64,000 nucleotides of DNA from Pseudomonas sp. P8_229 (GTDB lineage: Bacteria; Pseudomonadota; Gammaproteobacteria; Pseudomonadales; Pseudomonadaceae), in NCBI RefSeq assembly GCF_034008635.1, contig NZ_CP125378.1:5642501-5706500 (forward strand), read 5' to 3'. A program made the position numbers and the translations under genes. Shown one piece after another: positions 1 through 64,000 of the stretch (position 1 is its first letter; each line of letters opens with the position of its first letter). The notes beneath the pieces are model-generated. The model saw only the letters and a list, made by a program, of their open reading frames with translations, ran no database searches and was not told the origin of the DNA.

Positions 1-2
1 AC

Positions 3-377
3 TTCGCCGTGGGCAGTGCGCTGGACATCACCTGGTACCTGCAACAGATCAGCGCACTGCCGGTTGAAAACAACTGGCAGGCTCTGGCCCGTGAAGCGTT
101 CCGTGATGACGTCGACTGGCAGCAACGTGCGATCACCATCTCCGTCCTGCAACAGGGCGACGGCACGCTGGACGTGGAAGCACGTCTGGCGCTGTGGATG
201 GAACAGCACGAAGGCATGATCTCGCGCTGGCGCGCCATGCTGGTGGAAATCCGTGCTGCGAGCGGCACGGACTACGCCATGTATGCGGTGGCCAACCGTG
301 AGCTGCTCGACCTCGCGTTGAGCGGTCAGGCGGTAGTGCCTGCGGCTGCTGCGAATGCCGAGCTTGAATTGGCGTAA
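3..377 (+). CDS. gdhB: NAD-specific glutamate dehydrogenase, C-terminal fragment
   Basis: The window opens inside this gene; the frame runs from base 3 to a TAA at 375-377, giving the last 124 residues. The segment (begins FAVGSALDITWYLQQI) matches my memory of the alpha-helical C-terminus of the very large (about 1,600 residue) NAD-dependent glutamate dehydrogenases of Pseudomonas, which deaminate glutamate to 2-oxoglutarate in the cytoplasm. The dehydrogenase domain lies upstream, outside the window, so no catalytic residue can be checked. A strong hairpin terminator follows 14 bases after the stop, so this is the end of its transcript. The family call rests on recalled C-terminal sequence only. 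Confidence 0.8.
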   Translation, partial: FAVGSALDITWYLQQISALPVENNWQALAREAFRDDVDWQQRAITISVLQQGDGTLDVEARLALWMEQHEGMISRWRAMLVEIRAASGTDYAMYAVANRELLDLALSGQAVVPAAAANAELELA

Positions 378-391
378 GTAGTGGTTGAATG

Positions 392-429
392 AAAAAGCCC
401 CGGTGTCGTGAGATGCCGGGGCTTTTTTA
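392..429 (+). terminator. Rho-independent terminator of gdhB
   Basis: An AAAAAGCCCCGG / CCGGGGCTTTTTT hairpin with a 13-base loop region and a T-run lies 14 bases after the gdhB stop. It can work in both directions. Confidence 0.85.
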
Positions 430-460
430 TGTCTGAGGGGTTTTTGGTGCCTGTTGCGGC

Positions 461-533
461 GCCATCGCGAGCAGGCTCACTCCTACAGTTGGAATGCGTT
501 CCCCCTGTAGGAGTGAGCCTGCTCGCGATGGCG
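461..533. repeat. REP doublet (REPIN), 'tcgcgagcaggctcactcctaca' family
   Basis: Two REP sequences in inverted orientation (gccatcgcgagcaggctcac... and ...gagtgagcctgctcgcgatg) enclose about 20 bases. This is the first of about a dozen copies of this family in the window, all between genes. Confidence 0.9.
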
Positions 534-542
534 TCCTTTATA

Positions 543-1256
543 TCAATACAACTTCTGACCTTGTTTACTATCGAGCATCGACACTTTGTCCGCAGGTCTA
601 GCGACTAAATTGTTGAGCGATTGGTCAAACTTCTGCAGCGCCCGAACTTGCACATCCTGCTGCTGATTAATATCGGCAACAATCTCCTCCGAGCGTTTGA
701 AGTCTGCCCACACCGGCGTCAGTTCTTTTGCCTCGGAACCTTTCGCCGTACCGATGTAGTTGAACTTCGCATCATAGAAATCCGCACTGACATCGGCCTT
801 GATGTCGGAACTGCGCGAGGTGATCAACTGGCTGTGGGTGTCGACGATCGCCACCATGTCGGGCTGCGCTGCGCGCAGGCTTTGCATGTCCGGATACACC
901 GTGACCGAGCCGAACTGCCGTTGCAGCGAGGACTTGACCCAGTCCACCGCCATGTCGGGTTTCGAGGTGGCGACGTAGGCGTCGTGGATCGGCTGGACCA
1001 GCAGGCTCTGGCCGAAACCGGTGCCGGCATTGGCCTGGTAGTCACGCAGGTATTCGCGGTTGGTCTGGGTGCTTGGGCTGTAGACCACGCCCAGTGACAC
1101 GCCGGGGCCGCTTTTCACCTGGGCGGCGCTACTACGGCCGACCGGTTGGGTGAACAGCGTGTCGAGGGATGAAACCGCTGTCGGCGCGGTGGGTACTGAA
1201 CAGGCGGACAGGGCTAAAACCGATATCGCCAAGGTGCTGGCAAACGCAAGTTTCAT
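543..1256 (-). CDS. Predicted outer-membrane lipoprotein of unknown function
   Basis: 237 residues. It starts at MKLAF (ATG 1254-1256), chosen over an upstream in-frame start because GGGAG sits 7-8 bases before it. The N-terminus is a lipoprotein signal peptide: a hydrophobic stretch ending in the lipobox LSAC with Cys20 as the lipidated residue. Ser follows the Cys, not Asp, which suggests outer-membrane sorting. The mature part is mixed alpha/beta with no motif I can assign. Homologues in Pseudomonas are, as I recall, sometimes labelled ATPase, but I see no Walker motifs. It stands alone, between the gdhB terminator and a hairpin upstream of it. Confidence 0.7.
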   Translation of the reverse strand: MKLAFASTLAISVLALSACSVPTAPTAVSSLDTLFTQPVGRSSAAQVKSGPGVSLGVVYSPSTQTNREYLRDYQANAGTGFGQSLLVQPIHDAYVATSKPDMAVDWVKSSLQRQFGSVTVYPDMQSLRAAQPDMVAIVDTHSQLITSRSSDIKADVSADFYDAKFNYIGTAKGSEAKELTPVWADFKRSEEIVADINQQQDVQVRALQKFDQSLNNLVARPADKVSMLDSKQGQKLY

Positions 1257-1440
1257 GGTGAGTCTCCCGTGAAACAACTTCAGTCGGAAAGTCTGGTTGT
1301 CGTGGCTCTTGGTGACGGGCGCACGACAGTTAATTCAGACTAAACCCGCCAAGCTGTAAATAAGCTGACAATTTTCCTGGTGATGGCGATGCAATAGTTT
1401 TATTGGCTTTAAGGCAGAACGGCTAATTTCGTAGGGAAAT

Positions 1441-1474
1441 AAAAAGGCGCAAAACAAGGTTTTGCGCCTTTTTA
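1441..1474 (-). terminator. Bidirectional hairpin terminator downstream of the cupin gene
   Basis: AAAAAGGCGCAAAAC and GTTTTGCGCCTTTTT form a 15-bp stem with a 3-base loop. It lies 23 bases past the end of the minus-strand cupin gene, so it most likely ends that transcript. Confidence 0.85.
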
Positions 1475-1496
1475 TTTATGGCTGTGTAAACAACCA

Positions 1497-1901
1497 TCAG
1501 TTTTTCAAAGGGATCAGCACTTGCTCGTCCGGCGCCAGCACCATGAACACCAACAACTTGGCCGGTTTGGTTTTGCTGGCGTTTTTTGACACCAGATGTT
1601 CGGAACCGGCCGGTTCGTACCAGAACTGGCCTTTCTGGTAGGTGATCGGTTGTTCACCCTTGACCTGGGAAATCACTTCGCCTTCCAGCACGTAGGCCAT
1701 GGCGGTGCCGTCGTGTTTGTGGGCTATGGAGGACTGGCCGGGTTTGTAGTCGACTTCGATCATCATGGCCTTTTTGCCGGGGGCGTTTTTCAGCGTCTGG
1801 TCTTGCAGGACGGTGACTTTTTCCGAGGGATCGTGAGCGAAGGCGGACGAGGAGCAAAGGCTCAGGGCGAGGGCGGCGGCGAAGAAGGGCAGGGCTTTCA
1901 T
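1497..1901 (-). CDS. Exported cupin-domain protein
   Basis: 134 residues. A classical signal peptide (MKALPFFAAALALSLCSSSAFA, predicted cut after AFA) is followed by one small cupin beta-barrel. Metal-ligand candidates of cupin motif 1 are visible: H-K-H-D-G-T around residues 61-66 and E73; motif 2 has PAGSEHLV near residues 97-104. Such single-domain periplasmic cupins often bind a metal, but no substrate can be inferred here. The gene is monocistronic, with its own terminator at 1441-1474 and a REP doublet upstream. Family sure, function unknown. Confidence 0.8.
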   Translation of the reverse strand: MKALPFFAAALALSLCSSSAFAHDPSEKVTVLQDQTLKNAPGKKAMMIEVDYKPGQSSIAHKHDGTAMAYVLEGEVISQVKGEQPITYQKGQFWYEPAGSEHLVSKNASKTKPAKLLVFMVLAPDEQVLIPLKN

Positions 1902-2039
1902 GGCGGGTTACCTGTGATGATCGGGGTGTTGCTAATCACAGTAATCCGCAGGGCGAGGCATTCAAACGGCCAATATTCGGGAAGGTTGGGTGACCAATTT
2001 GCGGGGCGTCAGAAAGGTTATCGGTGTGGCGGAATACGC

Positions 2040-2137
2040 CTTCGCGAGCAAGCTCGCTCCCACAGGGTTATCTGTTGCTCACAAGATAGGTGAGCAATCG
2101 CAGAACCTGTGGGAGCGAGCTTGCTCGCGAAGGGGCC
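2040..2137. repeat. REP doublet (REPIN)
   Basis: Inverted copies ttcgcgagcaagctcgctcc and gggagcgagcttgctcgcga flank about 50 bases between the cupin and monooxygenase genes. The second copy ends 4 bases before the stop of the next minus-strand gene and may act as a transcript 3'-end stabiliser. Confidence 0.9.
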
Positions 2138-2140
2138 AGA

Positions 2141-2434
2141 TCAGACGATGGGAAAGCTGTTGAAATCCACACTGTTGGTCAGTCGACTGTCGATCAGGTC
2201 GATAAAACCCTGCGCCTCGGGTCGGTTGAAGTGCGCCTTCATCGCCGCTTCCGACTGCCAGTGTGCGCTCACGGTCCAGCGGTGGCTGTCCTCGGGGCAG
2301 CGGTCGACCATATAGGAGTCGCAGCCCGGGGATTCGCGCAGGGTGTCGACGATCTTCTGCAACTGCCGGCCGAGTTCTTCCGAACGCCCGGCTGCTGCTC
2401 GCACCTCGACGGTGTTGATCACTTCGTTGGACAT
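2141..2434 (-). CDS. Antibiotic-biosynthesis-monooxygenase (ABM) fold protein
   Basis: 97 residues, the usual size of a stand-alone ABM ferredoxin-like subunit of the YgiN quinol-monooxygenase type. Typical features are an early beta strand (VINTVEVRAAAGRSEEL), a helix, then GCDSYMV and HRWTVSAHWQSEAAMKAHF. The family acts as cofactor-independent oxygenases or binding proteins for quinones and other small aromatics. It lies 120 bases downstream of the MocR regulator on the same strand and may share its transcript. A divergent AhpD-like gene on the other side of the regulator suggests a small stress- or aromatic-related group; that link is inference. Confidence 0.75.
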   Translation of the reverse strand: MSNEVINTVEVRAAAGRSEELGRQLQKIVDTLRESPGCDSYMVDRCPEDSHRWTVSAHWQSEAAMKAHFNRPEAQGFIDLIDSRLTNSVDFNSFPIV

Positions 2435-2557
2435 TGCTCACACTCCTGAATCAGGCCGGACGAATCCCGCTCATTGAGGGATAACGCCAGTGCAGAATAG
2501 GCCTGCACCCCGTGATCACCAATAACCAATCGGCGGTTAATCGCCCAGACCAATCAT

Positions 2558-3991
2558 TCACGCGACTTGTTGCAGAATGTCGCGCAGGCGATCCAGAGCG
2601 ATGTCGATGTCCAGCGTTTCGATCGCACCGAAGCCGAAGTACAGGCCGTTTTTCGCCGGTTGCTGGTGATAGAAACCCTTGATCGAATACAGCCCGACCT
2701 CGACCTTTTTTGCCAGTTCGATCACCAGCGGCAGATCGATCGGGACCTTGCACAACACCGCCATGTGGAAGCCCGCGCTGGCCGGCACCGCATCGAGCCA
2801 CGGCGACAGGTCGGTGGCCATGCGCGCCAGGATCCGCTCGCGACGCTGGGCATAAATGGTGTGGCAGCGGCGGATGTGCTTGAGCAAGCAGCCCTCGGCG
2901 ATGAACTTGGCCAGTGCCCATTGCGGCAGGGTCGAGGCGTGCAGGTCGGTGAGCTGTTTGGCGCGGATCACCGCTTCGAGGATCGCCGGCGGCAGGATCG
3001 CGTAGCCGAGCCGCAGCTCTGGCAGCAGGGTCTTGGAGAAGGTGCCGACGTAGGCAACGATGCCGCGCTGATCGAGGTTGTGCAGCGAATCAGTCGGGCG
3101 ACCTTCGTAGCGAAATTCGCTGTCATAGTCGTCCTCGATGATGATCGCGTCGAGTTCATAAGCCCTGGCCAGCAAAGCGTGGCGACGCGCCTGGCTCATC
3201 GACATGCCCAGCGGAAACTGGTGCGACGGGGTGACGTAAATCATCCGCGTGCCCTCGGGGATCTGCTCGACCACAATGCCTTCGGCATCCACCGGCACGC
3301 CGACCACTTCCGCACCGTGGGTGCCGAACAACATGCGGGCCGGCGGGTAGCCCGGGTCTTCCATCGCCACCCGACTGCCTGGGCTGATGAGCACGCGGGT
3401 GATCAGGTCCAGCGCCTGTTGCGCGCCGTTGCACACCACAATGTCTTCGTCCTGGCAGTTGATTCCGCGCGAGAACGCGATGTGCCGGGCAATCGCATTG
3501 CGCAGCACCGGCAGGCCTTCGGGCACGCTGTAGAAACCCTTGGACGCGGCCATCTGGCGCATGGCGTGCGAGACGCAGCGGCGCCAGTCGTCATGGGGGA
3601 ACTGGCCCTTGCTGGTGGCGCCGCCGATGAAGTCGTAGCGCAACGAGCCATCCAGCGTCGGATGCCGCAGAAACATCGGCAGGTTGCGCCAGCTTTCGAT
3701 GACCTCGGCACTGGCCAGTTCGGTGTGGCTTTGCTTGCGCTGAACTTGCGCAGGGCGGGCGTTGACGTAAGTGCCTTTGCCGATCACCCCGGTGAGGAAA
3801 TTTTCGTACGTCAGCTGCGCGTAGGTGTCGGAAATGGTCTTGCGCGAGATCCCCAGTTGCTCGGCCAGCAGGCGGCTGGGCGGCAATTGCGTACCTGCCG
3901 CCAGGCGTCCGGACTCGATGGCGCCACGCAGCTGGTTGTACAACTGACCGGCCAGGTCCTTGCGGCCGTTGATCACGACGTGAAGTTCCAT
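2558..3991 (-). CDS. MocR-type (GntR/aminotransferase) transcriptional regulator
   Basis: 477 residues from the ATG at 3989-3991, which has GGGAG 9 bases upstream; the frame also runs on upstream but that part lies in a REP copy. Residues 10-77 form a GntR winged helix (LPPSRLLAEQLGISRKT). Residues about 115-477 are a fold-type-I aminotransferase domain: the EDDYDSEFRY motif begins at 286, K320 in GTFSKTLLP is the expected PLP Schiff-base lysine, and RLGY follows at 327. MocR proteins use PLP as an effector or scaffold and usually control the adjacent divergent gene, here the AhpD-like gene 433 bases away. It could be PdxR-like, but no pdx gene is nearby. Confidence 0.88.
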   Translation of the reverse strand: MELHVVINGRKDLAGQLYNQLRGAIESGRLAAGTQLPPSRLLAEQLGISRKTISDTYAQLTYENFLTGVIGKGTYVNARPAQVQRKQSHTELASAEVIESWRNLPMFLRHPTLDGSLRYDFIGGATSKGQFPHDDWRRCVSHAMRQMAASKGFYSVPEGLPVLRNAIARHIAFSRGINCQDEDIVVCNGAQQALDLITRVLISPGSRVAMEDPGYPPARMLFGTHGAEVVGVPVDAEGIVVEQIPEGTRMIYVTPSHQFPLGMSMSQARRHALLARAYELDAIIIEDDYDSEFRYEGRPTDSLHNLDQRGIVAYVGTFSKTLLPELRLGYAILPPAILEAVIRAKQLTDLHASTLPQWALAKFIAEGCLLKHIRRCHTIYAQRRERILARMATDLSPWLDAVPASAGFHMAVLCKVPIDLPLVIELAKKVEVGLYSIKGFYHQQPAKNGLYFGFGAIETLDIDIALDRLRDILQQVA

Positions 3992-4094
3992 ACCGACGAG
4001 GCTCCCGGGGCTATTTGGCGTGCCTGCCAGATTACCGCTGTTGTTTGATTGGCAATAGTTGCCTACCCGAAAAACCCGAAATTGGCCTAGATCC

Positions 4095-4187
4095 CTGTAG
4101 GAGTGAGCCTGCTCGCGATCACAGTGGCACATCCGACAAAAATGTTGGCTGATACACCGCTATCGCGAGCAGGCTCACTCCTACAGG
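4095..4187. repeat. REP doublet (REPIN)
   Basis: ctgtaggagtgagcctgctc and an inverted gcgagcaggctcactcctac flank about 40 bases in the divergent gap between the MocR gene and the AhpD-like gene. With the next palindrome it fills most of the 433-base gap (3992-4424). Confidence 0.9.
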
Positions 4188-4215
4188 TATTTGTGTTCGG
4201 CTCATGGTTATTGTT

Positions 4216-4319
4216 GATCGTTCCCACGCTCCGCGTGGTAACGCCTCCCGTGACGCTCTGCGTCACAGTGGACGCAGAGCGTCCATGGCTGTATTCCTTT
4301 GCTGCGCGTGGGAACGATC
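4216..4319. repeat. 'gatcgttcccacgctccgcgtgg' palindromic repeat, copy 1
   Basis: A second, unrelated repeat family: about 104 bases bounded by gatcgttcccacgc and its inverse gcgtgggaacgatc, with internal inverted blocks around gacgctctgcgtc. Other copies are at 4875-4985 and 61062-61164. Confidence 0.85.
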
Positions 4320-4424
4320 AGTTCGCGGGGTTATTGGTGTAGCGGTTTTCCGTGGAATTGGGGCTGTAACGCCGGCAGCTCTGCGCTTACCGTGAACTCA
4401 TCATTCCGCTTCCCGAGACCTGCC

Positions 4425-4865
4425 ATGTCCCCGCGTCTGGACTACTACAGCGCATCGCCCAAGGCGATGAAGGCCATGATCGCCATGGAAGCGCTCACCA
4501 GCAACCTGAGCATCGAAGCGCCGCTGTTGCAACTGATCAGGATCCGCGCCTCGCAACTCAACGGCTGCGCGTTCTGCACCGACATGCATTCGGTGGACGC
4601 GCGACGGGCCGGGGAGAGTGATCGACGCTTGTATGCAATTGCGGTGTGGCGCGACAGCAACTTCTTCAACCCGCGTGAGCGTGCGGCGCTGGCCTGGGCG
4701 GAGGCGGTGACGTTGCTGGCGGAGAGCCGCGTGCCTGATGAGGTGTATCAGCTGGCGCGCGAGCAATTCAGCGAAGGCGAACTGGTCGACCTGACAATGG
4801 CCGTGACCACCATCAACAGCTGGAATCGCCTCGCAGTAAGCTTCCGCCAAACCCCCAGCGAATGA
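4425..4865 (+). CDS. Carboxymuconolactone decarboxylase / AhpD-like protein
   Basis: 146 residues from ATG 4425 (MSPRLDYYSA). The CxxCxxxH signature of AhpD-like proteins is present: C48, C51 and H55 in GCAFCTDMH, followed by AVWRDSNFF. In AhpD the cysteine pair is redox-active and supports peroxidase activity; many homologues of this size are uncharacterised. The C-terminal segment LTMAVTTINSWNRLAVSF is typical of the family. It is flanked on both sides by 'gatcgttcccacgc' palindromes and is divergent from the MocR regulator, which probably controls it (inference from the usual MocR arrangement). Confidence 0.82.
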   Translation: MSPRLDYYSASPKAMKAMIAMEALTSNLSIEAPLLQLIRIRASQLNGCAFCTDMHSVDARRAGESDRRLYAIAVWRDSNFFNPRERAALAWAEAVTLLAESRVPDEVYQLAREQFSEGELVDLTMAVTTINSWNRLAVSFRQTPSE

Positions 4866-4874
4866 GCCCGCCCT

Positions 4875-4985
4875 GATCGTTCCCACGCTCTGCGTGGGAA
4901 TGCAGCCCGGGACGCTCCGCGTCCCCTCCAGAGCCGAACGCGGAGCGTCCGTTGAGGCATTCCCACGCGGAGCGTGGGAACGATC
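4875..4985. repeat. 'gatcgttcccacgc' palindromic repeat, copy 2
   Basis: About 110 bases from gatcgttcccacgctctgcg to cgcggagcgtgggaacgatc, again a large imperfect palindrome with internal gacgctccgcgtc blocks. It starts 9 bases after the AhpD-like stop and ends just before the convergent small secreted protein, so it may serve as a shared 3' structure. Confidence 0.85.
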
Positions 4986-4994
4986 GGTGGGGTG

Positions 4995-5309
4995 TCATTG
5001 CGGTGGGCGTTGTGGTTTCACCGAGGTGCCGAAGGTATTGCCCATTCGTGTACTGGTCCCCGCCGGTGTCGCCAGCCCGACCTGATTCGGTGGCCGCTTG
5101 TTCACCGGCACGTTCAGCGCTTCCTGATTCTTCTGTGCGGCTGCCGCGCCTTCGGGGTTGTTGCCCATCTGCTGGCTCAGGCAGTCGTAATTCGGCGCCT
5201 TGTAGCCACCCACGGTGACTTCCACGCAGCCCAACGGCTGCTCGGCGTGCGCATTGGCGAAGGCGCTCAGCAGCAACCCGCCCAGGGCGATTATCCACAG
5301 TGTTTTCAT
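4995..5309 (-). CDS. Small secreted protein of unknown function
   Basis: 104 residues. A signal peptide (MKTLWIIALGGLLLSAFANAHA, cut after AHA) leads to a mature protein of about 82 residues with two cysteines (GCVEV and YDCLSQ), which could form a disulfide. The C-terminal half is low-complexity and rich in N, P and G, and probably disordered. GGAGGCC lies just upstream of the ATG. No family recognised. It is divergent from vreA, so the 123-base gap holds both promoters. Confidence 0.65.
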   Translation of the reverse strand: MKTLWIIALGGLLLSAFANAHAEQPLGCVEVTVGGYKAPNYDCLSQQMGNNPEGAAAAQKNQEALNVPVNKRPPNQVGLATPAGTSTRMGNTFGTSVKPQRPPQ

Positions 5310-5400
5310 CCAGGCCTCCTGGCCGGCCCGAAGAGGCCGTTCGTTGTCTGGAGTCTAGTGCAAGCCTTGCGCAATTCCCGTGATGGTTTTTTTGCACCGC

Positions 5401-5418
5401 CCGTCACACCAGATTCAT
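5401..5418 (+). promoter_or_regulatory. Weak candidate Pho box upstream of vreA
   Basis: ccgtcac-acca-gattcat has the 7+4+7 layout of a PhoB site but matches the CTGTCAT half-site at only about 5 and 4 of 7 positions. In P. aeruginosa the vre genes are under PhoB control, which is why I looked here. Low confidence. Confidence 0.25.
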
Positions 5419-5432
5419 AAACAGCCCTCAGG

Positions 5433-6182
5433 ATGACGATTTCCAAGGATTCGTCAGCCGTGCAGCGAGGCAGTTCCAGGGACGGTTTTCAGCGTTCAAC
5501 GAGGCTTGTGCGCCGGATGTGTCTGGGGTTGCTGCTTGGCTGTGCGGCGGGCCAGGCGATGGCCGACGCGGTGCCGGCGGACTTGCGCATGACGCTGCAC
5601 ATTCCGGCACAGGACCTGGCTCGGGCGCTGGATCAGTACAGCCACGCCACGGGGGTGGCGGTGCTGGTCGACAGCCAGTTGAGTCGCGGCCGACGCTCAT
5701 TGGCGGTCGATGGCGAATACACCGCTGCCGATGCGCTGCGCCGTTTGCTCGGCGGCAGCGGGCTGATGGCGCGCTACGCCCGCGACGACGCGTTCACCTT
5801 GCAGGTGGTGCAGGTCGAGGACGTGCCGTCGGCCATGGAAAAACCCACGCCGGCCAGCGCCGCCGTGAGTCGCAGCTACGCCACCGCCGTGCAAGCGGCG
5901 ATCGAGCGCAACCTGTGCCGTTCGCCATTGACCCGTCCGGGCAGTTATCGCGCGGTGTTGCAGGTCTGGGTCGGCCGCGACGGCGTGGTGCAGCACAACC
6001 GGTTGGTCACTTCGACCGGTGATGTACGGCGCGACAACGCGCTAGTGGAAAGTTTTCGCAATCTCAAGATCGACCGGCCGACGCCCAGCGCCTTGCGTCA
6101 GCCGGTCACGTTGCTGTTGTTACCGGAGTCGTCAGGGAAACGCATGGAATGCACCAAATGGGAAGGAGTTTCCGGGGGATGA
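5433..6182 (+). CDS. vreA: VreA-like signalling protein (STN domain, no receptor barrel)
   Basis: 249 residues. An in-frame stop at 5418 makes ATG 5433 the earliest start; its ribosome site is poor, and M29 is an alternative. A signal peptide lies near residues 28-45. The STN (secretin/TonB short N-terminal) domain follows at about 50-105 (IPAQDLARALDQYSHATGV). Residues about 150-240 resemble a TonB C-terminal domain (FKV-type YRAVLQVWVGRDGVVQ). There is no TonB-dependent beta-barrel. This architecture and the next two genes match P. aeruginosa VreA, the unusual receptor-like part of the PUMA3 system, whose signal is unknown. The stop overlaps the vreI start (ATGA). Confidence 0.82.
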   Translation: MTISKDSSAVQRGSSRDGFQRSTRLVRRMCLGLLLGCAAGQAMADAVPADLRMTLHIPAQDLARALDQYSHATGVAVLVDSQLSRGRRSLAVDGEYTAADALRRLLGGSGLMARYARDDAFTLQVVQVEDVPSAMEKPTPASAAVSRSYATAVQAAIERNLCRSPLTRPGSYRAVLQVWVGRDGVVQHNRLVTSTGDVRRDNALVESFRNLKIDRPTPSALRQPVTLLLLPESSGKRMECTKWEGVSGG

Positions 6183-6730
6183 AAGACACCGGACAAGGTT
6201 CGATGGTCCAGCTGTTCCTGACGTCCTACGAGGACTTTCGGGTGCGCTTGCGCAGGCGTCTCGGTTCGGAAGACCTGGCGAACGACGTGTTGCACGAAAC
6301 CTACCTGCGGGTCGACCGCATGGAGACGCCGCCGAACCTGTTGCGGCCCAATGCCTACCTCTATCGCATGGCGCTGAACATCGCCGCCGACCGCCGTCAG
6401 GCCGATGCGCGCCTGCTCACCGGCGAGGAAGTCGAAGAGCTGCTGCAAATCGGTGACGAAGCCCTCGACCCGGCGCGGGTGGTGGGCGGGCAAAAGGAAA
6501 TCCAGTCGCTGCTCAGTGCCCTCTACGAACTGCCCGCACGACGTCGCCGAATCTTCATCGCCGCGCGCCTGGAAGAGGCGCCGCACCTGGAAATCTCCCA
6601 GCGCTTCGGCATTTCCACACGCATGGTCGAGAAGGAAATCAAAGCCGCATTGGGCTTCTGCGCCGCGAAACTGGAAAGAAAAGTGTTTCAGCGGTTCGGT
6701 CGCGGGGCCGGAAAACCGTCTTCTGAATAG
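6179..6730 (+). CDS. vreI: ECF sigma factor, VreI-like
   Basis: 183 residues from ATG 6179, which overlaps the vreA stop by 4 bases and has GGAAGGAG upstream. Region sigma2 is at about 10-75 (SEDLANDVLHETYLRVDRM) and sigma4 at about 110-165, with a helix-turn-helix around LEISQRFGISTRMVEKEI. This is the FecI-type iron-starvation/cell-surface-signalling group of sigma factors. In P. aeruginosa VreI drives transcription of the hxc and pdt genes when freed from VreR and needs PhoB in low phosphate; the same neighbours here make the same role likely. The assignment to vre rests on synteny more than on sequence. Confidence 0.85.
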   Translation: MKDTGQGSMVQLFLTSYEDFRVRLRRRLGSEDLANDVLHETYLRVDRMETPPNLLRPNAYLYRMALNIAADRRQADARLLTGEEVEELLQIGDEALDPARVVGGQKEIQSLLSALYELPARRRRIFIAARLEEAPHLEISQRFGISTRMVEKEIKAALGFCAAKLERKVFQRFGRGAGKPSSE

Positions 6731-6761
6731 TGCCCGATCAATTCGTTGAGAACCTGCGCGT

Positions 6762-7700
6762 TTGAACATCTTTCGACTGACACCCTCCGAGCCATCGGCG
6801 GCCGACCCTCTGCACAACGAAGCCCACGACTGGCTGGTCCTGCTGACCTCCGGCCGCGCCACCGTGGCCGATGCCCGCGCGCTGCGCGAATGGTGCGCCC
6901 AGAGCGCCGAACATGCCCGCGCGTTTGAAGATGCCAAGCGGTTGTGGCAACAACTGCAACCGGCTGTGGAGCAAATGCAGGCGCCGCGTCGTTTCGGTCG
7001 CCGCGCCTTTCTCGGTGGCGCGATTGCTGCGTCGGCGGCGTTTTTGCTGGTGCGCGGGACGATTCCTGGTGGCTTCGGAGGGCTGGGTGCTGACTACATC
7101 ACCGAAGTTGGCCAGCAGCGCCGCTTTGAACCGGTGCAGGGTGTGAGCCTGGAGCTGAACACTCAGACGCGGATCAATCAGCGTGTGGTGTCTGACGGTG
7201 TGCAGGGTTTTGAGCTGGTCAGTGGTGAAGTTGAGGTGCAGACGGCGCGGTTGCCGCTGGCGATGCAGGCTGGGGGAGGGTGGTTGCGTGCGAGTCAGGG
7301 GCGTTTCAATTTGCGTAACACGGATCAGCAAGTTTGCGTGACTTGCCTTGATGGTGCGGTTGAAGTTGATGTTGAGGGGCGTAGTTTGCGGCTTGAACCG
7401 GGGCAGCAGGTGACCTATGACGCGCGGCAGGTTGGCAGTGTGCAGAGTGTCGACACGGCGGCGGTGATGAATTGGCGTCAGCAAGTGTTGGTGTTTAACG
7501 GCGCTACGCTGAGCCAGATGATTGATGAGATCAATCGGTATCGGCCGGGGATGTTGTTGCTGCTCAACCGTGAGCTTGGGCAGCGGCGGGTGCAGGCGCG
7601 CTTTAGCCTTGATCAACTTGCTGGCGTTGCATTGCTGATTCGTGATGCTTATGGCGTCAAATGCACTGAGTTGCCTGGGGGCGTTGTCGTTTTGAGTTAG
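6762..7700 (+). CDS. vreR: FecR-type anti-sigma factor, VreR-like
   Basis: 312 residues. An in-frame TGA at 6747 leaves the TTG at 6762 as the first possible start, an uncommon codon; any ATG lies well inside the domain. Residues about 18-65 are the cytoplasmic sigma-binding DUF4880 domain (HDWLVLLTSGRATVADAR). A single membrane span is near 85-105 (AFLGGAIAASAAFLLV). The periplasmic FecR domain follows (LNTQTRINQRV, GQQVTYD). In the PUMA3 model VreR holds VreI inactive and is processed on a VreA signal. The gene lies 31 bases after vreI and ends the operon. Confidence 0.85.
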   Translation: MNIFRLTPSEPSAADPLHNEAHDWLVLLTSGRATVADARALREWCAQSAEHARAFEDAKRLWQQLQPAVEQMQAPRRFGRRAFLGGAIAASAAFLLVRGTIPGGFGGLGADYITEVGQQRRFEPVQGVSLELNTQTRINQRVVSDGVQGFELVSGEVEVQTARLPLAMQAGGGWLRASQGRFNLRNTDQQVCVTCLDGAVEVDVEGRSLRLEPGQQVTYDARQVGSVQSVDTAAVMNWRQQVLVFNGATLSQMIDEINRYRPGMLLLLNRELGQRRVQARFSLDQLAGVALLIRDAYGVKCTELPGGVVVLS

Positions 7701-7750
7701 TGGGTTTTATTGGGTACATATCCGTTGCTGCGGTAACGGCGGCTTAGGGT

Positions 7751-8029
7751 TCCGCCCTGACGGCGGGTCACCTTTTCCAAACGCCGAAAAGGTAACCCAA
7801 AAGGCTTGCTCCTACGTGCGGCCCGCTCGCTAAAGCTCGGGGTTCCTTCGCTCCGGGATCCATCCGGGCGCATCGCCTACGGTTTGCTTCGCTGCACCTC
7901 CTCTCGATGCATTTGGCTGCGCCAAACGGTCGCTGCGCTCCCACCCCCCGGATGAATCCCGGAACGAGGCCTTCCGACGTCGCCCATGGATCAAGATCAA
8001 AAGCTGCAGCCGAGCTTGCGCTCATCCTG
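7751..8029. repeat. Long GC-rich intergenic repeat (Pseudomonas 'ccgccctgacggcgggtcacc' element)
   Basis: About 280 bases start with ccgccctgacggcgggtcac and contain several small inverted repeats (cgctaaagctcg, cggtttgcttcgctg). I recall near-identical sequence between genes in many Pseudomonas genomes, often mis-called as a short protein. Together with the REP pair at 8075-8172 it fills the gap between vreR and hxcW (7701-8255); I see no gene there. Confidence 0.55.
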
Positions 8030-8074
8030 TTGAGTGGGGCGGCTTTGCCGCTTGGGTTGTACGCAAATTAAAAA

Positions 8075-8172
8075 CTGTGGGAGCGAGCCTGCTCGCGAAG
8101 ACGGCCTCACAGCCAACGAATCTCTTGCTGATGCACCCGATCCAACTGTAGGAGTGAGCCTGCTCGCGAAAG
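8075..8172. repeat. Two REP sequences in direct orientation
   Basis: ctgtgggagcgagcctgctc and ctgtaggagtgagcctgctc lie in the same orientation about 50 bases apart. Most other pairs in the window are inverted, so this is a tandem rather than a REPIN arrangement. Confidence 0.85.
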
Positions 8173-8255
8173 CGCTCTATCAGTAACAACAATATCGCCT
8201 GACCCACCACATTCGGTCGCAAACCCCCTTCCACATTTAATTCATGGCCAGCAAA

Positions 8256-8864
8256 TTACTCCAACGGCCCAATCACCTGCCGATACTTCTCCACCCCCTG
8301 CGCCGTCCCCCGACTCAATCGAATCTCCAACCCCAACGGATCCTCCCGCCGATTCCCGCTCAACTGCCGCCACCCCTTATCCACCTCCCAAACCCGCACC
8401 TGCACATCACTGACATCGCTCAAAACAGCCACCCCATTCCCAGGCGCCGGCAACGGATAGCGACTCCGCGCCTCAGCCACCGCCCGATACAACGTGTCAC
8501 CCTTGACCCACCACCGCACCCGCTGCAACGCCCCTGGCTGATCCGCCGCCGTGCGAATGATGTCCAGACGAAAACCCTTACTGTCGCTGCTGCGCACAGT
8601 CAGAGCAGCCGGCGCCGTCACTGGCTCATCATCCACCCCAACCTTCTTCGGCTCGGTCAACTCAACCCCCGCGCGCATCTCCACATCCCGCTGCAACTGA
8701 TTCAGCACCCGCAACAAACCGTCACTCTGCTCACTGCTCGCCTGCAAATGACTGTCCGCCCGCGTCACACTGTCCAGCCCCCGCCAGGCAATCAGACTCA
8801 CCACCGCCATCAACAAAATCGCGACCATCACCTCAATCAACGTAAACCCTTGCTGGCGCTTCAT
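8256..8864 (-). CDS. hxcW: Type II secretion minor pseudopilin GspJ (HxcW)
   Basis: 202 residues. It has the prepilin leader MKRQQG followed by the processed N-terminus FTLIEVMVAILLMAVVSLIAW, with Glu at mature position 5. The length and the SVTRADSHLQASSEQSDGLL helix fit GspJ, part of the pseudopilus tip complex with GspI and GspK. The start overlaps the hxcU stop (ATGA on the minus strand), so the two are translationally coupled. Gene order matches P. aeruginosa PA0677 (hxcW), next to vreR. Confidence 0.87.
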   Translation of the reverse strand: MKRQQGFTLIEVMVAILLMAVVSLIAWRGLDSVTRADSHLQASSEQSDGLLRVLNQLQRDVEMRAGVELTEPKKVGVDDEPVTAPAALTVRSSDSKGFRLDIIRTAADQPGALQRVRWWVKGDTLYRAVAEARSRYPLPAPGNGVAVLSDVSDVQVRVWEVDKGWRQLSGNRREDPLGLEIRLSRGTAQGVEKYRQVIGPLE

Positions 8865-9307
8865 TGCAGGCTGATCCTGCCACTGCCATCACGCAGCACA
8901 CTCAAGCGATTCAACCCATCCGACAACGTCAATTGCAGCGGCGGATTGATCCACTCAGCGTTCAGCACAACCCTCTGTTTCGGCTCCACCCGCACCTCCA
9001 TTTTTGGACTCTGCCAGGCACGCGGCCGCAACTGCGGATCCTGCGCGAAATGATCAAACCCCTTGCCACTGTCACTGCGCCGACTAAAGCGAAACCCCTT
9101 GGCATCACTCACCCACACAATCGGCCGGCCATCCGCGCGCGCCTCCGCCTGCGCCACCTGCAGCAACTGCGCCACACGCTCGGCATCCTTGCGCAGCAAC
9201 TGCAACGGATCGGGCTTGATACTCAGGCTGATCGCCGCACTGGCGATGCCGATGATCACCAGCACCACCATCAACTCGATCAGCGTAAAACCCTCTTGCC
9301 TGTTCAT
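8861..9307 (-). CDS. hxcU: Type II secretion minor pseudopilin GspH (HxcU)
   Basis: 148 residues from ATG 9305-9307 (MNRQEG, a short prepilin leader). Mature FTLIELMVVLVIIGIASAAIS carries the Glu5 needed for assembly. The C-terminal part (VVLNAEWINPPLQL, LRDGSGRISLQ) fits GspH, a core-like minor pseudopilin. The frame extends upstream but that extension lies in the promoter gap and would bury the prepilin cleavage site. It heads a two-gene minus-strand operon with hxcW and is divergent from hxcP across 120 bases. Confidence 0.85.
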   Translation of the reverse strand: MNRQEGFTLIELMVVLVIIGIASAAISLSIKPDPLQLLRKDAERVAQLLQVAQAEARADGRPIVWVSDAKGFRFSRRSDSGKGFDHFAQDPQLRPRAWQSPKMEVRVEPKQRVVLNAEWINPPLQLTLSDGLNRLSVLRDGSGRISLQ

Positions 9308-9427
9308 CGCGCGCGCGCTCCTTTGCGTCCTGCGCCATCGTGCACGGCCAACATGTAAGGCGTGTGAAATAAAACGGAGAGAATTGCCGCGTAGGCTGAC
9401 AGCAGGGATAAAAAGGAGATTCAACCC

Positions 9428-9859
9428 ATGACCTTCACCGCACGCGTTTCCCCGCCACAAATGGTTCAGGCACTCGCGCTACTCTCAGCGCTGGTCGGCG
9501 TGGCGACGTGGTCGTCGCTGCTGCTGACCTCCGCCGAATCACACACCCCGGCAGCGGCCCCGCAGTTGCTGGCGGGACGCAGTGATAGCCCGGCGTTGCA
9601 GTGGTTTTCCAATCAAACGGCGCCGATGGACATCAAGGTGAGCGGGGTGATGGCGGGGAGTCGGGGGGCAGTGGCGATACTGAGTTTGAACGATGGGCCG
9701 CCGAGGAGTTTTTTGCAGGGGGAGAAGGTGGGGCCTGGGGTGAAGTTGCTGGCGGTGGAGGGGGATGGGGTGGTGATTGAGCAGGGTGGGGAGAGGGTGC
9801 GGTTGGGGGTGGAGAGGTTGGGGGAGGAGGTGGTGTTGCCTAGGTTGGTGAGGCCGTGA
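9428..9859 (+). CDS. hxcP: Short GspC-type inner-membrane protein (HxcP)
   Basis: 143 residues, start ATG 9428 with AAAAGGAG 9 bases upstream. There is a single N-terminal membrane span at about 14-33 (ALALLSALVGVATWSSLLLT), then a proline/alanine linker and a homology-region domain (IKVSGVMAGSRGAVAILSL ... FLQGEKV). There is no PDZ or coiled-coil part, so it is about half the length of classical GspC, as for Hxc-type systems. GspC links the inner-membrane platform to the secretin. The 3' third is strikingly G-rich on the coding strand. An IS element begins 23 bases after its stop. Confidence 0.82.
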   Translation: MTFTARVSPPQMVQALALLSALVGVATWSSLLLTSAESHTPAAAPQLLAGRSDSPALQWFSNQTAPMDIKVSGVMAGSRGAVAILSLNDGPPRSFLQGEKVGPGVKLLAVEGDGVVIEQGGERVRLGVERLGEEVVLPRLVRP

Positions 9860-9945
9860 TTTGTTGGGCTGAAGTGAGTAATGTAGTGGTCTAATGAAAT
9901 CGGACACCCATTTAGGCGAGAATGCTCGCCAGATCGAGGTGTCAG

Positions 9946-11108
<1,163 letters not shown>

Positions 11109-11176
11109 CCACTACAGTAAGGTATTGCACTGGACTATGAATGCGCCAGCGCGATTCCTTCTCACCCTCCTGACGA

Positions 11177-11530
11177 CTAGTGGCGTAATGCCAATTCGTC
11201 CTTGAGGACAAATTCCATTCCAATGCCCACGCCTTTGAGCACTTCTGTGACGCGGTCGATGAAGGACTCACCTTGCTCAGGCAATTGGTAAAGGCCATTG
11301 ATGCGGATCTTCGGGTTTTTGCCCTTGGCTGGCGGGTAGCTATCCAGCAATTCGCCGCTCTCAATGAAGGCGATGTAAGTGTTGATCTTCTCTTGAAGCA
11401 ACAGCAGGTGCTCGCCCTGTTGGACCTTGTCGCCCCACTCCAAGTGATCGGTGATGACGAGTACGACGTTGTCTGGCTCCCACTCGGGTACTGCGATGAT
11501 GTCGACGACTTTTGTTTCGGTGATGGACAT
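11177..11530 (-). CDS. DUF6572-type immunity-like protein (copy B)
   Basis: 117 residues. It is a clear paralogue of the gene at 11611-11949: both share HLEWGDK, GEHLL, LQEKIN.YIAFIESGE, LPEQGE and FIDRV. I recognise the fold as DUF6572, small cytoplasmic proteins commonly found beside polymorphic or contact-dependent toxins. With the pyocin-domain nuclease 437 bases upstream on the same strand, the likely job is toxin neutralisation. It differs mainly at the N-terminus and in the 65-75 loop, as expected of an immunity gene diverging to meet another toxin. The role is inferred. Confidence 0.72.
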   Translation of the reverse strand: MSITETKVVDIIAVPEWEPDNVVLVITDHLEWGDKVQQGEHLLLLQEKINTYIAFIESGELLDSYPPAKGKNPKIRINGLYQLPEQGESFIDRVTEVLKGVGIGMEFVLKDELALRH

Positions 11531-11610
11531 GTCTGCTCCCTCAATGGGATGCCATTGCGTACTGGGCTGGACTCGGTGAGCAATGAAGCACTGCTTAATG
11601 ATCGCGCTTG

Positions 11611-11949
11611 TTACTCCGCTTTGAGCACAAATTCGAATCCGATACCGACTTCCTTAAGCGTCTCGGCTACGCGATCTATGAACAACTCGCCTTGCTCGGG
11701 TAACTCGTATTTGCCTTGAACACGGATGACGGGTGATTTGCCGAGTGCGCCGGGTATCTCGGTGTAGATTTCACCGCTTTCGATGAAGGCGATGTAGTTG
11801 TTGATTTTCTCTTGAAGTACCAGCAGGTGCTCGCCCTGTTGTGTCTTGTCGCCCCATTCGAGGTGGTCAGCGATGCCGAGGATGATCTTGGTGTTGTCCC
11901 ATTTTGGGATGCCCCACATGTCGATGGTTTTGGCGTCTGTTACGGACAT
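11611..11949 (-). CDS. DUF6572-type immunity-like protein (copy A)
   Basis: 112 residues, starting 17 bases after the stop of the nuclease toxin gene, the position expected of a cognate immunity gene. It has no signal peptide, which fits a cytoplasmic target (DNA or RNA). The sequence is acidic and shares the HLEWGDK..GEHLL core with the second copy downstream. AGGAACTCAA lies before the ATG. The family is DUF6572 by my recall of its conserved DHLEW and FIESG motifs. Binding to the adjacent toxin is inferred from position only. Confidence 0.75.
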   Translation of the reverse strand: MSVTDAKTIDMWGIPKWDNTKIILGIADHLEWGDKTQQGEHLLVLQEKINNYIAFIESGEIYTEIPGALGKSPVIRVQGKYELPEQGELFIDRVAETLKEVGIGFEFVLKAE

Positions 11950-11966
11950 TTGAGTTCCTTGGTTCG

Positions 11967-13163
11967 TTATTTTTGCAGCGGCCGCAAGATTTCTACTCGG
12001 GTGGGTGGGATTTGGGTGCCGCCGGGGAAGCCGGGTTTGCCCTTGCCCATGATGCGCCCACCGCTCTGTTCGATTTCCGGGAATGCCCGCTTTTGATTGC
12101 GGGTCAGTGGTGCTGTGTCAGAAGCTTTGCATTCGACGCATGCGATGTCGCCGTTTGCATCTCTGCCTATCATATCGAGGCGGGTTCGGGTGCCGCTCTC
12201 TGTTTTTATGGTGACTTGTTGGCCGGACTCTTCCATTTCTTCGGAAAAGCCGCTGTACGCCTCTTCTTCGAAGGCGGCGCCTGCTATTTTGTTTTTCTCT
12301 AGTGGCGTGCTGAGCACGATGTAGATGGGTTCTAGGCCCGCGTCATCGGGGAACCAGATGATTGCGTCCTGGAATTCGGGCGGGTGTGCCGGGTTGGCCA
12401 GAAGCGTGTCTGACTGTGCTGTCGGCGGGTATACCCATACCGGGGGTAATTGGGGCGCGCCTTCGAGTGCAGGGATACCCAGTACTCCGTCTGGGTTTGC
12501 TGCGGGCGTCCAGGTGAGGCCTATGCCGTTGCCTATGTCGGCGACGAATTTTTCGCCATCTTTGTCTGCCCTGATGACGGGAACATTTTCCCAGTCCTTC
12601 TTGCCGCCGGTGTAGAAGCCGTAGGCGTTGACGGAGCCATCGGGCAAGGTTTTTACATTGACGCGGACACGCGTGCGACCGGTTTCGAGCGTGGCGTATT
12701 GGTCGGTTTTGTAGAAAACGCTGTCGGGGGCGAGGCTGGTGTTGGGCATTAATAGCGCGACGGTGCCGACGGCGGCGCCTGCTGCCAATGTACCTGCACT
12801 CTCAAGCAAACCTAGCGCGAGGGAGCCGCCTAGTCGTTGGGCTATGGCGCTGCCGGTTGTGGAGCCGCCGACTAACTGGAGCGAGGTGCCTTCAGCGGTG
12901 ATTGCTGCGCCAGTGGCCAGTACGGCCCATAGACCGTAGTCCGCCAGTTTTTCAACGGGGACGAATCCAGCGGGGTTGGTGTGGTTGATTTCGCCGTCGG
13001 GCAGGTTGCAGCTTTTGGCGAAGACGCAGCCCATGGGGGTGGGTTTTGTGTCTGGCACTGGTGGGAGGTCTTTGTACTGCGCCCAGTGTTGGGCGTTGAT
13101 GTCGACTGGATCGACGCCGGTGTTGCGGTAACCCTTGGGTGGGTTGGGGACGTAGCCACTCAA
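11967..13163 (-). CDS. S-type-pyocin-domain protein with C-terminal nuclease toxin
   Basis: 398 residues if started at the TTG at 13161-13163 (MSGYVPNPPKGYRNTG), which has AAGGA 8 bases upstream; the frame continues to 13352 but that part lies in repeated non-coding sequence. Residues about 25-245 match the pyocin-S/colicin domain seen in secreted Pseudomonas toxins, including a hydrophobic Gly/Ala segment (65-125). The last 80 residues carry D330, E344-x-K346 (VECKAS) and QK at 357-358, the pattern of a PD-(D/E)xK-type nuclease. No PAAR or receptor-binding domain is present, so the delivery route is unclear. Followed by two immunity-like genes. Confidence 0.72.
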   Translation of the reverse strand: MSGYVPNPPKGYRNTGVDPVDINAQHWAQYKDLPPVPDTKPTPMGCVFAKSCNLPDGEINHTNPAGFVPVEKLADYGLWAVLATGAAITAEGTSLQLVGGSTTGSAIAQRLGGSLALGLLESAGTLAAGAAVGTVALLMPNTSLAPDSVFYKTDQYATLETGRTRVRVNVKTLPDGSVNAYGFYTGGKKDWENVPVIRADKDGEKFVADIGNGIGLTWTPAANPDGVLGIPALEGAPQLPPVWVYPPTAQSDTLLANPAHPPEFQDAIIWFPDDAGLEPIYIVLSTPLEKNKIAGAAFEEEAYSGFSEEMEESGQQVTIKTESGTRTRLDMIGRDANGDIACVECKASDTAPLTRNQKRAFPEIEQSGGRIMGKGKPGFPGGTQIPPTRVEILRPLQK

Positions 13164-13290
13164 TCCTTGATTCCTTGTCCTGATCCTTTGAACGGGGCGC
13201 AGGTTGACAGGTAGGATTGAGGGTGGCAATAAGTGGCACTTTGACCCTATAAAGATAAGCGTGTGTTCCGCAGCAATTTTCTTTTGTCTG

Positions 13291-13380
13291 CGGGATAAGG
13301 GAGCGGATCTGTTGAGGGAACCGTGACTGGATGAGGGTCTCGATAACGTCAACGTTTAAAAAGACATCACCAGACACTCT
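13291..13380. repeat. Direct repeat 'ggagcggatctg ... ttaaaaagacatcacc', copy 1
   Basis: About 90 bases bounded by gggagcggatctg and tttaaaaagacatcaccaga. A diverged copy in the same orientation lies at 18664-18750 with the same 61-62 base spacing between the conserved ends. The rest of 13164-13696 holds no gene I can support, only leader sequence for the DUF6124 gene. Confidence 0.6.
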
Positions 13381-13696
13381 CTCAGGCTACATATCCTTGC
13401 GCCTTTGCCTACAGCTACGCCAGAATCCGCCGGCTTGTGCGCCTTGGGGGCGAGTTCTATTGTGGTGCGGTCGCTGACGAATCAGCGATCGGATTTGACC
13501 GTCCGCCCAACATCAAGGCGCGCCAGCGTTCTGCACGTGTTCAGGCATTGTCTGAAATCATGTCGCGGTGGCTGTGCGTGGGACACCTTCGGGTGTGCCG
13601 GAGTCCTTGATGTCCGGTCGGTCAACCCGCGTACAGCTGCCACCCTGTTTGTTTGACCGCGAACGGTGGCGGCTCCAGTCATCAAGGAGCTTCACC

Positions 13697-14056
13697 ATGA
13701 TCAAACCAACACCCAACCCGCCCGAATCTAACTGCACGTCTCCCTACGAATCCATCGATTCCAAAAAACTCCACGAAGCCGCCGACCGCGCCCTCGACCA
13801 TTACCTCTGCCCACCCGGTTCCACGCCGCCCCCACGTAAAACCCGCGGGATGTACGCCGTAACTGCGGACAACAAAAACGAAGAACTGCTGATCGATGCC
13901 AGTGAAACGCTCGCTTCGGCCAAAACCATTGCCCAGAACGTCGCCAGTCTGTTGCCGGCGTCGCAGCGTCGGGCGTTGTTGGGGATTGCGCAGTTGATCA
14001 TGCTGGGGGAGTTGGCGGTGAATCGGGCGTTGGATAATTTGCAATTGTCGGAGTGA
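13697..14056 (+). CDS. DUF6124 family protein
   Basis: 119 residues from ATG 13697, with AAGGAG at 13684-13689. The small, mostly helical protein has a Pro-rich N-terminus and a C-terminal segment (RRALLGIAQLIMLGELAVNR) that I recall from the multi-copy DUF6124 (formerly DUF3077) family of fluorescent pseudomonads. Function unknown; homologues are often found singly beside repeats in variable regions. The 3' half and downstream 75 bases are duplicated at 18800-19003, where the gene copy is broken. No signal peptide or membrane span. Confidence 0.75.
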   Translation: MIKPTPNPPESNCTSPYESIDSKKLHEAADRALDHYLCPPGSTPPPRKTRGMYAVTADNKNEELLIDASETLASAKTIAQNVASLLPASQRRALLGIAQLIMLGELAVNRALDNLQLSE

Positions 14057-14102
14057 TGCGGGTGTCGGGATCACCTGGTGATTGATCGGGTGTTCATTCT
14101 GG

Positions 14103-14183
14103 CGCCTTCGCGAGCAGGCTCGCTCCCACAGGGTTTTATGCTGATGGCAGATGTTGTGTGCGACGCTGAAACCTGTGGGAGCA
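14103..14183. repeat. REP doublet, second arm truncated
   Basis: cttcgcgagcaggctcgctc followed about 40 bases later by an inverted cctgtgggagcag that breaks off. It is downstream of the DUF6124 gene, and its first arm is duplicated at 18973-19001. Confidence 0.75.
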
Positions 14184-14213
14184 GTTGATTATTACCGTGC
14201 CATCCTCGTGTGG

Positions 14214-14603
14214 TTATTGAGGCGCTTCAGGACATTCGCGGGTCCATCGTGTCACGGTCATGTCATTGAATTGCTCACCGATGGTATCGACGCGTAGGCA
14301 AGTTCCTTTCTTCGCGTAGTACAAGATGCAGCGCGAGCTATCAAACGAGCAGGTATCCAGTTCGAAAAAACTGCGTGTAGCCAGCTCCTTCTCCACACCA
14401 CTGTATTCATAGCCGTCGTTGGTACGCATCCGCGTCGGCTTCCATCCTTGTTTGAGTAGCTTGGACTTGGCCGCAGCCAAACGCTCACCGACGACGATGC
14501 CTGCTGGCCCTCGCTGGTCGTTTGGCGCCTGTGAGGCATCGGCAAACGTTGCGCTGATACCCATGCAATAAAGTGCGAAAAATGCGAGGGTCGAAGCCTT
14601 CAT
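14214..14603 (-). CDS. Small secreted protein of unknown function
   Basis: 129 residues from ATG 14601-14603. A signal peptide (MKASTLAFFALYCMGISATFA) is followed by a compact mature domain of about 107 residues with four cysteines (DTCSFDSSRC, GTCLRV, RECPE), so probably a disulfide-bonded periplasmic protein. The GIVVGERLAAAKSKLLKQGW start of the mature part resembles periplasmic proteins found beside secreted toxins. It is divergent from the peptidoglycan-hydrolase effector across 245 bases. It may be another immunity protein, but nothing in the sequence proves that. Confidence 0.6.
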   Translation of the reverse strand: MKASTLAFFALYCMGISATFADASQAPNDQRGPAGIVVGERLAAAKSKLLKQGWKPTRMRTNDGYEYSGVEKELATRSFFELDTCSFDSSRCILYYAKKGTCLRVDTIGEQFNDMTVTRWTRECPEAPQ

Positions 14604-14848
14604 TTGATCGTTCCTATAGCCGCTTTTTAGCTCGACAATGGTGATTTCTTCTGCCTGGCTTCTCATAATCCCCCGGCATCGCCAGCGAAAGATAATCCTA
14701 TACGATTAAGTCGGTGGAGCATGGTTTGACGAGGGGTATTCAGGGTTTCCCAATGCCTTTACTATCGGCGCCCCTCACAAATGTCACGGTCAAAACAGCT
14801 TGATACAAAACCGAGCAGGCCAAAGGAAATGGAAAGCAAGAGTAAGTT

Positions 14849-16831
14849 ATGGAAAAGCAAAGCAAGGTCGAACACTGGGCATATCCGTTCAAGCTAAAGC
14901 GAGCAGGTAACCAGCACGTCGAGGCACAGGATCCCAAGCAATACTATGAAGCATTGGCGAAGGCCCACGGCGGGTTCTACCCGATGGCTACTAATGGTTC
15001 ATGGCATGGTGGAATTCATTTTGATGGAGGAACGGGAGATGTCCTCGATCAATCCTCAGTGCGCTGTATCGCAGACGGAGAGGTAATCGCATATCGAGTC
15101 GACGAGACTGCCCCCGTCACAGAGTATTTCGGTGAGCATATGCGTGTTGTACAAGCCCCGTATTCCACAGGACTCGTACTTATCCGGCACCGACTCGAGA
15201 TACCGAGCCAAAATAGTGATCAAGATGAGAACGCACCACCAGTTGGGGAACTGATTTTTTACAGCCTCTACATGCACTTGCTTGACTGGGCTGGCTACCA
15301 GAAACACGATGCGCCTCTGCCTCCGGCTCTTTTTGGGCCGTTGACCTATAGCCCAAAAGCAGAGAAATCTGCCGATAATTTCCTCGGGTTGAACACTAGG
15401 GCTGGAGCCCCCGGAACTGCTGCACACAGCGTCAAAAATGCCATTTTGCCCAAAGGTGTAAAAATCAGAACCGCGGAGTCAGCGGCCGCCCCCAATGAAA
15501 AATGGAAGAAGCTGAGCGCCGTGCTTGAAGGGAACTCCATTCCCCAAACGATTAGTGAGGCATGGGTTTACACCGGAGAGCTTGAGGCTGCTGGTCCCGA
15601 CACCTATTTAGTGTCCGTACGGTCCAATGATTTGAATACGGGGTTGCTGCCTGGGAAAGGGTTGAATGTCTATAAAACCTCAAAGGGGAAACAAAAAAAC
15701 TCGATAACAGGCGTCTTGCCTTTAGGGGTGAAGCTCACTCTGGAAGACGGCAGCGGAGATCTTCGGAAAATCAGCAGTCTCACCGAGGGCGTAGATACCT
15801 TCCCGCTTACAGCTGACAGTGCCAAAAATATTCATGGTTACGTAGCCATTAGTGCCTTGCAAGCACAGCCAAGCAAGCCGGTTACTGATTCTTTTCATCT
15901 TTTGCCAGAACCTTACAAAGTCAAGGCGGGGGAAGTAGTCGGACATCTAGGACCTTATCAAAACGTCACTGACAGTGAATCAAAGTCGCTCCTGCATTTA
16001 GAGATTTTTAGCTGTGATGACGTACCAACGTTTATCGCTAAAAGTCGAAATCATGCAAAAGCTTTGGCTGAGACACAAAAAACACTACTAAAAATCCACA
16101 AGGGTGCGAGTCGGCTGATTAAGCATAAGGACGGTATTAATGCCCAAAACCCACCTGATATATGTCAGGAAGGGGCAGTTGTTGGAGCCGATCTTATAAT
16201 TCCTCAGCGGGTTCTTGAGGATCTGCCTGCAACCTATCAGTTGTCAGATAATAAAACCTTTCCCGCGAGCACGCCGGCCCAAACTATTCGCTGGTGGCGC
16301 TTGGACAACTTACTCGAAGACGCAGAAGGTCATCCGATCAATGGCTGGCTTGGTGAGCAGGACTTGATTACTACTCGTCATAGTCCTTGGGAGTGGGAGG
16401 GTTTTGAATTCATCGAGGAGAGCGGGAAGCCGGTTGAGCATCTTGCCCATCTTCTGGATACACGAGGCTTACTCAGTAACGAAGAACGAGAAAACTATCG
16501 TGCCAAAATTAGCCAGGCAGATAACGGCCCAGTCAAGCAAAGGCTTTACGATATCGTAGATACTAACAAGGATAATAAATTTAGTGTCGAAGAGATTCAC
16601 TCTGCATTAGCTAAACTCTGGCATGCTCAATCAATATCACAACTCATGACACGTTATGAAAGTGAGTGGTTTTGGAACGCTGAAAAATGGGACGAGCTTG
16701 ACCCTCTGCTCAACCATTCGCCATCACAGCCGAATCAAAACTGGGTGAATGAGAAAAAAGAATCGAAAAGTTGTCGTGGTGGAAAAACGCTGGCTTATCG
16801 ACTGATGGGAAAGCATGGCACTTTCATCTAA
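14849..16831 (+). CDS. Peptidoglycan-hydrolase toxin, N-terminal part (M23-like + EF-hand), frameshifted
   Basis: 660 residues as read, of which 637 are authentic. Residues 45-150 look like a divergent M23/LytM endopeptidase: WHGGIHFDGG gives H53 and D59, and YMHL gives H143. A long linker region follows with SH3-like segments. A canonical EF-hand loop (DTNKDNKFSVEE) is at about residues 570-582. At the A6 run 16754-16759 the frame leaves the family sequence and stops after 24 odd residues; a -1 shift there restores the C-terminal lysozyme domain. There is no signal peptide, as in type VI or similar effectors. The region is visibly AT-rich. The domain calls are by eye. Confidence 0.65.
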   Translation: MEKQSKVEHWAYPFKLKRAGNQHVEAQDPKQYYEALAKAHGGFYPMATNGSWHGGIHFDGGTGDVLDQSSVRCIADGEVIAYRVDETAPVTEYFGEHMRVVQAPYSTGLVLIRHRLEIPSQNSDQDENAPPVGELIFYSLYMHLLDWAGYQKHDAPLPPALFGPLTYSPKAEKSADNFLGLNTRAGAPGTAAHSVKNAILPKGVKIRTAESAAAPNEKWKKLSAVLEGNSIPQTISEAWVYTGELEAAGPDTYLVSVRSNDLNTGLLPGKGLNVYKTSKGKQKNSITGVLPLGVKLTLEDGSGDLRKISSLTEGVDTFPLTADSAKNIHGYVAISALQAQPSKPVTDSFHLLPEPYKVKAGEVVGHLGPYQNVTDSESKSLLHLEIFSCDDVPTFIAKSRNHAKALAETQKTLLKIHKGASRLIKHKDGINAQNPPDICQEGAVVGADLIIPQRVLEDLPATYQLSDNKTFPASTPAQTIRWWRLDNLLEDAEGHPINGWLGEQDLITTRHSPWEWEGFEFIEESGKPVEHLAHLLDTRGLLSNEERENYRAKISQADNGPVKQRLYDIVDTNKDNKFSVEEIHSALAKLWHAQSISQLMTRYESEWFWNAEKWDELDPLLNHSPSQPNQNWVNEKKESKSCRGGKTLAYRLMGKHGTFI

Positions 16832-17502
16832 TGGGATTGCTCGGGAACTTTACATATCCGACCGATGATAATGATTTGAAATGGCTGAAGGTGCCTTACG
16901 GACAACTAACATTCAATGTCGAGGGGAACGACTTTGAAGATGCTGGACATCCTGCTCATCGCTATTTCAGCCGAGTCGTGCACTGGCCAGAAGGTGTGTC
17001 AGGCGTGACGATTGGTCGAGGATACGACTTGGGTCAACAGGCTGATCCAAGGGCGGACTTAATTAATGCCGGAGTAAAAGAGCCTCTCTTGTCGTGGTTG
17101 GTTGGGGCGAAAGGCTTGCATGGTCAAGCCGCAAAAACATATTTAGATAATGCGAGCCAAGAAATCAGAAAACATGTAATAACAAGAAAGCAGCAATATA
17201 TGTTATTCATATCTGTTTATGAGTTCATGAAAAAAGACATTTTTAGGATTTCGGGCACAACCAGCAACGTAGAGAAATATGGTGCCTTGCAATGGGAAGG
17301 TGTTAATAAAAAAATTCAAGACGTCATTGTAGATCTTCGATATCGAGGAGACTATCACGTGGAATCCAGAAAATTCATTCAAAGGCCTTTTACTGATAAT
17401 GATCTGGCGAAAATAAAAGTAGAAATGTCGAAGCATAGTAATTGGGTAGGTGTGCCACCAAATAGGTTCGCCGAAAGAAAAAGTTACTTGGAGAGTAATT
17501 AA
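16759..17502 (+). CDS. Peptidoglycan-hydrolase toxin, C-terminal part (pesticin/T4-lysozyme-like)
   Basis: 247 residues in the -1 frame, continuous with the preceding gene (joined product 884 residues). There is no good start of its own (only a TTG at 16771 without a ribosome site), so it is the other half of one gene. The motif GVTIGRGYDLGQQ, preceded by HWPEGVSG, is the active-site region of pesticin-like muramidases. The rest is helical and ends in RFAERKSYLESN. Together with the M23-like domain this would make a two-activity cell-wall toxin. The stop overlaps the start of the immunity candidate by one base (TAATG). Confidence 0.65.
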   Translation, partial: RIEKLSWWKNAGLSTDGKAWHFHLMGLLGNFTYPTDDNDLKWLKVPYGQLTFNVEGNDFEDAGHPAHRYFSRVVHWPEGVSGVTIGRGYDLGQQADPRADLINAGVKEPLLSWLVGAKGLHGQAAKTYLDNASQEIRKHVITRKQQYMLFISVYEFMKKDIFRISGTTSNVEKYGALQWEGVNKKIQDVIVDLRYRGDYHVESRKFIQRPFTDNDLAKIKVEMSKHSNWVGVPPNRFAERKSYLESN

Positions 17503-17918
17503 TGCGTATTTTACGTCTGGCAGCGTACACGGTTTTTGGACTGGCCTGTCTTTCATCTGCGACAGCGGCTGAGTTTGACTACAAACGGGTCTACCAAGCA
17601 GATGCAGGGAAAATAGGTAAATATATCGTCAGGTATTTGAGGACATTCGATTCCCCGTGCATACGGGTGCAATCGCTCTTGCCTGGGGGTAATGGGAAAA
17701 TAGTTAAGGAAAAAGAGCTTTGCTCCATTGACGGCAAAAGCTTTCTCGACGGATACACCCAAGTCGAATTGAAAAAAGGAGAGTTTCAGGAAGAGAAGCT
17801 GACTTTCTTGTTTGAGATAATGCCACTTGAGCCAGCACCTGAGTTTTTAAAAAAATGTACTGTTCCATTTAAGGATGGCGCGCCTCAGGATCTTGTTTGT
17901 GAAACGATAACGCCGTGA
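17502..17918 (+). CDS. Periplasmic immunity-protein candidate
   Basis: 138 residues, start overlapping the toxin stop (TAATG), so translationally coupled to it. A signal peptide (MRILRLAAYTVFGLACLSSATAA) sends it to the periplasm, where a peptidoglycan-cleaving toxin would act. The mature part has four cysteines (SPCIRV, ELCSID, KKCTVPF, LVCETI) and is mostly beta with charged loops. No known family recognised. Position, compartment and coupling all fit an immunity protein for the preceding hydrolase; binding is not demonstrated by sequence. Confidence 0.65.
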   Translation: MRILRLAAYTVFGLACLSSATAAEFDYKRVYQADAGKIGKYIVRYLRTFDSPCIRVQSLLPGGNGKIVKEKELCSIDGKSFLDGYTQVELKKGEFQEEKLTFLFEIMPLEPAPEFLKKCTVPFKDGAPQDLVCETITP

Positions 17919-17940
17919 GTTGAAAGCTCTGGAGGAAAAG

Positions 17941-17975
17941 GGGACGAATTTATTTTTGAAAAATAGATCCGTCCC
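17941..17975 (+). terminator. Hairpin 3' of the toxin-immunity pair
   Basis: gggacgaatttatttttgaa and aaatagatccgtccc pair over about 15 bases with two G-T or mismatch positions. It lacks a following T-run, so it may be a processing or attenuation structure rather than a classical terminator. Confidence 0.45.
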
Positions 17976-18043
17976 ATCTGCCGCACAGGTGGATGTCCAT
18001 CTAACGGTGCAACCTTTGACGGGGGCACCGTATCAAGATCTGC

Positions 18044-18526
18044 CTAGTCGCCCAAATCAACGGCATGACCGCTAGCCCGGACATAATAATTATCGAATTC
18101 ACCGCTTTCGACGAACACGAAGCCATGGCGAGTGTAAAAGCGATTTGAAGCGCTTTCCTTGAGAGCACCCACCTTGATGGGACGCCCGACCTCATCTGCC
18201 TCTCTGAACATCCGAGTAAGCACTTCAGAGCCGATTCCTGCTCCTTGAGCACTGGGTATCACATACAAGTGGTCAAGCAGGAGCTCGCTCTGCTGGTCTT
18301 TGATTACGACAAAACCGACCAGATCACCTGATACTTCTATGCGGCGTGTGCTGTTAGCGTCGAACCCAGCAATAAATCGTTCGCGCGCGCGATCCGGGTT
18401 AAATCGTCCAAGCCGTTCAAGGCTCTCGCGCATGGCCTCAATCCTGATGGTTACCAGATCTTCCAGGTCGTTACTGGAAGCTGCGCATAAAACGACAGCG
18501 GAGTTTTGATCAGCGGAGGCTGGCAT
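18044..18526 (-). CDS. GNAT-family N-acetyltransferase
   Basis: 160 residues from the ATG at 18524-18526; MFRV at 18544 is an alternative. The acetyl-CoA binding motif A is clear: LDHLYVIPSAQGAGIGSEVL, with QGAGIG at 94-99. Motif B is NRFYTRHGFVFVESGEF. GNATs transfer acetyl groups from acetyl-CoA to amines; the acceptor (small molecule, protein or antibiotic) cannot be told. It lies on the opposite strand to the toxin pair, convergent with it, inside the accessory block between the duplicated DUF6124 modules. Confidence 0.82.
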   Translation of the reverse strand: MPASADQNSAVVLCAASSNDLEDLVTIRIEAMRESLERLGRFNPDRARERFIAGFDANSTRRIEVSGDLVGFVVIKDQQSELLLDHLYVIPSAQGAGIGSEVLTRMFREADEVGRPIKVGALKESASNRFYTRHGFVFVESGEFDNYYVRASGHAVDLGD

Positions 18527-18663
18527 AACAGGCACCCTAAACATGGCCGGTCGGTGATTATAGAGAACAGAATCCGCATAACCACTACTGCCTCGTTTCA
18601 GGTGAGGCGATGGCTCCTTGTTAGCTTCAGGGGGATGTGTTCGCCGGACGCTTACGTCTGTTG

Positions 18664-18750
18664 AGGCAAGGGGACGGATCTGTGGTGGGGGTCGAGACGC
18701 AATGAAGATTCCGATAGATGCCAATGGTTAAAAAGACATCTCCCGACTCA
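18664..18750. repeat. Direct repeat 'ggacggatctg ... ttaaaaagacatctcc', copy 2
   Basis: A diverged copy of 13291-13380 in the same orientation. Here it joins directly to the DUF6124 remnant, whereas in copy 1 about 375 bases intervene. Confidence 0.6.
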
Positions 18751-18926
18751 AAAAAATACCACGAAGCCGCCAGCGAAATGCTCGCTTCGGCCAAGACCAT
18801 TGCGTAGAACGTCACCGGTCTGTTGCCGGCGTCGTAGCGTCGGGCGTGTTGGGGGTTGCGCAGTTGATCATGCTTGGGGATTTGGCGGTGAATCGGGCGT
18901 TGGATAATTTGCAGTTGCCGGAGTGA
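18724..18926 (+). pseudogene. DUF6124 gene remnant
   Basis: This aligns to the intact gene at 13697-14056: aaactccacgaagccgcc corresponds to aaataccacgaagccgcc, and the last 140 bases are about 90% alike. It has lost the N-terminal coding part and about 115 internal bases, and carries in-frame stops (gcgtag, cgtcgtag) plus a one-base deletion in cgggcg-tgttggggg. The duplication continues 75 bases past the stop into a REP arm. Non-functional. Confidence 0.75.
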
Positions 18927-18972
18927 TGCGGGGGGCGGGATCACCGGGTGATTGAGCGGTGTTGGTTCTGGC

Positions 18973-19001
18973 GCTTTCGCGAGCAGCTCACTCCTACAGG
19001 G
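18973..19001. repeat. Single degenerate REP sequence
   Basis: tcgcgagcagctcactcctaca has lost one G relative to the family. It is the duplicate of the REP arm at 14107-14131. Confidence 0.7.
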
Positions 19002-19091
19002 GTTTTGGGTGGGGCACGGGTATTGTGTTCGGATAAGGGGGGGAGTGGTCGACCATCTCCTTTACGGGTGATGGTCGACGCATTGTGCGAA

Positions 19092-19661
19092 TTAGAAATT
19101 TGGGGTGTAGGAGAAGCCTTGCGACGCTTCGGTATCGGAGAACGGTATTACCGGCGATTTCTTGTTGAACAGGCCATTGACGACGGAGCCTGGGAACATT
19201 TCGATGGAGTTGTTGAACAGTTCGACGTTGCGGTTGTAGATGGTGATGGCCGCGCCGACGTTTTCTTGTTGTTCGGTAATTTCACGCATCATGTTGTTCG
19301 CCGATTCAGATGCTTTCAGGTCAGGGTATGCCTCGAAGGTGACGCGCAAGCCACCCATAAGCTCCCTTGAAGCGGTTTCTACTGTCGCGAGGGCATTGCC
19401 GTCCGCTCCAGCAGGCAGGCTGTGGATCGCGCTGCGCAGGCCGGCGATTTTTTCGAGGAGGCTGGACTCGAAGACCATGAAGTCTGCGAGCACTTTTTGC
19501 AGTTGGTCGAGCACCTTTGTCTTCTGGCGTTCGTACACGAGGACGTCCGACCAGGCACGTTGAACTCGGTTGTGACCGCCAACAATGCCGTTATAGATGA
19601 CGACGCCCGCTACGATGATGACTACAGCGATAACAATGGCGAGGGTGAGTGTAGTGTCCAT
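19092..19661 (-). CDS. LemA family membrane-anchored protein
   Basis: 189 residues. An N-terminal membrane helix (TLTLAIVIAVVIIVAGVVIY, residues 4-23) leads to the long antiparallel helical LemA domain (NRVQRAWSDVLVYERQKTKV ... LTRP-less, with YNRNVELFNNSIEMFPGSVV). LemA proteins are small anchored helical-bundle proteins of unclear function, often paired with TPM or DUF3137 membrane proteins. It lies 3 bases downstream of such a partner on the same strand, so the two are almost certainly one operon. Function unknown. Confidence 0.88.
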   Translation of the reverse strand: MDTTLTLAIVIAVVIIVAGVVIYNGIVGGHNRVQRAWSDVLVYERQKTKVLDQLQKVLADFMVFESSLLEKIAGLRSAIHSLPAGADGNALATVETASRELMGGLRVTFEAYPDLKASESANNMMREITEQQENVGAAITIYNRNVELFNNSIEMFPGSVVNGLFNKKSPVIPFSDTEASQGFSYTPNF

Positions 19662-19664
19662 GTC

Positions 19665-20768
19665 TTACTTCTCTTGGCGGCTTGTTAGGGGAGAGGCGGC
19701 AAAGTTGTCATCGTGCAGTTCACCGAGTGCATGGCTCCATTGGAGTGCAGACACCAGGCCCGGCAGTTCGACACCCGCAGCAATTTCTGCGTAAAACTCG
19801 TTGGGCGAAGACAGCGAGTATTGAGTACCGTAAGTGAGCAGATCGCTGTTGGCGAAGCTGAGGCAGAGTTTTCCACTGTCGGCGAACTCCAGGTTCGGAA
19901 CCTTGAGTACGTTGAATACCTTCAACAAGTGCAGCACCGTCGAAGGTTTGATGAACTTCGCACAGGTCATCTCGCTGCGCCCGGTCAAACGAAACGCTTT
20001 ATTAAAATCCGGAGACGCCGTGTCCATGCGGCTCGGATAGTCGTTTTGTGATTGCCCGTCAGTTCTGACCGATACGCCGGTGACCCACGGAAAGTCGATG
20101 ACCAGACTGTAGCGGTCGTAGTGGTCATACACCACTCGAGTCTCTGTTTTGGTGCCTCCCTTGCCGTCGTTAACAGTGGTTTTTACCTTTCGTTTGTCGA
20201 CGTAGTGCAGGCGGTGGTACTCGTAAGCGAGGTTGTGCAGCGGGCCGGTAAATACACCCTGCATCGACTGCAGCAACTCGCGGCTGTAGTTGCCCCGCCG
20301 GTAATCAGCAAATTGCGCATCCAACTTGCTGAGGGTATAGCGCGGGTCTTCTGCCAGGCGGGTCAATCCGTTGTGGAAGTAGGATGACAGGCGAGCGATT
20401 CTGCTACTGAGTGAAGGCAAACGATCAGATTTGGTCTTCATCCATGCCAGACTTCCACCGGTAGAAACGATGCCGAGCACACCAAGGATCACGGGGAACA
20501 AGTCGGGGTCAATTTGCAGACGGTAAAAAAAAGAAGCGACGGTGTAGGTGTTCGCATACTTGGGAAAGGCCACAGCGCTCGCGATCAATAGCAGGCCCGC
20601 GCCGAAAAACCACCATGCGCGTGTGAAACTGAATTTGAGCGGGCCGTTGTACGAGACGAACTCTTGGATCGTCTTCAATAGGTCGGTATTGGATTGAGCC
20701 GTGGCAAGACTGGCTTCGCTGTCAGCCAGCAACTTGTTTAATTTCGCGTTCTGCGATGTGTTGGCCAT
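19665..20768 (-). CDS. DUF3137-like membrane protein, LemA partner
   Basis: 367 residues from ATG 20766-20768. Two membrane spans (WWFFGAGLLLIASAVAFP near 51-68 and LFPVILGVLGIVSTGGSLAW near 87-106) are followed by a large soluble domain with ...TETRVVYDHYDRYSLVIDF, SPDFNKAFRLTG and LLTYGTQYSLSSPNEFY. The pattern of two helices plus a domain containing 'DP.FNK.F.V' resembles DUF3137, which is usually next to lemA, as here. The C-terminus is cytoplasmic by charge. The exact family is by eye; function unknown. Confidence 0.65.
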   Translation of the reverse strand: MANTSQNAKLNKLLADSEASLATAQSNTDLLKTIQEFVSYNGPLKFSFTRAWWFFGAGLLLIASAVAFPKYANTYTVASFFYRLQIDPDLFPVILGVLGIVSTGGSLAWMKTKSDRLPSLSSRIARLSSYFHNGLTRLAEDPRYTLSKLDAQFADYRRGNYSRELLQSMQGVFTGPLHNLAYEYHRLHYVDKRKVKTTVNDGKGGTKTETRVVYDHYDRYSLVIDFPWVTGVSVRTDGQSQNDYPSRMDTASPDFNKAFRLTGRSEMTCAKFIKPSTVLHLLKVFNVLKVPNLEFADSGKLCLSFANSDLLTYGTQYSLSSPNEFYAEIAAGVELPGLVSALQWSHALGELHDDNFAASPLTSRQEK

Positions 20769-20998
20769 GTCAGGTATCCATTGATTCAGGGATGCCTGAT
20801 GCGCGAGCAACGGCCTGGATTGAGGATTCGGCTTTGTTCATAAACTGTCAGAAATGTTGAAAAGGAGTGGACGATACCATTGTTGTGCCATCACTGCTTC
20901 TGGCGGATAGCAGGCATTGGCAATGGTCGAGCATTGCGACAGGCAATCCCCTGTTAAAGCGAAGCACATGCGCTGTTTCCGCTGCCCGAAATATTCAT

Positions 20999-21097
20999 GT
21001 AGGAGCTGCCGAAGGCTGCGATCTTTTGATTTTGCCTTTTAAAAGCCAGATCAAAAGATCGTCCGATCGCGGCCCGAGCCTGCGGCAGCTCCTACAG
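20999..21097. repeat. 'gtaggagctgccgaaggctgcgatc' palindromic repeat
   Basis: A third repeat family: gtaggagctgccgaaggctg and its inverse cgagcctgcggcagctccta flank an inner inverted gatcttttga / tcaaaagatc. It overlaps the 3' end of hxcV, supplying its stop codon. The rest of 20769-21091 has no gene I can support. Confidence 0.88.
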
Positions 21098-21466
21098 GGG
21101 GCGGGTGAGTAGGGTTTCGAGTTTTGCCAGGGGCGGCGCATCCTGGTTGCGGTCGAATACCTGGATGCCGATTTTTAGCAATCGACCATGCTCAGCCGCT
21201 GCGATCAGCTGTTCACAGCGCAGCAACAATCGCCCCTGATCACAATCCTGCACTTTCATCCCCATCGGCAACCTGCCTTCCAACCGCAACTCCGCCATCC
21301 GACTCTGCGCCGCAATCAGCGCCACCGAGCGATCCCGCAAAATCCCGCTGCTCTGCGTCATCAACCCCGCCACGCGCACAGCCGCCGACATCGCCACGGC
21401 AATAATCGCCAGCGCCACCAGCACTTCAATCAGGGTGAAACCTGCTTCTCGCGAACGCGCACGCAT
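21092..21466 (-). CDS. hxcV: Type II secretion minor pseudopilin GspI (HxcV)
   Basis: 124 residues. The leader MRARSREAG precedes the prepilin N-terminus FTLIEVLVALAIIAVAMSAAV with Glu5. GspI nucleates the pseudopilus tip with GspJ and GspK. The mid part (ALIAAQSRMAELRLEGRLP) is the usual GspI helix-strand segment. The gene ends inside a 'gtaggagctgcc' palindrome: the last codons and the TAG stop (21092-21094) come from the repeat, so the natural C-terminus may have been replaced. It is divergent from hxcT, as in P. aeruginosa (PA0680/PA0681), but is separated from hxcP by the 11-kb insert. Confidence 0.87.
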   Translation of the reverse strand: MRARSREAGFTLIEVLVALAIIAVAMSAAVRVAGLMTQSSGILRDRSVALIAAQSRMAELRLEGRLPMGMKVQDCDQGRLLLRCEQLIAAAEHGRLLKIGIQVFDRNQDAPPLAKLETLLTRPL

Positions 21467-21613
21467 AAACGGCCCAAAGCCAAAACCCAGCCCTCGACGC
21501 TAACCCGCGTGCTTGACGGCTTGACGACGAAAACACCCGAGGATTTTCAACATCACTGACATATCTTCTTGCAACACTGCGCGTCGAATCGAATCAAGCC
21601 AGGGTATGTCGAG

Positions 21614-22072
21614 ATGGATATCGCACCTTTCAAATCGCTTCAGCAACCGATGCGCGCGCCGCGTGGGCAGCAAGGTTTTACCCTGATCGAGATCATGGTG
21701 GTGGTGGTGATTCTGGGGATTTTGGCGGCGATGGTGGTGCCCAAGGTGCTCGACCGGCCGGATCAGGCGCGGGCGACCGCGGCGAAGCAGGATATTGGTG
21801 GGTTGATGCAGGCGTTGAAGTTGTATCGCCTCGATCACGGCACTTACCCGAGCATGAACCAGGGGTTGAAGGTGTTGGTGGAGCGGCCGGCGGATGCGAA
21901 GAACAGCAATTGGCGCTCGTACCTTGAGCGTTTGCCGAACGATCCGTGGGGGCGTCCTTATCAGTACCTCAACCCCGGCGCCAACGGTGAGATCGACATC
22001 TTTTCCCTCGGTGCCGACGGTCAGCCTGACGGCGACGGCGTGAATGCCGATATCGGTTCCTGGCAGTTGTAA
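21614..22072 (+). CDS. hxcT: Type II secretion major pseudopilin GspG (HxcT)
   Basis: 152 residues from ATG 21614 (AGGG 9 bases upstream), giving a rather long leader of about 22 residues before FTLIEIMVVVVILGILAAMV; ATG 21650 would give a shorter leader. Family marks are VPKVLDRPDQARATAAKQDI, the DPWGRPYQYLNPG loop, and the C-terminal DGQPDGDGVNADIGSW calcium-binding segment. GspG forms the shaft of the pseudopilus. It is the first gene of a long plus-strand operon running to hxcS and is divergent from hxcV. Confidence 0.92.
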   Translation: MDIAPFKSLQQPMRAPRGQQGFTLIEIMVVVVILGILAAMVVPKVLDRPDQARATAAKQDIGGLMQALKLYRLDHGTYPSMNQGLKVLVERPADAKNSNWRSYLERLPNDPWGRPYQYLNPGANGEIDIFSLGADGQPDGDGVNADIGSWQL

Positions 22073-22080
22073 GGCCGGCC

Positions 22081-23040
22081 ATGAACAGCCGCTCGCCTGA
22101 GGGGGCGAAGCAACAGGGCATGGCGATTATCAGCGCGTTGTTGATTGCGGCCGTGGTGGCGGTGATTGCGGCGGGCATGTTGACCCGGCAGAGCGTGTCG
22201 ACCCGTGCGCTGGAGGCGGATCAGCAGCGTGTGCAGGGGCGTTGGGTGGTGCAGGGCGGGTTGGAGATCAGCCGGCAAATGCTCTGGGATGCACGTCAGC
22301 GCGATCCGTTGACCCGGCTCGATCAGCCGTGGGCGCAGCGTCTGTCCGCGCAAGGTTTTGAAGGGCGGCTGGAGGATGAGCAGGGCAAGTTCAATCTGCG
22401 CAATCTGGTGGCCAACGAGCGTGTGGACGAGGCGCAGGTGGCGGCGTTTCAGCGTTTGTGCGAGTTGATCGGGGTCAGCGCCGGTTTGAGTCAGCGCATC
22501 AGTCAGCGGGTGATCGCGTCCTACCCGCGACTGCTGAATGCGCAGATTGCCGAGGCGCCGAAAAGTGGTTTCGACAGTGGTCGCGCGACCTCGCCCGACG
22601 CTTCACACAAACCGCAGAACCCGACGCTGCCGATGCTGCGCAGCATCGATGATCTGCGCAGTGTCGACGGCGTGAATGAGGCGGTGATGGGCAAACTGGC
22701 GCCGTACCTGACGGTGATTCCGGCGACGACCTGGCTCAATGGCAATACTGCCACCGCGCCGGTTTTAGCTGCTTATGTGCCGGGGTTGTCGCTGGAGCGT
22801 GCGAATGCGCTGATTGCCGAGCGTGATGCCGGGCGCTGGTTTATCAACCGTGGCGATTTCGTCAACCGTTTGCGCATGCCGCAACTGGAGCTGACCAGCG
22901 TCAAGGTCGGCATCACCAGTGATTGGTTTCGCCTGCGCGGCGAGGCGCGGCGCGATCAGCGGCGGGTCAGTCTTGAGGCGTTGTTGCATCGCAGTCAGGA
23001 CCGCCTGCCGCAAGTGATCTGGTCGCGGGTGGGCGTATGA
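22081..23040 (+). CDS. hxcX: Type II secretion pseudopilin GspK (HxcX)
   Basis: 319 residues. The leader ends at KQQG and the mature start is MAIISALLIAAVVAVIAAG, without Glu at position 5, which is characteristic of GspK at the pseudopilus tip. The large inserted domain (LEDEQGKFNLRNLV, ... LAAYVPGLSLERANALIAERD) contains the two helix-hairpin-helix-like GspK lobes. It starts 8 bases after hxcT. The stop overlaps the hxcY start (ATGA). Confidence 0.9.
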   Translation: MNSRSPEGAKQQGMAIISALLIAAVVAVIAAGMLTRQSVSTRALEADQQRVQGRWVVQGGLEISRQMLWDARQRDPLTRLDQPWAQRLSAQGFEGRLEDEQGKFNLRNLVANERVDEAQVAAFQRLCELIGVSAGLSQRISQRVIASYPRLLNAQIAEAPKSGFDSGRATSPDASHKPQNPTLPMLRSIDDLRSVDGVNEAVMGKLAPYLTVIPATTWLNGNTATAPVLAAYVPGLSLERANALIAERDAGRWFINRGDFVNRLRMPQLELTSVKVGITSDWFRLRGEARRDQRRVSLEALLHRSQDRLPQVIWSRVGV

Positions 23041-24215
23041 GCCAGTTGAAAGTGGCGTTGCCGCCCTTGGCGGAACTGGATCTGCACAGTGAGTTGCACT
23101 GCGCCTGGCTGGATCGGCAGGGTCAGGTCACGCGGGAAGAACGCCACAGTCTGAGCCAGTTGAGTCAGCAGGCGAAACTGCCGCCGCTGGTGTGTTTTCT
23201 GCACCCGGCTGACAGCCTGTTGGCGAGTCTCGATTTGCCGCCGTTGCCTGCCAACAAGATAGTCGCGGCGGTGCAGTGCGCGGCGCAGGCGTTGATGCTG
23301 GGCGACAGCAGCGAGATGCACATCGCGCACAGCGCGCGGGACGAGGCCGGGCAGGTGCAGATCGCCTGGGCGCCTCGGCAGCACTTGTTGCGTTTTGGTC
23401 AGTTGCTGAAAAGCGCCGGGCTGAACCTGCGCGGACTCTACCCGGCGCCGTACCATTTGCCGGTGCTGCCCGGCACCGTTGCGTGCGTGCAGGACGGGCA
23501 TTTATTGCTGCGCGATAGCGTGCAAGTGGCGCGGGTGCAGCCGTTGTTTGATGACGGTTTCGACGGTGTGGTGTGGGAACCGGGCGTCACTTTGCACTGG
23601 GTCGGTGATCAACCGCCGTCGGGTGCCGAGCTGCCGATGGCAGATGCGCAGCGCTGGACCGGGCCGCTACCGGGTTGGGGACTGCATGGCGCGGTCCAGC
23701 AGCAACAAACCGAGCATCGCGGCTGGGGCAGGGCGATCGCCCTGTCAGCGTTGGCCGTGGCCGTTTGGGTGATCGGTTTGAACCTGTATGCCGCCCGCGA
23801 GGCCGGGCAGGGCCAGCAGTTGAAAACCCAGATGAACCTGCGGGTAAAACAGGCCTTCCCTGAGTTACCGGTAATCCTCAACCCGTTGCAACAGGCCCGT
23901 CAGCAATTGGCGGCGCGGCAGAAGGGCGCGGCGGATGATCCGGCGCAGACTTTCAATCGTCTGGTGTTGCAGGCCGGCAGCGGCATGCCGTCGATGGCTG
24001 GCAGTGTCGAGCGGTTGGCGTTTGTCGACGGCGCTTTGCAACTGAGTCTGCTGAGTGAGGCCCGTCGTGGCGGCAATGATCAGGAGTGGCAAAGCACTTT
24101 GGCCCAGGCCGGCATCAGCGTGACGGCAGATGACGAGGGCTGGACCTTGCGTCCGGCCACTGAAGCCAGCCCAAGTGACAGCGATGACAGCGGCGGAGCA
24201 GAAGAAGATGAATAA
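23037..24215 (+). CDS. hxcY: Type II secretion platform protein GspL (HxcY)
   Basis: 392 residues. The cytoplasmic actin-like domain (1-235; SLDLPPLPANKIVAAVQCAA) recruits the GspE ATPase. One membrane span is near 240-258 (ALSALAVAVWVIGLNLYAA) and a periplasmic ferredoxin-like domain follows (PSMAGSVERLAFVDGALQLS). The C-terminal 15 residues are very acidic (DSDDSGGAEEDE). Start and stop both overlap neighbours, so translation of the operon is tightly coupled. Confidence 0.9.
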   Translation: MSQLKVALPPLAELDLHSELHCAWLDRQGQVTREERHSLSQLSQQAKLPPLVCFLHPADSLLASLDLPPLPANKIVAAVQCAAQALMLGDSSEMHIAHSARDEAGQVQIAWAPRQHLLRFGQLLKSAGLNLRGLYPAPYHLPVLPGTVACVQDGHLLLRDSVQVARVQPLFDDGFDGVVWEPGVTLHWVGDQPPSGAELPMADAQRWTGPLPGWGLHGAVQQQQTEHRGWGRAIALSALAVAVWVIGLNLYAAREAGQGQQLKTQMNLRVKQAFPELPVILNPLQQARQQLAARQKGAADDPAQTFNRLVLQAGSGMPSMAGSVERLAFVDGALQLSLLSEARRGGNDQEWQSTLAQAGISVTADDEGWTLRPATEASPSDSDDSGGAEEDE

Positions 24216-24753
24216 GGCCTCGCTCGCGCTGTACCGCGCCAAGTGGCAGCGCTTTAACACTCAAGTACAGGCGCGTTGGCAGCCGTTGGCCCTGCGTGAA
24301 AAACGCATGGTTGCCGGCATGGCCATTGCGCTGATCGGTCTGCTGCTGTGGGTCGCGCTGATCCAGCCGCCGCTGAAGAAAATCGCTTATTGGCAAGCCG
24401 AGACGCCAAAGCTGCGCGCGCAGACCGAAGCGCTGGAAGTGCTGTTGCGCGAAGTCAGCGTGCGCCCGGACGGGCAAAGCGTGGCGCAGTCGCTGGAGCA
24501 AACCCTTCAGGCCAGTGGCTTGGCGGGGCATTACCAACTACAGGAGACACAGGGCGCCTGGCAGTTGACCTTCGACGCGGCGCCGGCCGACGCGGTGCTC
24601 GACTGGCTGTTGAGCACCCCGGCACAACTTTCTCTGCAAGTGGCCGAAGCCCGTTTGCAACGCGCAGACAACGCTTCGACCGAAGTCACCGCCGGCACTT
24701 TGTCAGGCACCGTTCGCATGGATCAGGCGCTGGGCGCTAAGGAAGCTTCATGA
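24208..24753 (+). CDS. hxcZ: Type II secretion platform protein GspM (HxcZ)
   Basis: 181 residues from ATG 24208, inside the last codons of hxcY, with GGAG 9 bases upstream; ATG 24184 is possible. A short cytoplasmic helix, one membrane span (VAGMAIALIGLLLWVALI) and a small periplasmic domain (SLEQTLQASGLAGHYQLQET ... VLDWLL) give the usual GspM layout. It pairs with GspL in the inner membrane. The stop overlaps the hxcQ start (ATGA). Confidence 0.87.
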   Translation: MNKASLALYRAKWQRFNTQVQARWQPLALREKRMVAGMAIALIGLLLWVALIQPPLKKIAYWQAETPKLRAQTEALEVLLREVSVRPDGQSVAQSLEQTLQASGLAGHYQLQETQGAWQLTFDAAPADAVLDWLLSTPAQLSLQVAEARLQRADNASTEVTAGTLSGTVRMDQALGAKEAS

Positions 24754-27140
24754 AGGGGTCAGGATCCAAACCGGCACGTCTGGCGTTGCCGATGCTGCTG
24801 ATGGCGTTGAGCGCGTGCAGCAACACCAGCACGCCGCCGCCAAACCAGCCGCCGTTGCTGGTCGACAGCGAACTCGGCCGACCGCTGGCCAACACCCAGC
24901 GCAGCGGCGATGCGGTGCTTGATCGTCAACGTGCACAAGCTCAAGCGGCGCCGGAACCGCGACAGATGCACAACATCACCGAGCGTGCGCGCAGTGGCGG
25001 CGCGCCGCGTGGCACCACACTGCCGAGCAATCCGCTGGGCGATCAGCCGGTGACGCTGAATTTTGTCGACGCCGATATTCAAGCGGTGGTGCGCGCGTTG
25101 TCGCGCTCCACCGGTCAGCAGTTTCTGGTCGACCCTCGGGTGAAGGGCACGTTGACGCTGGTCTCGGAAGGCCAGGTGCCGGCACGCCAGGCCTATGACA
25201 TGTTGCTCGCGGCGTTGCGCATGCAGGGCTTCAGCGTGGTGGATGTCGGTGGCGTCGCTCAGGTGGTGCCGGAAGCCGACGCGAAACTGCTCGGCGGGCC
25301 GATCTACAGCCCGGATAAGCCGGCCGGCAACGGCATGCTCACGCGCACCTTCCGCCTGCAATACGAGAACGCGGTGAACCTGATTCCGGTGCTGCGGCCG
25401 ATCGTGTCGCCGAACAATCCGATCAATGCCTACCCGGGCAACAACACCATCGTCGTCACCGATTACGCCGAAAACCTGACCCGCGTCGCCCAGTTGATCC
25501 AGACCATCGACACCCCGAGCGCGATCGACACCGACGTGGTGCAGATCCAGAACGGCATCGCCGCCGACATCGCGCCGATGGTGGCTGATCTGCTCGACGC
25601 GCCGGGCAACGACCCGACGCAGAAAATTGCGGTGATCGGCGACCCGCGTTCCAACACCATCATCATCCGCGCCGGCAGCCCCGAGCGCACGGAGCTGGCG
25701 CGCAACCTGATCTACAAACTCGACAACGCGCAGAGCAATCCGAGCAACCTGCACGTGGTCTATCTGCGCAACGCGCAAGCGGCGAAACTCGCGCAGGCCT
25801 TGCGCGGTTTGCTTACCGGCGAGAGCGACAGCGGCACCAGCGACAGTGCGCGCTCGGTGCTCAGCGCGATGGGCAGTAACACCGGCAGCGGCGGTGGGCA
25901 GAATGGCCAGAGCGGTACGCAAAGCAGCGGCAGCACATCGACCAGCAATAGCAGCGGCAGCACGGGTGGCAGCTATGCGCAGGGCAGCAGTGGCAGCACA
26001 ACCGGCAGCGGCGGTGCGCAGAACAGCGAACAGAACATCGCGTTCAGCGCTGGCGGGGTGACCATTCAGGCCGACGCCACCACCAACACTTTGCTGATTT
26101 CTGCCCCGGACCCGCTGTATCGCAACCTGCGCGAGGTGATCGATCTGCTCGACCAGCGCCGTGCGCAAGTGGTGATCGAAAGCCTGATCGTCGAGGTCGG
26201 CGAAGACGATGCCAGCGAATTCGGCGTGCAGTGGCAGACCGGCAATCTGGGCGGCAACGGTGTGATCGGCGGCGCCAATCTGGGCGGCTCGGGGCTCAAC
26301 ACCAATGGCAAGACCAGCATCGACGTGCTGCCCAAAGGCCTGAACCTTGGCTACGTCAACGGCACCGTCGACATCCCCGGCATCGGCAAGATTCTCGACC
26401 TGAAGGTGCTGGCCCGGGCGCTGAAAAGCAAGGGCGGCACCAACGTGCTGTCGACGCCGAACCTGCTGACCCTGGACAACGAAGCGGCGAGCATTTTCGT
26501 CGGCCAGACCATTCCGTTTGTCAGCGGCAGCTACGTCACCGGCGGTGGGGGCACCAGCAACAACCCGTTCCAGACCGTGACCCGTGAAGAGGTGGGTTTG
26601 AAGCTCAATGTGCGGCCGCAGATTTCCGAGGGCGGTACGGTCAAGCTCGACATTTATCAGGAAGTCAGCAGCATTGATGAACGCGCTTCGGCCAGCGCGA
26701 CGTCGGCGGGCATCGTCACCAACAAGCGCGCGATCGACACCAGCATCCTGCTCGACGACGGCCAGATCATGGTCCTCGGCGGCTTGCTGCAGGACGGTTA
26801 CAGCCAGAGCAATGAAGCCGTGCCATGGCTGGGGACGCTGCCGGGAATCGGCGCGCTGTTTCGCAACGAGCGTCGGGCGATCACCAAGACCAACCTGATG
26901 GTGTTCCTGCGCCCGTACATCATCCGCGACAGCGATGCGGGACGCAGCATCACCCTCAACCGCTACGACTTCATGCGCCGCGCCCAGGGCGGGTTGCAAC
27001 CGGAACGCAGCTGGGCGATGCCGGACATGCAGGCGCCGCAGTTGCCGACGGCGGCGCAGGGGGTGCCGAGTTCGGTTCCGGCTTCGGGACCCCGTGCCAC
27101 GATAAAAGCGGTGCCAATTGAAGGGAGCACACGCTTTTGA
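24750..27140 (+). CDS. hxcQ: Type II secretion secretin GspD (HxcQ), lipoprotein type
   Basis: 796 residues. The N-terminus is a lipoprotein signal ending in LSAC (Cys23), matching the self-piloting lipoprotein secretin HxcQ of P. aeruginosa, which needs no separate pilotin. N0-N3 domains follow (N0 VTLNFVDADIQAVVRALSRS; N1-N3 LQYENAVNLIPVLRPIV, VVYLRNAQAAKLAQALRGLL). A Ser/Gly/Asn/Thr-rich low-complexity stretch of about 70 residues (roughly 365-435) splits N3. The secretin core (LDQRRAQVVIESLIVEV) ends with PWLGTLPGIGALFRNE. It forms the outer-membrane channel. Confidence 0.93.
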   Translation: MKGSGSKPARLALPMLLMALSACSNTSTPPPNQPPLLVDSELGRPLANTQRSGDAVLDRQRAQAQAAPEPRQMHNITERARSGGAPRGTTLPSNPLGDQPVTLNFVDADIQAVVRALSRSTGQQFLVDPRVKGTLTLVSEGQVPARQAYDMLLAALRMQGFSVVDVGGVAQVVPEADAKLLGGPIYSPDKPAGNGMLTRTFRLQYENAVNLIPVLRPIVSPNNPINAYPGNNTIVVTDYAENLTRVAQLIQTIDTPSAIDTDVVQIQNGIAADIAPMVADLLDAPGNDPTQKIAVIGDPRSNTIIIRAGSPERTELARNLIYKLDNAQSNPSNLHVVYLRNAQAAKLAQALRGLLTGESDSGTSDSARSVLSAMGSNTGSGGGQNGQSGTQSSGSTSTSNSSGSTGGSYAQGSSGSTTGSGGAQNSEQNIAFSAGGVTIQADATTNTLLISAPDPLYRNLREVIDLLDQRRAQVVIESLIVEVGEDDASEFGVQWQTGNLGGNGVIGGANLGGSGLNTNGKTSIDVLPKGLNLGYVNGTVDIPGIGKILDLKVLARALKSKGGTNVLSTPNLLTLDNEAASIFVGQTIPFVSGSYVTGGGGTSNNPFQTVTREEVGLKLNVRPQISEGGTVKLDIYQEVSSIDERASASATSAGIVTNKRAIDTSILLDDGQIMVLGGLLQDGYSQSNEAVPWLGTLPGIGALFRNERRAITKTNLMVFLRPYIIRDSDAGRSITLNRYDFMRRAQGGLQPERSWAMPDMQAPQLPTAAQGVPSSVPASGPRATIKAVPIEGSTRF

Positions 27141-27165
27141 AATCGACCCTCAATCTGAAAAATAA

Positions 27166-27304
27166 CCCTGTGGTGAGGGGATTCATCCCCGATGGGCAGC
27201 GAAGCAGCCCCAAAACCTACCACCGCATAACTCCAGACATACCGTGTTTTGCGGGTTTACGACTGCTGCGCAGCCGGTCGGGGATAAATCCCCTCACCAC
27301 AGGG
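27166..27304. repeat. 'ccctgtggtgaggggattcatccccga' palindromic repeat inside the hxc operon
   Basis: A fourth repeat family: ccctgtggtgaggggattca and its inverse are about 85 bases apart and differ at one base. A partial third unit follows (ccacaggggatcgg). It fills the 217-base gap between hxcQ and hxcR, the only sizeable gap in that operon, and would fold into a long mRNA hairpin. Confidence 0.85.
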
Positions 27305-27357
27305 GATTGCATTGCCACAGGGGATCGGATTGCCGCAGGGATTGGGGAGGGCATGAG

Positions 27358-28764
27358 ATGAGTGCATTGCCCTACGCCTGGGCCAAGGCCCAGCGCATTC
27401 TGTTGTGCGACGGGGTGCTGACCGTGTGCCCATCGACGCCGGGCTGGTCGATCAGCGAGGTGCGGCGGCAGTTCGGTGAAACGTCGCTCAAGCGCGTGCG
27501 CGACGACGAACTCGACGGCCTGCTCGCCACGGCCTACGCCGACACCGGCAGCGCCGCCGCCGTGGTTGGCGCAGCAGAAAACGAAGTCGACCTCGATCGC
27601 CTGATGCAAGACATGCCGGAAATCACTGACCTGCTCGACACCCAGGACGGCGCACCGGTGATCCGCATGATCAACGCCTTGCTCACCCAGGCCGCGCGCG
27701 ATGAGGCCAGCGACATTCACATCGAACCGTTCGAAACCCATTCGGTGGTGCGCTATCGGGTCGACGGCACCTTGCGTGACGTGGTCTCGCCGCGCAAGGC
27801 GCTACACGGTGCGCTGGTGTCGCGGATCAAGATCATGGCCCAGCTCGACATTGCCGAAAAACGTTTGCCGCAGGACGGTCGGATCGCCTTGCGCGTGGCC
27901 GGTCGGCCGATCGACATTCGTGTTTCAACGGTGCCGACCGGGCATGGCGAGCGGGTGGTGATGCGTCTGCTCGACAAGCAGGCCGGACGTCTGCATCTGG
28001 AAACCTTGGGCATGGACGCGCAGGTGCTGGCCAAACTCGACCACCTGATCCGCCAGCCCCATGGCATCGTGCTGGTCACCGGGCCGACCGGCAGCGGCAA
28101 GACCACCAGCCTGTATGCCGCATTGGCGCGGCTCGATGCGAGTACCAGCAATATCCTCACCGTGGAAGACCCGGTGGAGTACGACCTGCCGGGGATCAGC
28201 CAGATTCAGGTCAATGCCAAGATCGACATGACCTTCGCCCTGGCGCTGCGGGCGATTCTGCGGCAGGACCCGGACATCATCATGATCGGCGAGATTCGCG
28301 ATCTGGAAACCGCGCAAATCGCTGTGCAAGCCTCGCTCACCGGTCACCTGGTGCTGGCGACGCTGCACACCAACGACGCGGTGTCGGCGGTCAACCGCTT
28401 GATCGACATGGGCGTCGAACCGTTTCTGCTGGCCTCGTCGATGCTCGGGGTGCTGGCCCAGCGGCTGGTGCGACGCCTTTGCAAAGAGTGCAAACAAGAG
28501 GATCCGGCAGCACCGGGGACCTGGCGACCGGTCGGCTGCGCGGCGTGCAATCACACCGGTTACAGCGGCCGCACCGGTATCCACGAATTGTTCTGCATCG
28601 ACGACGACATCCGCACCCTGATTCACCAAGGGGCAGGGGAGCAGGCCTTGCGCGCTTCGGCCGCGAAAGCCGGGATGTTCAGCCTGCGCGAGGACGGTGA
28701 ACGCTGGATCCGCAGCGGCGCCACCGCGCCTGAAGAAATCCTCCGTGTGACACGGGACGCCTGA
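27358..28764 (+). CDS. hxcR: Type II secretion ATPase GspE (HxcR)
   Basis: 468 residues from ATG 27358; the frame extends upstream only through the palindromic repeat. Walker A GPTGSGKT is at 242-249, the Asp box precedes it, and Walker B is [14 protein letters not shown]. The zinc-binding tetracysteine (CKEC ... CAAC, about 375-402) is present. It powers pseudopilus assembly from the cytoplasm through GspL. It lies after the in-operon repeat, and its stop overlaps the hxcS start (TGATG). Confidence 0.93.
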
Positions 28765-29975
28765 TGAACCGCTATCGTTTTGAAGCCGCCGACGCCACCG
28801 GCAAGATCGAGTCCGGGCATCTGGAAGCTGACAGTCAGGGTGCCGCGTTCAGTGTTTTACGCGGTCGCGGTTTGACCGCGTTGTCGGTGCACAAGGAAAG
28901 CAACGTCGCCCAGCATGGCGGCGGTGGCTTGTTCAGTGCGCGCATGTCGGACAACGATCTGGCCTGGGCCACGCGGCAACTGGCGAGTCTGTTGGGCGCC
29001 AGCTTGCCGTTGGAAGCGGCGCTGAGTGCCACGGTCGAGCAGGCCGAGAAAAAACACATCGCCCACACCCTCAGCGCCGTGCGCGCCGACGTGCGCAGCG
29101 GGATGCGTCTGGCGGAGTCATTGGCGGCGCGGCCACGGGATTTCCCGGAGATCTATCGGGCGCTGATCGCAGCCGGGGAGGAGTCCGGTGATCTGGCGCA
29201 GGTCATGGAACGGCTGGCCGACTACATCGAGGAGCGCAACAACCTGCGCGGCAAGATTCTCACCGCGTTTATCTATCCGGGTGTGGTCGGGCTGGTGTCG
29301 ATCGGCATTGTGATTTTCCTGCTCAGCTACGTGGTGCCGCAGGTGGTCAGCGCGTTTTCCCAGGCGCGGCAGGACCTGCCGGGGCTGACGTTGGCGATGC
29401 TCACCGCCAGCGATTTCATTCGCGCGTGGGGCTGGTTGTGTGCAGCGATCATGGCCGGGGCGTTCTGGAGCTGGCGCTTGTATCTGCGTAACCCGGCGGC
29501 GCGTTTGAGTTGGCATCATCGGGTGCTGAAATTGCCGCTGATCGGGCGTTTTATCCTGGGCCTGAACACTGCGCGTTTCGCCTCGACCCTGGCGATTCTC
29601 GGCGGCGCCGGGGTGCCGTTGTTGCGCGCGCTGGAAGCGGCGCGGCAGACGCTGTCCAACGACCGCCTGAGTTTGAGTGTCAGCGACGCCACGGCCAAGG
29701 TTCGCGAAGGTGTGAACCTGGCGGCGGCGCTGCGGGTGGAGAACGTGTTCCCGCCGGTGCTGATTCACTTGATCGCCAGCGGCGAGAAAACCGGTTCGTT
29801 GCCACCGATGCTCGAGCGTGCGGCGCAGACGTTGTCCCGGGATATCGAACGGCGGGCGATGGGCATGACCGCGTTGCTCGAACCGCTGATGATTGTGGTG
29901 ATGGGCGCGGTGGTGTTGGTGATTGTGATGGCGGTGTTGTTGCCGATCATTGAGATCAACCAATTGGTCCAGTAG
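28764..29975 (+). CDS. hxcS: Type II secretion inner-membrane protein GspF (HxcS)
   Basis: 403 residues, polytopic. Two tandem GspF domains are visible: LASLLGASLPLEAALSATVE ... YPGVVGLVSIGIVIFLLSYV and the repeat FASTLAILGGAGVPLLRALE ... EPLMIVVMGAVVLVIVMAVL. Three membrane helices are seen (about 172-192, 217-237, 375-395). GspF sits at the platform centre. It is the last gene of the hxcT-S operon; a REP doublet follows 25 bases after the stop. Confidence 0.92.
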   Translation: MNRYRFEAADATGKIESGHLEADSQGAAFSVLRGRGLTALSVHKESNVAQHGGGGLFSARMSDNDLAWATRQLASLLGASLPLEAALSATVEQAEKKHIAHTLSAVRADVRSGMRLAESLAARPRDFPEIYRALIAAGEESGDLAQVMERLADYIEERNNLRGKILTAFIYPGVVGLVSIGIVIFLLSYVVPQVVSAFSQARQDLPGLTLAMLTASDFIRAWGWLCAAIMAGAFWSWRLYLRNPAARLSWHHRVLKLPLIGRFILGLNTARFASTLAILGGAGVPLLRALEAARQTLSNDRLSLSVSDATAKVREGVNLAAALRVENVFPPVLIHLIASGEKTGSLPPMLERAAQTLSRDIERRAMGMTALLEPLMIVVMGAVVLVIVMAVLLPIIEINQLVQ

Positions 29976-30000
29976 CAGGTTTTGATGGTGTCTGATCGGG

Positions 30001-30102
30001 CCTCTTCGCGAGCAAGCTCGCTCCCACAGAGTTCTGTGTTGTGAAGTAAATTGCATTAACAACATCAATCCCTGTGGGAGCGAGCTTGCTTGCGAAGGGG
30101 CC
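30001..30102. repeat. REP doublet (REPIN) between hxcS and lapA
   Basis: ttcgcgagcaagctcgctcc and an inverted gggagcgagcttgcttgcga flank about 50 bases. The rest of 29976-30462 should hold the lapA promoter; I see no full Pho box there, only isolated ctgtcat and ctgtcac half-sites at 30187 and 30325. Confidence 0.88.
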
Positions 30103-30462
30103 AGTCAGGGCAACAAATAATTTAATTTTTTTCCAGAACTTTAACATCACCCGACCCTCGACTCCGCCATCCTCGGGTTCTCCTTTCTGTCATCTGCAAC
30201 CACCCTGCAACGGCTGCAGCCCGATTGCGCAAAACCCTTGATCCAGACACCTCGCAAACCGCGGCAAACACCCGAGAAAATCCGCCGAAAATCACCGCGC
30301 AGCTCCCGAGGTTTTTTCCTTTATCTGTCACCGGAAACTGCGAATTTCTCAGTGCGACTTAACCACGGACCCCGCTTGCGAAGGTCAGCGGTGAGTCTTC
30401 CCAGTGTCATGCAAGCCATCCGAAAACCTGTGTTCACAACCCAGTTGAAAAGGAGATTCTTC

Positions 30463-31572
30463 ATGTTCAAGCGCACTCTGATCGCAGCTTCCCTGACTGT
30501 CGCCGCCCTGGCTTCCGCCCAGGCCATGGCCGCCAACGTAACCGGTGGTGGCGCGACTCTGCCTGCCGCTCTGTACAAAGGTTCTGCCAACAGCATCCTG
30601 CCAGCCAACTTCAGCTACCTGGGCACCGGTAGCGGCGTCGGCAAAATCGCTTTCCTGAACAACGATTCGTCGCAGTTCAAAACCACCGGTTCGGTGCACT
30701 TTGCCGGCAGTGACTCGGTGCTCAGCGCTTCGGAGCTCAGCGGCTACACCGCCACTTACGGTGCTTCGTACGGCCCGCTGATCCAACTGCCATCGGTGGC
30801 CACTTCGGTCGCCATTCCTTACAAAAAATCCGGCCAGACCGCTCTTAACCTGACCAGTGCTCAGCTGTGCGACGTGTTCTCGGGCACCGCTACCAAGTGG
30901 GGCGACCTGCTGAAAAACTCCGATGCCACCCCGATTCGCGTTGTGTATCGCAGCACCTCCAGCGGCACTTCGGAAATTCTCACCCGTCACTTGAACGCGG
31001 TTTGCCCAACCAGGTTCGCCGTCACCACCACTTTCGCCAACACCTTGAAGCCGGCCGGTACTCCATTGCCAGCGTCTTTCGTGGGCGTGCTTAACACCGC
31101 CGACGTCGCCATTGCGGTGAACGCCGTTGACGGCTCCATCGGTTACGTCGGCCCGGACGGCGTGAACGCCAGCAGCAACGCCGTGGTTTCGCGTGTCAAC
31201 GGTGTTCAACCGACCACCGCTAACGTCACCGCTGCGTTGTCTTCGGCTCCGCTGCCAACCGTTCCATCCAACCCTGCCCAGTGGGCTCCGGTTGTCGCCA
31301 ACCCAGGCAGCGGTTACCCAATTGCTGCCTACACCAACTTCATCTTCGGCCAGTGCTACAAGGATGCAACTGTGGCCGCTGACGTGAAGGCCTTCCTGAC
31401 CACTCACTACAGCGTCCCGGGCAACACTGTAGCCACCGTGGCTCACGGCTTCAGCGTGGTTCCAACCAACTGGAAAAATGCGGTGACCGCCAACTTCATC
31501 ACCAACACCACCGGCAACAACCTGGACATCAACAACGCCAGCATTTGCAACGGTGTTGGTCGTCCTCTGTAA
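30463..31572 (+). CDS. lapA: PstS/DING-like secreted phosphatase or phosphate-binding protein (LapA-like)
   Basis: 369 residues from ATG 30463 (AAAAGGAG 7 bases upstream). Signal peptide MFKRTLIAASLTVAALASAQ..AMA; the mature start NVTGGGATLPAALY is a variant of the DINGGGATLP signature. Phosphate-binding-type features follow (FAGSDSVLSASEL, RSTSSGTSEILTRHL, GSIGYVG). There are four cysteines. In P. aeruginosa PA0688 (LapA), at this exact place after hxcS, is a DING-type alkaline phosphatase and the known Hxc substrate. So this is likely the secreted cargo of the machinery encoded upstream. Enzyme versus binding protein cannot be told from sequence. Confidence 0.83.
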   Translation: MFKRTLIAASLTVAALASAQAMAANVTGGGATLPAALYKGSANSILPANFSYLGTGSGVGKIAFLNNDSSQFKTTGSVHFAGSDSVLSASELSGYTATYGASYGPLIQLPSVATSVAIPYKKSGQTALNLTSAQLCDVFSGTATKWGDLLKNSDATPIRVVYRSTSSGTSEILTRHLNAVCPTRFAVTTTFANTLKPAGTPLPASFVGVLNTADVAIAVNAVDGSIGYVGPDGVNASSNAVVSRVNGVQPTTANVTAALSSAPLPTVPSNPAQWAPVVANPGSGYPIAAYTNFIFGQCYKDATVAADVKAFLTTHYSVPGNTVATVAHGFSVVPTNWKNAVTANFITNTTGNNLDINNASICNGVGRPL

Positions 31573-31599
31573 GTCTTCACTCGTAGCGCGCGGTTCGAA

Positions 31600-31630
31600 T
31601 GGCAGCCCCTTTGGGGCTGCCATTTTTTTG
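31600..31630 (+). terminator. Rho-independent terminator of lapA
   Basis: ggcagcccctttggggctgcc forms a 9-bp stem with a 3-base loop, followed by a run of T. It isolates lapA from pdtA, which therefore needs its own promoter in 31630-31760. Confidence 0.9.
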
Positions 31631-31761
31631 TCTGGCCCCGCGCAATTACTCCCCAAAGATGAAGTTTGTGTGACATCCGTTCGGTCGTGCCCTGCGCCAA
31701 CCGCCTATGTCCTAACAGCAGGTGGTTGCCGACCTGCGGCAATCAAAAGGATCTCGTAGTG

Positions 31762-34700
31762 ATGCTTGCTCGCCCATCCCGTCGTCGTACCCACGTCCAG
31801 TCCTTCAAGCGTGATGCCGTGGACCCGGCCATGTGGCTGCTCAAGCCGTTGGCCCAGGCGGTGGCGTTGTGTCTGGTGGCGGGCAGTGCGCACGCGCAAA
31901 CCGCGTTCAGTTCGGGCTGGTTTGCCGCCAAGGGCGCCGCACAACAGGCTGCCGCGGCAAGGCCAAGTACGGGCGGGTTGCCGGGCATGACGCCGCCATT
32001 GGCGCAACAGCAGAAAGCCAATCAGCAACTGCAACGCTCGATTCAGACGTTGAACAACACCGTGGCCGCGATTGCTGCGCAACAGGCGGCGCAGGCTGCC
32101 GGGCGGGCGTCAGCGTTGGGCACCGTGCAGTTTGTGCCGGACGGTCTGGGCGAGGGCGGCCTGAAGGTCGATAACAGCCTGGCGCAGGGCTGGCAGCACG
32201 CCAAAGGCCCGCAGCAGACCCAGATCGATGGCAAGACCACGGTGAAGATCGAGCAGACCGCCGACAAGGCGATTCTCAACTGGGAAACCTTCAACGTTGG
32301 CCGCAACACCACGGTCGAATTCGCCCAGCAATCCAACTGGGCCGTGCTCAACCGGGTCAATGATCCGAATGCGCGCGCCAGTCAGATTCAGGGCCAGATC
32401 AAGGGCGACGGCACGGTGATGCTGATCAACCGCAACGGCATCGTGTTCAGCGGCACCAGCCAGGTCAATGTGCGCAATCTGGTCGCGGCGGCCGCCAACA
32501 TCACCGACATTCAGTTCCGCGATCGTGGCCTGTACTTCGACAGCACCGGCAGCCAACCGACGTTCACCGACGCCGCCGGCAAGGTGCTGGTGGAGCGCGG
32601 CGCCTCGATTGCAACGCACAAGCCGGCAACCTCCACCGACGCCGGGGGTTATGCCTTGCTGCTCGGCAACGAGGTGCAGAACGACGGCAGTATCAACACC
32701 GCCAAGGGCCAGACTGTGCTCGGCGCCGGTGATCGTTTCTATATCCGCAAAGGTTCGGGCACCGAGGGCAACGGCTTCTCCACGACGTTCGGCAGCGAAG
32801 TCATTCCCGGCTTCAAGGCGGGTAGCGGTGCCGGCAAGGTGAGCAACAGCGGTTTGATTCAGGCCGCCACCGGCGACATCACGCTGACCGGTCATGATGT
32901 GCAGCAGAACGGGGTACTGCTGAGCAGCACTTCGGTGGCCACACGCGGCACGATTCACATATTGAACCCGGCCACAGACACCAGTGGCAGCGTTACGTTG
33001 AGCCAGGGCAGCGCCACGGCAATCATGCTCGACAGTAGCGATCTGACGGCGCTCGACAGTCAGCACAAAGCCGCGCTGACCGGTGTGAATGCCAACAACA
33101 AGGTGCGCGGCGACCAGTCGCGAGTCGAGATTCAGAGCGGCGGCAGCGTCGAATTCCAGAGCGGTTCGATCACCCTCGCCACCGGCGGCCAGGTCGCGGT
33201 GACGGCGGGGCGGCGCAGTCTGGTACGCGACGGCGCGATGATCGATGTCTCGGGGGCCATCGGCGTCAAGGTCGCGATGGAATCCAACAACATCAAGATC
33301 AACGTGCAAGGCAACGAGCAGCGCGATGCGTCGGTCAACCGCGACAAAGGCGCGCTCAACAGCAATGACGTCTGGGTTGATGTGCGTGATTTGGTGTATG
33401 TGCCGGCCGGCACCCATGGCTATGCCACGGATCGCTGGTACACCGCCGGTGGTTTGCTGGAAGTCGGCGGCTATCTCGGCACGCAGGGCCACAGCGTCGG
33501 CGAGTGGATGGCGCAGGGCGGGAGGGTCAGTTTTGCCGGGAACGATGTCGTCACCGAGAAAGGCTCGTTGATCAACCTGTCCGGCGGCACGCTGGATGTA
33601 CAAAGCGGCGAGATTCGACAGAGCTGGCTGCGCGGCGCCGATGGTCATCTTTATGAAGTTTCAAGAGCGCCGGGCGACATGCTCTACACCGGCTTGTACA
33701 AGGGCTATGAGGACAGCAGCGAGCGTTGGGGCCAGACGAATTATTACTACACCCCGCTGATCGCCCCGAGCACACGTGTCGAGTCGGGCTACACCGTGGG
33801 CCGCGATGCCGGGCAACTGGTGATCGCGACCAGCAACGCGGTGCTCAACGGGCAGATGCTGGGCGAAGCGTATCAGGGGGAGCGTCAGACCCAGACGCCA
33901 CGTGCAGCGGTGGACGGTTATGAGCAGAGCCAGACTGCAGTAGCACGGCGCGCGCAACTGATCGTCGGCAGTTATGACCCGGCCTATGTCGCCTCGGCGG
34001 GCGGCTTGTTGTATGGCCTCAACCCGACATTTGATCAGGTGCGGATTGGCGGCGAGAAACCGCTTGATGGCAATGATCAGAGCCTGCTCGCGGCCGTCTC
34101 CGAAGCGCGCAAGGGCAAGCTGTTTCTCGATGCCGGTCAGCTCAACGGATTCACGTTGGGCGCGTTGAAAGTAGCGGCCAGTAATGTGATCAGCGTAAAC
34201 GAGGCGCTCAAGGTCGATACCGGGGGCGACATCACGCTTTACGGGCCGGAGGTGCAGGTCAATGCCGATCTCACGGTCCGCGGCGGCAGTGTGCGTTTGG
34301 GCAATGTGCTCAATCAGTTGCAGGTCAACAAGGTCACCGACAGCAGAATTCCGGCCGCGACGGGGCACGCCACCCGCGTCACCGTGGCGCAAGGTGTGCA
34401 ACTGGATACCCGTGGCCTGTGGAGCAATCTGGGCACCAACCCGGACGACAGCAAGGCGCTTGCCTATTTGAACGGCGGCCTGATTTCGATCCGCAGCAGC
34501 GGCGATATCGACGTCCAGGCCGGGAGCGTGCTGGATGTTTCTTCGGGTGCGGCAGTGCTGGCGAGCGGCAAGACCCGCGGCGGCAAGGGCGGCAGCGTAA
34601 CGCTGGAGTCCAGCGCCATCACCGCGACAGGCAATTCGCAGCTCATTCTGGACGCCGATGTGCGGGGTTACGGTGTCACCGGCGGTGGCACGCTGTCGGT

Positions 34701-37700
34701 CCAGGCCAACAAGGTACTGATCGGCGCGACCGATGAGGGGCTGGCCGAGCGTACTTTGCAACTGGCACCGAACCTGTTCAGCAAGGGCTTCTCGGCGTAC
34801 AGCATCACCGGCCTGAACGGCCTGGAGGTGGCTGACAACAGCGTGATCGACGTCACCATGCCGGTTTATCGATTCGCTGAAGCCGCGCCGAGTCAGGCCA
34901 GTGGAGCCGATCCGCAGGCTGCGCTGCAGGTGTGGACACCAACGCTGTTTCAGGAAAACCCGACCAAGGCGGTGTTGACCCAACGTGGCGGCGCCAGCCT
35001 GTCGTTGCAGGCCGGCTCGAGCAGTGCCGGCCTGATCGATCCGCTCAACACGGCGCTGACGCTCGGGGCGGGTTCACGCATCAGTGTCGACCCGGGGCAG
35101 CGAATCGGCCTGCGCGGGCCGGGTCAAATCACGCTGAACGGCGAGCTGAACGCCTGGGGCGGCACTATCGATATTCGCCAGCAGCAGTTCGGTTCGAGCG
35201 ATCCTGCCGAGAACGTGCAGGAGGCTGCCAACCAGGCGCACAACCGTTCGATCTGGATCGGCGAACACGCCGTGCTGGATGTGGCCGCTCGCGCGACCAC
35301 CGCCGTCGATGCGCTGGGCCGGGTCTACGGCCAGGTCGGCAAGGGCGGCAGTATTGTCATTGGCGGTGAAATCGACGCGAAGAAGGCCACCGCCACGTCT
35401 GCCGACGCTTATGTGATCGTGCGCCACGGCGCGCGTCTTGATGCGTCCGGTGCTCAAGCCGTGCTGGATATCGCCGGGCAGGGGCCGACCACGGTTGCCA
35501 CTGACGGCGGGAAGATTTCCCTGAGTGCCTACAACGGCCTGTTTATTGAGGGCAGTCTGCAGGCGGCTGCCGGAGGTGCAGGGGCGGCCGGTGGTCGACT
35601 GGACATCGCCCTGGAAACGCCGATCTACAACCCGACGCTGGCCAGCAATGATGTGCGCTTGCCCAGAGAACTGATCATTGGCCAGGGGCAGGGCGAATCG
35701 CGCTTGCCAACTGACCTTGAGCCGGGTGATTCGAATCAACAGTTGGTCTACGGCCGCACACGGCTGAGTGCCGACACCTTGATGAGCGGTGGTTTCGATC
35801 ATCTGGGCCTGTTGAGCAATGGTCTGATTTCATTCGACGGCGATGTCGACCTGCATCTGAATCAGAGCTTGAGCCTGTATGCCGGTGCCGTGTCACTGGC
35901 TGCGGACGCCAAGGACTCTGCGCGAATCCATCTGTCTGCGCCTTACCTGCGGATGCTGGGCACGGGCCTCTACTACAGCTCCAATGCGGTGATACGGCCA
36001 AGGGTCATGAACGCGCCGACACCGAACCTGTCGGCGGCGCAGTTCAGTACCACCTCTGACTTGCTGGACATTGGCAACAGCCTGTCATTCGGTACCTTGG
36101 GGACGATCGCGCAACTCGACGCACCGGCCCTGCGGGTCGGTCGGCGTGGCTTCGCGCAGGTCTCCCTCGCCAGTTCGGGCGACATGCGTTTTCTCGCATC
36201 CGCCATCGGGCCACTTTCCGACCTTTGGGCCGCAGGCGACTTGAACCTCAGTGCGGCACAGATCTATCCGGTGACCGGGGCGAGTGCCAGGGTGCGTGCC
36301 GGCTTTCAGCAGGAGACGGCCCCCTCTGAGGGTACCTTGCGCATTCTCGCCAACGGCGCGGCGCCCAACGCGTTGCCCTATTCGGTGTTCGGCAACCTGA
36401 CGCTGGCTGCCAGCCGCATCGAACAAGGCGGGGTGTTGCGGGCACCACTGGGTTCGATCACGCTGGGTGAGAACACCCAATCGGTGCTGGCCCGAGACGT
36501 TCAGTTGTTGCCGGGCAGTCTTACGTCTGTCAGTGCGGCCGGGCTGGTCATGCCCTACGGCGGCACGACCGATGGCATCGACTATCGCTATAACGGCAAC
36601 TCGGTATCGCTCAAAGGCATCGTGGGGGCTTCGACCGGCGTGACCTTGTTGTCGCAGTACATCGATGTGGCGCAAGGGGCCTTGATCGACCTCTCGGGTG
36701 GTGGCGACTTGCGTGGCGCCGGTTTCATCTCCGGCCGTGGCGGCTCTACCGATGCGCGGTTCAATCCGTTGGTGCGCAATGCCAATGACGGCACTTTCAG
36801 CCTGCCGGGGCTGGCCAGCAATCCGGTTTACGCCATCGTGCCGGGCAATCAGAGTGTTTATGCGCCGGTGCTTGCCGAGGCGGGCGCGGTCGATCCGCGT
36901 ATCGGCCAGCAAATCACCATCGGCGCCGGTGTGCCGGGTCTGGCGGCCGGTACGTATACGTTGCTGCCATCGACCTTCGCGCTGTTGCCGGGTGCATTGC
37001 GCGTCGAGGTCAACGGGCAGGCCCTGGCGGGTGCCACCCATGGCGCCTTGCCACTGCGCAACGGCTCATGGGCCGCCAGCGGGCAGATGTCGATTGCCAA
37101 TACCGGTGTGCGCGACAGTCTTTCCAGCGCGCTGATTCTGACCTCGGCCGATGTTCTGCGGCGTTATTCGCAATACAACGAAACCGGCTTCACCCAGTTC
37201 ATCAAAAATGACGCCATGCGCCTGGGTGTGTCACGCGCGCTGGCGCCGATGGATGGCAAGTTGCTGGAGCTGCGTTTCAATAGCGGCGAGGGCCGTGACA
37301 TTGCCCTGGACTTCAATGGACAGGTGCTGTTCAAACCGAGCGAAGGCGGTGTGGCGGGCACCGCAGTCATTGACTCGGTCGACGGCAACATCGAGGTGCT
37401 GGGGGCCGGTCGACAGCGCACGCAGGACTTCAGCGGCATCTCGTTGTACGCCGACAGCCTGAATCGCATGAGTGCCGGGAGGCTGGCCATTGGCGCCATG
37501 CCTACGGTGGAATACGGCAGTGGCGGCAATATTGTCGCCTTCGCCGACAACATCAGTTCCGACAACATCGTTTTGCGTGAAGGTGCCGTGCTTTCAGCGC
37601 CAGAGGTGGTGCTGCGAAGCCGTAAAACCAACGGTGGCATCACCCTTGAGGCGAACTCGGGAATCAATACGCTGGGACGCGGCGCGGCCCCATTCGACTC

Positions 37701-40700
37701 GACCGGCGGCTTTGTCTACAGCCCAGGCCAGGCCAGCCTGCTGCTGGTCTCCAATGGCTGGACCAATGTGCTGGCGCCCGCGAAGGCCGTCGGTCTCGAT
37801 GGCGCCGGCAGTATCCGCATCGGCGTCTGCGCGCTTGCAGCGTGCACGGCCCCGACGACCCTTTACTCCAGTGGCAGCATCACTGCCGCAACCGACAACC
37901 AGTTTGAGTTGAGCGACGCGGTGCGTTTCGGAACGCGGCATCTGTCGTTGGCGGTGGGGGCGATCAATGTTGGCGATACCCAGGTGCTGGCGGGCGCAGA
38001 GGGGCGCGTGCCCGTCGGCCTCACGCTGAGCCAGAACGTGCTCGAACGGCTGCTGCAGGGTGACACGCAATTCGGTGCTCCCGCGCTGGAGTCGCTGAAT
38101 CTGACAGCCCGTGAATCCTTCAATTTCTTCGGCAGTGTGTCGCTCGATACGCTGGACCCGCTGACCGGTCGCAGCAAATTGCAGAACCTGATCCTGACAA
38201 CGCCGGCCATCTATGGTCAGGGTGACGCTCAGGATGTGGCAACCATCCGCACCGCCAACCTGATCTGGAACGGCGCCCCGCAAGAGCCGGGTGCAGTGGT
38301 CAAGGGTGGGGCCGGCGCGGGGCGCGGGACGCTGGACATTCAGGCGCAGCGCATCGAGTTGGGTTACGGGCCGAATCCACAACCCAGCGGCCTCGATCAG
38401 AACGACCGTCTGGCCTTGGGTTTCGCCAACGTCAACCTGACGGCGAGCGAACGCATCACCGCCAACCACAAGGGCAGTCTTGCGGTGTACCAGGAGCAGG
38501 GCGCGTATGACCCGGTCAAGGGTTACGCCTACAGCGGCGGCAACCTGAATTTGCGTACGCCGTTGCTGACCGGTGAAGCCGCATCGGTCACCGTGTTGAA
38601 GGCGGGCAACAATCTGCTGCTGTCGGGCGCTGCCGGTGCGGTAAAGGCTGATGCCCTGGGGGCGGAACTGAACCTTGAAGCGGACAATGTCGTGCTCGAT
38701 GGGCGGATTGCCCTGGCCAGCGGAAAACTGGCAGTCAAGGCCGAGAATGACGTGACCCTGACGGGTAACGCGCAACTGGATCTGGCCGGGCGCACCCTGC
38801 CGTTCAACGATGTGAACAAATACAGCTGGGGCGGGGATGTGTCGCTCTTCAGCCACAAAGGCAATATTCGCCAGGCCGCCGGATCGCGAATCGACCTGTC
38901 GGCGCAAAACAACCAGGCTGGCAATCTCAGTGCTGTGGCATTGGCGGCGAATGCCGGGGTGGTTGATCTGCAAGGCGCCATCCTCGGTGCGAGCAGCGGC
39001 TATTACGATGCCGGCGGCACCTTGGTGCCGTACAAGGCCGGTGGCGTGGACATCCGCGCGCAACAGCTGGGCGCTGACTTGAATCAACAGTTCGCCGCGC
39101 TCAACCAGCGTTTGAACGCCGGGCAGGTGTTCGGCAGCCGCAGCTTCCAGTTCAAACAGGGCGATCTGCTGATCGGTGACGGGCTCAAGGCCGGCGAAGT
39201 CAACGTGTCGGTGGACAACGGTAGCCTCACCGTTGCAGGCCTTGTCGACGCCAGTGGCGAGCGGGTCGGCAGCATTCGCCTGGCCGGCAAAAACGCTCTG
39301 ACGCTCGCCGGCAATGCCGTGCTCGATGCCCATGGTCGTGTGCTGCGAATCGATAGTTACGGCAAGATCATTGACGCACCGAACCGCGCCATGGTCGAGC
39401 TCAACTCCGGTGATGGCCTGCTCACGCTGGCCTCCGGTGCACGGATTGATTTGCGCCATGGCACCGCTGCAGTCAACGGCGAACTACCGGGGCAGAATGA
39501 CGGGCTGCAACGCGGCACGCTGGAGTTGAACGCGCCTCGACTGGGCGTTGGCGATATCGCTATCGATGCCAGCGGTGCTTTGAACATTCAGGGGGCACGC
39601 GCCATCGGCCTCAACGGTATGCGCCGTTACACCGATGCCCGTGATGGTGTCGATCCGACTGCCAGTGACCGTCCGTATCAGGTGATCGATCAGGCCATGT
39701 TCGATCGCATCGACGGTGATAGCAGCGCGTTCATCGACGCGGCGCTGGTCAACCATGATCTGCTGCAGCGCAAGCTGGCTGGCCTCAACAATGCCTCTTA
39801 CGCTGACGCTTTCCATCTGCGCCCAGGCGTGGAAATCGCCAGCAGGACGGTCGATGGTGACCTGGTGGTGGAGGGCGATATCGACTTGTCCCGTTACCGC
39901 TACGCCAGCCTCAACCCGCATTCGCAAAAGACTGCGGTCTATGGCTCAGGCGAGTCCGGTAGCCTGGTGATGCGTGCCGGCGGCAACCTGGATATCTACG
40001 GCAGCCTCAACGACGGTTTCGCACCCCCACCGGAAACGGTCGACGATGCCGGCTGGAAACTGCTGCCGGGTGTACAGCCGTTTGGCGGCGACCTGATTGT
40101 GCCCGGCGCGGGTGTGACGCTGGCTGAAGGTACGCTGTTTCCAGCGGGCACCACGCTCAATTACGACTTGCCGATTCAAGCGACCACCCTGGCCAGCGGC
40201 ACCTTACTGCCAACCGAGGGCGTGCTGGTCAACGACTATCTGATGAATGCTGGCACGGTGTTGTCGGGCGCCATTCATGATGCCTCGGGCACGCTGTTGT
40301 ACGCCGCCGGCACGTTGCTCAACGACAGCGTGACGTTGCCGGCAGGCAGTCGCCTGGGGGCAGGCATTCGGTTGAACGATGCCACCCGCCTGCAAGCCAT
40401 GCTCTGGCCCAAAGACGTACCCCTGCCGCGTGCAACCGGCGCCGATAACAACGCCGTGGGCGTGAAATTGAGGGGCACACTGGCGTTGCTGCGCGGTTCG
40501 CTGATCCCGTCCATGACCGACGTTGTACTGGCCGACGGCACAGAGTTCATTGAGTTGCGCGGTTACACCAACACCACGCAACAGGGCCGCAACTGGGCCG
40601 TGGCGAGCATGCTGGCGCCGGGCAGTTCTTCGTGGTCGATGCGCGTAGTGGCCGGGGCCGACCTTGACGCTGCCGACAGCCGTGCGCTGAAGCCACTGAC

Positions 40701-43700
40701 TGCGGACGGCAACCTGCGTCTGGCCGATACCCATTACGGCCTGAAAGTGACCGAGAAGAAGCTCGACACCAAGTGGGCGCAAGGCAACGCCCTCAACCGT
40801 CCGGCCGGCGAGGTCGTAGCGGATGCGGACCTGCATCTTTGCGATGAAAACCCGGGGGCCTGTGTCGCGCCAGCCAAGTTCCTGTGGGCAGAAGGCAACT
40901 GGTTGGGCATGGAACCGGGTACACCGATCAGTGAAGAGGACCTGTACTGGTGTGACATTGATCCGGGCGGCTGTATGCCGAACAAGGGCGGCATTGCCGT
41001 CACCACCCACTCGCAAATGTTCAGCGTGCTGCGCACCGGTACCGGTGATCTCGATCTGTTGGCGGCCGGGAATCTGAGCATGCAGTCACCTTTCGGCGTG
41101 TACACGGCCGGCACTCAGTCCAGCGATATTGATCCGCGCCATAACCAGTCTCGTGGACGTCTGAGCGACGATGGCTCGGTGCTTGGCAGCAAAGGCGCCG
41201 ACTATGAAAAATGGGTCAATGGCGGGACTGAAAGCCTTTATCAGGCCTGGTACCCGACGCTGGGCGGCAACCTGACGCTCAGTGCCGGCGGCTCGGTATC
41301 AGGCGATACGGTCGGACGGCGAGGGTTGAGCAATTCCGCCGTCTATCGAGAGCAGGTTGCCAGTGCGTCGGTGGGCAACTGGCTCTGGCGTCAGGGCACG
41401 GGTAACAGCGATGTACCGACGGCGTGGTGGATCAACTTCGGCAGTTATGCCACCCAGCCGTTGCCGGATCAAAGCGTCGACAACGGACCTTATCTGGTGG
41501 GTTTCACCGGTTTCGGCACCTTGGGCGGCGGCAACGTCAACCTGCGTGCCGGTAGCGATGCGGGCATGCTCAAGCCTTTGGGCGACCGCCAGAACAATCC
41601 ACGCAGCCAGGGCCTGATCGTGGCAGTGGGCAGCACCGGCCGCGTCGGCAGTGACGGCAGCCTGCAACTGACCGGTGGTGGCGACATGGACATCCGCATC
41701 GGCGGTACGCTCAATCCGTCATTGCTGGCGCGCGCCGGGGACAGCGGCGTCGCAGCACCGCGCCACGATTTGCAGGGTGCCTTGGTCAATCTGCGCGGCG
41801 CGGCGCAATTGTCAGGTGGCGCGCTGGGTGCAATCAATCTGCAGTACGGTGCGGCGGCTGCCTTTCAGGATCCGCGTGAAACCCGCGCCTTTGACCCGTT
41901 TACCTCGACGCTGGGCAGTGCTTCCGGTGGTCTGGTGTTGATTCCCGGCGACTCGGGCATGCGCCTGAGTACCCGCGGCGATCTGGTGCTGGGCGGAGCG
42001 GCCGATCCAGGCCGGGTACGGTTGCAGAATTCCTCGGCGTTTACCGATGCCGAGGGCGTCCTTCACGCCGGCGGCGGCTTGACGGGCTTCTCCTTGTGGA
42101 CGGATCACACCGCCATTGATCTGTTCTCGGCGGGGGGTAATCTGACGCCAAGTACGCAGTTGGCCGAGACCAACACGCAGGGGCCGGTGCCAGGCCTCAA
42201 TTCCTCGCCGACCGACGGGCGATTTGTCTATCCGTCGGTGTTGCGTGCGGTTGCCGCTCAAGGCTCAATCTATGCCGGTCTGTCGGCGGCTTACAAAGAC
42301 CCAGGCGATGCTGCCGCCCCCACGTACTCGCTGTTGTTGGCGCCTTCCAGCGCCGGGCAACTGGAAATGCTCGCCGGCGATTCGATCTATGCCGGCGGTT
42401 ACGCGATCAACCAGTCCGGCGCCAACCTGTCGAGTATCGCCACGCCGTTCGCGCCAGCGTTCACCGGTTATGCGCAATACAACGCCAGCAGACCGCTGAA
42501 GAGCAATTACAGCGACGATGGCGTGGCACCGGCGGTGAACTCGCGTTATCCATTGTTCGCTTTCGGCGCAGACACTTATTCGGGAACCAGCGGTGTGCAG
42601 GCGCCGGCACGTTTTTACGCCTTGAGCGGTGATCTGGTGGGCGTTCGTAGCGGCGAAACCCTGTACTTCGAAACCTCGCTGCGCACCTGGTATGAAGCCG
42701 CGGCGCCGGTCTGGATGCTGGCAGGGCGCGACATTGTGGCGTCTGGCTCCAATCTGGGCCAGTCGACCAGGGCGCCGCAGCCAATGGGCTGGAATAACGA
42801 GGCGATCAGCTCTTCAGGCAATCTCTTCATTCACAACGACCCACGCGATGTCTCGCGGGTTTCGGCCGGTCGCGACATCCTTTACAGCAGCTTCGACATC
42901 GCCGGCCCCGGCCTGCTGGACATCAATGCCGGGCGCAACATTCTGCTGGAGGACCGTGCCGGTATCACCAGCCTCGGGTCGATCGTGGCTGGGGACAGGC
43001 AACCAGGTGCCAGTGTGGTGCTGCAAGCGGGAGCGGGCGCGCAAGGCCCGGATTACTCGCGATTCATCGCGCGGTATCTGAGCCCGCAGAACCTTGCCAG
43101 GCCTGACGCGGCGCTCAGTGATCAACCGGGCAAAGTGGTCAAGACCTACCTCGACGAATTGCAGAGTTGGCTGACCCTGGGTTATGGCTTCAGTGGCAGT
43201 GCAGAGCAGGCGCAAGCTTTTTTCGCTGCGCTGCCCAATACCGAGCAAGCCGTTTTTGCCCGGCAGGTGTACTTCGCCGAACTGCGCGCCGGGGGCCTGG
43301 AATACAACGATGCCGACGGCCCGCGCAAAGGCAGTTACCTGCGCGGTCGCAACGCCATTGCGGCGCTGTTCCCGACCACCGACGTGGCGGGCAATGCGAT
43401 CCGCTACGACGGCGACATCACACTGTACGGCGGCGCCGGGGTCAAGACCCTGTTCGGCGGCGACATCCAGATGCTCACCCCGGGCGGCGGTCAGGTGTTC
43501 GGCATCGAAGGTGCGGCGCCGCCGTCCACAGCGGGGATCATCACCCAGGGCTCGGGCAACATTCAGCTCTATTCGCAGGGCAGCATTCTGCTCGGGCAGA
43601 GCCGGATCATGACCACCTTCGGTGGCTCGATCCTCGGCTGGTCGGCCGAAGGTGACATCAACGCCGGTCGCGGCTCGAAAACCACCGTGGTCTACACCCC

Positions 43701-44259
43701 GCCAAAACGCGTCTACGACACTTGGGGCAACGTCACGCTGTCGCCATCGGTGCCGAGCACCGGTGCCGGTATCGCCACGCTCAACCCGATTGCCGAAGTG
43801 GCACCGGGCGATATCGACCTGATCGCGCCGCTGGGCACCATCGATGCGGGCGAGGCGGGGATTCGTGTGTCGGGCAACGTCAACATTGCCGCGCTGACGG
43901 TGGTCAACGCTGCCAACATCGCGGTGCAAGGCAAGACCACTGGCGTGCCAATGGTGGCGGCAGTGAACACCGGGGCGATCACCTCGGCCAGTTCCGCTGC
44001 GTCTTCGGCGACCCAGGCCGCTGAGGATGTTGCACGTCAACAACAGGCAGCGGCGCGGCAGAACCAGGCGTCGGTGTTCACCGTGCAGGTGCTGAGTTTC
44101 GGCAACGAGCAACTGGCCCCTTCGCGCGATGGCGCCAGCCGTGCGCCGGCCGCCGGGTACAACCCGAACAGCCCGGTGCAAGTGCTGGGGGCGGGGGCGC
44201 TGGATGAACAGGCGAAACAGCAGTTGACCGAGGAGGAGCGCGGACAACTGACGCTGTAA
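31762..44259 (+). CDS. pdtA: Giant filamentous-haemagglutinin-like exoprotein (PdtA-like TpsA)
   Basis: 4,165 residues from ATG 31762; GTG 31759 is equally placed behind AAAAGG. The signal region ends AVALCLVAGSAHAQ. The haemagglutination-activity (TPS) domain spans about 95-260 with NRVNDPNARASQIQ, the NPNG-like motif. Thousands of residues of beta-helix repeats follow. The C-terminus resembles DUF3739 and ends in a Gln/Ala-rich tail (about 4080-4165). Cysteines are rare and clustered: two CDxxPGxC units (CDENPGAC and CDIDPGGC) near residues 3029-3075. P. aeruginosa PdtA, a low-phosphate exoprotein of about the same length, occupies this position. No TpsB transporter gene lies in the window. 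Confidence 0.83.
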   Translation: MLARPSRRRTHVQSFKRDAVDPAMWLLKPLAQAVALCLVAGSAHAQTAFSSGWFAAKGAAQQAAAARPSTGGLPGMTPPLAQQQKANQQLQRSIQTLNNTVAAIAAQQAAQAAGRASALGTVQFVPDGLGEGGLKVDNSLAQGWQHAKGPQQTQIDGKTTVKIEQTADKAILNWETFNVGRNTTVEFAQQSNWAVLNRVNDPNARASQIQGQIKGDGTVMLINRNGIVFSGTSQVNVRNLVAAAANITDIQFRDRGLYFDSTGSQPTFTDAAGKVLVERGASIATHKPATSTDAGGYALLLGNEVQNDGSINTAKGQTVLGAGDRFYIRKGSGTEGNGFSTTFGSEVIPGFKAGSGAGKVSNSGLIQAATGDITLTGHDVQQNGVLLSSTSVATRGTIHILNPATDTSGSVTLSQGSATAIMLDSSDLTALDSQHKAALTGVNANNKVRGDQSRVEIQSGGSVEFQSGSITLATGGQVAVTAGRRSLVRDGAMIDVSGAIGVKVAMESNNIKINVQGNEQRDASVNRDKGALNSNDVWVDVRDLVYVPAGTHGYATDRWYTAGGLLEVGGYLGTQGHSVGEWMAQGGRVSFAGNDVVTEKGSLINLSGGTLDVQSGEIRQSWLRGADGHLYEVSRAPGDMLYTGLYKGYEDSSERWGQTNYYYTPLIAPSTRVESGYTVGRDAGQLVIATSNAVLNGQMLGEAYQGERQTQTPRAAVDGYEQSQTAVARRAQLIVGSYDPAYVASAGGLLYGLNPTFDQVRIGGEKPLDGNDQSLLAAVSEARKGKLFLDAGQLNGFTLGALKVAASNVISVNEALKVDTGGDITLYGPEVQVNADLTVRGGSVRLGNVLNQLQVNKVTDSRIPAATGHATRVTVAQGVQLDTRGLWSNLGTNPDDSKALAYLNGGLISIRSSGDIDVQAGSVLDVSSGAAVLASGKTRGGKGGSVTLESSAITATGNSQLILDADVRGYGVTGGGTLSVQANKVLIGATDEGLAERTLQLAPNLFSKGFSAYSITGLNGLEVADNSVIDVTMPVYRFAEAAPSQASGADPQAALQVWTPTLFQENPTKAVLTQRGGASLSLQAGSSSAGLIDPLNTALTLGAGSRISVDPGQRIGLRGPGQITLNGELNAWGGTIDIRQQQFGSSDPAENVQEAANQAHNRSIWIGEHAVLDVAARATTAVDALGRVYGQVGKGGSIVIGGEIDAKKATATSADAYVIVRHGARLDASGAQAVLDIAGQGPTTVATDGGKISLSAYNGLFIEGSLQAAAGGAGAAGGRLDIALETPIYNPTLASNDVRLPRELIIGQGQGESRLPTDLEPGDSNQQLVYGRTRLSADTLMSGGFDHLGLLSNGLISFDGDVDLHLNQSLSLYAGAVSLAADAKDSARIHLSAPYLRMLGTGLYYSSNAVIRPRVMNAPTPNLSAAQFSTTSDLLDIGNSLSFGTLGTIAQLDAPALRVGRRGFAQVSLASSGDMRFLASAIGPLSDLWAAGDLNLSAAQIYPVTGASARVRAGFQQETAPSEGTLRILANGAAPNALPYSVFGNLTLAASRIEQGGVLRAPLGSITLGENTQSVLARDVQLLPGSLTSVSAAGLVMPYGGTTDGIDYRYNGNSVSLKGIVGASTGVTLLSQYIDVAQGALIDLSGGGDLRGAGFISGRGGSTDARFNPLVRNANDGTFSLPGLASNPVYAIVPGNQSVYAPVLAEAGAVDPRIGQQITIGAGVPGLAAGTYTLLPSTFALLPGALRVEVNGQALAGATHGALPLRNGSWAASGQMSIANTGVRDSLSSALILTSADVLRRYSQYNETGFTQFIKNDAMRLGVSRALAPMDGKLLELRFNSGEGRDIALDFNGQVLFKPSEGGVAGTAVIDSVDGNIEVLGAGRQRTQDFSGISLYADSLNRMSAGRLAIGAMPTVEYGSGGNIVAFADNISSDNIVLREGAVLSAPEVVLRSRKTNGGITLEANSGINTLGRGAAPFDSTGGFVYSPGQASLLLVSNGWTNVLAPAKAVGLDGAGSIRIGVCALAACTAPTTLYSSGSITAATDNQFELSDAVRFGTRHLSLAVGAINVGDTQVLAGAEGRVPVGLTLSQNVLERLLQGDTQFGAPALESLNLTARESFNFFGSVSLDTLDPLTGRSKLQNLILTTPAIYGQGDAQDVATIRTANLIWNGAPQEPGAVVKGGAGAGRGTLDIQAQRIELGYGPNPQPSGLDQNDRLALGFANVNLTASERITANHKGSLAVYQEQGAYDPVKGYAYSGGNLNLRTPLLTGEAASVTVLKAGNNLLLSGAAGAVKADALGAELNLEADNVVLDGRIALASGKLAVKAENDVTLTGNAQLDLAGRTLPFNDVNKYSWGGDVSLFSHKGNIRQAAGSRIDLSAQNNQAGNLSAVALAANAGVVDLQGAILGASSGYYDAGGTLVPYKAGGVDIRAQQLGADLNQQFAALNQRLNAGQVFGSRSFQFKQGDLLIGDGLKAGEVNVSVDNGSLTVAGLVDASGERVGSIRLAGKNALTLAGNAVLDAHGRVLRIDSYGKIIDAPNRAMVELNSGDGLLTLASGARIDLRHGTAAVNGELPGQNDGLQRGTLELNAPRLGVGDIAIDASGALNIQGARAIGLNGMRRYTDARDGVDPTASDRPYQVIDQAMFDRIDGDSSAFIDAALVNHDLLQRKLAGLNNASYADAFHLRPGVEIASRTVDGDLVVEGDIDLSRYRYASLNPHSQKTAVYGSGESGSLVMRAGGNLDIYGSLNDGFAPPPETVDDAGWKLLPGVQPFGGDLIVPGAGVTLAEGTLFPAGTTLNYDLPIQATTLASGTLLPTEGVLVNDYLMNAGTVLSGAIHDASGTLLYAAGTLLNDSVTLPAGSRLGAGIRLNDATRLQAMLWPKDVPLPRATGADNNAVGVKLRGTLALLRGSLIPSMTDVVLADGTEFIELRGYTNTTQQGRNWAVASMLAPGSSSWSMRVVAGADLDAADSRALKPLTADGNLRLADTHYGLKVTEKKLDTKWAQGNALNRPAGEVVADADLHLCDENPGACVAPAKFLWAEGNWLGMEPGTPISEEDLYWCDIDPGGCMPNKGGIAVTTHSQMFSVLRTGTGDLDLLAAGNLSMQSPFGVYTAGTQSSDIDPRHNQSRGRLSDDGSVLGSKGADYEKWVNGGTESLYQAWYPTLGGNLTLSAGGSVSGDTVGRRGLSNSAVYREQVASASVGNWLWRQGTGNSDVPTAWWINFGSYATQPLPDQSVDNGPYLVGFTGFGTLGGGNVNLRAGSDAGMLKPLGDRQNNPRSQGLIVAVGSTGRVGSDGSLQLTGGGDMDIRIGGTLNPSLLARAGDSGVAAPRHDLQGALVNLRGAAQLSGGALGAINLQYGAAAAFQDPRETRAFDPFTSTLGSASGGLVLIPGDSGMRLSTRGDLVLGGAADPGRVRLQNSSAFTDAEGVLHAGGGLTGFSLWTDHTAIDLFSAGGNLTPSTQLAETNTQGPVPGLNSSPTDGRFVYPSVLRAVAAQGSIYAGLSAAYKDPGDAAAPTYSLLLAPSSAGQLEMLAGDSIYAGGYAINQSGANLSSIATPFAPAFTGYAQYNASRPLKSNYSDDGVAPAVNSRYPLFAFGADTYSGTSGVQAPARFYALSGDLVGVRSGETLYFETSLRTWYEAAAPVWMLAGRDIVASGSNLGQSTRAPQPMGWNNEAISSSGNLFIHNDPRDVSRVSAGRDILYSSFDIAGPGLLDINAGRNILLEDRAGITSLGSIVAGDRQPGASVVLQAGAGAQGPDYSRFIARYLSPQNLARPDAALSDQPGKVVKTYLDELQSWLTLGYGFSGSAEQAQAFFAALPNTEQAVFARQVYFAELRAGGLEYNDADGPRKGSYLRGRNAIAALFPTTDVAGNAIRYDGDITLYGGAGVKTLFGGDIQMLTPGGGQVFGIEGAAPPSTAGIITQGSGNIQLYSQGSILLGQSRIMTTFGGSILGWSAEGDINAGRGSKTTVVYTPPKRVYDTWGNVTLSPSVPSTGAGIATLNPIAEVAPGDIDLIAPLGTIDAGEAGIRVSGNVNIAALTVVNAANIAVQGKTTGVPMVAAVNTGAITSASSAASSATQAAEDVARQQQAAARQNQASVFTVQVLSFGNEQLAPSRDGASRAPAAGYNPNSPVQVLGAGALDEQAKQQLTEEERGQLTL

Positions 44260-44280
44260 AAGACTCTCGTGTAGTACTTT

Positions 44281-44307
44281 GGGCGGCCGGTGGTCGCCCT
44301 TTTTTTA
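44281..44307 (+). terminator. Rho-independent terminator of pdtA
   Basis: gggcggccggtggtcgccct folds into an 8-bp stem (one G-T pair) followed by seven T, 22 bases after the pdtA stop. Confidence 0.85.
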
Positions 44308-44322
44308 GTAGGATGGAGAGCC

Positions 44323-44591
44323 TTAGGGATACGCTTGTCGAGCATGCAGAAGGTTCAGAATCTCGATGCAGTCGGTCACGCGATAAACCACAACGTAGTT
44401 GGGATGAACAACGATTTCCCGGGTACCGGCTACCCGACCGAATCTATAAAGGTAGGGATGTCGTGGAAGGGCTGAGGTAGCCGCTTCGATGGCTACGTTC
44501 AGTTGACTGGCCGCAAGGCGTTGCGGTCAGCGATGTAATTCAGGGTTTGCCAGAGTTGAGTGCGAGCTTCGGGTCGCCAGTCAACCCGCAC
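44323..44591 (-). pseudogene. RelE/ParE-family toxin, frameshifted
   Basis: On the minus strand a GTG start at 44589-44591 overlaps the antitoxin stop and gives MRVDWRPEARTQLWQTLNYI, then stops (TGA) after 31 residues. The next frame carries on with QLNVAIEAATSALPRHPYLY ... GRVAGTREIVVHPNYVVVYR ... HARQAYP and ends at 44323. The two halves make one normal ParE (about 91 residues) if one G is added near 44510 (gccttg-cggcc for gccttggcggcc). The toxin is therefore most likely dead, or the base is a sequencing error. Confidence 0.8.
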
Positions 44592-44772
44592 TGTTTTTGT
44601 TGAGTTTCGATTCGATGAGGGCGCGCATCTCGGCCATCACCTGCTCGTGGGGGATGTTGGGGCGCGGATCATCCATCGAAGCCTGCACCTGGGCCCGGAA
44701 CCAGCGATCATGGCTGGCGGCCTGCTCTGGGGTTTCGAAGTCTGAAACGATGGGGGAACGTTCGGCGCTCAT
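44581..44772 (-). CDS. Type II antitoxin (RelB/StbD-like)
   Basis: 63 residues from ATG 44770-44772 with GGAGG 6 bases before it. The sequence (ETPEQAASHDRWFRAQVQAS, ...PHEQVMAEMRALIESK) matches the short antitoxins that precede ParE/RelE toxins in Pseudomonas. It would bind the toxin through its C-terminus and the operon promoter through its N-terminus. Its toxin partner, overlapping by 11 bases, is frameshifted, so this is an orphan antitoxin that could still protect against related toxins. Confidence 0.8.
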   Translation of the reverse strand: MSAERSPIVSDFETPEQAASHDRWFRAQVQASMDDPRPNIPHEQVMAEMRALIESKLNKNSAG

Positions 44773-44935
44773 AATGACCTCCATGATCAATCTGAAGCAG
44801 TCTAAGGGGGATGTGGCTCGCTGTCGTCACTGGCAAGACGAAGTGCCCAGTATCCCGAAGCGCTGGCGGGAAAGATGTCAGACGTTTCCGTGGGTCAGGT
44901 GGGCGTTTCACCGGATTCCGTAGGCTTCATCACAT

Positions 44936-45027
44936 CTGTGGGAGCGAGCCTGCTCGCGAAGACGTCTGAACATTCAACTAATGTTGACCGACCAATCGTT
45001 ATTGCGAGCAGGCTCACTCCTACAGGG
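44936..45027. repeat. REP doublet (REPIN)
   Basis: ctgtgggagcgagcctgctc and an inverted ttgcgagcaggctcactcct flank about 40 bases, ending 15 bases before the stop of the minus-strand channel gene. Confidence 0.88.
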
Positions 45028-45041
45028 GGTTGGGGCATATT

Positions 45042-45989
45042 TCAGAAGGCGTAAGGGATGCTGACCTTGGCCCAGAGCATGTCGCCCTCCGGCCGGTTCT
45101 CCACGTCAAACTCCCTGGCCCAGCGAATCTCCGCGCTGGCGTACTTGAGGAAGGTCAGGTGCAGCGCCGGACCAATCGCGAACACCTGGCCGCGTACGCC
45201 GTCGTCCACGTCCTGCCCGGCGAACTGCACGGTGTGGCCGTACTGTTTGTCGTCGGTGGTCTGCTTGAGGTAGTAGCCGTTGAGGCCGAGCATCAGGTCG
45301 TCGGTGATCTTGTAGCTGGCCGAATAATCGAAGTGGAAGATCTGCCCGGACTTGTAATCGGTGTCTTTGTTCTTCTCGTTGAAGCTGTAGGTGGTCTTCA
45401 TCGACACTTCGGTCTTGTCGGTGGGCAGCCAGGTGAACGAGAACAGCGGCTTGTAGGTGTAGAAGTTGTTACTGGTGTTGGCCAGCCGATCGACGCTGTA
45501 TTCGCCAGTGGGTACGGTGACTTCGAGGGCGGCGCCGAGGGTCAGGTTCTTGCCCATGTCCCACAGGATGATCGGCGCAAAAGTGGTATCACCCATGCCT
45601 TCGCGGGTATCGCTGAGGCCGTATACCGAGACTTCCTGCTTGAGCCAGGGCTGGGCGATGTAGCCGGCCAGACGTCCGCCGAACACCCGCACCGGGCTCA
45701 GGTAATCGAGGCGCGGGATCACCGCAGTGGACTCGATGTCGACATTCGGCACCTTGCCGCCAAACGAACTGATGTTGAGCTTCGTCGCCTTGTAATGGTT
45801 GTAGTAGAGGTTGAACGCGACCATGTTCTGCGGAAGGCTGTCGACCTCCAGTGGCAGTATGAAGAAGCCGTCGGTGCCGGTGCCGATGTTGTCGACGCCG
45901 GCTTCGGTGGCCAGGGCAGGCAACGTCAGGGTGCAACCCGCCGTGAAAAGGGCGAGCGGCAAGAAGGAGGTCGCACGGTTCGGGCTCAT
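45042..45989 (-). CDS. Outer-membrane channel of the phenol-degradation 'MetA' family (SphY-like)
   Basis: 315 residues from ATG 45987-45989, with GAGGA 6 bases upstream; longer starts are possible but poorly placed. After a signal peptide (about 1-29, ends ALA) the protein is a predicted beta-barrel: GVDNIGTGTDGFFILPLEV, alternating polar and hydrophobic strands, and a C-terminal aromatic (SIPYAF). Homologues are the 'transporter' or meta-pathway outer-membrane proteins beside hydrocarbon or aromatic degradation genes. No catabolic enzyme is next to it here; the divergent AraC gene is the likely regulator. Substrate unknown. Confidence 0.82.
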   Translation of the reverse strand: MSPNRATSFLPLALFTAGCTLTLPALATEAGVDNIGTGTDGFFILPLEVDSLPQNMVAFNLYYNHYKATKLNISSFGGKVPNVDIESTAVIPRLDYLSPVRVFGGRLAGYIAQPWLKQEVSVYGLSDTREGMGDTTFAPIILWDMGKNLTLGAALEVTVPTGEYSVDRLANTSNNFYTYKPLFSFTWLPTDKTEVSMKTTYSFNEKNKDTDYKSGQIFHFDYSASYKITDDLMLGLNGYYLKQTTDDKQYGHTVQFAGQDVDDGVRGQVFAIGPALHLTFLKYASAEIRWAREFDVENRPEGDMLWAKVSIPYAF

Positions 45990-46188
45990 AACTGTCCTCA
46001 TTATTATTGTGATTGGGACCTGGCACCGGTCGCATGGGGCGCCGGTACGATAGAAATAAGCGTTTGGCGCACATTGAGGCAGGGTATTGGCGGACATCGA
46101 GGGGGGCTTCTGCGGACAGCCCGCGTCCCCTGTGCTAACTTCCTTCGACATAACCGGTTACAAAAATAACAATCAAGCGTGATCCGGA

Positions 46189-47298
46189 ATGTCAGCCCCC
46201 ATGAACGTAAAAGTCCAAGACCCCACCTTCGAACTGGCGCTGGTGTCGCCGTTCCTCCTGCAAACCCTCGCCGAAGTCGTGCAGAACAAGGGCATCGACG
46301 CTGAAAGCCTGTGCCGTGGCCTGGGCTTCACGCTCGAGGATCTGCAGGACCCGGCGCAACGGATTTCCTATCGCCAGGCCGTGGCGATGATTCAGCGCGC
46401 GCTCAAGGTGCTGCCCAATCAGGGGCTCGGCCTGTGGGTCGGTGCACAGAATGTGTTGGGTACGCTGGGGTTGCTCGGGCATGTGTTGTCGCTGTGCAAG
46501 ACCTTGCGCGATGCCTTTACGTTGGGGATTCGCCACCAGCACACCTCCGGCGGGATCGTGGTGTCGAGTGTCGACGTGGTGGGCGCACAGGTGCACCTCG
46601 ATGCCGAGTGCCGCTTGCCGTTCGCCGAGGTGCAGGTGTTCGCGGTCGAGGAGTTTTTCGCCAGTCTGCTGGTGTACGGTCGGGCATTGGCCGGCAGCGA
46701 ATTCAAGCCGATCGCCGTGGAGTTTGTGCACGCCGCGCCGGACTATCTGAGCGAATACCAGCGCTTGCTCGGGCCGGATGTGCGTTTCGGCTGCCTGCAC
46801 AACCGCATGCTGATCGACGCGCAGTGGCTGGACGTGAACCTGCCCAATCATCATTCTCTGGCGCTGCGTCAGGCCGTTGCGTTGCTGGAGCTGGAAGCGG
46901 CGCAGGTGCACCAGAAACTCGATCTGATTCAGGCGGTGGAGCGGGCGATTGCCCGGGACCTGAGCCGGGGCAGCCATATCGAGAAGATCGCCGGTGACCT
47001 GAACATGAGTAGCCGCACCTTGCGCCGCCGCCTGACCGAGCACGCACTGACCTTCGAGGCATTACTGGAACAAGTGCGTCAGGCTCGGACGATGAGTCTG
47101 CTGGCCAATCCGGACATGCCGATCGAGCGCATCACCGAAGAGGTCGGCTACAGCGATGTGCGCAGCTTCCGTCGGGCGTTCAAGCGCTGGACGGGGATGA
47201 GCCCGAGCGCGTGGCGGTATGACACAAACCCTCACCCCAGCCCTCTCCCAGAGGGAGAGGGGGCCGACCGAGGTGTCTCGCGTCCTACATCGATCTGA
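46189..47298 (+). CDS. AraC-family regulator (arabinose-binding-like N-domain)
   Basis: 369 residues. The N-terminal AraC-type ligand-binding domain (about 15-215; LLGHVLSLCKTLRDAFTLG) is followed by a two-HTH AraC domain at about 245-345 (IEKIAGDLNMSSRTLRRRLT and ERITEEVGYSDVRSFRRAFK..TGMSPSAWR). The normal protein ends at SAWRYDT. The last 25 residues (NPHPSPLPEGEGADRG...) are encoded by an intergenic repeat that has extended the gene. It is divergent from the outer-membrane channel across 199 bases and probably activates it. Ligand unknown. Confidence 0.87.
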   Translation: MSAPMNVKVQDPTFELALVSPFLLQTLAEVVQNKGIDAESLCRGLGFTLEDLQDPAQRISYRQAVAMIQRALKVLPNQGLGLWVGAQNVLGTLGLLGHVLSLCKTLRDAFTLGIRHQHTSGGIVVSSVDVVGAQVHLDAECRLPFAEVQVFAVEEFFASLLVYGRALAGSEFKPIAVEFVHAAPDYLSEYQRLLGPDVRFGCLHNRMLIDAQWLDVNLPNHHSLALRQAVALLELEAAQVHQKLDLIQAVERAIARDLSRGSHIEKIAGDLNMSSRTLRRRLTEHALTFEALLEQVRQARTMSLLANPDMPIERITEEVGYSDVRSFRRAFKRWTGMSPSAWRYDTNPHPSPLPEGEGADRGVSRPTSI

Positions 47299-47400
47299 AA
47301 GATTTTTGTCGATTATGGATTCGGTACATCATTTTCAAGTCGGCGTATCTCTACAGCTTCCCCCATTCAGTTCCCTCTCCCTCTGGGAGAGGGGCTTTTA
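47229..47400. repeat. 'ccctcaccccagccctctccc' palindromic repeat, copy 1
   Basis: A fifth repeat family: the arms ccctctcccagagggagagg and ccctctccctctgggagagg bracket about 110 bases. The left arm is inside the AraC coding sequence and the right arm may act as its terminator. Copy 2 is at 54158-54320. Confidence 0.85.
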
Positions 47401-47469
47401 GCATTCTCCAAACCCACACAAACCTTCCGGCTACAGGTAAACTCCCGCGCACTTTCCCAAGGAGTTCAC

Positions 47470-48357
47470 ATGAGTTACTACCAGCCGGGCATTCTCGCCA
47501 CCCCCGTTCCTGCGCAAGCACGTCACCTGTTTTTCACCCTGGAGTCGGTAGAAGCACTGCCGCAGGCGATCGACAACCTGCTGAGCCTGGTGGACGGCAA
47601 GTCGGCGGTGGTCGGTTTCGGTGAATCCCTGGCCAAGGCCCTCAACGTGCAGATCGACGGCCTGCGCAGCTTCCCGGCCATGACCGGCGTCGGCGTGGAA
47701 AACCCCTCGACCCAGCACGCACTGTGGGTCTGGCTGCACGGTGTCGACCGTGGTGATCTGCTCAACCGCTGCAACGCCTTCGAAGCTGCGCTGGCCCCGG
47801 CCCTGCGCCTGGTGCAGGCTCAGGAAGCCTTCCGTCACAAGGACGGCCACGACCTGACCGGCTACGAAGACGGCACTGAAAACCCGCACGACGAAGCCGC
47901 CATTGCCGCTGCGTTGTTGGGTGAGGGCGCCGAAGGTCTGGTCGGCGGCAGCTTTGCCGCGATTCAGCAGTGGCAGCACGATCTCAAGGGTTTCCATAAG
48001 CTGTCCGCCGACGACAAGGACAACATCATGGGCCGTCGCCTGAGCGACAACGAAGAGATCGACGACGCGCCAGTCTCCGCCCACGTCAAACGCACCGCCC
48101 AGGAAAGCTTCGCCCCCGAAGCGTTCGTCGTGCGTCGTTCGATGCCGTGGATCGAAGGCGACCGCGCCGGCCTGATGTTCCTCGCCTTCGGTTTCTCGCT
48201 GGATGCTTTCGAAGCGCAACTGCGCCGCATGAGCGGTCTGGAAGACGGCATCACCGATGGCCTGTACCGCATCAGCCGGCCGATCACCGGCGGCTACTAC
48301 TGGTGTCCGCCGCTCAAGGACGGCCACCTCGACCTGCGCGCCCTGCGCATCGGCTGA
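47470..48357 (+). CDS. DyP-type haem peroxidase
   Basis: 295 residues, start ATG 47470 with AAGGAG upstream. The GxxDG signature is at 131-135 (GYEDGTENP; D134 is catalytic), H205 in SAHVKRT is the expected proximal haem ligand, and GDRAGLMFLAFG at 230-241 is the conserved family segment. The length and lack of a Tat signal place it with cytoplasmic YfeX-like enzymes. It oxidises dyes or porphyrinogens with H2O2; the natural substrate is unknown. The oxidoreductase gene follows 29 bases later and probably shares the transcript. Confidence 0.9.
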   Translation: MSYYQPGILATPVPAQARHLFFTLESVEALPQAIDNLLSLVDGKSAVVGFGESLAKALNVQIDGLRSFPAMTGVGVENPSTQHALWVWLHGVDRGDLLNRCNAFEAALAPALRLVQAQEAFRHKDGHDLTGYEDGTENPHDEAAIAAALLGEGAEGLVGGSFAAIQQWQHDLKGFHKLSADDKDNIMGRRLSDNEEIDDAPVSAHVKRTAQESFAPEAFVVRRSMPWIEGDRAGLMFLAFGFSLDAFEAQLRRMSGLEDGITDGLYRISRPITGGYYWCPPLKDGHLDLRALRIG

Positions 48358-48386
48358 GGTTTATCAAACAAACGGAGGGGATGACC

Positions 48387-49355
48387 ATGGGCGTGGTGCG
48401 TTGGGGCATGATTGGTTGCGGCAGCGTTGCCGAGCGCAAGAGCGGGCCGGCCTTCTACAAGGCGCCCGGCTCGGCGCTGGTGGCGGTGATGGGCCGGCGG
48501 CTCGAAGCGGTGAGCGATTACGCCACGCGCCATGGCATCGCCCGGGTCTACACCGACGTCGATGCATTGATCAACGACCCCGAGGTGGACGCGGTGTACA
48601 TCGCCACGCCCCCCGACAGTCACCACACCTACAGCCTGAAGGTCGCTGCCGCCGGCAAGCATTGCTGTGTCGAGAAACCGATGGCGCTCAACGCCGGGCA
48701 AAGCCGCGAGATGCAGCAGGCGTTCGCCGATGCTGGTCTGCACTTGTTCGTCTCCTACTACCGCCGCTCGTTGCCGCGCTTTCAACAAGTGCGGCAATGG
48801 CTGGCGCTGGGCCGTATCGGTGAGGTGCGGCACCTGAGCTGGACGCTGACCAAGGCCCCCTCGGCAACGGATCTGGACGGCAGCGCCAATTGGCGCACCG
48901 ACCCGCACGTAGCCGGCGGCGGTTACTTCGCCGATCTGGCCAGCCACGGTTTTGACCTGTTCCAGTACCTGCTCGGCGACATCGTTGAAGTCGTCGGTTT
49001 CACTGCGCGGCAGGCCGGTCTGTACGCCGCCGAGGATGCGGTCAGCGCCAGTTGGCGGTTTGGCTCTGGAGCGCTGGGCATGGGCTGCTGGAGCTTTGTT
49101 GCGGATCGGCGCGAGGATCGGGTCGAGATCATTGGCAGCCTCGGACGGATCAGTTTTTCCGTATTCGATGAACACCCGGTCGAGTTGCATGCCAACGAGC
49201 ACATCAGCCTGAAAATCCCGCATCACGAACACATCCAGTGGCATCACGTGCTGGGCATGAATGCGCATATTCGGGGTGATTCGCAGCATCCGGCGCTGGC
49301 TGAGCAAGCCCTCAAAACCGACTGGGTCATGGACCAGATTCTCAAACGCCACTGA
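48387..49355 (+). CDS. Gfo/Idh/MocA family oxidoreductase
   Basis: 322 residues from ATG 48387 (GGAGG 8 bases upstream; ATG 48381 is too close). A Rossmann NAD(P) motif GMIGCGSVAE lies at 7-16 and the family EKP motif at 96-98, whose Lys is catalytic. The C-terminal domain has DPHVAGGGYFADLASHGFDL with a His near 190. These enzymes oxidise or reduce sugars and cyclitols. It follows the DyP gene, an unusual pairing with no clear pathway. The substrate cannot be assigned. Confidence 0.87.
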   Translation: MGVVRWGMIGCGSVAERKSGPAFYKAPGSALVAVMGRRLEAVSDYATRHGIARVYTDVDALINDPEVDAVYIATPPDSHHTYSLKVAAAGKHCCVEKPMALNAGQSREMQQAFADAGLHLFVSYYRRSLPRFQQVRQWLALGRIGEVRHLSWTLTKAPSATDLDGSANWRTDPHVAGGGYFADLASHGFDLFQYLLGDIVEVVGFTARQAGLYAAEDAVSASWRFGSGALGMGCWSFVADRREDRVEIIGSLGRISFSVFDEHPVELHANEHISLKIPHHEHIQWHHVLGMNAHIRGDSQHPALAEQALKTDWVMDQILKRH

Positions 49356-49382
49356 TCCCCCAAGACCACAACACCATCTCCT

Positions 49383-49582
49383 AGTGGGAGGGGGCTTGCT
49401 CCCGAAGGGGCCGGCATTGCTGGCATTTCCATCGCCTGACACGCCGCCTTCGGGAGCAAGCCCCCTCCCACAGAGGATCTGTATTCCAGGCAGTTGCTGC
49501 ACATTGCTGCAAGGTAACAAGACACACAGTGGACCTCTGATACACCATAAAACCCATGTGGGAGTGGGCTTGCTCCCAGGGA
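49383..49582. repeat. REP-variant array, 'gtgggagggggcttgctccc' subtype (three units)
   Basis: An inverted pair, gtgggagggggcttgctccc and gggagcaagccccctcccac (49383-49474), is followed by a single unit, atgtgggagtgggcttgctc (49556-49582). This subtype differs from the 'gcgagc' REPs elsewhere. It fills most of the gap 49356-49688; the remainder carries the operator-like repeats before the GntR gene. Confidence 0.85.
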
Positions 49583-49635
49583 GATCGCATGTGTCATGTG
49601 TCTAAGGTTATGCCCAAACAATATTTCTCAAGCTC

Positions 49636-49683
49636 GTCATAACGTCTCTAAGATCACGTCATAACTCGTTATAACAAGTGATC
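49636..49683 (+). promoter_or_regulatory. Candidate operator of the GntR regulator
   Basis: GTCATAAC occurs at 49636 and 49658 and GTTATAAC at 49668. The last two lie in an imperfect palindrome bounded by GATCAC (49652) and GTGATC (49678), ending 6 bases before the GntR start codon. The pattern suits autoregulation; not a recognised consensus. Confidence 0.5.
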
Positions 49684-49688
49684 CCGTG

Positions 49689-50441
49689 ATGACCGATAAC
49701 GTTCTCTCCCTGAGCAGTGTTCCATTGCACACCCAACTGCGCGACGTCCTGCGCGCCCGCATTCTCGACGGCGAATACCCGCAAGACAGCCAGATGCCCT
49801 CCGAAAGCGAACTCGGCGCGCTGTTCAAAGTCAGCCGCATCACCGTGCGCCAGGCACTGGGCGATCTGCAGAAAGAAGGCTTGATCTTCAAGATCCACGG
49901 CAAGGGCACCTTCGTCGCCAAGCCGAAAACCTTCCAGAACGTCAGCAGCCTGCAAGGCCTCGCCGAGTCCATGACCGGGCGGGGCTACGAGGTAATCAAC
50001 CGCCTGCGCAGCTTCAAATTCATCCCCGCCGACAAACGTGTGGCCGAGCGCCTGCAAGTGGCTGAAGGCGAGACCGTGGCGCAGATCAAGCGCGTACGGC
50101 TGATCAACCGCGAGCCGATTTCGCTGGAAATCACCTACCTGCCCAAAGCCATCGGCGAGCGGCTGGAGAAGGCCGATCTGGTCACCCGCGACATTTTCCT
50201 GATCCTGGAAAACGACTGCGGCATCGCCCTCGGCCACGCGGATCTGGCGATCGATGCGGTACTCGCCGACAGCGACCTGACCCAGGCGCTGAACGTCGAG
50301 GCCGGCTCGCCGATCATGCGCATCGAACGCCTGACCCACGACGCCAACGGCCAGCCACTGGACTTCGAACACCTTTACTACCGTGGCGATGCGTTCCAGT
50401 ACCGCCTGCGGATCGACCGGCAAAAAGGGGAGCAGGCATGA
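49689..50441 (+). CDS. GntR-family (HutC subfamily) transcriptional regulator
   Basis: 250 residues from ATG 49689. The winged helix is at about 10-75 (MPSESELGALFKVSRITVRQ ... IHGKGTFVAKP), followed by a UTRA/HutC effector domain (about 95-240; ERLQVAEGETVAQIKRVRLI, RIERLTHDANGQPLDFEHLY). HutC members respond to small ligands and commonly control the adjoining uptake or catabolic operon. Its stop overlaps the flavoprotein start (ATGA), so it is the first gene of the operon and probably autoregulated through the repeats just upstream. Confidence 0.9.
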   Translation: MTDNVLSLSSVPLHTQLRDVLRARILDGEYPQDSQMPSESELGALFKVSRITVRQALGDLQKEGLIFKIHGKGTFVAKPKTFQNVSSLQGLAESMTGRGYEVINRLRSFKFIPADKRVAERLQVAEGETVAQIKRVRLINREPISLEITYLPKAIGERLEKADLVTRDIFLILENDCGIALGHADLAIDAVLADSDLTQALNVEAGSPIMRIERLTHDANGQPLDFEHLYYRGDAFQYRLRIDRQKGEQA

Positions 50442-52168
50442 CGCGCAGCACGTTGGAACAGGAATACGACATCGTCGTGATCGGCGGCGGCACGGCCGGC
50501 CCGATGGCGGCGATCAAGGCCAAAGAGCAGAACCGCGACTTGCGCGTGCTGCTGGTGGACAAGGCCAACGTCAAGCGCAGTGGCGCGATCAGCATGGGCA
50601 TGGACGGCCTGAACAACGCGATCATCCCCGGGCATTCGACGCCTGAGCAGTACACCAAGGAAATCACCATCGCCAACGACGGCATCGTCAATCAAGCGGC
50701 CGTCTACGCCTATGCGACGCACAGTTTCGAAACCATCGAACAACTGGACCGCTGGGGTGTGAAGTTCGAGAAGGACGAAACCGGTGATTACGCTGTGAAA
50801 AAGGTCCACCACATGGGCGCCTACGTGCTGCCGATGCCGGAAGGGCACGACATCAAGAAGGTGCTTTACCGTCAGTTGAAACGTGCGCGGGTGAGCATCA
50901 CCAATCGGCTTGTCTGCAGCCGTTTGCTGACCGACGAGGAGGGCGCCGTCAACGGTGTGATGGGCTTCGATTGCCGCACCGCTGATTTCCACGTGATCAA
51001 GGCCAAGGCGGTGATCCTGGCCTGTGGCGCGGCCGGTCGCCTGGGTCTGCCGTCCTCCGGCTACCTGATGGGCACCTACGAAAACCCGACCAATGCCGGC
51101 GACGGCTACGCGATGGCGTATCACGCCGGGGCCGAGCTGGCGAACCTCGAATGCTTCCAGATCAACCCGTTGATCAAGGATTACAACGGCCCTGCCTGCG
51201 CCTACGTCACCGGTCCGTTGGGCGGCTACACCGCCAACAACAAGGGCGAACGCTTCATCGAGTGCGATTACTGGAGCGGGCAGATGATGTGGGAGTTCCA
51301 TCAGGAACTGGAAAGCGGCAACGGCCCGGTGTTCCTCAAACTTGATCACCTGGCCGAGGAAACCATCCAGAACATCGAGGAGATTCTGCACAGCAACGAA
51401 CGCCCGAGTCGCGGCCAGTTCCACGCCAATCGTGGCACCGATTACCGCACGCAGATGGTCGAGATGCACATCTCGGAGATCGGTTTTTGCAGCGGCCACT
51501 CGGCGTCCGGGGTGTGGGTCAACGAGCGTGCCGAGACGTCGGTGAAAGGCTTGTACTCGGCGGGCGACATGGCTGCGGTGCCGCATAACTACATGCTCGG
51601 CGCGTTCACCTACGGCTGGTTTGCCGGGCACAACGCGGCGGAATTTGTCGCCGGGCGCGAGTTTTCCGCGCTCGACGCGGGGCAGATCGAAAAGGAAAAG
51701 GCCCGGGTCTACGCACCGCTGGACCGCAAACACGGCCTGCCGCCAGCGCAGGTCGAGTACAAGCTGCGGCGCTTCGTCAACGACTACCTGCAGCCGCCAA
51801 AAGTGACCAGAAAAATGCAGATCGGCCTGCAGCGCTTCAGCGACATCGAGCGCGACCTTGAGCAGATGAAAGCCAGCAACGCCCACGAACTGATGCGTGC
51901 GATGGAAACCAGCGTGATCCGCGACTGCGCCGAAATGGCCGCGCGTGCCTCGCTGTTCCGTGCCGAAAGCCGCTGGGGCTTGTACCACTACCGGGTCGAT
52001 CACCCGCAGCGCAACGACAGCGAATGGTTCTGCCACTGCCATCTGAAGAAGGGTGAAGACGGCCAGATGACCAGTTTCAAGAAACCCGTCGAGCCTTACA
52101 TCATCCCGCTCGATGCTGAAGAAATGCAGGCTTACGACCGCTTGCGGGTGGGCGCTTTCGCCGCTTGA
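50438..52168 (+). CDS. AprA/fumarate-reductase-like flavoprotein
   Basis: 576 residues. An FAD Rossmann motif is at 13-25 (VVIGGGTAGPMAA), the second FAD region is KAVILACGAAGRLG, and the C-terminal FAD segment is GLYSAGDMAAVPHNYMLGAF. Overall it resembles the alpha subunit of APS reductase and the fumarate reductase/succinate dehydrogenase flavoprotein superfamily. The next gene is an AprB-like ferredoxin, so the pair is an AprAB-type oxidoreductase. Aerobic pseudomonads do not use dissimilatory APS reductase, so another substrate is likely, perhaps one imported by the ABC system downstream. The C-terminus has an unusual CHCHLKKGEDG motif. Confidence 0.8.
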   Translation: MTRSTLEQEYDIVVIGGGTAGPMAAIKAKEQNRDLRVLLVDKANVKRSGAISMGMDGLNNAIIPGHSTPEQYTKEITIANDGIVNQAAVYAYATHSFETIEQLDRWGVKFEKDETGDYAVKKVHHMGAYVLPMPEGHDIKKVLYRQLKRARVSITNRLVCSRLLTDEEGAVNGVMGFDCRTADFHVIKAKAVILACGAAGRLGLPSSGYLMGTYENPTNAGDGYAMAYHAGAELANLECFQINPLIKDYNGPACAYVTGPLGGYTANNKGERFIECDYWSGQMMWEFHQELESGNGPVFLKLDHLAEETIQNIEEILHSNERPSRGQFHANRGTDYRTQMVEMHISEIGFCSGHSASGVWVNERAETSVKGLYSAGDMAAVPHNYMLGAFTYGWFAGHNAAEFVAGREFSALDAGQIEKEKARVYAPLDRKHGLPPAQVEYKLRRFVNDYLQPPKVTRKMQIGLQRFSDIERDLEQMKASNAHELMRAMETSVIRDCAEMAARASLFRAESRWGLYHYRVDHPQRNDSEWFCHCHLKKGEDGQMTSFKKPVEPYIIPLDAEEMQAYDRLRVGAFAA

Positions 52169-52195
52169 TACATCAATCATCAGAGAGCCCGAACC

Positions 52196-52441
52196 ATGGC
52201 CTATCAAGCCCAGGAAATTTTTTTCCGCTCCAACGCCCCGGTCACCGTGGACGAGGACAAATGCATCGCCGAAAAGGGCTGCACCGTGTGTGTCGACGTC
52301 TGCCCGATGGACTTGCTGGCGATCAATCCGGCGACGCAGAAGGCTTATATGGCGTTCGACGAATGCTGGTACTGCATGCCGTGCGAGAAGGATTGCCCGA
52401 CCGGCGCCGTCAAAGTCGACATCCCCTATCTCCTGCGTTGA
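52196..52441 (+). CDS. AprB-like 2[4Fe-4S] ferredoxin
   Basis: 81 residues. Two cluster motifs: C23, C29, C32, C36-P and C57, C60, C63, C67-P. The ECWYCMPCEKDCPTGAV segment and the loop between motifs resemble the APS reductase beta subunit, but the protein lacks the long C-terminal tail that wraps AprA. It would pass electrons to or from the flavin of the preceding subunit. It lies 27 bases after the flavoprotein; a cluster of three REP units follows before the transporter genes. Confidence 0.87.
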   Translation: MAYQAQEIFFRSNAPVTVDEDKCIAEKGCTVCVDVCPMDLLAINPATQKAYMAFDECWYCMPCEKDCPTGAVKVDIPYLLR

Positions 52442-52451
52442 AACCCGATCC

Positions 52452-52612
52452 ACTGTGGGAGCGAGCCTGCTCGCGAATGCGGTGATCCAGCTAGCACATC
52501 GACACCTGACACACCGCTTTCGCGAGCAGGCTCGCTCCCACAGTGGATCGAGTTACTGCACAAATTGAATACGCCAGAAATCCTGTGGGAGCGAGCTTGC
52601 TCGCGAAGAGGC
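52452..52612. repeat. REP cluster of three units
   Basis: Units at 52452, about 52519 (inverted) and 52582, all of the gtgggagcgagc..gctcgcgaa type. They lie between the ferredoxin and binding-protein genes, so if the region is one operon they could set relative mRNA levels. Confidence 0.88.
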
Positions 52613-52739
52613 CACCCCAGACAACCCAAAGCCATCCGGAAACCCCGGACGCTGGATTCACCGAAAACCCCTCGTTTCCCACCGTGCCCTGATCGCGGCG
52701 GAGACGAACATCCAATAAATGATTCGAGGGGAAACAACC

Positions 52740-54143
52740 ATGTTACGTGCAGCAATCGCCGGTCTGGTACTGGCTTCATTGACCTTGTCGGCCTCGGCCG
52801 AAACCATCCGCATCGCCATCGGCACCCAGGACACCACCATCAACTGCGCCGCTGGCGGGCTGTTGATTCGTGAACTCGGTCTGCTCGACAAATACCTGCC
52901 CCACGATGGCGCCTACAAAGACGCGAAATACGACGTGCAGTGGAAAAACTTCACCAGTGGCGCGCCGCTGACCAACGAAATGGTCGCCGGCAAACTCGAC
53001 TTTGGCGCCATGGCCGATTTCCCCGGGGCGTTCAACGGTGTCGCGTTCGAGACTGCCGGCAAGCACAGCCTGTTTATCAGCGTGCTGTCGGGCAGCATCA
53101 AGGGCAGCGGCAACGGCATCGTCGTGCCGAGCGCGTCGGGCGTACAGTCGCTGAGCGAGCTCAAGGGCAAGACCATCTCGGTGCCATTCGCTTCGACGGC
53201 CCACGGCATGTTGCTGCGTGCCGTGGCCGAGCAGGGCTGGGACCCGCTCAAGGATGTGAACATCATCGCCCAGCCGCCGGAGGTTGCCGGCTCGGCGTTG
53301 CAGGCCGGCAAGATCGACGCCCACGCCGATTTCGTGCCGTTCGCCGAGCTGTTCCCGAGCCGTGGCTTCGCCCGCAAGATCTACGATGGCGCCCAGGCCA
53401 ACGCACCGACCTTCCACGGCGCACTGGTCGATCAGGCCTACGCGAAACAGTACCCGGAAATCGTCGTCGCCTATCTACGGGCGAGCATCGAGGCCAATCA
53501 GTTACTGGCCGCCGAGCCTGAGAAGTACAGCGAGTTGATCGCCAAAGTCACCGGCGTCGATGCCGAGGTCAATTACCTGTTCCACGGCCCGCTCGGCGTG
53601 CAGACCCGCGACCTGAGCTGGAAGCCGGAATACCGCCAGGCGGTGGGCACCGCGATCGACACCCTGAAGTTGCTGAAGAAGGCTGATCGCGGCCTCGACC
53701 TGAATACCTTCATCGACGATCAGTACATCCGCGCCGCCTTCAAGGCCTCGAATCTGGACTACACCGCGCAACTCGCCAACTACGCGCAGACCCCACTGAA
53801 GGCCACGGATGCCGCGACTGGCAAAGCCATCACTGACTTCAGCCACGTCGCCGAAATCTGGGTGCGCGGCGAAGACAAGGTGCGCCAATACGCCTCCGCC
53901 GAATCGGCCTTCACCGCGCTCGCCGCGCTGAAGCAGGAAGGCAAAAACATCCGCGCGGTGTATGCGCAGGCCAGTGACAGCGGGATCAAGCTGCTCGCCG
54001 ATCAGGCGTGGTTTGCCAGCGATGCAAAAGGGCGCCTGAGTGCCTTCCTGCTCAAGGGCCAGGCCCAGCAATTTGCCTCGACACAGGGTGGCAAGGTTTT
54101 CGATTTCACTGATGCCACTGCCCAAGCCGTCGCTGCCCGCTAA
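52740..54143 (+). CDS. ABC transporter substrate-binding protein, sulfonate/nitrate type
   Basis: 467 residues from ATG 52740 (GAGGGG upstream). Signal peptide MLRAAIAGLVLASLTLSASA. It has the NMT1/SsuA-like fold: IRIAIGTQDTTINCAAGGLL, DFGAMADFPGAF, LKGKTISVPFASTAHGMLLR, KIDAHADFVPFAELFPSRGF. It is about 120 residues longer than typical SsuA/TauA; the extra C-terminal part (after about 340) has no match I know. It supplies the ligand to the permease and ATPase encoded downstream. The ligand is unknown; taurine, sulfonates, nitrate-like anions or thiamine precursors are all possible for this fold. Confidence 0.83.
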   Translation: MLRAAIAGLVLASLTLSASAETIRIAIGTQDTTINCAAGGLLIRELGLLDKYLPHDGAYKDAKYDVQWKNFTSGAPLTNEMVAGKLDFGAMADFPGAFNGVAFETAGKHSLFISVLSGSIKGSGNGIVVPSASGVQSLSELKGKTISVPFASTAHGMLLRAVAEQGWDPLKDVNIIAQPPEVAGSALQAGKIDAHADFVPFAELFPSRGFARKIYDGAQANAPTFHGALVDQAYAKQYPEIVVAYLRASIEANQLLAAEPEKYSELIAKVTGVDAEVNYLFHGPLGVQTRDLSWKPEYRQAVGTAIDTLKLLKKADRGLDLNTFIDDQYIRAAFKASNLDYTAQLANYAQTPLKATDAATGKAITDFSHVAEIWVRGEDKVRQYASAESAFTALAALKQEGKNIRAVYAQASDSGIKLLADQAWFASDAKGRLSAFLLKGQAQQFASTQGGKVFDFTDATAQAVAAR

Positions 54144-54157
54144 TTGAAGATCAAAAG

Positions 54158-54320
54158 CCCCTCACCCTAGCCCTCTCCCAGAGGGAGAGGGGACTGACCG
54201 CGGTGTTTGGACTAGCTACGCCGACCTGAAATACCGAGCCGAACGCAGGTTCTGAAAAGCACGAATATCGGCTCCCTTTCCCCCTCGCCCCCTTGGGGGA
54301 GAGGGCTGGGGTGAGGGGGT
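54158..54320. repeat. 'ccctcaccctagccctctccc' palindromic repeat, copy 2
   Basis: Arms cccctcaccctagccctctc and gagggctggggtgagggggt (complementary) bracket about 120 bases between the binding-protein and permease genes. Same family as 47229-47400. Confidence 0.85.
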
Positions 54321-54363
54321 AAATCTCAGCCATCACACAGATCCAGAACTGGAAACCCGCTCG

Positions 54364-55143
54364 ATGAAAACACCCATCCGCTGGACATCAAGAGCCGCCT
54401 CCCTGCTGCTCTGCCTGCTGTTCTGGCAACTCGCCGCCAGCCACCACTGGAACCTTGGCCTGATCACCTTCGCCAACGTGCCCACCCCATTGGCCGTAGT
54501 CGAAGCGGCGTTGGGCCTGGGCGATTCCGGCAAGCTGCTGCAGCACCTGAGCGCCAGCCTCGGCCGCGTGTTCGCCGGTTACCTCGCGGCATTGCTCATC
54601 GGCATTGCTTTGGGCCTGGCCATCGGCCGCTCGAAATGGGCCGAAGACCTGCTGCTGCCACCGCTGGAAGTGCTGCGGCCGATCCCGGCGGTGGCGTGGA
54701 TTCCGCTGGCGATCCTGATGTTTCCCTCGTCGGAACTGTCGATGGTGTTCATCACCTTCACCGGCGCGCTGTTCCCGATCCTGCTCAACACCGTGCACGG
54801 CGTCGAAGGCGTCGATCCACGCCTGATCGCCTCGGCGAAAAGCCTTGGGGCAGGGCGTCGGGCGATCTTGCTCGAAGTGATTTTGCCGGGGGCTGCGCCG
54901 AGCATCATCACTGGCCTCGCCATCGGCATGGGTACTTCATGGTTTTGTCTGGTCACCGCCGAGATGATCTCCGGCCAGTTCGGCATCGGCTACTACACGT
55001 GGGAGTCCTACACCATTCAGAACTACGCCGACATCGTCGTCGGCATGCTGCTGATCGGCGTGCTGGGCATGGGCAGCAGCCTGTTGATCAAGCGGCTGGG
55101 CGGGCTGTTCACGCCTTGGCACCGACCACGAGGAAAAGCCTGA
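54364..55143 (+). CDS. ABC transporter permease (SsuC/TauC-like)
   Basis: 259 residues with six predicted membrane helices. The BPD_transp_1 domain shows RVFAGYLAALLIGIALGLAI, the LRPIPAVAWIPLAILMF segment of this subfamily, and the EAA loop SAKSLGAGRRAILLEVILPG. It forms the inner-membrane pore with the preceding binding protein and the ATPase encoded next, whose start overlaps its stop (TGATG). The first helix begins after a short basic tail. Confidence 0.9.
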   Translation: MKTPIRWTSRAASLLLCLLFWQLAASHHWNLGLITFANVPTPLAVVEAALGLGDSGKLLQHLSASLGRVFAGYLAALLIGIALGLAIGRSKWAEDLLLPPLEVLRPIPAVAWIPLAILMFPSSELSMVFITFTGALFPILLNTVHGVEGVDPRLIASAKSLGAGRRAILLEVILPGAAPSIITGLAIGMGTSWFCLVTAEMISGQFGIGYYTWESYTIQNYADIVVGMLLIGVLGMGSSLLIKRLGGLFTPWHRPRGKA

Positions 55144-55991
55144 TGAGCGCGATGCAAACCCCGGAAGGGCGGATCGATATTTGCCAGTTGTCGATCGTTC
55201 TCGGCGAAGGCCAACACGTTTTTGAAGCCGTGCAAGGTCTGGATTGCCAGATCGAACCGGGCCAGTTCGTGTGCATTCTCGGCCCGTCCGGTTGCGGCAA
55301 GTCGACCTTGCTCGGTGCACTGGCCGGGCACTTGAGCGTCCACACCGGTAGCCTGAAAGTGGATGGTGGCGAGGTCTCCGGGCCGTCGCCGCAACGCGGC
55401 ATGGTGTTCCAGCATCACACGCTGTTCCCGTGGCGCACGGTGCGCGACAACGTCGCCTTCGGCCTGAAGATGCGCGGCATCGGTAAGGCTGAGCGGCATC
55501 GCGCCGCTGACGACATCCTCAGACTGGTGGGCCTCGACGGCTTTGCCGAACGCTGGCCCGATCAACTGTCCGGCGGCATGCAGCAGCGGGTGGAGATCGC
55601 CCGGGTGCTGGTCAACCGTCCGCGCCTGTTGCTGATGGACGAACCGTTCGGCGCACTGGATGCCTTGACCCGCCTGAACATGCAGGAACTGCTGCTGGAC
55701 ATCTGGACACGGATTCGCACCACGGTGGTGTTCGTCACCCACGACATCGACGAGGCGCTGTTCCTCGCCGACCGCTTGCTGGTGATGAGCGCGCGACCGG
55801 GGCGAATCATCGAAGACCTGCGCCTGGACTTCCCGCGTCCGCGCACCACTGAGCTGGTCACCAGCCCCCAATTCTCGCAGCTGAAGCGCCATTGCCTCGA
55901 CCTGCTGCGCCACGACAACGACCGACCGCTGCCGCGCCTTAACCCGCTCGGCCTGCCTCCCGAAAACCCCTTGCCGCGATTTGCCCTATGA
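55143..55991 (+). CDS. ABC transporter ATP-binding protein (SsuB/TauB-like)
   Basis: 282 residues. Walker A GPSGCGKST is at 47-55, Q-loop FQHHTLFPW at 89-97, signature LSGGMQQ at 142-148, Walker B LLLMDEP at 162-168, and the H-loop is FVTHDIDEA. It energises uptake by the permease encoded just before. The C-terminal 25 residues are Pro-rich (NPLGLPPENPLPRFAL). The stop overlaps the HEAT-repeat gene (ATGA), so importer and HEAT protein are translated together. Confidence 0.93.
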   Translation: MSAMQTPEGRIDICQLSIVLGEGQHVFEAVQGLDCQIEPGQFVCILGPSGCGKSTLLGALAGHLSVHTGSLKVDGGEVSGPSPQRGMVFQHHTLFPWRTVRDNVAFGLKMRGIGKAERHRAADDILRLVGLDGFAERWPDQLSGGMQQRVEIARVLVNRPRLLLMDEPFGALDALTRLNMQELLLDIWTRIRTTVVFVTHDIDEALFLADRLLVMSARPGRIIEDLRLDFPRPRTTELVTSPQFSQLKRHCLDLLRHDNDRPLPRLNPLGLPPENPLPRFAL

Positions 55992-56950
55992 CCTCTATTT
56001 TTGCTGTGACCGATAACGATGAAATCCTCGCCCTGCAACCGCGCCTGACCGCCGACGATGCCGGCGTGCGGCGCATTGCGCTGATTGATCTGGCGGATCT
56101 GGAAGAGCCCGATGGCTTGCTCTGGCTGGTTGATCGCCTCGGCCAGGATCCTGCCGAAGAAGTCCGCGCTGAAGCTGCGCGGTTGCTGGAGGCCTGGGAA
56201 GATGAACCCGTTGTTCAAGCCCTGTGCGAAGCGCTGACTGATCCATCGTCGGCCGTGCAATCGGCGGCCGCGCAAAGCCTTAGCCTGCTCAAGAGCGAAG
56301 CCGCAGGCCGGGTGATTCTGCCGTGGACCGGGCACACCGAAGTCAGTGTGCGGATCGCCGCATTCCGCGCCTTGCGCGAATTGCGTTTCGCTGACGCCGC
56401 GCCGGCTGCTGTCGCGGCACTCGACGATGCCGACGCCAACGTACGCCGCGAAGCCGTCGGCGTGCTTGGCTGGCTCAAGCAGCTCGATGCGTTGCCGGCA
56501 TTGGCCCGGTTGGCCAGCGATGATCCGGACACCGAAGTGCGCCGCGCCGCCACCGGCGCTCTCGGTCTGGCATCCGGCGCTGAAGTGCTGCCGGCGCTGC
56601 GTCAGGCCTTGCAGGACAACGCCTGGCAAGTGCGCGAAGAAGCCGCGACTACTTTGGGTAAAGTCGGCCACACCGACGCCGGTCCGGCGTTGATCGAAGC
56701 CTTGAGCGATGACTACTGGCAAGTGCGCCTGCGCGCCACCCGCAGCCTCGGTCGCCTACGTTTTGCGCCGGCCCTGGACGCCCTGATCGAGACCCTCGGC
56801 CATCGCATCAGCAACCTGCGCAAGGAAGCCGCGCTGGCCCTCGGTGAACTGAATGATCGCGGCGCAATAGCAGCGTTGCAGGCAGTGCAGGATGACGGCG
56901 ACCCGGAAGTGCGCAAAGCGGTGCGGATTGCCTTGAGTCAGTTGCAATGA
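55988..56950 (+). CDS. HEAT-repeat (PBS-lyase type) protein
   Basis: 320 residues consisting of about nine to ten HEAT repeats of about 31 residues from residue 15 to the end, e.g. DANVRREAVGVLGWLKQLDA, DTEVRRAATGALGLASGAEV, AWQVREEAATTLGKVGHTDA. There are no cysteines and no signal peptide, so it is a cytoplasmic scaffold. HEAT proteins of this type assist cofactor attachment (phycobilin lyases) or accompany Fe-S enzymes. Its place between the transporter and a DUF971 protein suggests a maturation or assembly role for the AprAB-like enzyme; this is inference from context. Confidence 0.85.
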   Translation: MTSIFAVTDNDEILALQPRLTADDAGVRRIALIDLADLEEPDGLLWLVDRLGQDPAEEVRAEAARLLEAWEDEPVVQALCEALTDPSSAVQSAAAQSLSLLKSEAAGRVILPWTGHTEVSVRIAAFRALRELRFADAAPAAVAALDDADANVRREAVGVLGWLKQLDALPALARLASDDPDTEVRRAATGALGLASGAEVLPALRQALQDNAWQVREEAATTLGKVGHTDAGPALIEALSDDYWQVRLRATRSLGRLRFAPALDALIETLGHRISNLRKEAALALGELNDRGAIAALQAVQDDGDPEVRKAVRIALSQLQ

Positions 56951-57225
56951 ATCCGCTGTCAGTGGGTAATTCGCAGAGCACTCAGACGCTGCGCCTGAGC
57001 TGGCCGGATGGGCGCGAGCAGCAGCTCAACCACGCCGAACTGCGCCGCCAGTGCCCGTGCTCGCAATGCCGCGCGTTTCGCCTGCGCGGCTCGACCCCAT
57101 TGGTCGACGATCGTGTCCGCGTGATCGAACTCAACCCGCAGGGTTATGGCGTGCAACTGATCTTCAGCGACGGCCACCAACACGGGATCTACCCGTGGGA
57201 CTATCTGGCAAACCTCACCCCTTGA
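56947..57225 (+). CDS. DUF971 domain protein
   Basis: 92 residues, one DUF971 domain: LRLSWPDGREQQLNHAELRR, the metal-binding CPCSQCR (C36, C38, C41), and the C-terminal GIYPWDYLANL. The same domain is the N-terminal module of gamma-butyrobetaine hydroxylases and occurs alone or fused to Fe-S cluster carriers of the Mrp/ApbC type. It is the last gene of the operon and overlaps the HEAT gene (ATGA). A link to Fe-S or metal supply for the flavoprotein-ferredoxin pair is plausible but unproven. Confidence 0.87.
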   Translation: MNPLSVGNSQSTQTLRLSWPDGREQQLNHAELRRQCPCSQCRAFRLRGSTPLVDDRVRVIELNPQGYGVQLIFSDGHQHGIYPWDYLANLTP

Positions 57226-57242
57226 GCCCTCCACAAATCCAA

Positions 57243-57338
57243 ATGTGGGAGCGGGCTTGCTCGCGAAGGCGGTGGGGCAGTCAAAATCGATGTCGACTGA
57301 TCCACCGCATTCGCGAGCAAGCCCGCTCCCACAGGGGA
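57243..57338. repeat. REP doublet (REPIN) at the convergent gap
   Basis: tgtgggagcgggcttgctcg and an inverted cgagcaagcccgctcccaca flank about 50 bases between the DUF971 gene and the convergent porin gene. Confidence 0.9.
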
Positions 57339-57349
57339 ACAGTGTTTTT

Positions 57350-58087
57350 TCAGAAGGATTTGCTCAGGCTGGCGACGACAGTGGCGCTGCAGACGTCTTT
57401 GAAGCCCCAGTTGCTCAGGCATTGAGTCTGCGACAAATCGGTGTCGATGTAGCTCAGACCCAGCACCACCCCGGCCAGATTGTGTGTCAGTTTGACCTCC
57501 CATTCGCGGTAGCTGTCCTCGCCATGCCCGGACGCCGAGTACAGATGCGGATCCTTGAAGTCCATGTTGCCGTAACGCAGCTTCAGCCCCGAATCGTACG
57601 GCAGCTCGGTTTCATAACCGACATAGGTGTAGAGCGAACTCTGTTTGCTGTCGATTCCCGGTGCGTCGCTGGAGTAATACGCGCCTAGCTTCACCCCGTA
57701 GACGCCGAGAATCCCGTACACCTCACTCTGGTTGAACTGACTTTCCTTGGGATAGGTGTACTTGAGGTAACCGATATCCAGGCTGACATCCTCGGTCGCC
57801 TGCCACAGCCAGCCGGCGTAGAAGTCGACTTCCTGACGGGTTTTCAGACCTTCGCCGAAGTCGACGTTGGAACTCCAGGCCCCCACGTACAGACCGCTAC
57901 TGTGGGCCAGGGTCAGGCCGGCCTGCACCGCCGGGTCATTCTGGGTTTGCGAGATGCCACGGGTGCGGTAATCGCTGGCCAGGGTCAGGTCGACCAGCAC
58001 GGCGAAGTCGTCGTTCAAGGGGATCGCCTGGCTGCTCAAGGGCAGCAGGCTCAAGGAACTCAGGGCGAGCAGAGGCAAGGCTTTCAT
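57350..58087 (-). CDS. TorF-family putative porin
   Basis: 245 residues. Signal peptide MKALPLLALSSLSLLPLSSQA, then a beta-barrel of alternating strands, starting DFAVLVDLTLASDYRTRGIS, which I recognise as the TIGR02001/TorF-like outer-membrane family (typical ASDYRFRGISQ motif). The C-terminus ends in Phe (SLSKSF), the usual outer-membrane insertion signal. Two cysteines near the end (TQCLSN, DVCSAT) may form a disulfide. Substrate unknown. Its neighbour upstream on the same strand is an exported amidohydrolase, with a REP doublet between. Confidence 0.82.
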   Translation of the reverse strand: MKALPLLALSSLSLLPLSSQAIPLNDDFAVLVDLTLASDYRTRGISQTQNDPAVQAGLTLAHSSGLYVGAWSSNVDFGEGLKTRQEVDFYAGWLWQATEDVSLDIGYLKYTYPKESQFNQSEVYGILGVYGVKLGAYYSSDAPGIDSKQSSLYTYVGYETELPYDSGLKLRYGNMDFKDPHLYSASGHGEDSYREWEVKLTHNLAGVVLGLSYIDTDLSQTQCLSNWGFKDVCSATVVASLSKSF

Positions 58088-58174
58088 GTGAAGTCCCGAT
58101 GTTGTGATTTTTATTGGGCAGAAAGAGAAACCTGTAGGAGGGCTGAGAATGCAATCTCAGCCACCTCGCAGAAC

Positions 58175-58269
58175 CCGTGTGGGAGCGAGCTTGCTCGCGA
58201 AGGCGGCGTATCAGTCGCCATCAATGCTGAATGAACCACCGCCTTCGCGAGCAGGCTCACTCCTACAGG
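58175..58269. repeat. REP doublet (REPIN)
   Basis: gtgtgggagcgagcttgctc and an inverted gcgagcaggctcactcctac lie between the porin and amidohydrolase genes. A fragment, ctgtaggag, is also seen at 58131. Confidence 0.88.
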
Positions 58270-58285
58270 GGGAATAGCGTTGTTG

Positions 58286-60028
58286 TTATTGGGTGGCGGT
58301 GTAGACCTGACGCCCGCCGAACCAGGTTTGCAGGACCTGGGTGTCGTGCAGGGCTTTTTCGTCGACGCTGAACACGTCGCGATCGACCACGATGAAGTCA
58401 GCCTGTTTACCCGCTGTCAGCGAGCCGATCTGTTTATCCAGGCCAATGGTTCGCGCCGCGTTGACGGTGTAGGCGTAGAACATGGTTTCGCGGTCCAGAC
58501 GTTCGTCGGCGTTGAGCACGCCCATCGGGCCTACGCGGGTGATGGCCTGGGCCATGGCGTTGAACGGATTGGGCGACGACACCGGCCAGTCGCTGGCGCC
58601 GGCAATCGTCGCGCCCTGTTTCAGCAACGAATGCGCCGGGTACTGATAACGGAAGGCGAGGGCGCTGACGTAGGGCTTGATCATGTCGGTGGTGTAGTCG
58701 TCGGCGCTGGCCCACAGCAGTTGCATCGAGGCGATCACGTTCAGCGGCTTGAAGCGGGCGAACTCTTTCGGGTTGACCATCTGCAGGTGGGTGATCGAGT
58801 GAGTGATGCCGCTCTGGCGGTCCTTGCGCGCCTGCTCGATACCGTTGAGCGATTCACGCACCGCGCGGTCGCCGATGGCGTGGATGTGCACCAGCCAGCC
58901 ACGCTGGTCGATGGCACTGACCAGTTCGCCGAAATGTTGCGGATCGATCAGCAGTTCGCCCTGTTTGTGCGAGTTGCTGTACGGATCGATCATCGCCGCG
59001 CTCTGCGCCGGGTACTCGATCACGCCGTCGGCGAAGATCTTGATCCCGGGCAGGGTCAGGTTGGGGATGCCCTGAAACTGTTGGCGCACTTTATCCAGCG
59101 TGTCGAGGTCGGCGGGCAGGCTTTTCGGGTTGGCCACCAGCAGTGCGGCGACGTGGACGCTCATGTCGCCACTGGCCGACAGCGCTTTGTAGGCCGGCAG
59201 CACGCCGACGGTTTTTTCGGTAGGTTTGAGGGCGAAAACGGCCTCGCCCGGTGCAGCGTTGGCGGCAGGGTCCATCCATGCGGTGATGCCGAGGCTGTTG
59301 TTGAAACGCACGGCGGATTTGGCAGCCTTGAGCATGTCGGCCGGGCTTGGCACCGGCATTTTCGAGGCGACCCGATCCCAACCGGCATCGACCACAAAGC
59401 CATTGGGCTCGCCGTTGGCCAGTTTGCCAATGGTGTCTTTTTCCGCGTCGGGCAGGGTTTTCAGCAGCGCGGCGTCGATCCCGGCGCGCTTGAGCATGAT
59501 GTTGTTGGCCCACGCGGTGTGGTGGTCGCTGCCGATGAACACCACTGGCACGTTGGCCCATTCGCCCTGGTTGAAGGTCTTGCCCAACGCTTCGGCCTGC
59601 GCCCAATAGGCCGAACTCATGCCGGCAATGCTCAGCACGTCACCGTGTCTGGCCTTGCCGTCTTCACGCCAGTCGCGCAGACGCTTTTGCAGTTCATCAA
59701 GGGCGACAACTTCGTCTTCCATGTTGGCCGAGACCATTTCCAGGCCGCCGAAAATCGCGTGGGAGTGGCTGTCGATCAAGCCGGGCATCAGGGTCTTGCC
59801 ACCCAGATCGATCACCTGCGTGCCGGGTTCGATCAGCGCCTTGATCTGCGCATCAGTACCGACTTTCAGCACTTTGCCGTTTTCCACTGCCAGTGCCTGG
59901 ACCTTCGGCTGTGAGCGGTCGGCGGTGAAAATCTTGCCGTTGACCAGCACCAGATCGGTGGCGGCCATGGCTTCCATCGAGGCAAAACTTACAGCGGTTA
60001 CCAACAGACTCGGGATGAATCTTTTCAT
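58286..60028 (-). CDS. Exported YtcJ-type amidohydrolase
   Basis: 580 residues. Signal peptide MKRFIPSLLVTAVSFASMEAMA, unusual for the mostly cytoplasmic YtcJ group. Composite beta-sandwich plus TIM-barrel: the N-terminal sandwich (LVLVNGKIFTADRSQPKVQA), metal site HSH in MPGLIDSHSHAIFGG, further ligands near HIHAIGDRAVR and ASDWPVSSPNPF, and the C-terminal GSLTAGKQADFIVVDRD. It hydrolyses C-N bonds of amides, ureas or N-acyl compounds with a metal; substrate unknown. It is divergent from the LysR gene, its probable regulator (103 bases apart). Confidence 0.88.
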   Translation of the reverse strand: MKRFIPSLLVTAVSFASMEAMAATDLVLVNGKIFTADRSQPKVQALAVENGKVLKVGTDAQIKALIEPGTQVIDLGGKTLMPGLIDSHSHAIFGGLEMVSANMEDEVVALDELQKRLRDWREDGKARHGDVLSIAGMSSAYWAQAEALGKTFNQGEWANVPVVFIGSDHHTAWANNIMLKRAGIDAALLKTLPDAEKDTIGKLANGEPNGFVVDAGWDRVASKMPVPSPADMLKAAKSAVRFNNSLGITAWMDPAANAAPGEAVFALKPTEKTVGVLPAYKALSASGDMSVHVAALLVANPKSLPADLDTLDKVRQQFQGIPNLTLPGIKIFADGVIEYPAQSAAMIDPYSNSHKQGELLIDPQHFGELVSAIDQRGWLVHIHAIGDRAVRESLNGIEQARKDRQSGITHSITHLQMVNPKEFARFKPLNVIASMQLLWASADDYTTDMIKPYVSALAFRYQYPAHSLLKQGATIAGASDWPVSSPNPFNAMAQAITRVGPMGVLNADERLDRETMFYAYTVNAARTIGLDKQIGSLTAGKQADFIVVDRDVFSVDEKALHDTQVLQTWFGGRQVYTATQ

Positions 60029-60131
60029 TGAAGATTTCCTTGTTATTGCGTCTGATGGCCAGATTAGTGGCTGACATCGGCCGACAGAACGCCTTCCTCA
60101 CGAAAAACGTTTTTGCCTGAATGGAAAAAGC

Positions 60132-61049
60132 ATGGACAAGTTGGGTGCACTGAAAATGTTCGTGGTCACCGCGCAACTCTGCAGTTTCAGCCGCGCGGCC
60201 GAGCAACTGGGCAAGACCCCGTCGGCCCTGACCAAAGCGGTCAATCACCTGGAGTCGGAACTCGGTGCGCGGCTGTTCGAGCGCAGTACGCGGCGGATTC
60301 TGCTGACCGAAATCGGCCGCGTGTACCTGGAAACCGCACGGCTGGTGTTGCAGCGGCTGGAGGAGGCCGGCGAGGAAATCGAGCAGTTGCAGCACGGTCT
60401 GCGCGGCAGCCTGAAAATCACCGCACCGCTGGCTTACGGGCGGGCGTTTCTCGATCAGGTGTGCGACGGTTTTTTGCAGCAATACCCGCAGATCAGCCTG
60501 CAAGTGGACCTGTGTGATGCGTTCGTCAATCTGCTGGAAAGCGGCTACGACCTGGCCTTGCGCGAGGGCCACGATGACTTGCCGGGGCTGATCGCCCGGG
60601 TGGTCGGCAGCAATCGTCTGGCGTTGTGCGGCAGCCCCGACTATCTGGCGCGCAAGGGTTTGCCGGTGACTCCGCAAACCCTTGAACAGCATGAGTGGCT
60701 GCTGTATCAGCATCCGTTGCTCAGCCGCGAGTTCTGGTGGGCCGAACGCGACGGCCAGCGCCTGAGCCTGGCGCAGCCGACGGCGCCGCGGTTGCGCAGC
60801 GACAATTACGACCTGCTGCTGGCCAGCGCTCTGGCCGGGCGCGGCTTGTTGCACACGCCGTTGTGGAGCGCCGCGCCGTACATTGCCGACGGGCGTCTGA
60901 TGCGGGTCATGGCTGATTATGAAATCGACCCGGACACCTTCGGCCCGCACATTCTGGCGGTCTACCCGAGCCATCGACGGGCCACGGCCAAGGTTGTTGC
61001 CTTCATCGATTACATCGCCGAATTCCTCGCCGAACGCGGCCTTGGCTAA
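60132..61049 (+). CDS. LysR-family transcriptional regulator
   Basis: 305 residues. The N-terminal winged HTH is at about 4-63 (MFVVTAQLCSFSRAAEQLGK, LGARLFERSTRRILLTEIG). The LysR substrate-binding domain spans about 90-300 (GSLKITAPLAYGRAFLDQV, RGLLHTPLWSAAPYIADGRL). The motif order places it with the CrgA/DmlR-like subgroup. GGA lies 8-10 bases before the ATG. LysR proteins usually control the divergent gene, here the exported amidohydrolase. Effector unknown. Confidence 0.92.
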   Translation: MDKLGALKMFVVTAQLCSFSRAAEQLGKTPSALTKAVNHLESELGARLFERSTRRILLTEIGRVYLETARLVLQRLEEAGEEIEQLQHGLRGSLKITAPLAYGRAFLDQVCDGFLQQYPQISLQVDLCDAFVNLLESGYDLALREGHDDLPGLIARVVGSNRLALCGSPDYLARKGLPVTPQTLEQHEWLLYQHPLLSREFWWAERDGQRLSLAQPTAPRLRSDNYDLLLASALAGRGLLHTPLWSAAPYIADGRLMRVMADYEIDPDTFGPHILAVYPSHRRATAKVVAFIDYIAEFLAERGLG

Positions 61050-61061
61050 CACCCCCGCACT

Positions 61062-61164
61062 GATCGTTCCCACGCTCCGGCGTGGGAATGCAGCCCGTGA
61101 CGCTCCGCGTCACTGGACGCAGAGCGTCCCTAGAGGCATTCCCACGCAGAGCGTGGGGACGATC
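61062..61164. repeat. 'gatcgttcccacgc' palindromic repeat, copy 3
   Basis: gatcgttcccacgctccggc ... gcagagcgtggggacgatc, with internal gacgctccgcgtcactggac. It lies between the LysR gene and the SOS cassette. Same family as 4216-4319 and 4875-4985. Confidence 0.87.
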
Positions 61165-61233
61165 AATCTCGGGGTTTCTTGCCGAGCGTGGGTTGAGCTG
61201 ACTGGCGGTCATTGCCAGCAAAAACGTGAAAGA

Positions 61234-61245
61234 GTACAAATGTAC
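61234..61245 (+). promoter_or_regulatory. Candidate LexA2 operator
   Basis: GTAC-AAAT-GTAC, a perfect palindrome of the GTACN4GTGC type I recall for Pseudomonas LexA2. It overlaps the lexA2 start codon, so binding would block expression of the whole cassette. Confidence 0.65.
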
Positions 61246-61857
61246 TCCATGACCAATCTGACTCCCCGCCGTACCGCCATCCTGACCTTTATCCGCGAAC
61301 GCATCGCCGAACACGGTCAGCCCCCAAGCCTCGCTGAAATCAGCGAGGCTTTTGGTTTTGCCTCGCGCAGCGTGGCGCGCAAGCATGTGCTGGCGCTCAC
61401 TGAAGCCGGGTTTATCGAGGTCAATCCGCATCAGGCCCGGGGCATTCGCCTGCTCGGGCAACCGGCGCGCCCGGAGCTGCTGGATGTTCCCGTGCTCGGC
61501 CGGGTCGCCGCCGGTGCGCCGATCGGCGCCGATGCCGACATCCATAGCCGCTTGATGCTCGATCCGGCGCTGTTCTCCCGCACCCCGGATTACCTGCTGC
61601 GGGTGCAGGGCGATTCGATGATCGAAGACGGCATTCTCGACGGTGACCTGGTCGGCGTGAAGCGCAATCCCGAGGCACTCAACGGCCAGATCGTGGTGGC
61701 GCGGCTCGACGGCGAAGTCACCATCAAACGCTTCGAACGCGTCGGCGCTACGGTGCGCCTGCTGCCGCGCAACCCGGCGTACCAGCCGATTGTCGTGCGC
61801 GACGATCAGGACCTGGCTATCGAAGGGGTGTTCTGCGGTCTGGTGAGGCAAGGCTGA
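61240..61857 (+). CDS. lexA2: LexA2-type SOS repressor
   Basis: 205 residues from ATG 61240 (AAAGAG 5 bases upstream; ATG 61249 is an alternative). The N-terminal winged HTH (PPSLAEISEAFGFASRSVAR) is followed by the S24 self-cleavage domain: Ala91-Gly92 cleavage site in RVAAGAPIG, Ser126 in GDSMIEDG and Lys163 in VTIKRFE. It is distinct from the housekeeping LexA and represses the damage-inducible imuA-imuB-dnaE2 genes that follow. Its start overlaps a GTACAAATGTAC palindrome, which suggests autorepression. The imuA start overlaps its stop (TGATG). Confidence 0.93.
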   Translation: MYSMTNLTPRRTAILTFIRERIAEHGQPPSLAEISEAFGFASRSVARKHVLALTEAGFIEVNPHQARGIRLLGQPARPELLDVPVLGRVAAGAPIGADADIHSRLMLDPALFSRTPDYLLRVQGDSMIEDGILDGDLVGVKRNPEALNGQIVVARLDGEVTIKRFERVGATVRLLPRNPAYQPIVVRDDQDLAIEGVFCGLVRQG

Positions 61858-62474
61858 TGGGCGCCGTGATTGCACTCGATACGCTGTTCAATGGCGGCCA
61901 GGTCTGGAAGGGCCGGCCTGCGCCCCCGGCGGCCAGCCCGCAACCCACCGGCCACGCCGCGCTCGATGCAGCATTGCCCAGCGGTGGCTGGCCGGAAGCG
62001 GCGCTGAGCGAAATTCTGCTGGCTGGCCCCGGGGTTGGTGAACTGCAATTGGTTTGGCCGACGCTGGCGCGGTTGTCGGCGGCGGGCGAGCGCATCGTGC
62101 TGGTGGCGCCACCGTTCGTGCCGTACCCGCAAGCGTGGGAGAACGCCGGGATCGATCTGCGTCGGTTGTCGGTGATTCAGGCCAGTGAACGCGATGCCTT
62201 ATGGGCGGCGGAACAATGCCTGCGTTCGGGCAGTTGCGGCGCAGTGCTGTGCTGGCCACACAAGGCCGATGACCGCGCGTTGCGGCGCTTGCAGGTGGCC
62301 GCGGAAACCGGCCAGACCCTGGCCTTTGCCTGGCGCCCGTTGAGCGAGGCGGTCAACCCGTCGCCGGCGGCGCTACGGATTGCCATCGACGCCAAACCTG
62401 CCCAGTTGCGCGTACTCAAATGCCGCGGCGGACTGGCGCGTACGGCGCCGATTGCGTTTGCCGTGGGGCACTGA
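61857..62474 (+). CDS. imuA: Mutasome protein ImuA (RecA/SulA-like)
   Basis: 205 residues. The protein resembles the RecA/SulA-like ImuA family of SOS cassettes: GHAALDAALPSGGWPEAALS, ILLAGPGVGELQLVWPTLAR and an ERIVLVAPPFVPYPQAWENA strand-loop. The Walker A region is degenerate (GPGVGELQL), so ATPase activity is doubtful. It works with ImuB and DnaE2 in error-prone lesion bypass. The start overlaps the lexA2 stop; imuB follows 7 bases after its stop. Confidence 0.9.
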   Translation: MGAVIALDTLFNGGQVWKGRPAPPAASPQPTGHAALDAALPSGGWPEAALSEILLAGPGVGELQLVWPTLARLSAAGERIVLVAPPFVPYPQAWENAGIDLRRLSVIQASERDALWAAEQCLRSGSCGAVLCWPHKADDRALRRLQVAAETGQTLAFAWRPLSEAVNPSPAALRIAIDAKPAQLRVLKCRGGLARTAPIAFAVGH

Positions 62475-62481
62475 GGTCGTC

Positions 62482-63897
62482 ATGCGCTGGGTCTGCATTC
62501 TGTTTCCGCAATTGGCGCTCGACGCGGTGCTGCGTCAGCGTCCCGATCCCGATGAACCGTTGGTGCTGCTCAGCGGCCCGGCCCAGCGCCGGGTGCTGCA
62601 AGCGGTGAATGCGCCGGCGCGTCAGCTCGGCCTGCGCGCCGGCCAGTCGATGACCGCCGCGCAGGCCTTGAGCAAAGGTTTTGCCACCGCCGACTACGAC
62701 CTCGCCGAGGTCGAGCACTGGCAGCAGTTTCTGGCGGCGTGGGCCTATCGTTTCAGCGCGCAGGTCAGCGTGCATTACCCGCGTACCGTGGTGTTCGAGA
62801 TCGAGTCCAGCCTGGGCCTGTTCGGTTCCTGGGCGCAGTTCGAAGCGCGGCTGCGCAAGGAGCTGACCGAGCTGGGCTTTCGCCATCGCATCGTCGCCGC
62901 ACCGAATCCGGTGGCAGCGCGCGTGCTGGCCAACGCCTACGATGGCCTGGTGGTGCCCGACGGTGAAGCCTTGCAGCATCACCTCGGGCAGTTACCCGTC
63001 GACCGTGTCGGGCTGGAACCGCCAGTCGCCACGGCGCTGGCGCGCATGGGCCTGCGCAATCTGAGCCAGGTGCAGAGTCTGCCGCGTCAGGCCCTGGCTC
63101 GGCGTTTTGAAGCATCGATGCTCAAACACCTCGACACCCTGTTCGGCGCGCGCCCGCTGGCCTTGGCGTTCTATCTGCCGCCGGACCGTTTTGATGTGCG
63201 CATCGAACTCAATTTCGACGTGCAATCCCATCAGGCGCTGCTGTTCCCGTTGCGCCGGTTGACCGGTGACCTGTCGGCGTTCCTTTGCGGACGCGACAGC
63301 GGCGTGCAGCGTTTTGATCTGCACCTGGAACATGCGGGGTTGCCGGACACGCCGATCAAGGTCGGCCTGCTCAGCGCCGAGCGCGATCCGGCGATGCTCT
63401 TCGAACTGGCCCGGGGTCGGCTGGAGCAGGTGCAGGTCGAAGCGCCGGTGCGCGGTTTTCGCTTGCGTGCCGAAGATCTGCCGAGTTTCGTGCCGCAGTT
63501 TCAGGAACTGTTCGATGAGCGTCCGCAACAGACCTTGCCCTGGGAGCAGTTGCGCGAACGCCTGCGCGCACGGCTCGGCGACGACGCGGTGCAGGGCCTG
63601 CGTTTCCAGGCTGACCATCGCCCGGAATGCGCCTGGCAGAACGGCGTCGACAAGCAGCGCTGCAGCGGGTTGCCGAGCGTTCAGCGCCCGGGCTGGCTGC
63701 TCGGCGAACCGCAGAGCGTGGCCGAAGGTTCGGCGCGGATCCTCATGGGCCCGGAACGCATCGAGTCCGGCTGGTGGGACGGTGACGACGTGCGCCGCGA
63801 TTACTACCTGATCCAGAACCGCGCCGGTCAGCAGGGCTGGGCCTATCGGGCCGTGGGCGAGGGCGGTCCGTTATGGCTGCAGGGCTGGTTTGCATGA
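62482..63897 (+). CDS. imuB: Y-family polymerase-like mutasome protein ImuB
   Basis: 471 residues from ATG 62482, with GAGG 5-6 bases upstream. It is related to Y-family polymerases, but the first catalytic acid motif is not seen ([15 protein letters not shown]), consistent with ImuB being a non-catalytic hub that contacts the beta clamp, ImuA and DnaE2. The thumb/HhH ([20 protein letters not shown]) and little-finger-like parts follow. The C-terminus ([20 protein letters not shown]) is typical of the family. The stop overlaps the dnaE2 start (ATGA). Confidence 0.92.
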
Positions 63898-64000
63898 ACC
63901 ACGGCTATGCCGAGCTGCACTGCCTGTCGAACTTCAGTTTCCAGCGCGGAGCCTCCAGTGCCCTTGAGCTGTTCCAGCGGGCGAAAAAGCACGGTTACCA
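63894..64000 (+). CDS. dnaE2: Error-prone DNA polymerase DnaE2, N-terminal fragment
   Basis: The first 35 residues ([20 protein letters not shown]...) before the window ends. [17 protein letters not shown] is the start of the PHP domain of DnaE2-type C-family polymerases. Together with imuA and imuB it makes the SOS mutagenesis machinery. The rest of the gene, about 1,000 residues, is outside the window. Confidence 0.92.

Follow-up and report, generated by a model that had tools for sequence, protein, structure and literature searches.

A conserved Pseudomonas operon combines an APS/PAPS-reductase-like flavoprotein-ferredoxin pair with a predicted sulfonate-type ABC importer

A 64,000-nucleotide stretch of the Pseudomonas sp. 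P8_229 genome (the window) was analyzed. Positions 49686-57225 carry eight genes, all on the + strand, encoding in order a GntR/UTRA regulator, a flavoprotein (Fp), a 2x[4Fe-4S] ferredoxin (Fd), a binding protein, a permease, an ATPase, a HEAT-repeat protein (HEAT) and a DUF971 protein:

49661..49682, no strand: candidate GntR operator, palindrome ATAACTCGTTAT followed by an imperfect second copy ATAACAAGTGAT
49686..50441, +: GntR/UTRA transcriptional regulator (Pfam GntR and UTRA)
50438..52168, +: Fp, FAD flavoprotein, APS/PAPS-reductase-alpha-like, 576 aa (NF006131/PRK08275)
52196..52441, +: Fd, AprB-like 2x[4Fe-4S] ferredoxin, 81 aa, CWYC tryptophan present (Pfam Fer4)
52740..54143, +: periplasmic substrate-binding protein, SsuA/TauA-like, 467 aa (SsuA_fam 125 bits, PDB matches)
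54364..55143, +: ABC importer permease, NtrB/SsuC/TauC-like (BPD_transp_1)
55143..55991, +: ABC importer ATPase, TauB/NtrCD-like, 282 aa (family matches)
55988..56950, +: HEAT-repeat protein (Pfam HEAT_2; HEAT end of NF010374/PRK13800)
56947..57225, +: DUF971 / GBBH-like_N protein, 92 aa (Pfam PF06155)

The one-directional gene run with four overlapping junctions described in the initial annotation was borne out, with overlaps at 50438-50441 (GntR/Fp), 55143 (permease/ATPase), 55988-55991 (ATPase/HEAT) and 56947-56950 (HEAT/DUF971). The span first proposed, 49636..57225, ends at a gene end, but its beginning falls in the upstream region, the first gene starting at 49686. Repeat elements occupy part of two intergenic gaps, 54144-54363 and 52442-52739, the latter reaching to where the binding-protein gene probably starts. 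The GntR gene has a GTG start at 49686 with ATG at 49689 as a possible alternative, and the binding-protein ATG at 52740 is preceded by a GAGGGG stretch, the longest ORF beginning at 52719.

The ATAACTCGTTAT/ATAACAAGTGAT site is probably the GntR operator. The operator pattern, allowing at most one mismatch, matched four times in the window against 0.26 expected, twice at the operator and twice elsewhere. In the 6.37 Mb genome the one exact copy of ATAACNNGTTAT is that at the operator, while a reversed-pattern control occurs twice; because the genome count is no higher than that of the control, the evidence lies in position, not number. A broad set of GntR targets, which could have hinted at the substrate, was set aside on the same counts, mismatched sites being possible. 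A AACNNGTT site was present in 77 of 88 upstream regions (L018, cut by a contig edge, was left out), and the Acinetobacter baumannii locus L008 has a similar site within its 241-bp upstream gap. A sigma-70 promoter scan of the operon region gave no match.

The operon is real and conserved, and the expectation that its genes co-occur across genomes held. The full eight-gene set was found in unchanged order in 74/80 Pseudomonas loci; of the six incomplete loci, four are cut by a contig edge (L018, L037, L044, L062), one (L069) has no GntR above the chosen score threshold, and in one (L093) the ABC genes are missing. A further set comprised 29 loci, three from the window's genus (the unlinked ABC genes of G065, L175, were not counted); Fp, Fd and HEAT genes stand together in every one. 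Two of these loci are cyanobacterial, and cyanobacterial gene context was drawn from two plasmids and one protein list. Neighbors in this set were detected with single-sequence queries, partly from the same loci, at score thresholds of our choosing; on this basis a related binding protein is present in 26/29 loci and a DUF971 gene in 22/29. At thresholds of 1e-100 and 1e-40, also our choice, Fp and the binding protein were carried by the identical 15 of 299 Pseudomonadota genomes.

The redox pair was initially likened to AprAB, which the family matches support. Fp scores 1134.8 bits against NF006131/PRK08275, over the curated cut-off of 587, and falls under the cut-offs of aprA TIGR02061 (199.4 bits against 641.75) and of NF005331, the MtPAPSR-like PAPS reductases (294.7 against 557). 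It is nearest to PAPS/APS reductases by sequence and by fold, its nearest solved relatives being the Methanothermococcus thermolithotrophicus PAPS reductase (MtPAPSR), then AprA. In the proposed phylogeny against AprA and the fumarate-reductase side, Fp lies outside the AprA/PAPSR clade, a separation that rests on long branches; unity of the Fp family was weakly supported (48/67). The tree omits six near-copies (L030, L048, L081, L112, L125, L126), and the L122 row of the first column alignment, a wrong ORF (1/30), was replaced for it.

The Fp pocket bears directly on the suggestion that Fp-Fd is an APS or PAPS reductase of sulfate assimilation. The nearest homologues speak for it, as does the source annotation of at least one listed member, P0002, as adenylylsulfate reductase subunit alpha. 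The column of AprA Arg265 (A. fulgidus numbering), which we take to be a substrate-site residue, is Leu in 37/37 Fp-family rows, against Arg in 7/7 AprA rows, MtPAPSR and 36/36 PAPSR-like rows (taken from 120 listed proteins); the Q145 column is His in nearly all Fp-family rows, and the W234 column is also changed. Moreover, all 16 carrier genomes encode PF01507 proteins, presumably the family of CysH and CysD, with at least two copies in 15/16 and one copy in G036. A role in sulfate assimilation is thus very unlikely, and Fp as a replacement for CysH was rejected on the PF01507 counts; the initial statement that sulfate is assimilated by a different reductase stands, Fp being probably not needed for it.

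Other Fp positions are shared with AprA. His398 and Asn74, which we assume to be conserved functional residues of AprA, are kept as H354 and N59 in 37/37 Fp-family rows and in 63/63 rows of alignment A2, and H124, R322 and R325 are family-wide. The AprA R317 column is ambiguous, MAFFT placing it apart in two alignments; in a third, the PAPSR arginine lands on Fp M283. The His of the SdhA RSH motif, presumably the covalent-FAD site, is replaced by Gly (G49) in 37/37 rows, and the SdhA Arg column that we take to be catalytic is Gln (Q282) in 36/37. Two AlphaFold models of Fp reached pLDDT 54.9 and 80.0. Pocket geometry was set aside, the first model being poor and the second built on an alignment holding 36 PAPSR-like rows that may bias it toward the PAPSR fold; because of this possible pull and because loops 244-251 and 321-331 lie below pLDDT 50, no ligand was placed.

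Among PDB structures, Fd matches AprB and the PAPS-reductase beta subunit. Its CW[YF]C motif occurs in 29/29 loci, and retention of the AprB electron-path tryptophan, as read from sequence, fits a catalytic flavin in Fp. The initial annotation spoke of oxidation or reduction and left the direction open; the direction now looks reductive because some related loci carry ferredoxin-NADP reductase (FNR) and FdxA genes, which in aerobes usually supply electrons. These genes are missing from the window operon, and from 20/29 (FNR) and 21/29 (FdxA) loci. The opposite direction, in which Fp would oxidize sulfite or an organosulfur compound and electrons would leave through Fd, is improbable. FNR is bidirectional in principle, but the operon would import its substrate, some loci have neighbors that export sulfite or sulfate, and sulfite + AMP chemistry is unlikely because the R265-column arginine is lost. 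The available text of PMC10322725 describes dissimilatory APS reductases as reversible, in favor of oxidation. Searching the literature for gene tags of the P. putida cluster gave one P. putida match, a 7.5-8.5-fold rise with zinc of the 'ferredoxin' PP_0206, which we take to be the Fd orthologue.

The HEAT protein, probably a partner of Fp, corresponds to the HEAT end of NF010374/PRK13800, a model of 898 positions that joins Fp and HEAT. No fused Fp-HEAT gene exceeded the NF010374 cut-off in 150 Pseudomonadota genomes; candidate fusions in G049, G065 and G148 were rejected, the match spanning separate frames with stops between. That the tail genes serve cofactor or Fe-S maturation, as originally suggested, is consistent with Mrp/NBP35 carriers near the cluster in 3/29 loci. 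However, the role of DUF971 in metal or Fe-S maturation is not secure, because its CxCxxC cysteines are missing in 5/22 loci.

The transporter combines a binding protein, a BPD_transp_1 permease and an importer-type ATPase in one operon; this is not an exporter domain architecture, and the families point to import. Its initial description as a sulfonate-type importer agrees with these families and with the four PDB matches of the binding protein, each either a taurine/sulfonate binder or a structure with the title nitrate transport protein. The binding protein is longer than SsuA/TauA proteins and its 125 bits fall under the SsuA_fam cut-off of 163.5.

The initial annotation presented the operon as a candidate new pathway; it is not undescribed, because an A. 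baumannii orthologue, A1S_1717-1722, was studied genetically in 2026. In the text available from PMC13104710, it is described as a GntR-activated, H2O2-protective "ABC efflux pump" whose genes are co-transcribed; GntR binds the upstream stretch in EMSA and activates the operon, and permease and GntR mutants are more H2O2-sensitive and reportedly more drug-susceptible. The spacings of 241, 28, 19 and 34 bp given there are identical to those of L008, whereas the Fp-Fd gap is 74 bp in the paper and 20 in L008, and the permease-ATPase gap 16 bp and 1. The mutant phenotypes favor a drug or peroxide efflux pump, but this label is scarcely credible and conflicts with the importer families to which the parts are assigned. 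The same text itself assigns COG0715, COG0600 and COG1116 with PF13379, PF00528 and PF00005, the families of a periplasmic binding protein and of an importer's permease and ATPase, and the part available contains no transport measurement. The six-gene unit it defines omits HEAT and DUF971, both of which are joined to it in L008 by overlapping ends, with 4 bases shared between the ATPase and HEAT genes and 17 between HEAT and DUF971.

Gene neighborhoods bear on the substrate. Some related loci carry sulfite/sulfate exporters: YeiH is enriched near Fp, and TauE/SafE adjoins the cluster in 3/29 loci. YeiH lay more than 10 kb from Fp or was missing in 12 of 16 genomes tested, and no TauE was found within 10 kb of Fp in any of the 16. 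Three of the four YeiH cases belong to one family (f54), leaving fewer independent events, and TauE/SafE is a common family with 2-11 copies per genome. Many loci have no sulfur gene nearby, which suits a reductase of a non-sulfur anion, such as an unsaturated or aromatic carboxylate or an N-oxyanion, with incidental sulfur neighbors; the Fp superfamily also includes C=C reductases, and NMT1/SsuA-like binding proteins serve varied anions. We consider this rather unlikely given the YeiH and TauE/SafE neighbors, the taurine and sulfonate binders nearest the binding protein, the action of Fp's nearest enzymes on sulfur, and the Gln at the SdhA catalytic-Arg column.

Oxygenase-type genes adjoin the cluster in three annotated loci: an NtaA/DmoA monooxygenase in L007, a TauD/TfdA dioxygenase in L173 and a Rieske protein in L174. 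They fit a supply of electrons by Fp-Fd to an oxygenase encoded elsewhere, which would use O2 to remove the sulfonate, along the lines proposed for AsfAB and arylsulfonates, and they count against an organosulfur reductase. Two SsuD-type proteins above cut-off in the window genome point the same way. According to the available text of PMC4267179, asfRABC comprises the same types of parts, and P. putida S-313 asfA mutants lose arylsulfonate use. Electron supply of this kind is nevertheless unlikely: Fp and AsfA are separated by a 100/99 split in the tree (long branches flagged), the recurring neighbor families include no oxygenase among those annotated (part of the clusters), and the conserved Fd tryptophan fits a catalytic flavin in Fp itself.

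We tentatively propose, as the best reading though only a possible one, that the operon serves oxidant- or stress-inducible organosulfur acquisition, in which a sulfonate-type anion is imported and sulfite is reductively released. The SsuA/TauA-like transporter would take up a small anion, a sulfonate (R-SO3-) being the likeliest, and in the cytoplasm Fp and Fd would form an APS/PAPS-reductase-type enzyme. Electrons would pass from NADPH through FNR, an FdxA-type ferredoxin, the Fd clusters and the Fd tryptophan to FAD, and the reduced flavin would cleave or reduce the substrate, freeing sulfite for CysI or export. HEAT would be a scaffold for Fp or its partner in assembly, Fe-S loading may be aided by DUF971 or by Mrp taking its place, and GntR would turn the operon on via a ATAACNNGTTAT-type operator. 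We infer the sulfonate substrate and sulfite product from the neighbors and the binding-protein family, the reductive direction from the partner genes that some loci carry, and also the HEAT and DUF971 roles.

Several points weigh against organosulfur acquisition. Flavin attack on a carbon-bound sulfonate would face a poor leaving group, unlike APS; YeiH and TauE mostly do not occur near Fp, FNR and FdxA are mostly missing, and the binding protein is under the SsuA_fam cut-off. The H2O2-survival phenotypes in the available text of PMC13104710 do not demonstrate sulfur acquisition. No sulfur-source phenotype for the operon was found in print, and our literature search gave no precedent for reductive desulfonation among the matches listed. 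A stronger form of the proposal, which we regard as doubtful, is a new enzyme class: an aerobic, O2-independent reductive desulfonase on an APS/PAPS-reductase scaffold, fed by NADPH via ferredoxin and with its own sulfonate importer. Its rebuilt anion pocket would have Leu for one Arg, Met for a second (in one alignment), H124, R322 and R325, and it would supply sulfur under oxidative stress in pseudomonads, rhizobia, Acinetobacter and cyanobacteria. A conserved gene set with importer and enzyme in soil, plant-associated, cyanobacterial and clinical bacteria marks a gap in sulfur metabolism; were the reductive reading true, it would be a route to sulfonate sulfur needing neither O2, FMNH2-monooxygenase nor dioxygenase. 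The A. baumannii operon could then be re-read, importer and reductase explaining H2O2 sensitivity through sulfur or Fe-S supply, not pumping.

Compared with known systems, Fp is 27-28% identical to MtPAPSR (8a8o), from which the family differs by Leu at 245 and, in one alignment, Met at 283 in Arg columns, by its family-wide H124, R322 and R325, and by the importer, GntR and HEAT genes of its operon. Dissimilatory AprAB differs in the R265, Q145 and W234 columns and in the aprA cut-off, under which Fp falls; the tested carriers of the window system also have PF01507 proteins. Unlike SdhA/FrdA, Fp has RSG in place of RSH and Gln at the catalytic Arg column, and its operon has no membrane anchor genes. 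The asfRABC cluster resembles the operon in its flavoprotein, ferredoxin, sulfonate-type ABC transporter and sulfur context, but has a LysR regulator and, in the part of PMC4267179 available, is described without HEAT or DUF971. Identity of Fp with AsfA, expected from this likeness, was rejected: the putative C. metallidurans CH34 AsfA/AsfB pair, assigned by position and gene pairing, not locus tag, is another family. Its AsfA is 26% identical to Fp and groups with SdhA/NadB across the split, and its AsfB ferredoxin has CQTC where the Fd family has CWxC. AsfA is the nearest functional precedent for Fp, and a different protein.

The eight genes of the operon lie on a single strand at 49686–57225 of the window and are joined by four overlapping junctions, which bears out the one-direction run described in the initial annotation. 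Their assignments are listed below.

Operon at window positions 49686–57225 (single strand), genes in order, with Pfam/NCBIfam assignments
GntR/UTRA regulator
Flavoprotein Fp: NCBIfam NF006131, 1135 bits against a cut-off of 587
Ferredoxin Fd: 81 aa, two [4Fe-4S] motifs
Binding protein: nearest SsuA/TauA; NCBIfam SsuA_fam 125 bits, below the cut-off of 163.5
Permease: nitrate/sulfonate/taurine importer families
ATPase: nitrate/sulfonate/taurine importer families
HEAT-repeat protein
DUF971 (GBBH-like_N) protein

Both larger intergenic gaps are occupied by repeats. Those of the GTGGGAGCGGGCTTGCTCGC kind, which we take to be Pseudomonas REP elements, are found at 49383–49577, 52442–52614 and 57244–57346, on the operon flanks and between the Fd and binding-protein genes, and include a 43-nt inverted pair (52442–52554). 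Another repeat type, CCCCTCACCCTAGCCCTCTCCC with its inverse (54144–54363), separates the binding-protein and permease genes.

Conservation was analyzed in two sets of loci (individual loci and genomes carry L- and G-numbers, respectively). A one-genome-per-species scan yielded 591 stretches with an encoded relative, of which 80, all titled Pseudomonas, were taken. All eight genes occur in the same order in 74 of the 80; four of the six incomplete loci run off a contig edge, no GntR exceeds our threshold in L069, and L093 (Pseudomonas sp. UFMG81, 9077–13413) encodes GntR, Fp, Fd, HEAT and DUF971 with the ABC genes absent, and is thus an enzyme core without an importer at the locus. The second set comprised 29 further loci from gamma-, beta- and alphaproteobacteria, Acidithiobacillus and two cyanobacterial plasmids, three of them from the genus of the window. 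Fp, Fd and HEAT are present in 29/29, a related binding protein in 26/29 and DUF971 in 22/29, with an additional weak match in L119; among regulators, GntR occurs in 13/29, Crp/Fnr in 11/29 and a large LysR-type protein in 2/29. The gene set is kept but the gene order is not, varying between groups of loci.

Fp (E ≤ 1e-100) and the binding protein (E ≤ 1e-40) were each detected in 15 of 299 Pseudomonadota genomes, and these were the identical 15. The chance of such a match would be about 1e-25 if the genomes were independent, a figure that overstates the association because the carriers are related (8 genera). The co-occurrence is not explained by linkage alone, since 2.9 Mb separate the two genes in G065. 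The model NF010374 also implies an Fp–HEAT link: of its 898 positions, the front part matches the window Fp at 874 bits and the end part the window HEAT protein at 82 bits; a fused gene reaching its cut-off was found in none of 150 Pseudomonadota genomes.

Several loci show features of their own. The CxCxxC cysteines are kept in 17 of the 22 cluster DUF971 proteins; in the alphaproteobacterial L010, L118, L170, L171 and L173 they are gone, with the DGHxRGIYPW end retained. L124 (2263–17021) carries ABC genes, GntR, Fp, Fd, HEAT, FdxA, DUF971, ferredoxin-NADP reductase, Mrp and an OprD porin in a single compact run, and its 2.5 Mb genome (G036) contains one PF01507 match. In Acidithiobacillus caldus (L009, 6361–17551) the cluster lies on the mobilizable plasmid pTcM1 with an OprD-type porin, and on pMRAD01 of Methylobacterium radiotolerans (L169) annotated Qat anti-phage genes, qatC and qatD (2751–4798), lie a few kb upstream.

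Upstream of the GntR gene, ATAACTCGTTAT followed by ATAACAAGTGAT forms a candidate operator. The genome contains a single exact copy of the motif, compared with two of a reversed-pattern control, so its rarity proves nothing, and the case for a putative operator is carried by position and conservation. Of 88 upstream regions, 77 have a AACNNGTT site, among them those of L124 (TATAACTTGTTATA), L008 and L168; the regions lacking it include those of L007, L009, L013, L072, L113 and L174.

The substrate pocket of Fp was compared by aligning 37 family rows with APS reductase AprA (7 rows) and the PAPS reductase of Methanothermococcus thermolithotrophicus (MtPAPSR). N59, K247, D248 and H354 are common to all 37 rows and to both reductases. 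The family departs from both at Leu245 (37/37), which occupies the column of A. fulgidus R265 and is Arg in 7/7 AprA rows and MtPAPSR, and, in a separate alignment, in 36/36 PAPSR-like rows; it departs also at H124, R322 and R325 (37/37), where AprA and MtPAPSR have other residues. The columns of AprA R265 and R317 are assumed here to have functional-site roles. Position 283 is Met in 27/27 family rows of one alignment, in which 36/36 PAPSR-like rows have Arg, and in 37/37 family rows of a second; this second arginine loss is less sure because the stretch aligns differently in the second alignment and in a third. The column of the SdhA arginine, presumably catalytic, is Gln in 36/37 rows, and the SdhA RSH motif, whose His we take to be the covalent-FAD residue, reads RSG in 37/37. 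Judged from these changed columns, Fp does not belong to the fumarate/succinate enzymes and is probably no APS or PAPS reductase. Q145 (AprA numbering) is described as a specificity residue, and Trp42 of the beta subunit has been proposed for electron transfer (PMC10322725). By our own motif matching, the CW[YF]C tryptophan of Fd, kept in 29/29 loci, takes the motif position of Trp42, and the electron path, like the flavin side, resembles that of APS/PAPS reductase.

Neighboring genes bear on direction and product. Near Fp, a ferredoxin-NADP reductase occurs in 9/29 loci and an FdxA-type ferredoxin in 8/29; the L169 record names both. In L117 the Pfam domains of the reductase are present, and its nearest NCBIfam model is ferredoxin--NADP(+) reductase (142 bits, below the cut-off of 390); L009 has a 1153-aa GltD/NADPH-oxidoreductase-like protein instead. 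These neighbors look like wiring that sends electrons to Fp. Three of the 29 loci, L124 and the two from cyanobacteria, carry Mrp/NBP35; DUF971 was not detected at the two cyanobacterial loci. YeiH (PF03601) lies near Fp in 6/29 loci, the L172 copy being annotated 'putative sulfate exporter', and TauE/SafE in 3/29. Across 16 carrier genomes with 19 YeiH copies, four lie within 10 kb of Fp against 0.07 expected, perhaps two events rather than four since three of these genomes belong to one family; by gene coordinates, TauE lies within 10 kb of Fp in 0/16 of these genomes. Upstream of the S. americanum cluster lie ABC genes of the sulfate and sulfonate kinds, together with a gene of the TauD family. 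Together, the exporter, ABC and redox neighbors point to sulfite as the likeliest product, although these extra reductase and exporter genes are absent from most loci, the window operon included. An oxygenase route is kept open by oxygenase-type neighbors at L007 (NtaA/DmoA), L173 (TauD/TfdA) and L174 (Rieske). At L007 (Cupriavidus pinatubonensis, 16263–21620), the FMN monooxygenase of the NtaA/DmoA family is encoded beside the operon on the opposite strand, together with an acyl-CoA-dehydrogenase-like protein and a further ABC set of NrtA/SsuA type, a neighborhood with the look of a desulfonation cluster.

An orthologous operon, AUO97_RS16340-16365 of A. baumannii ATCC 17978, was studied by Corral et al. 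2026 (PMC13104710), where its genes are annotated as GntR, 'fumarate reductase/succinate dehydrogenase', 4Fe-4S protein, binding protein, permease and ATPase. From four identical spacings (241, 28, 19 and 34 bp), it is the same operon as L008, another A. baumannii record; two spacings differ (74 versus 20 bp, 16 versus 1), probably due to start choice. In that report, the genes are co-transcribed, GntR binds the 241-bp region, and loss of GntR lowers permease expression two- to fourfold. Survival in H2O2 is given there as below 10% (GntR mutant) and 30% (permease mutant), compared with ~60% for the wild type, and H2O2 induction is credited to Juttukonda et al. 2018. The transporter is labelled an efflux pump, which conflicts with the importer families to which its parts are assigned, both by the COG/Pfam entries of that report and here. 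In L008 (CM018764.1, 9211–16422), a HEAT and then a DUF971 gene come straight after these six: HEAT overlaps the ATPase gene by 4 bases and DUF971 overlaps HEAT by 17.

We take PP_0206 to be the Fd orthologue. This 'ferredoxin' was raised 7.5–8.5-fold in a zinc study (PMC6066579), and in P. aeruginosa HOCl and HOSCN raise sulfur and taurine uptake genes, for which sulfur replacement was suggested (PMC7950407). An oxidant-induced sulfur supply fits the H2O2, zinc and HOCl/HOSCN reports; other protective roles fit too.

The observation in the initial annotation is confirmed, and is stronger than the sequence alone had shown; the co-occurrence it called for was found. Its interpretation, uptake plus redox conversion of a small anion-like compound, is right in part: importer and redox pair agree with it, and the sulfite/sulfonate reading comes from the neighbors and the binding-protein family. 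By our estimates, the transporter very likely imports an anion and Fp–Fd is likely to be one redox enzyme. The leading reading, tentative as a whole chain, is that a sulfonate-type anion would be imported by the ABC transporter and reduced by Fp–Fd, releasing sulfite. Within the open-licence literature searched, no publication on the substrate or enzyme of the operon was found. The nearest functional model is asfRABC of P. putida S-313, which likewise has a sulfonate ABC system alongside a paired flavoprotein and ferredoxin and is required for arylsulfonates (PMC4267179). In C. metallidurans, AsfA/AsfB are Rmet_4334/5 (PMC2864759), which we took, by position and flavoprotein–ferredoxin pairing, to be the 549-aa and 111-aa pair at ~928–930 kb of NC_007974; this putative AsfA shares 26% identity with the window Fp over the matched part.
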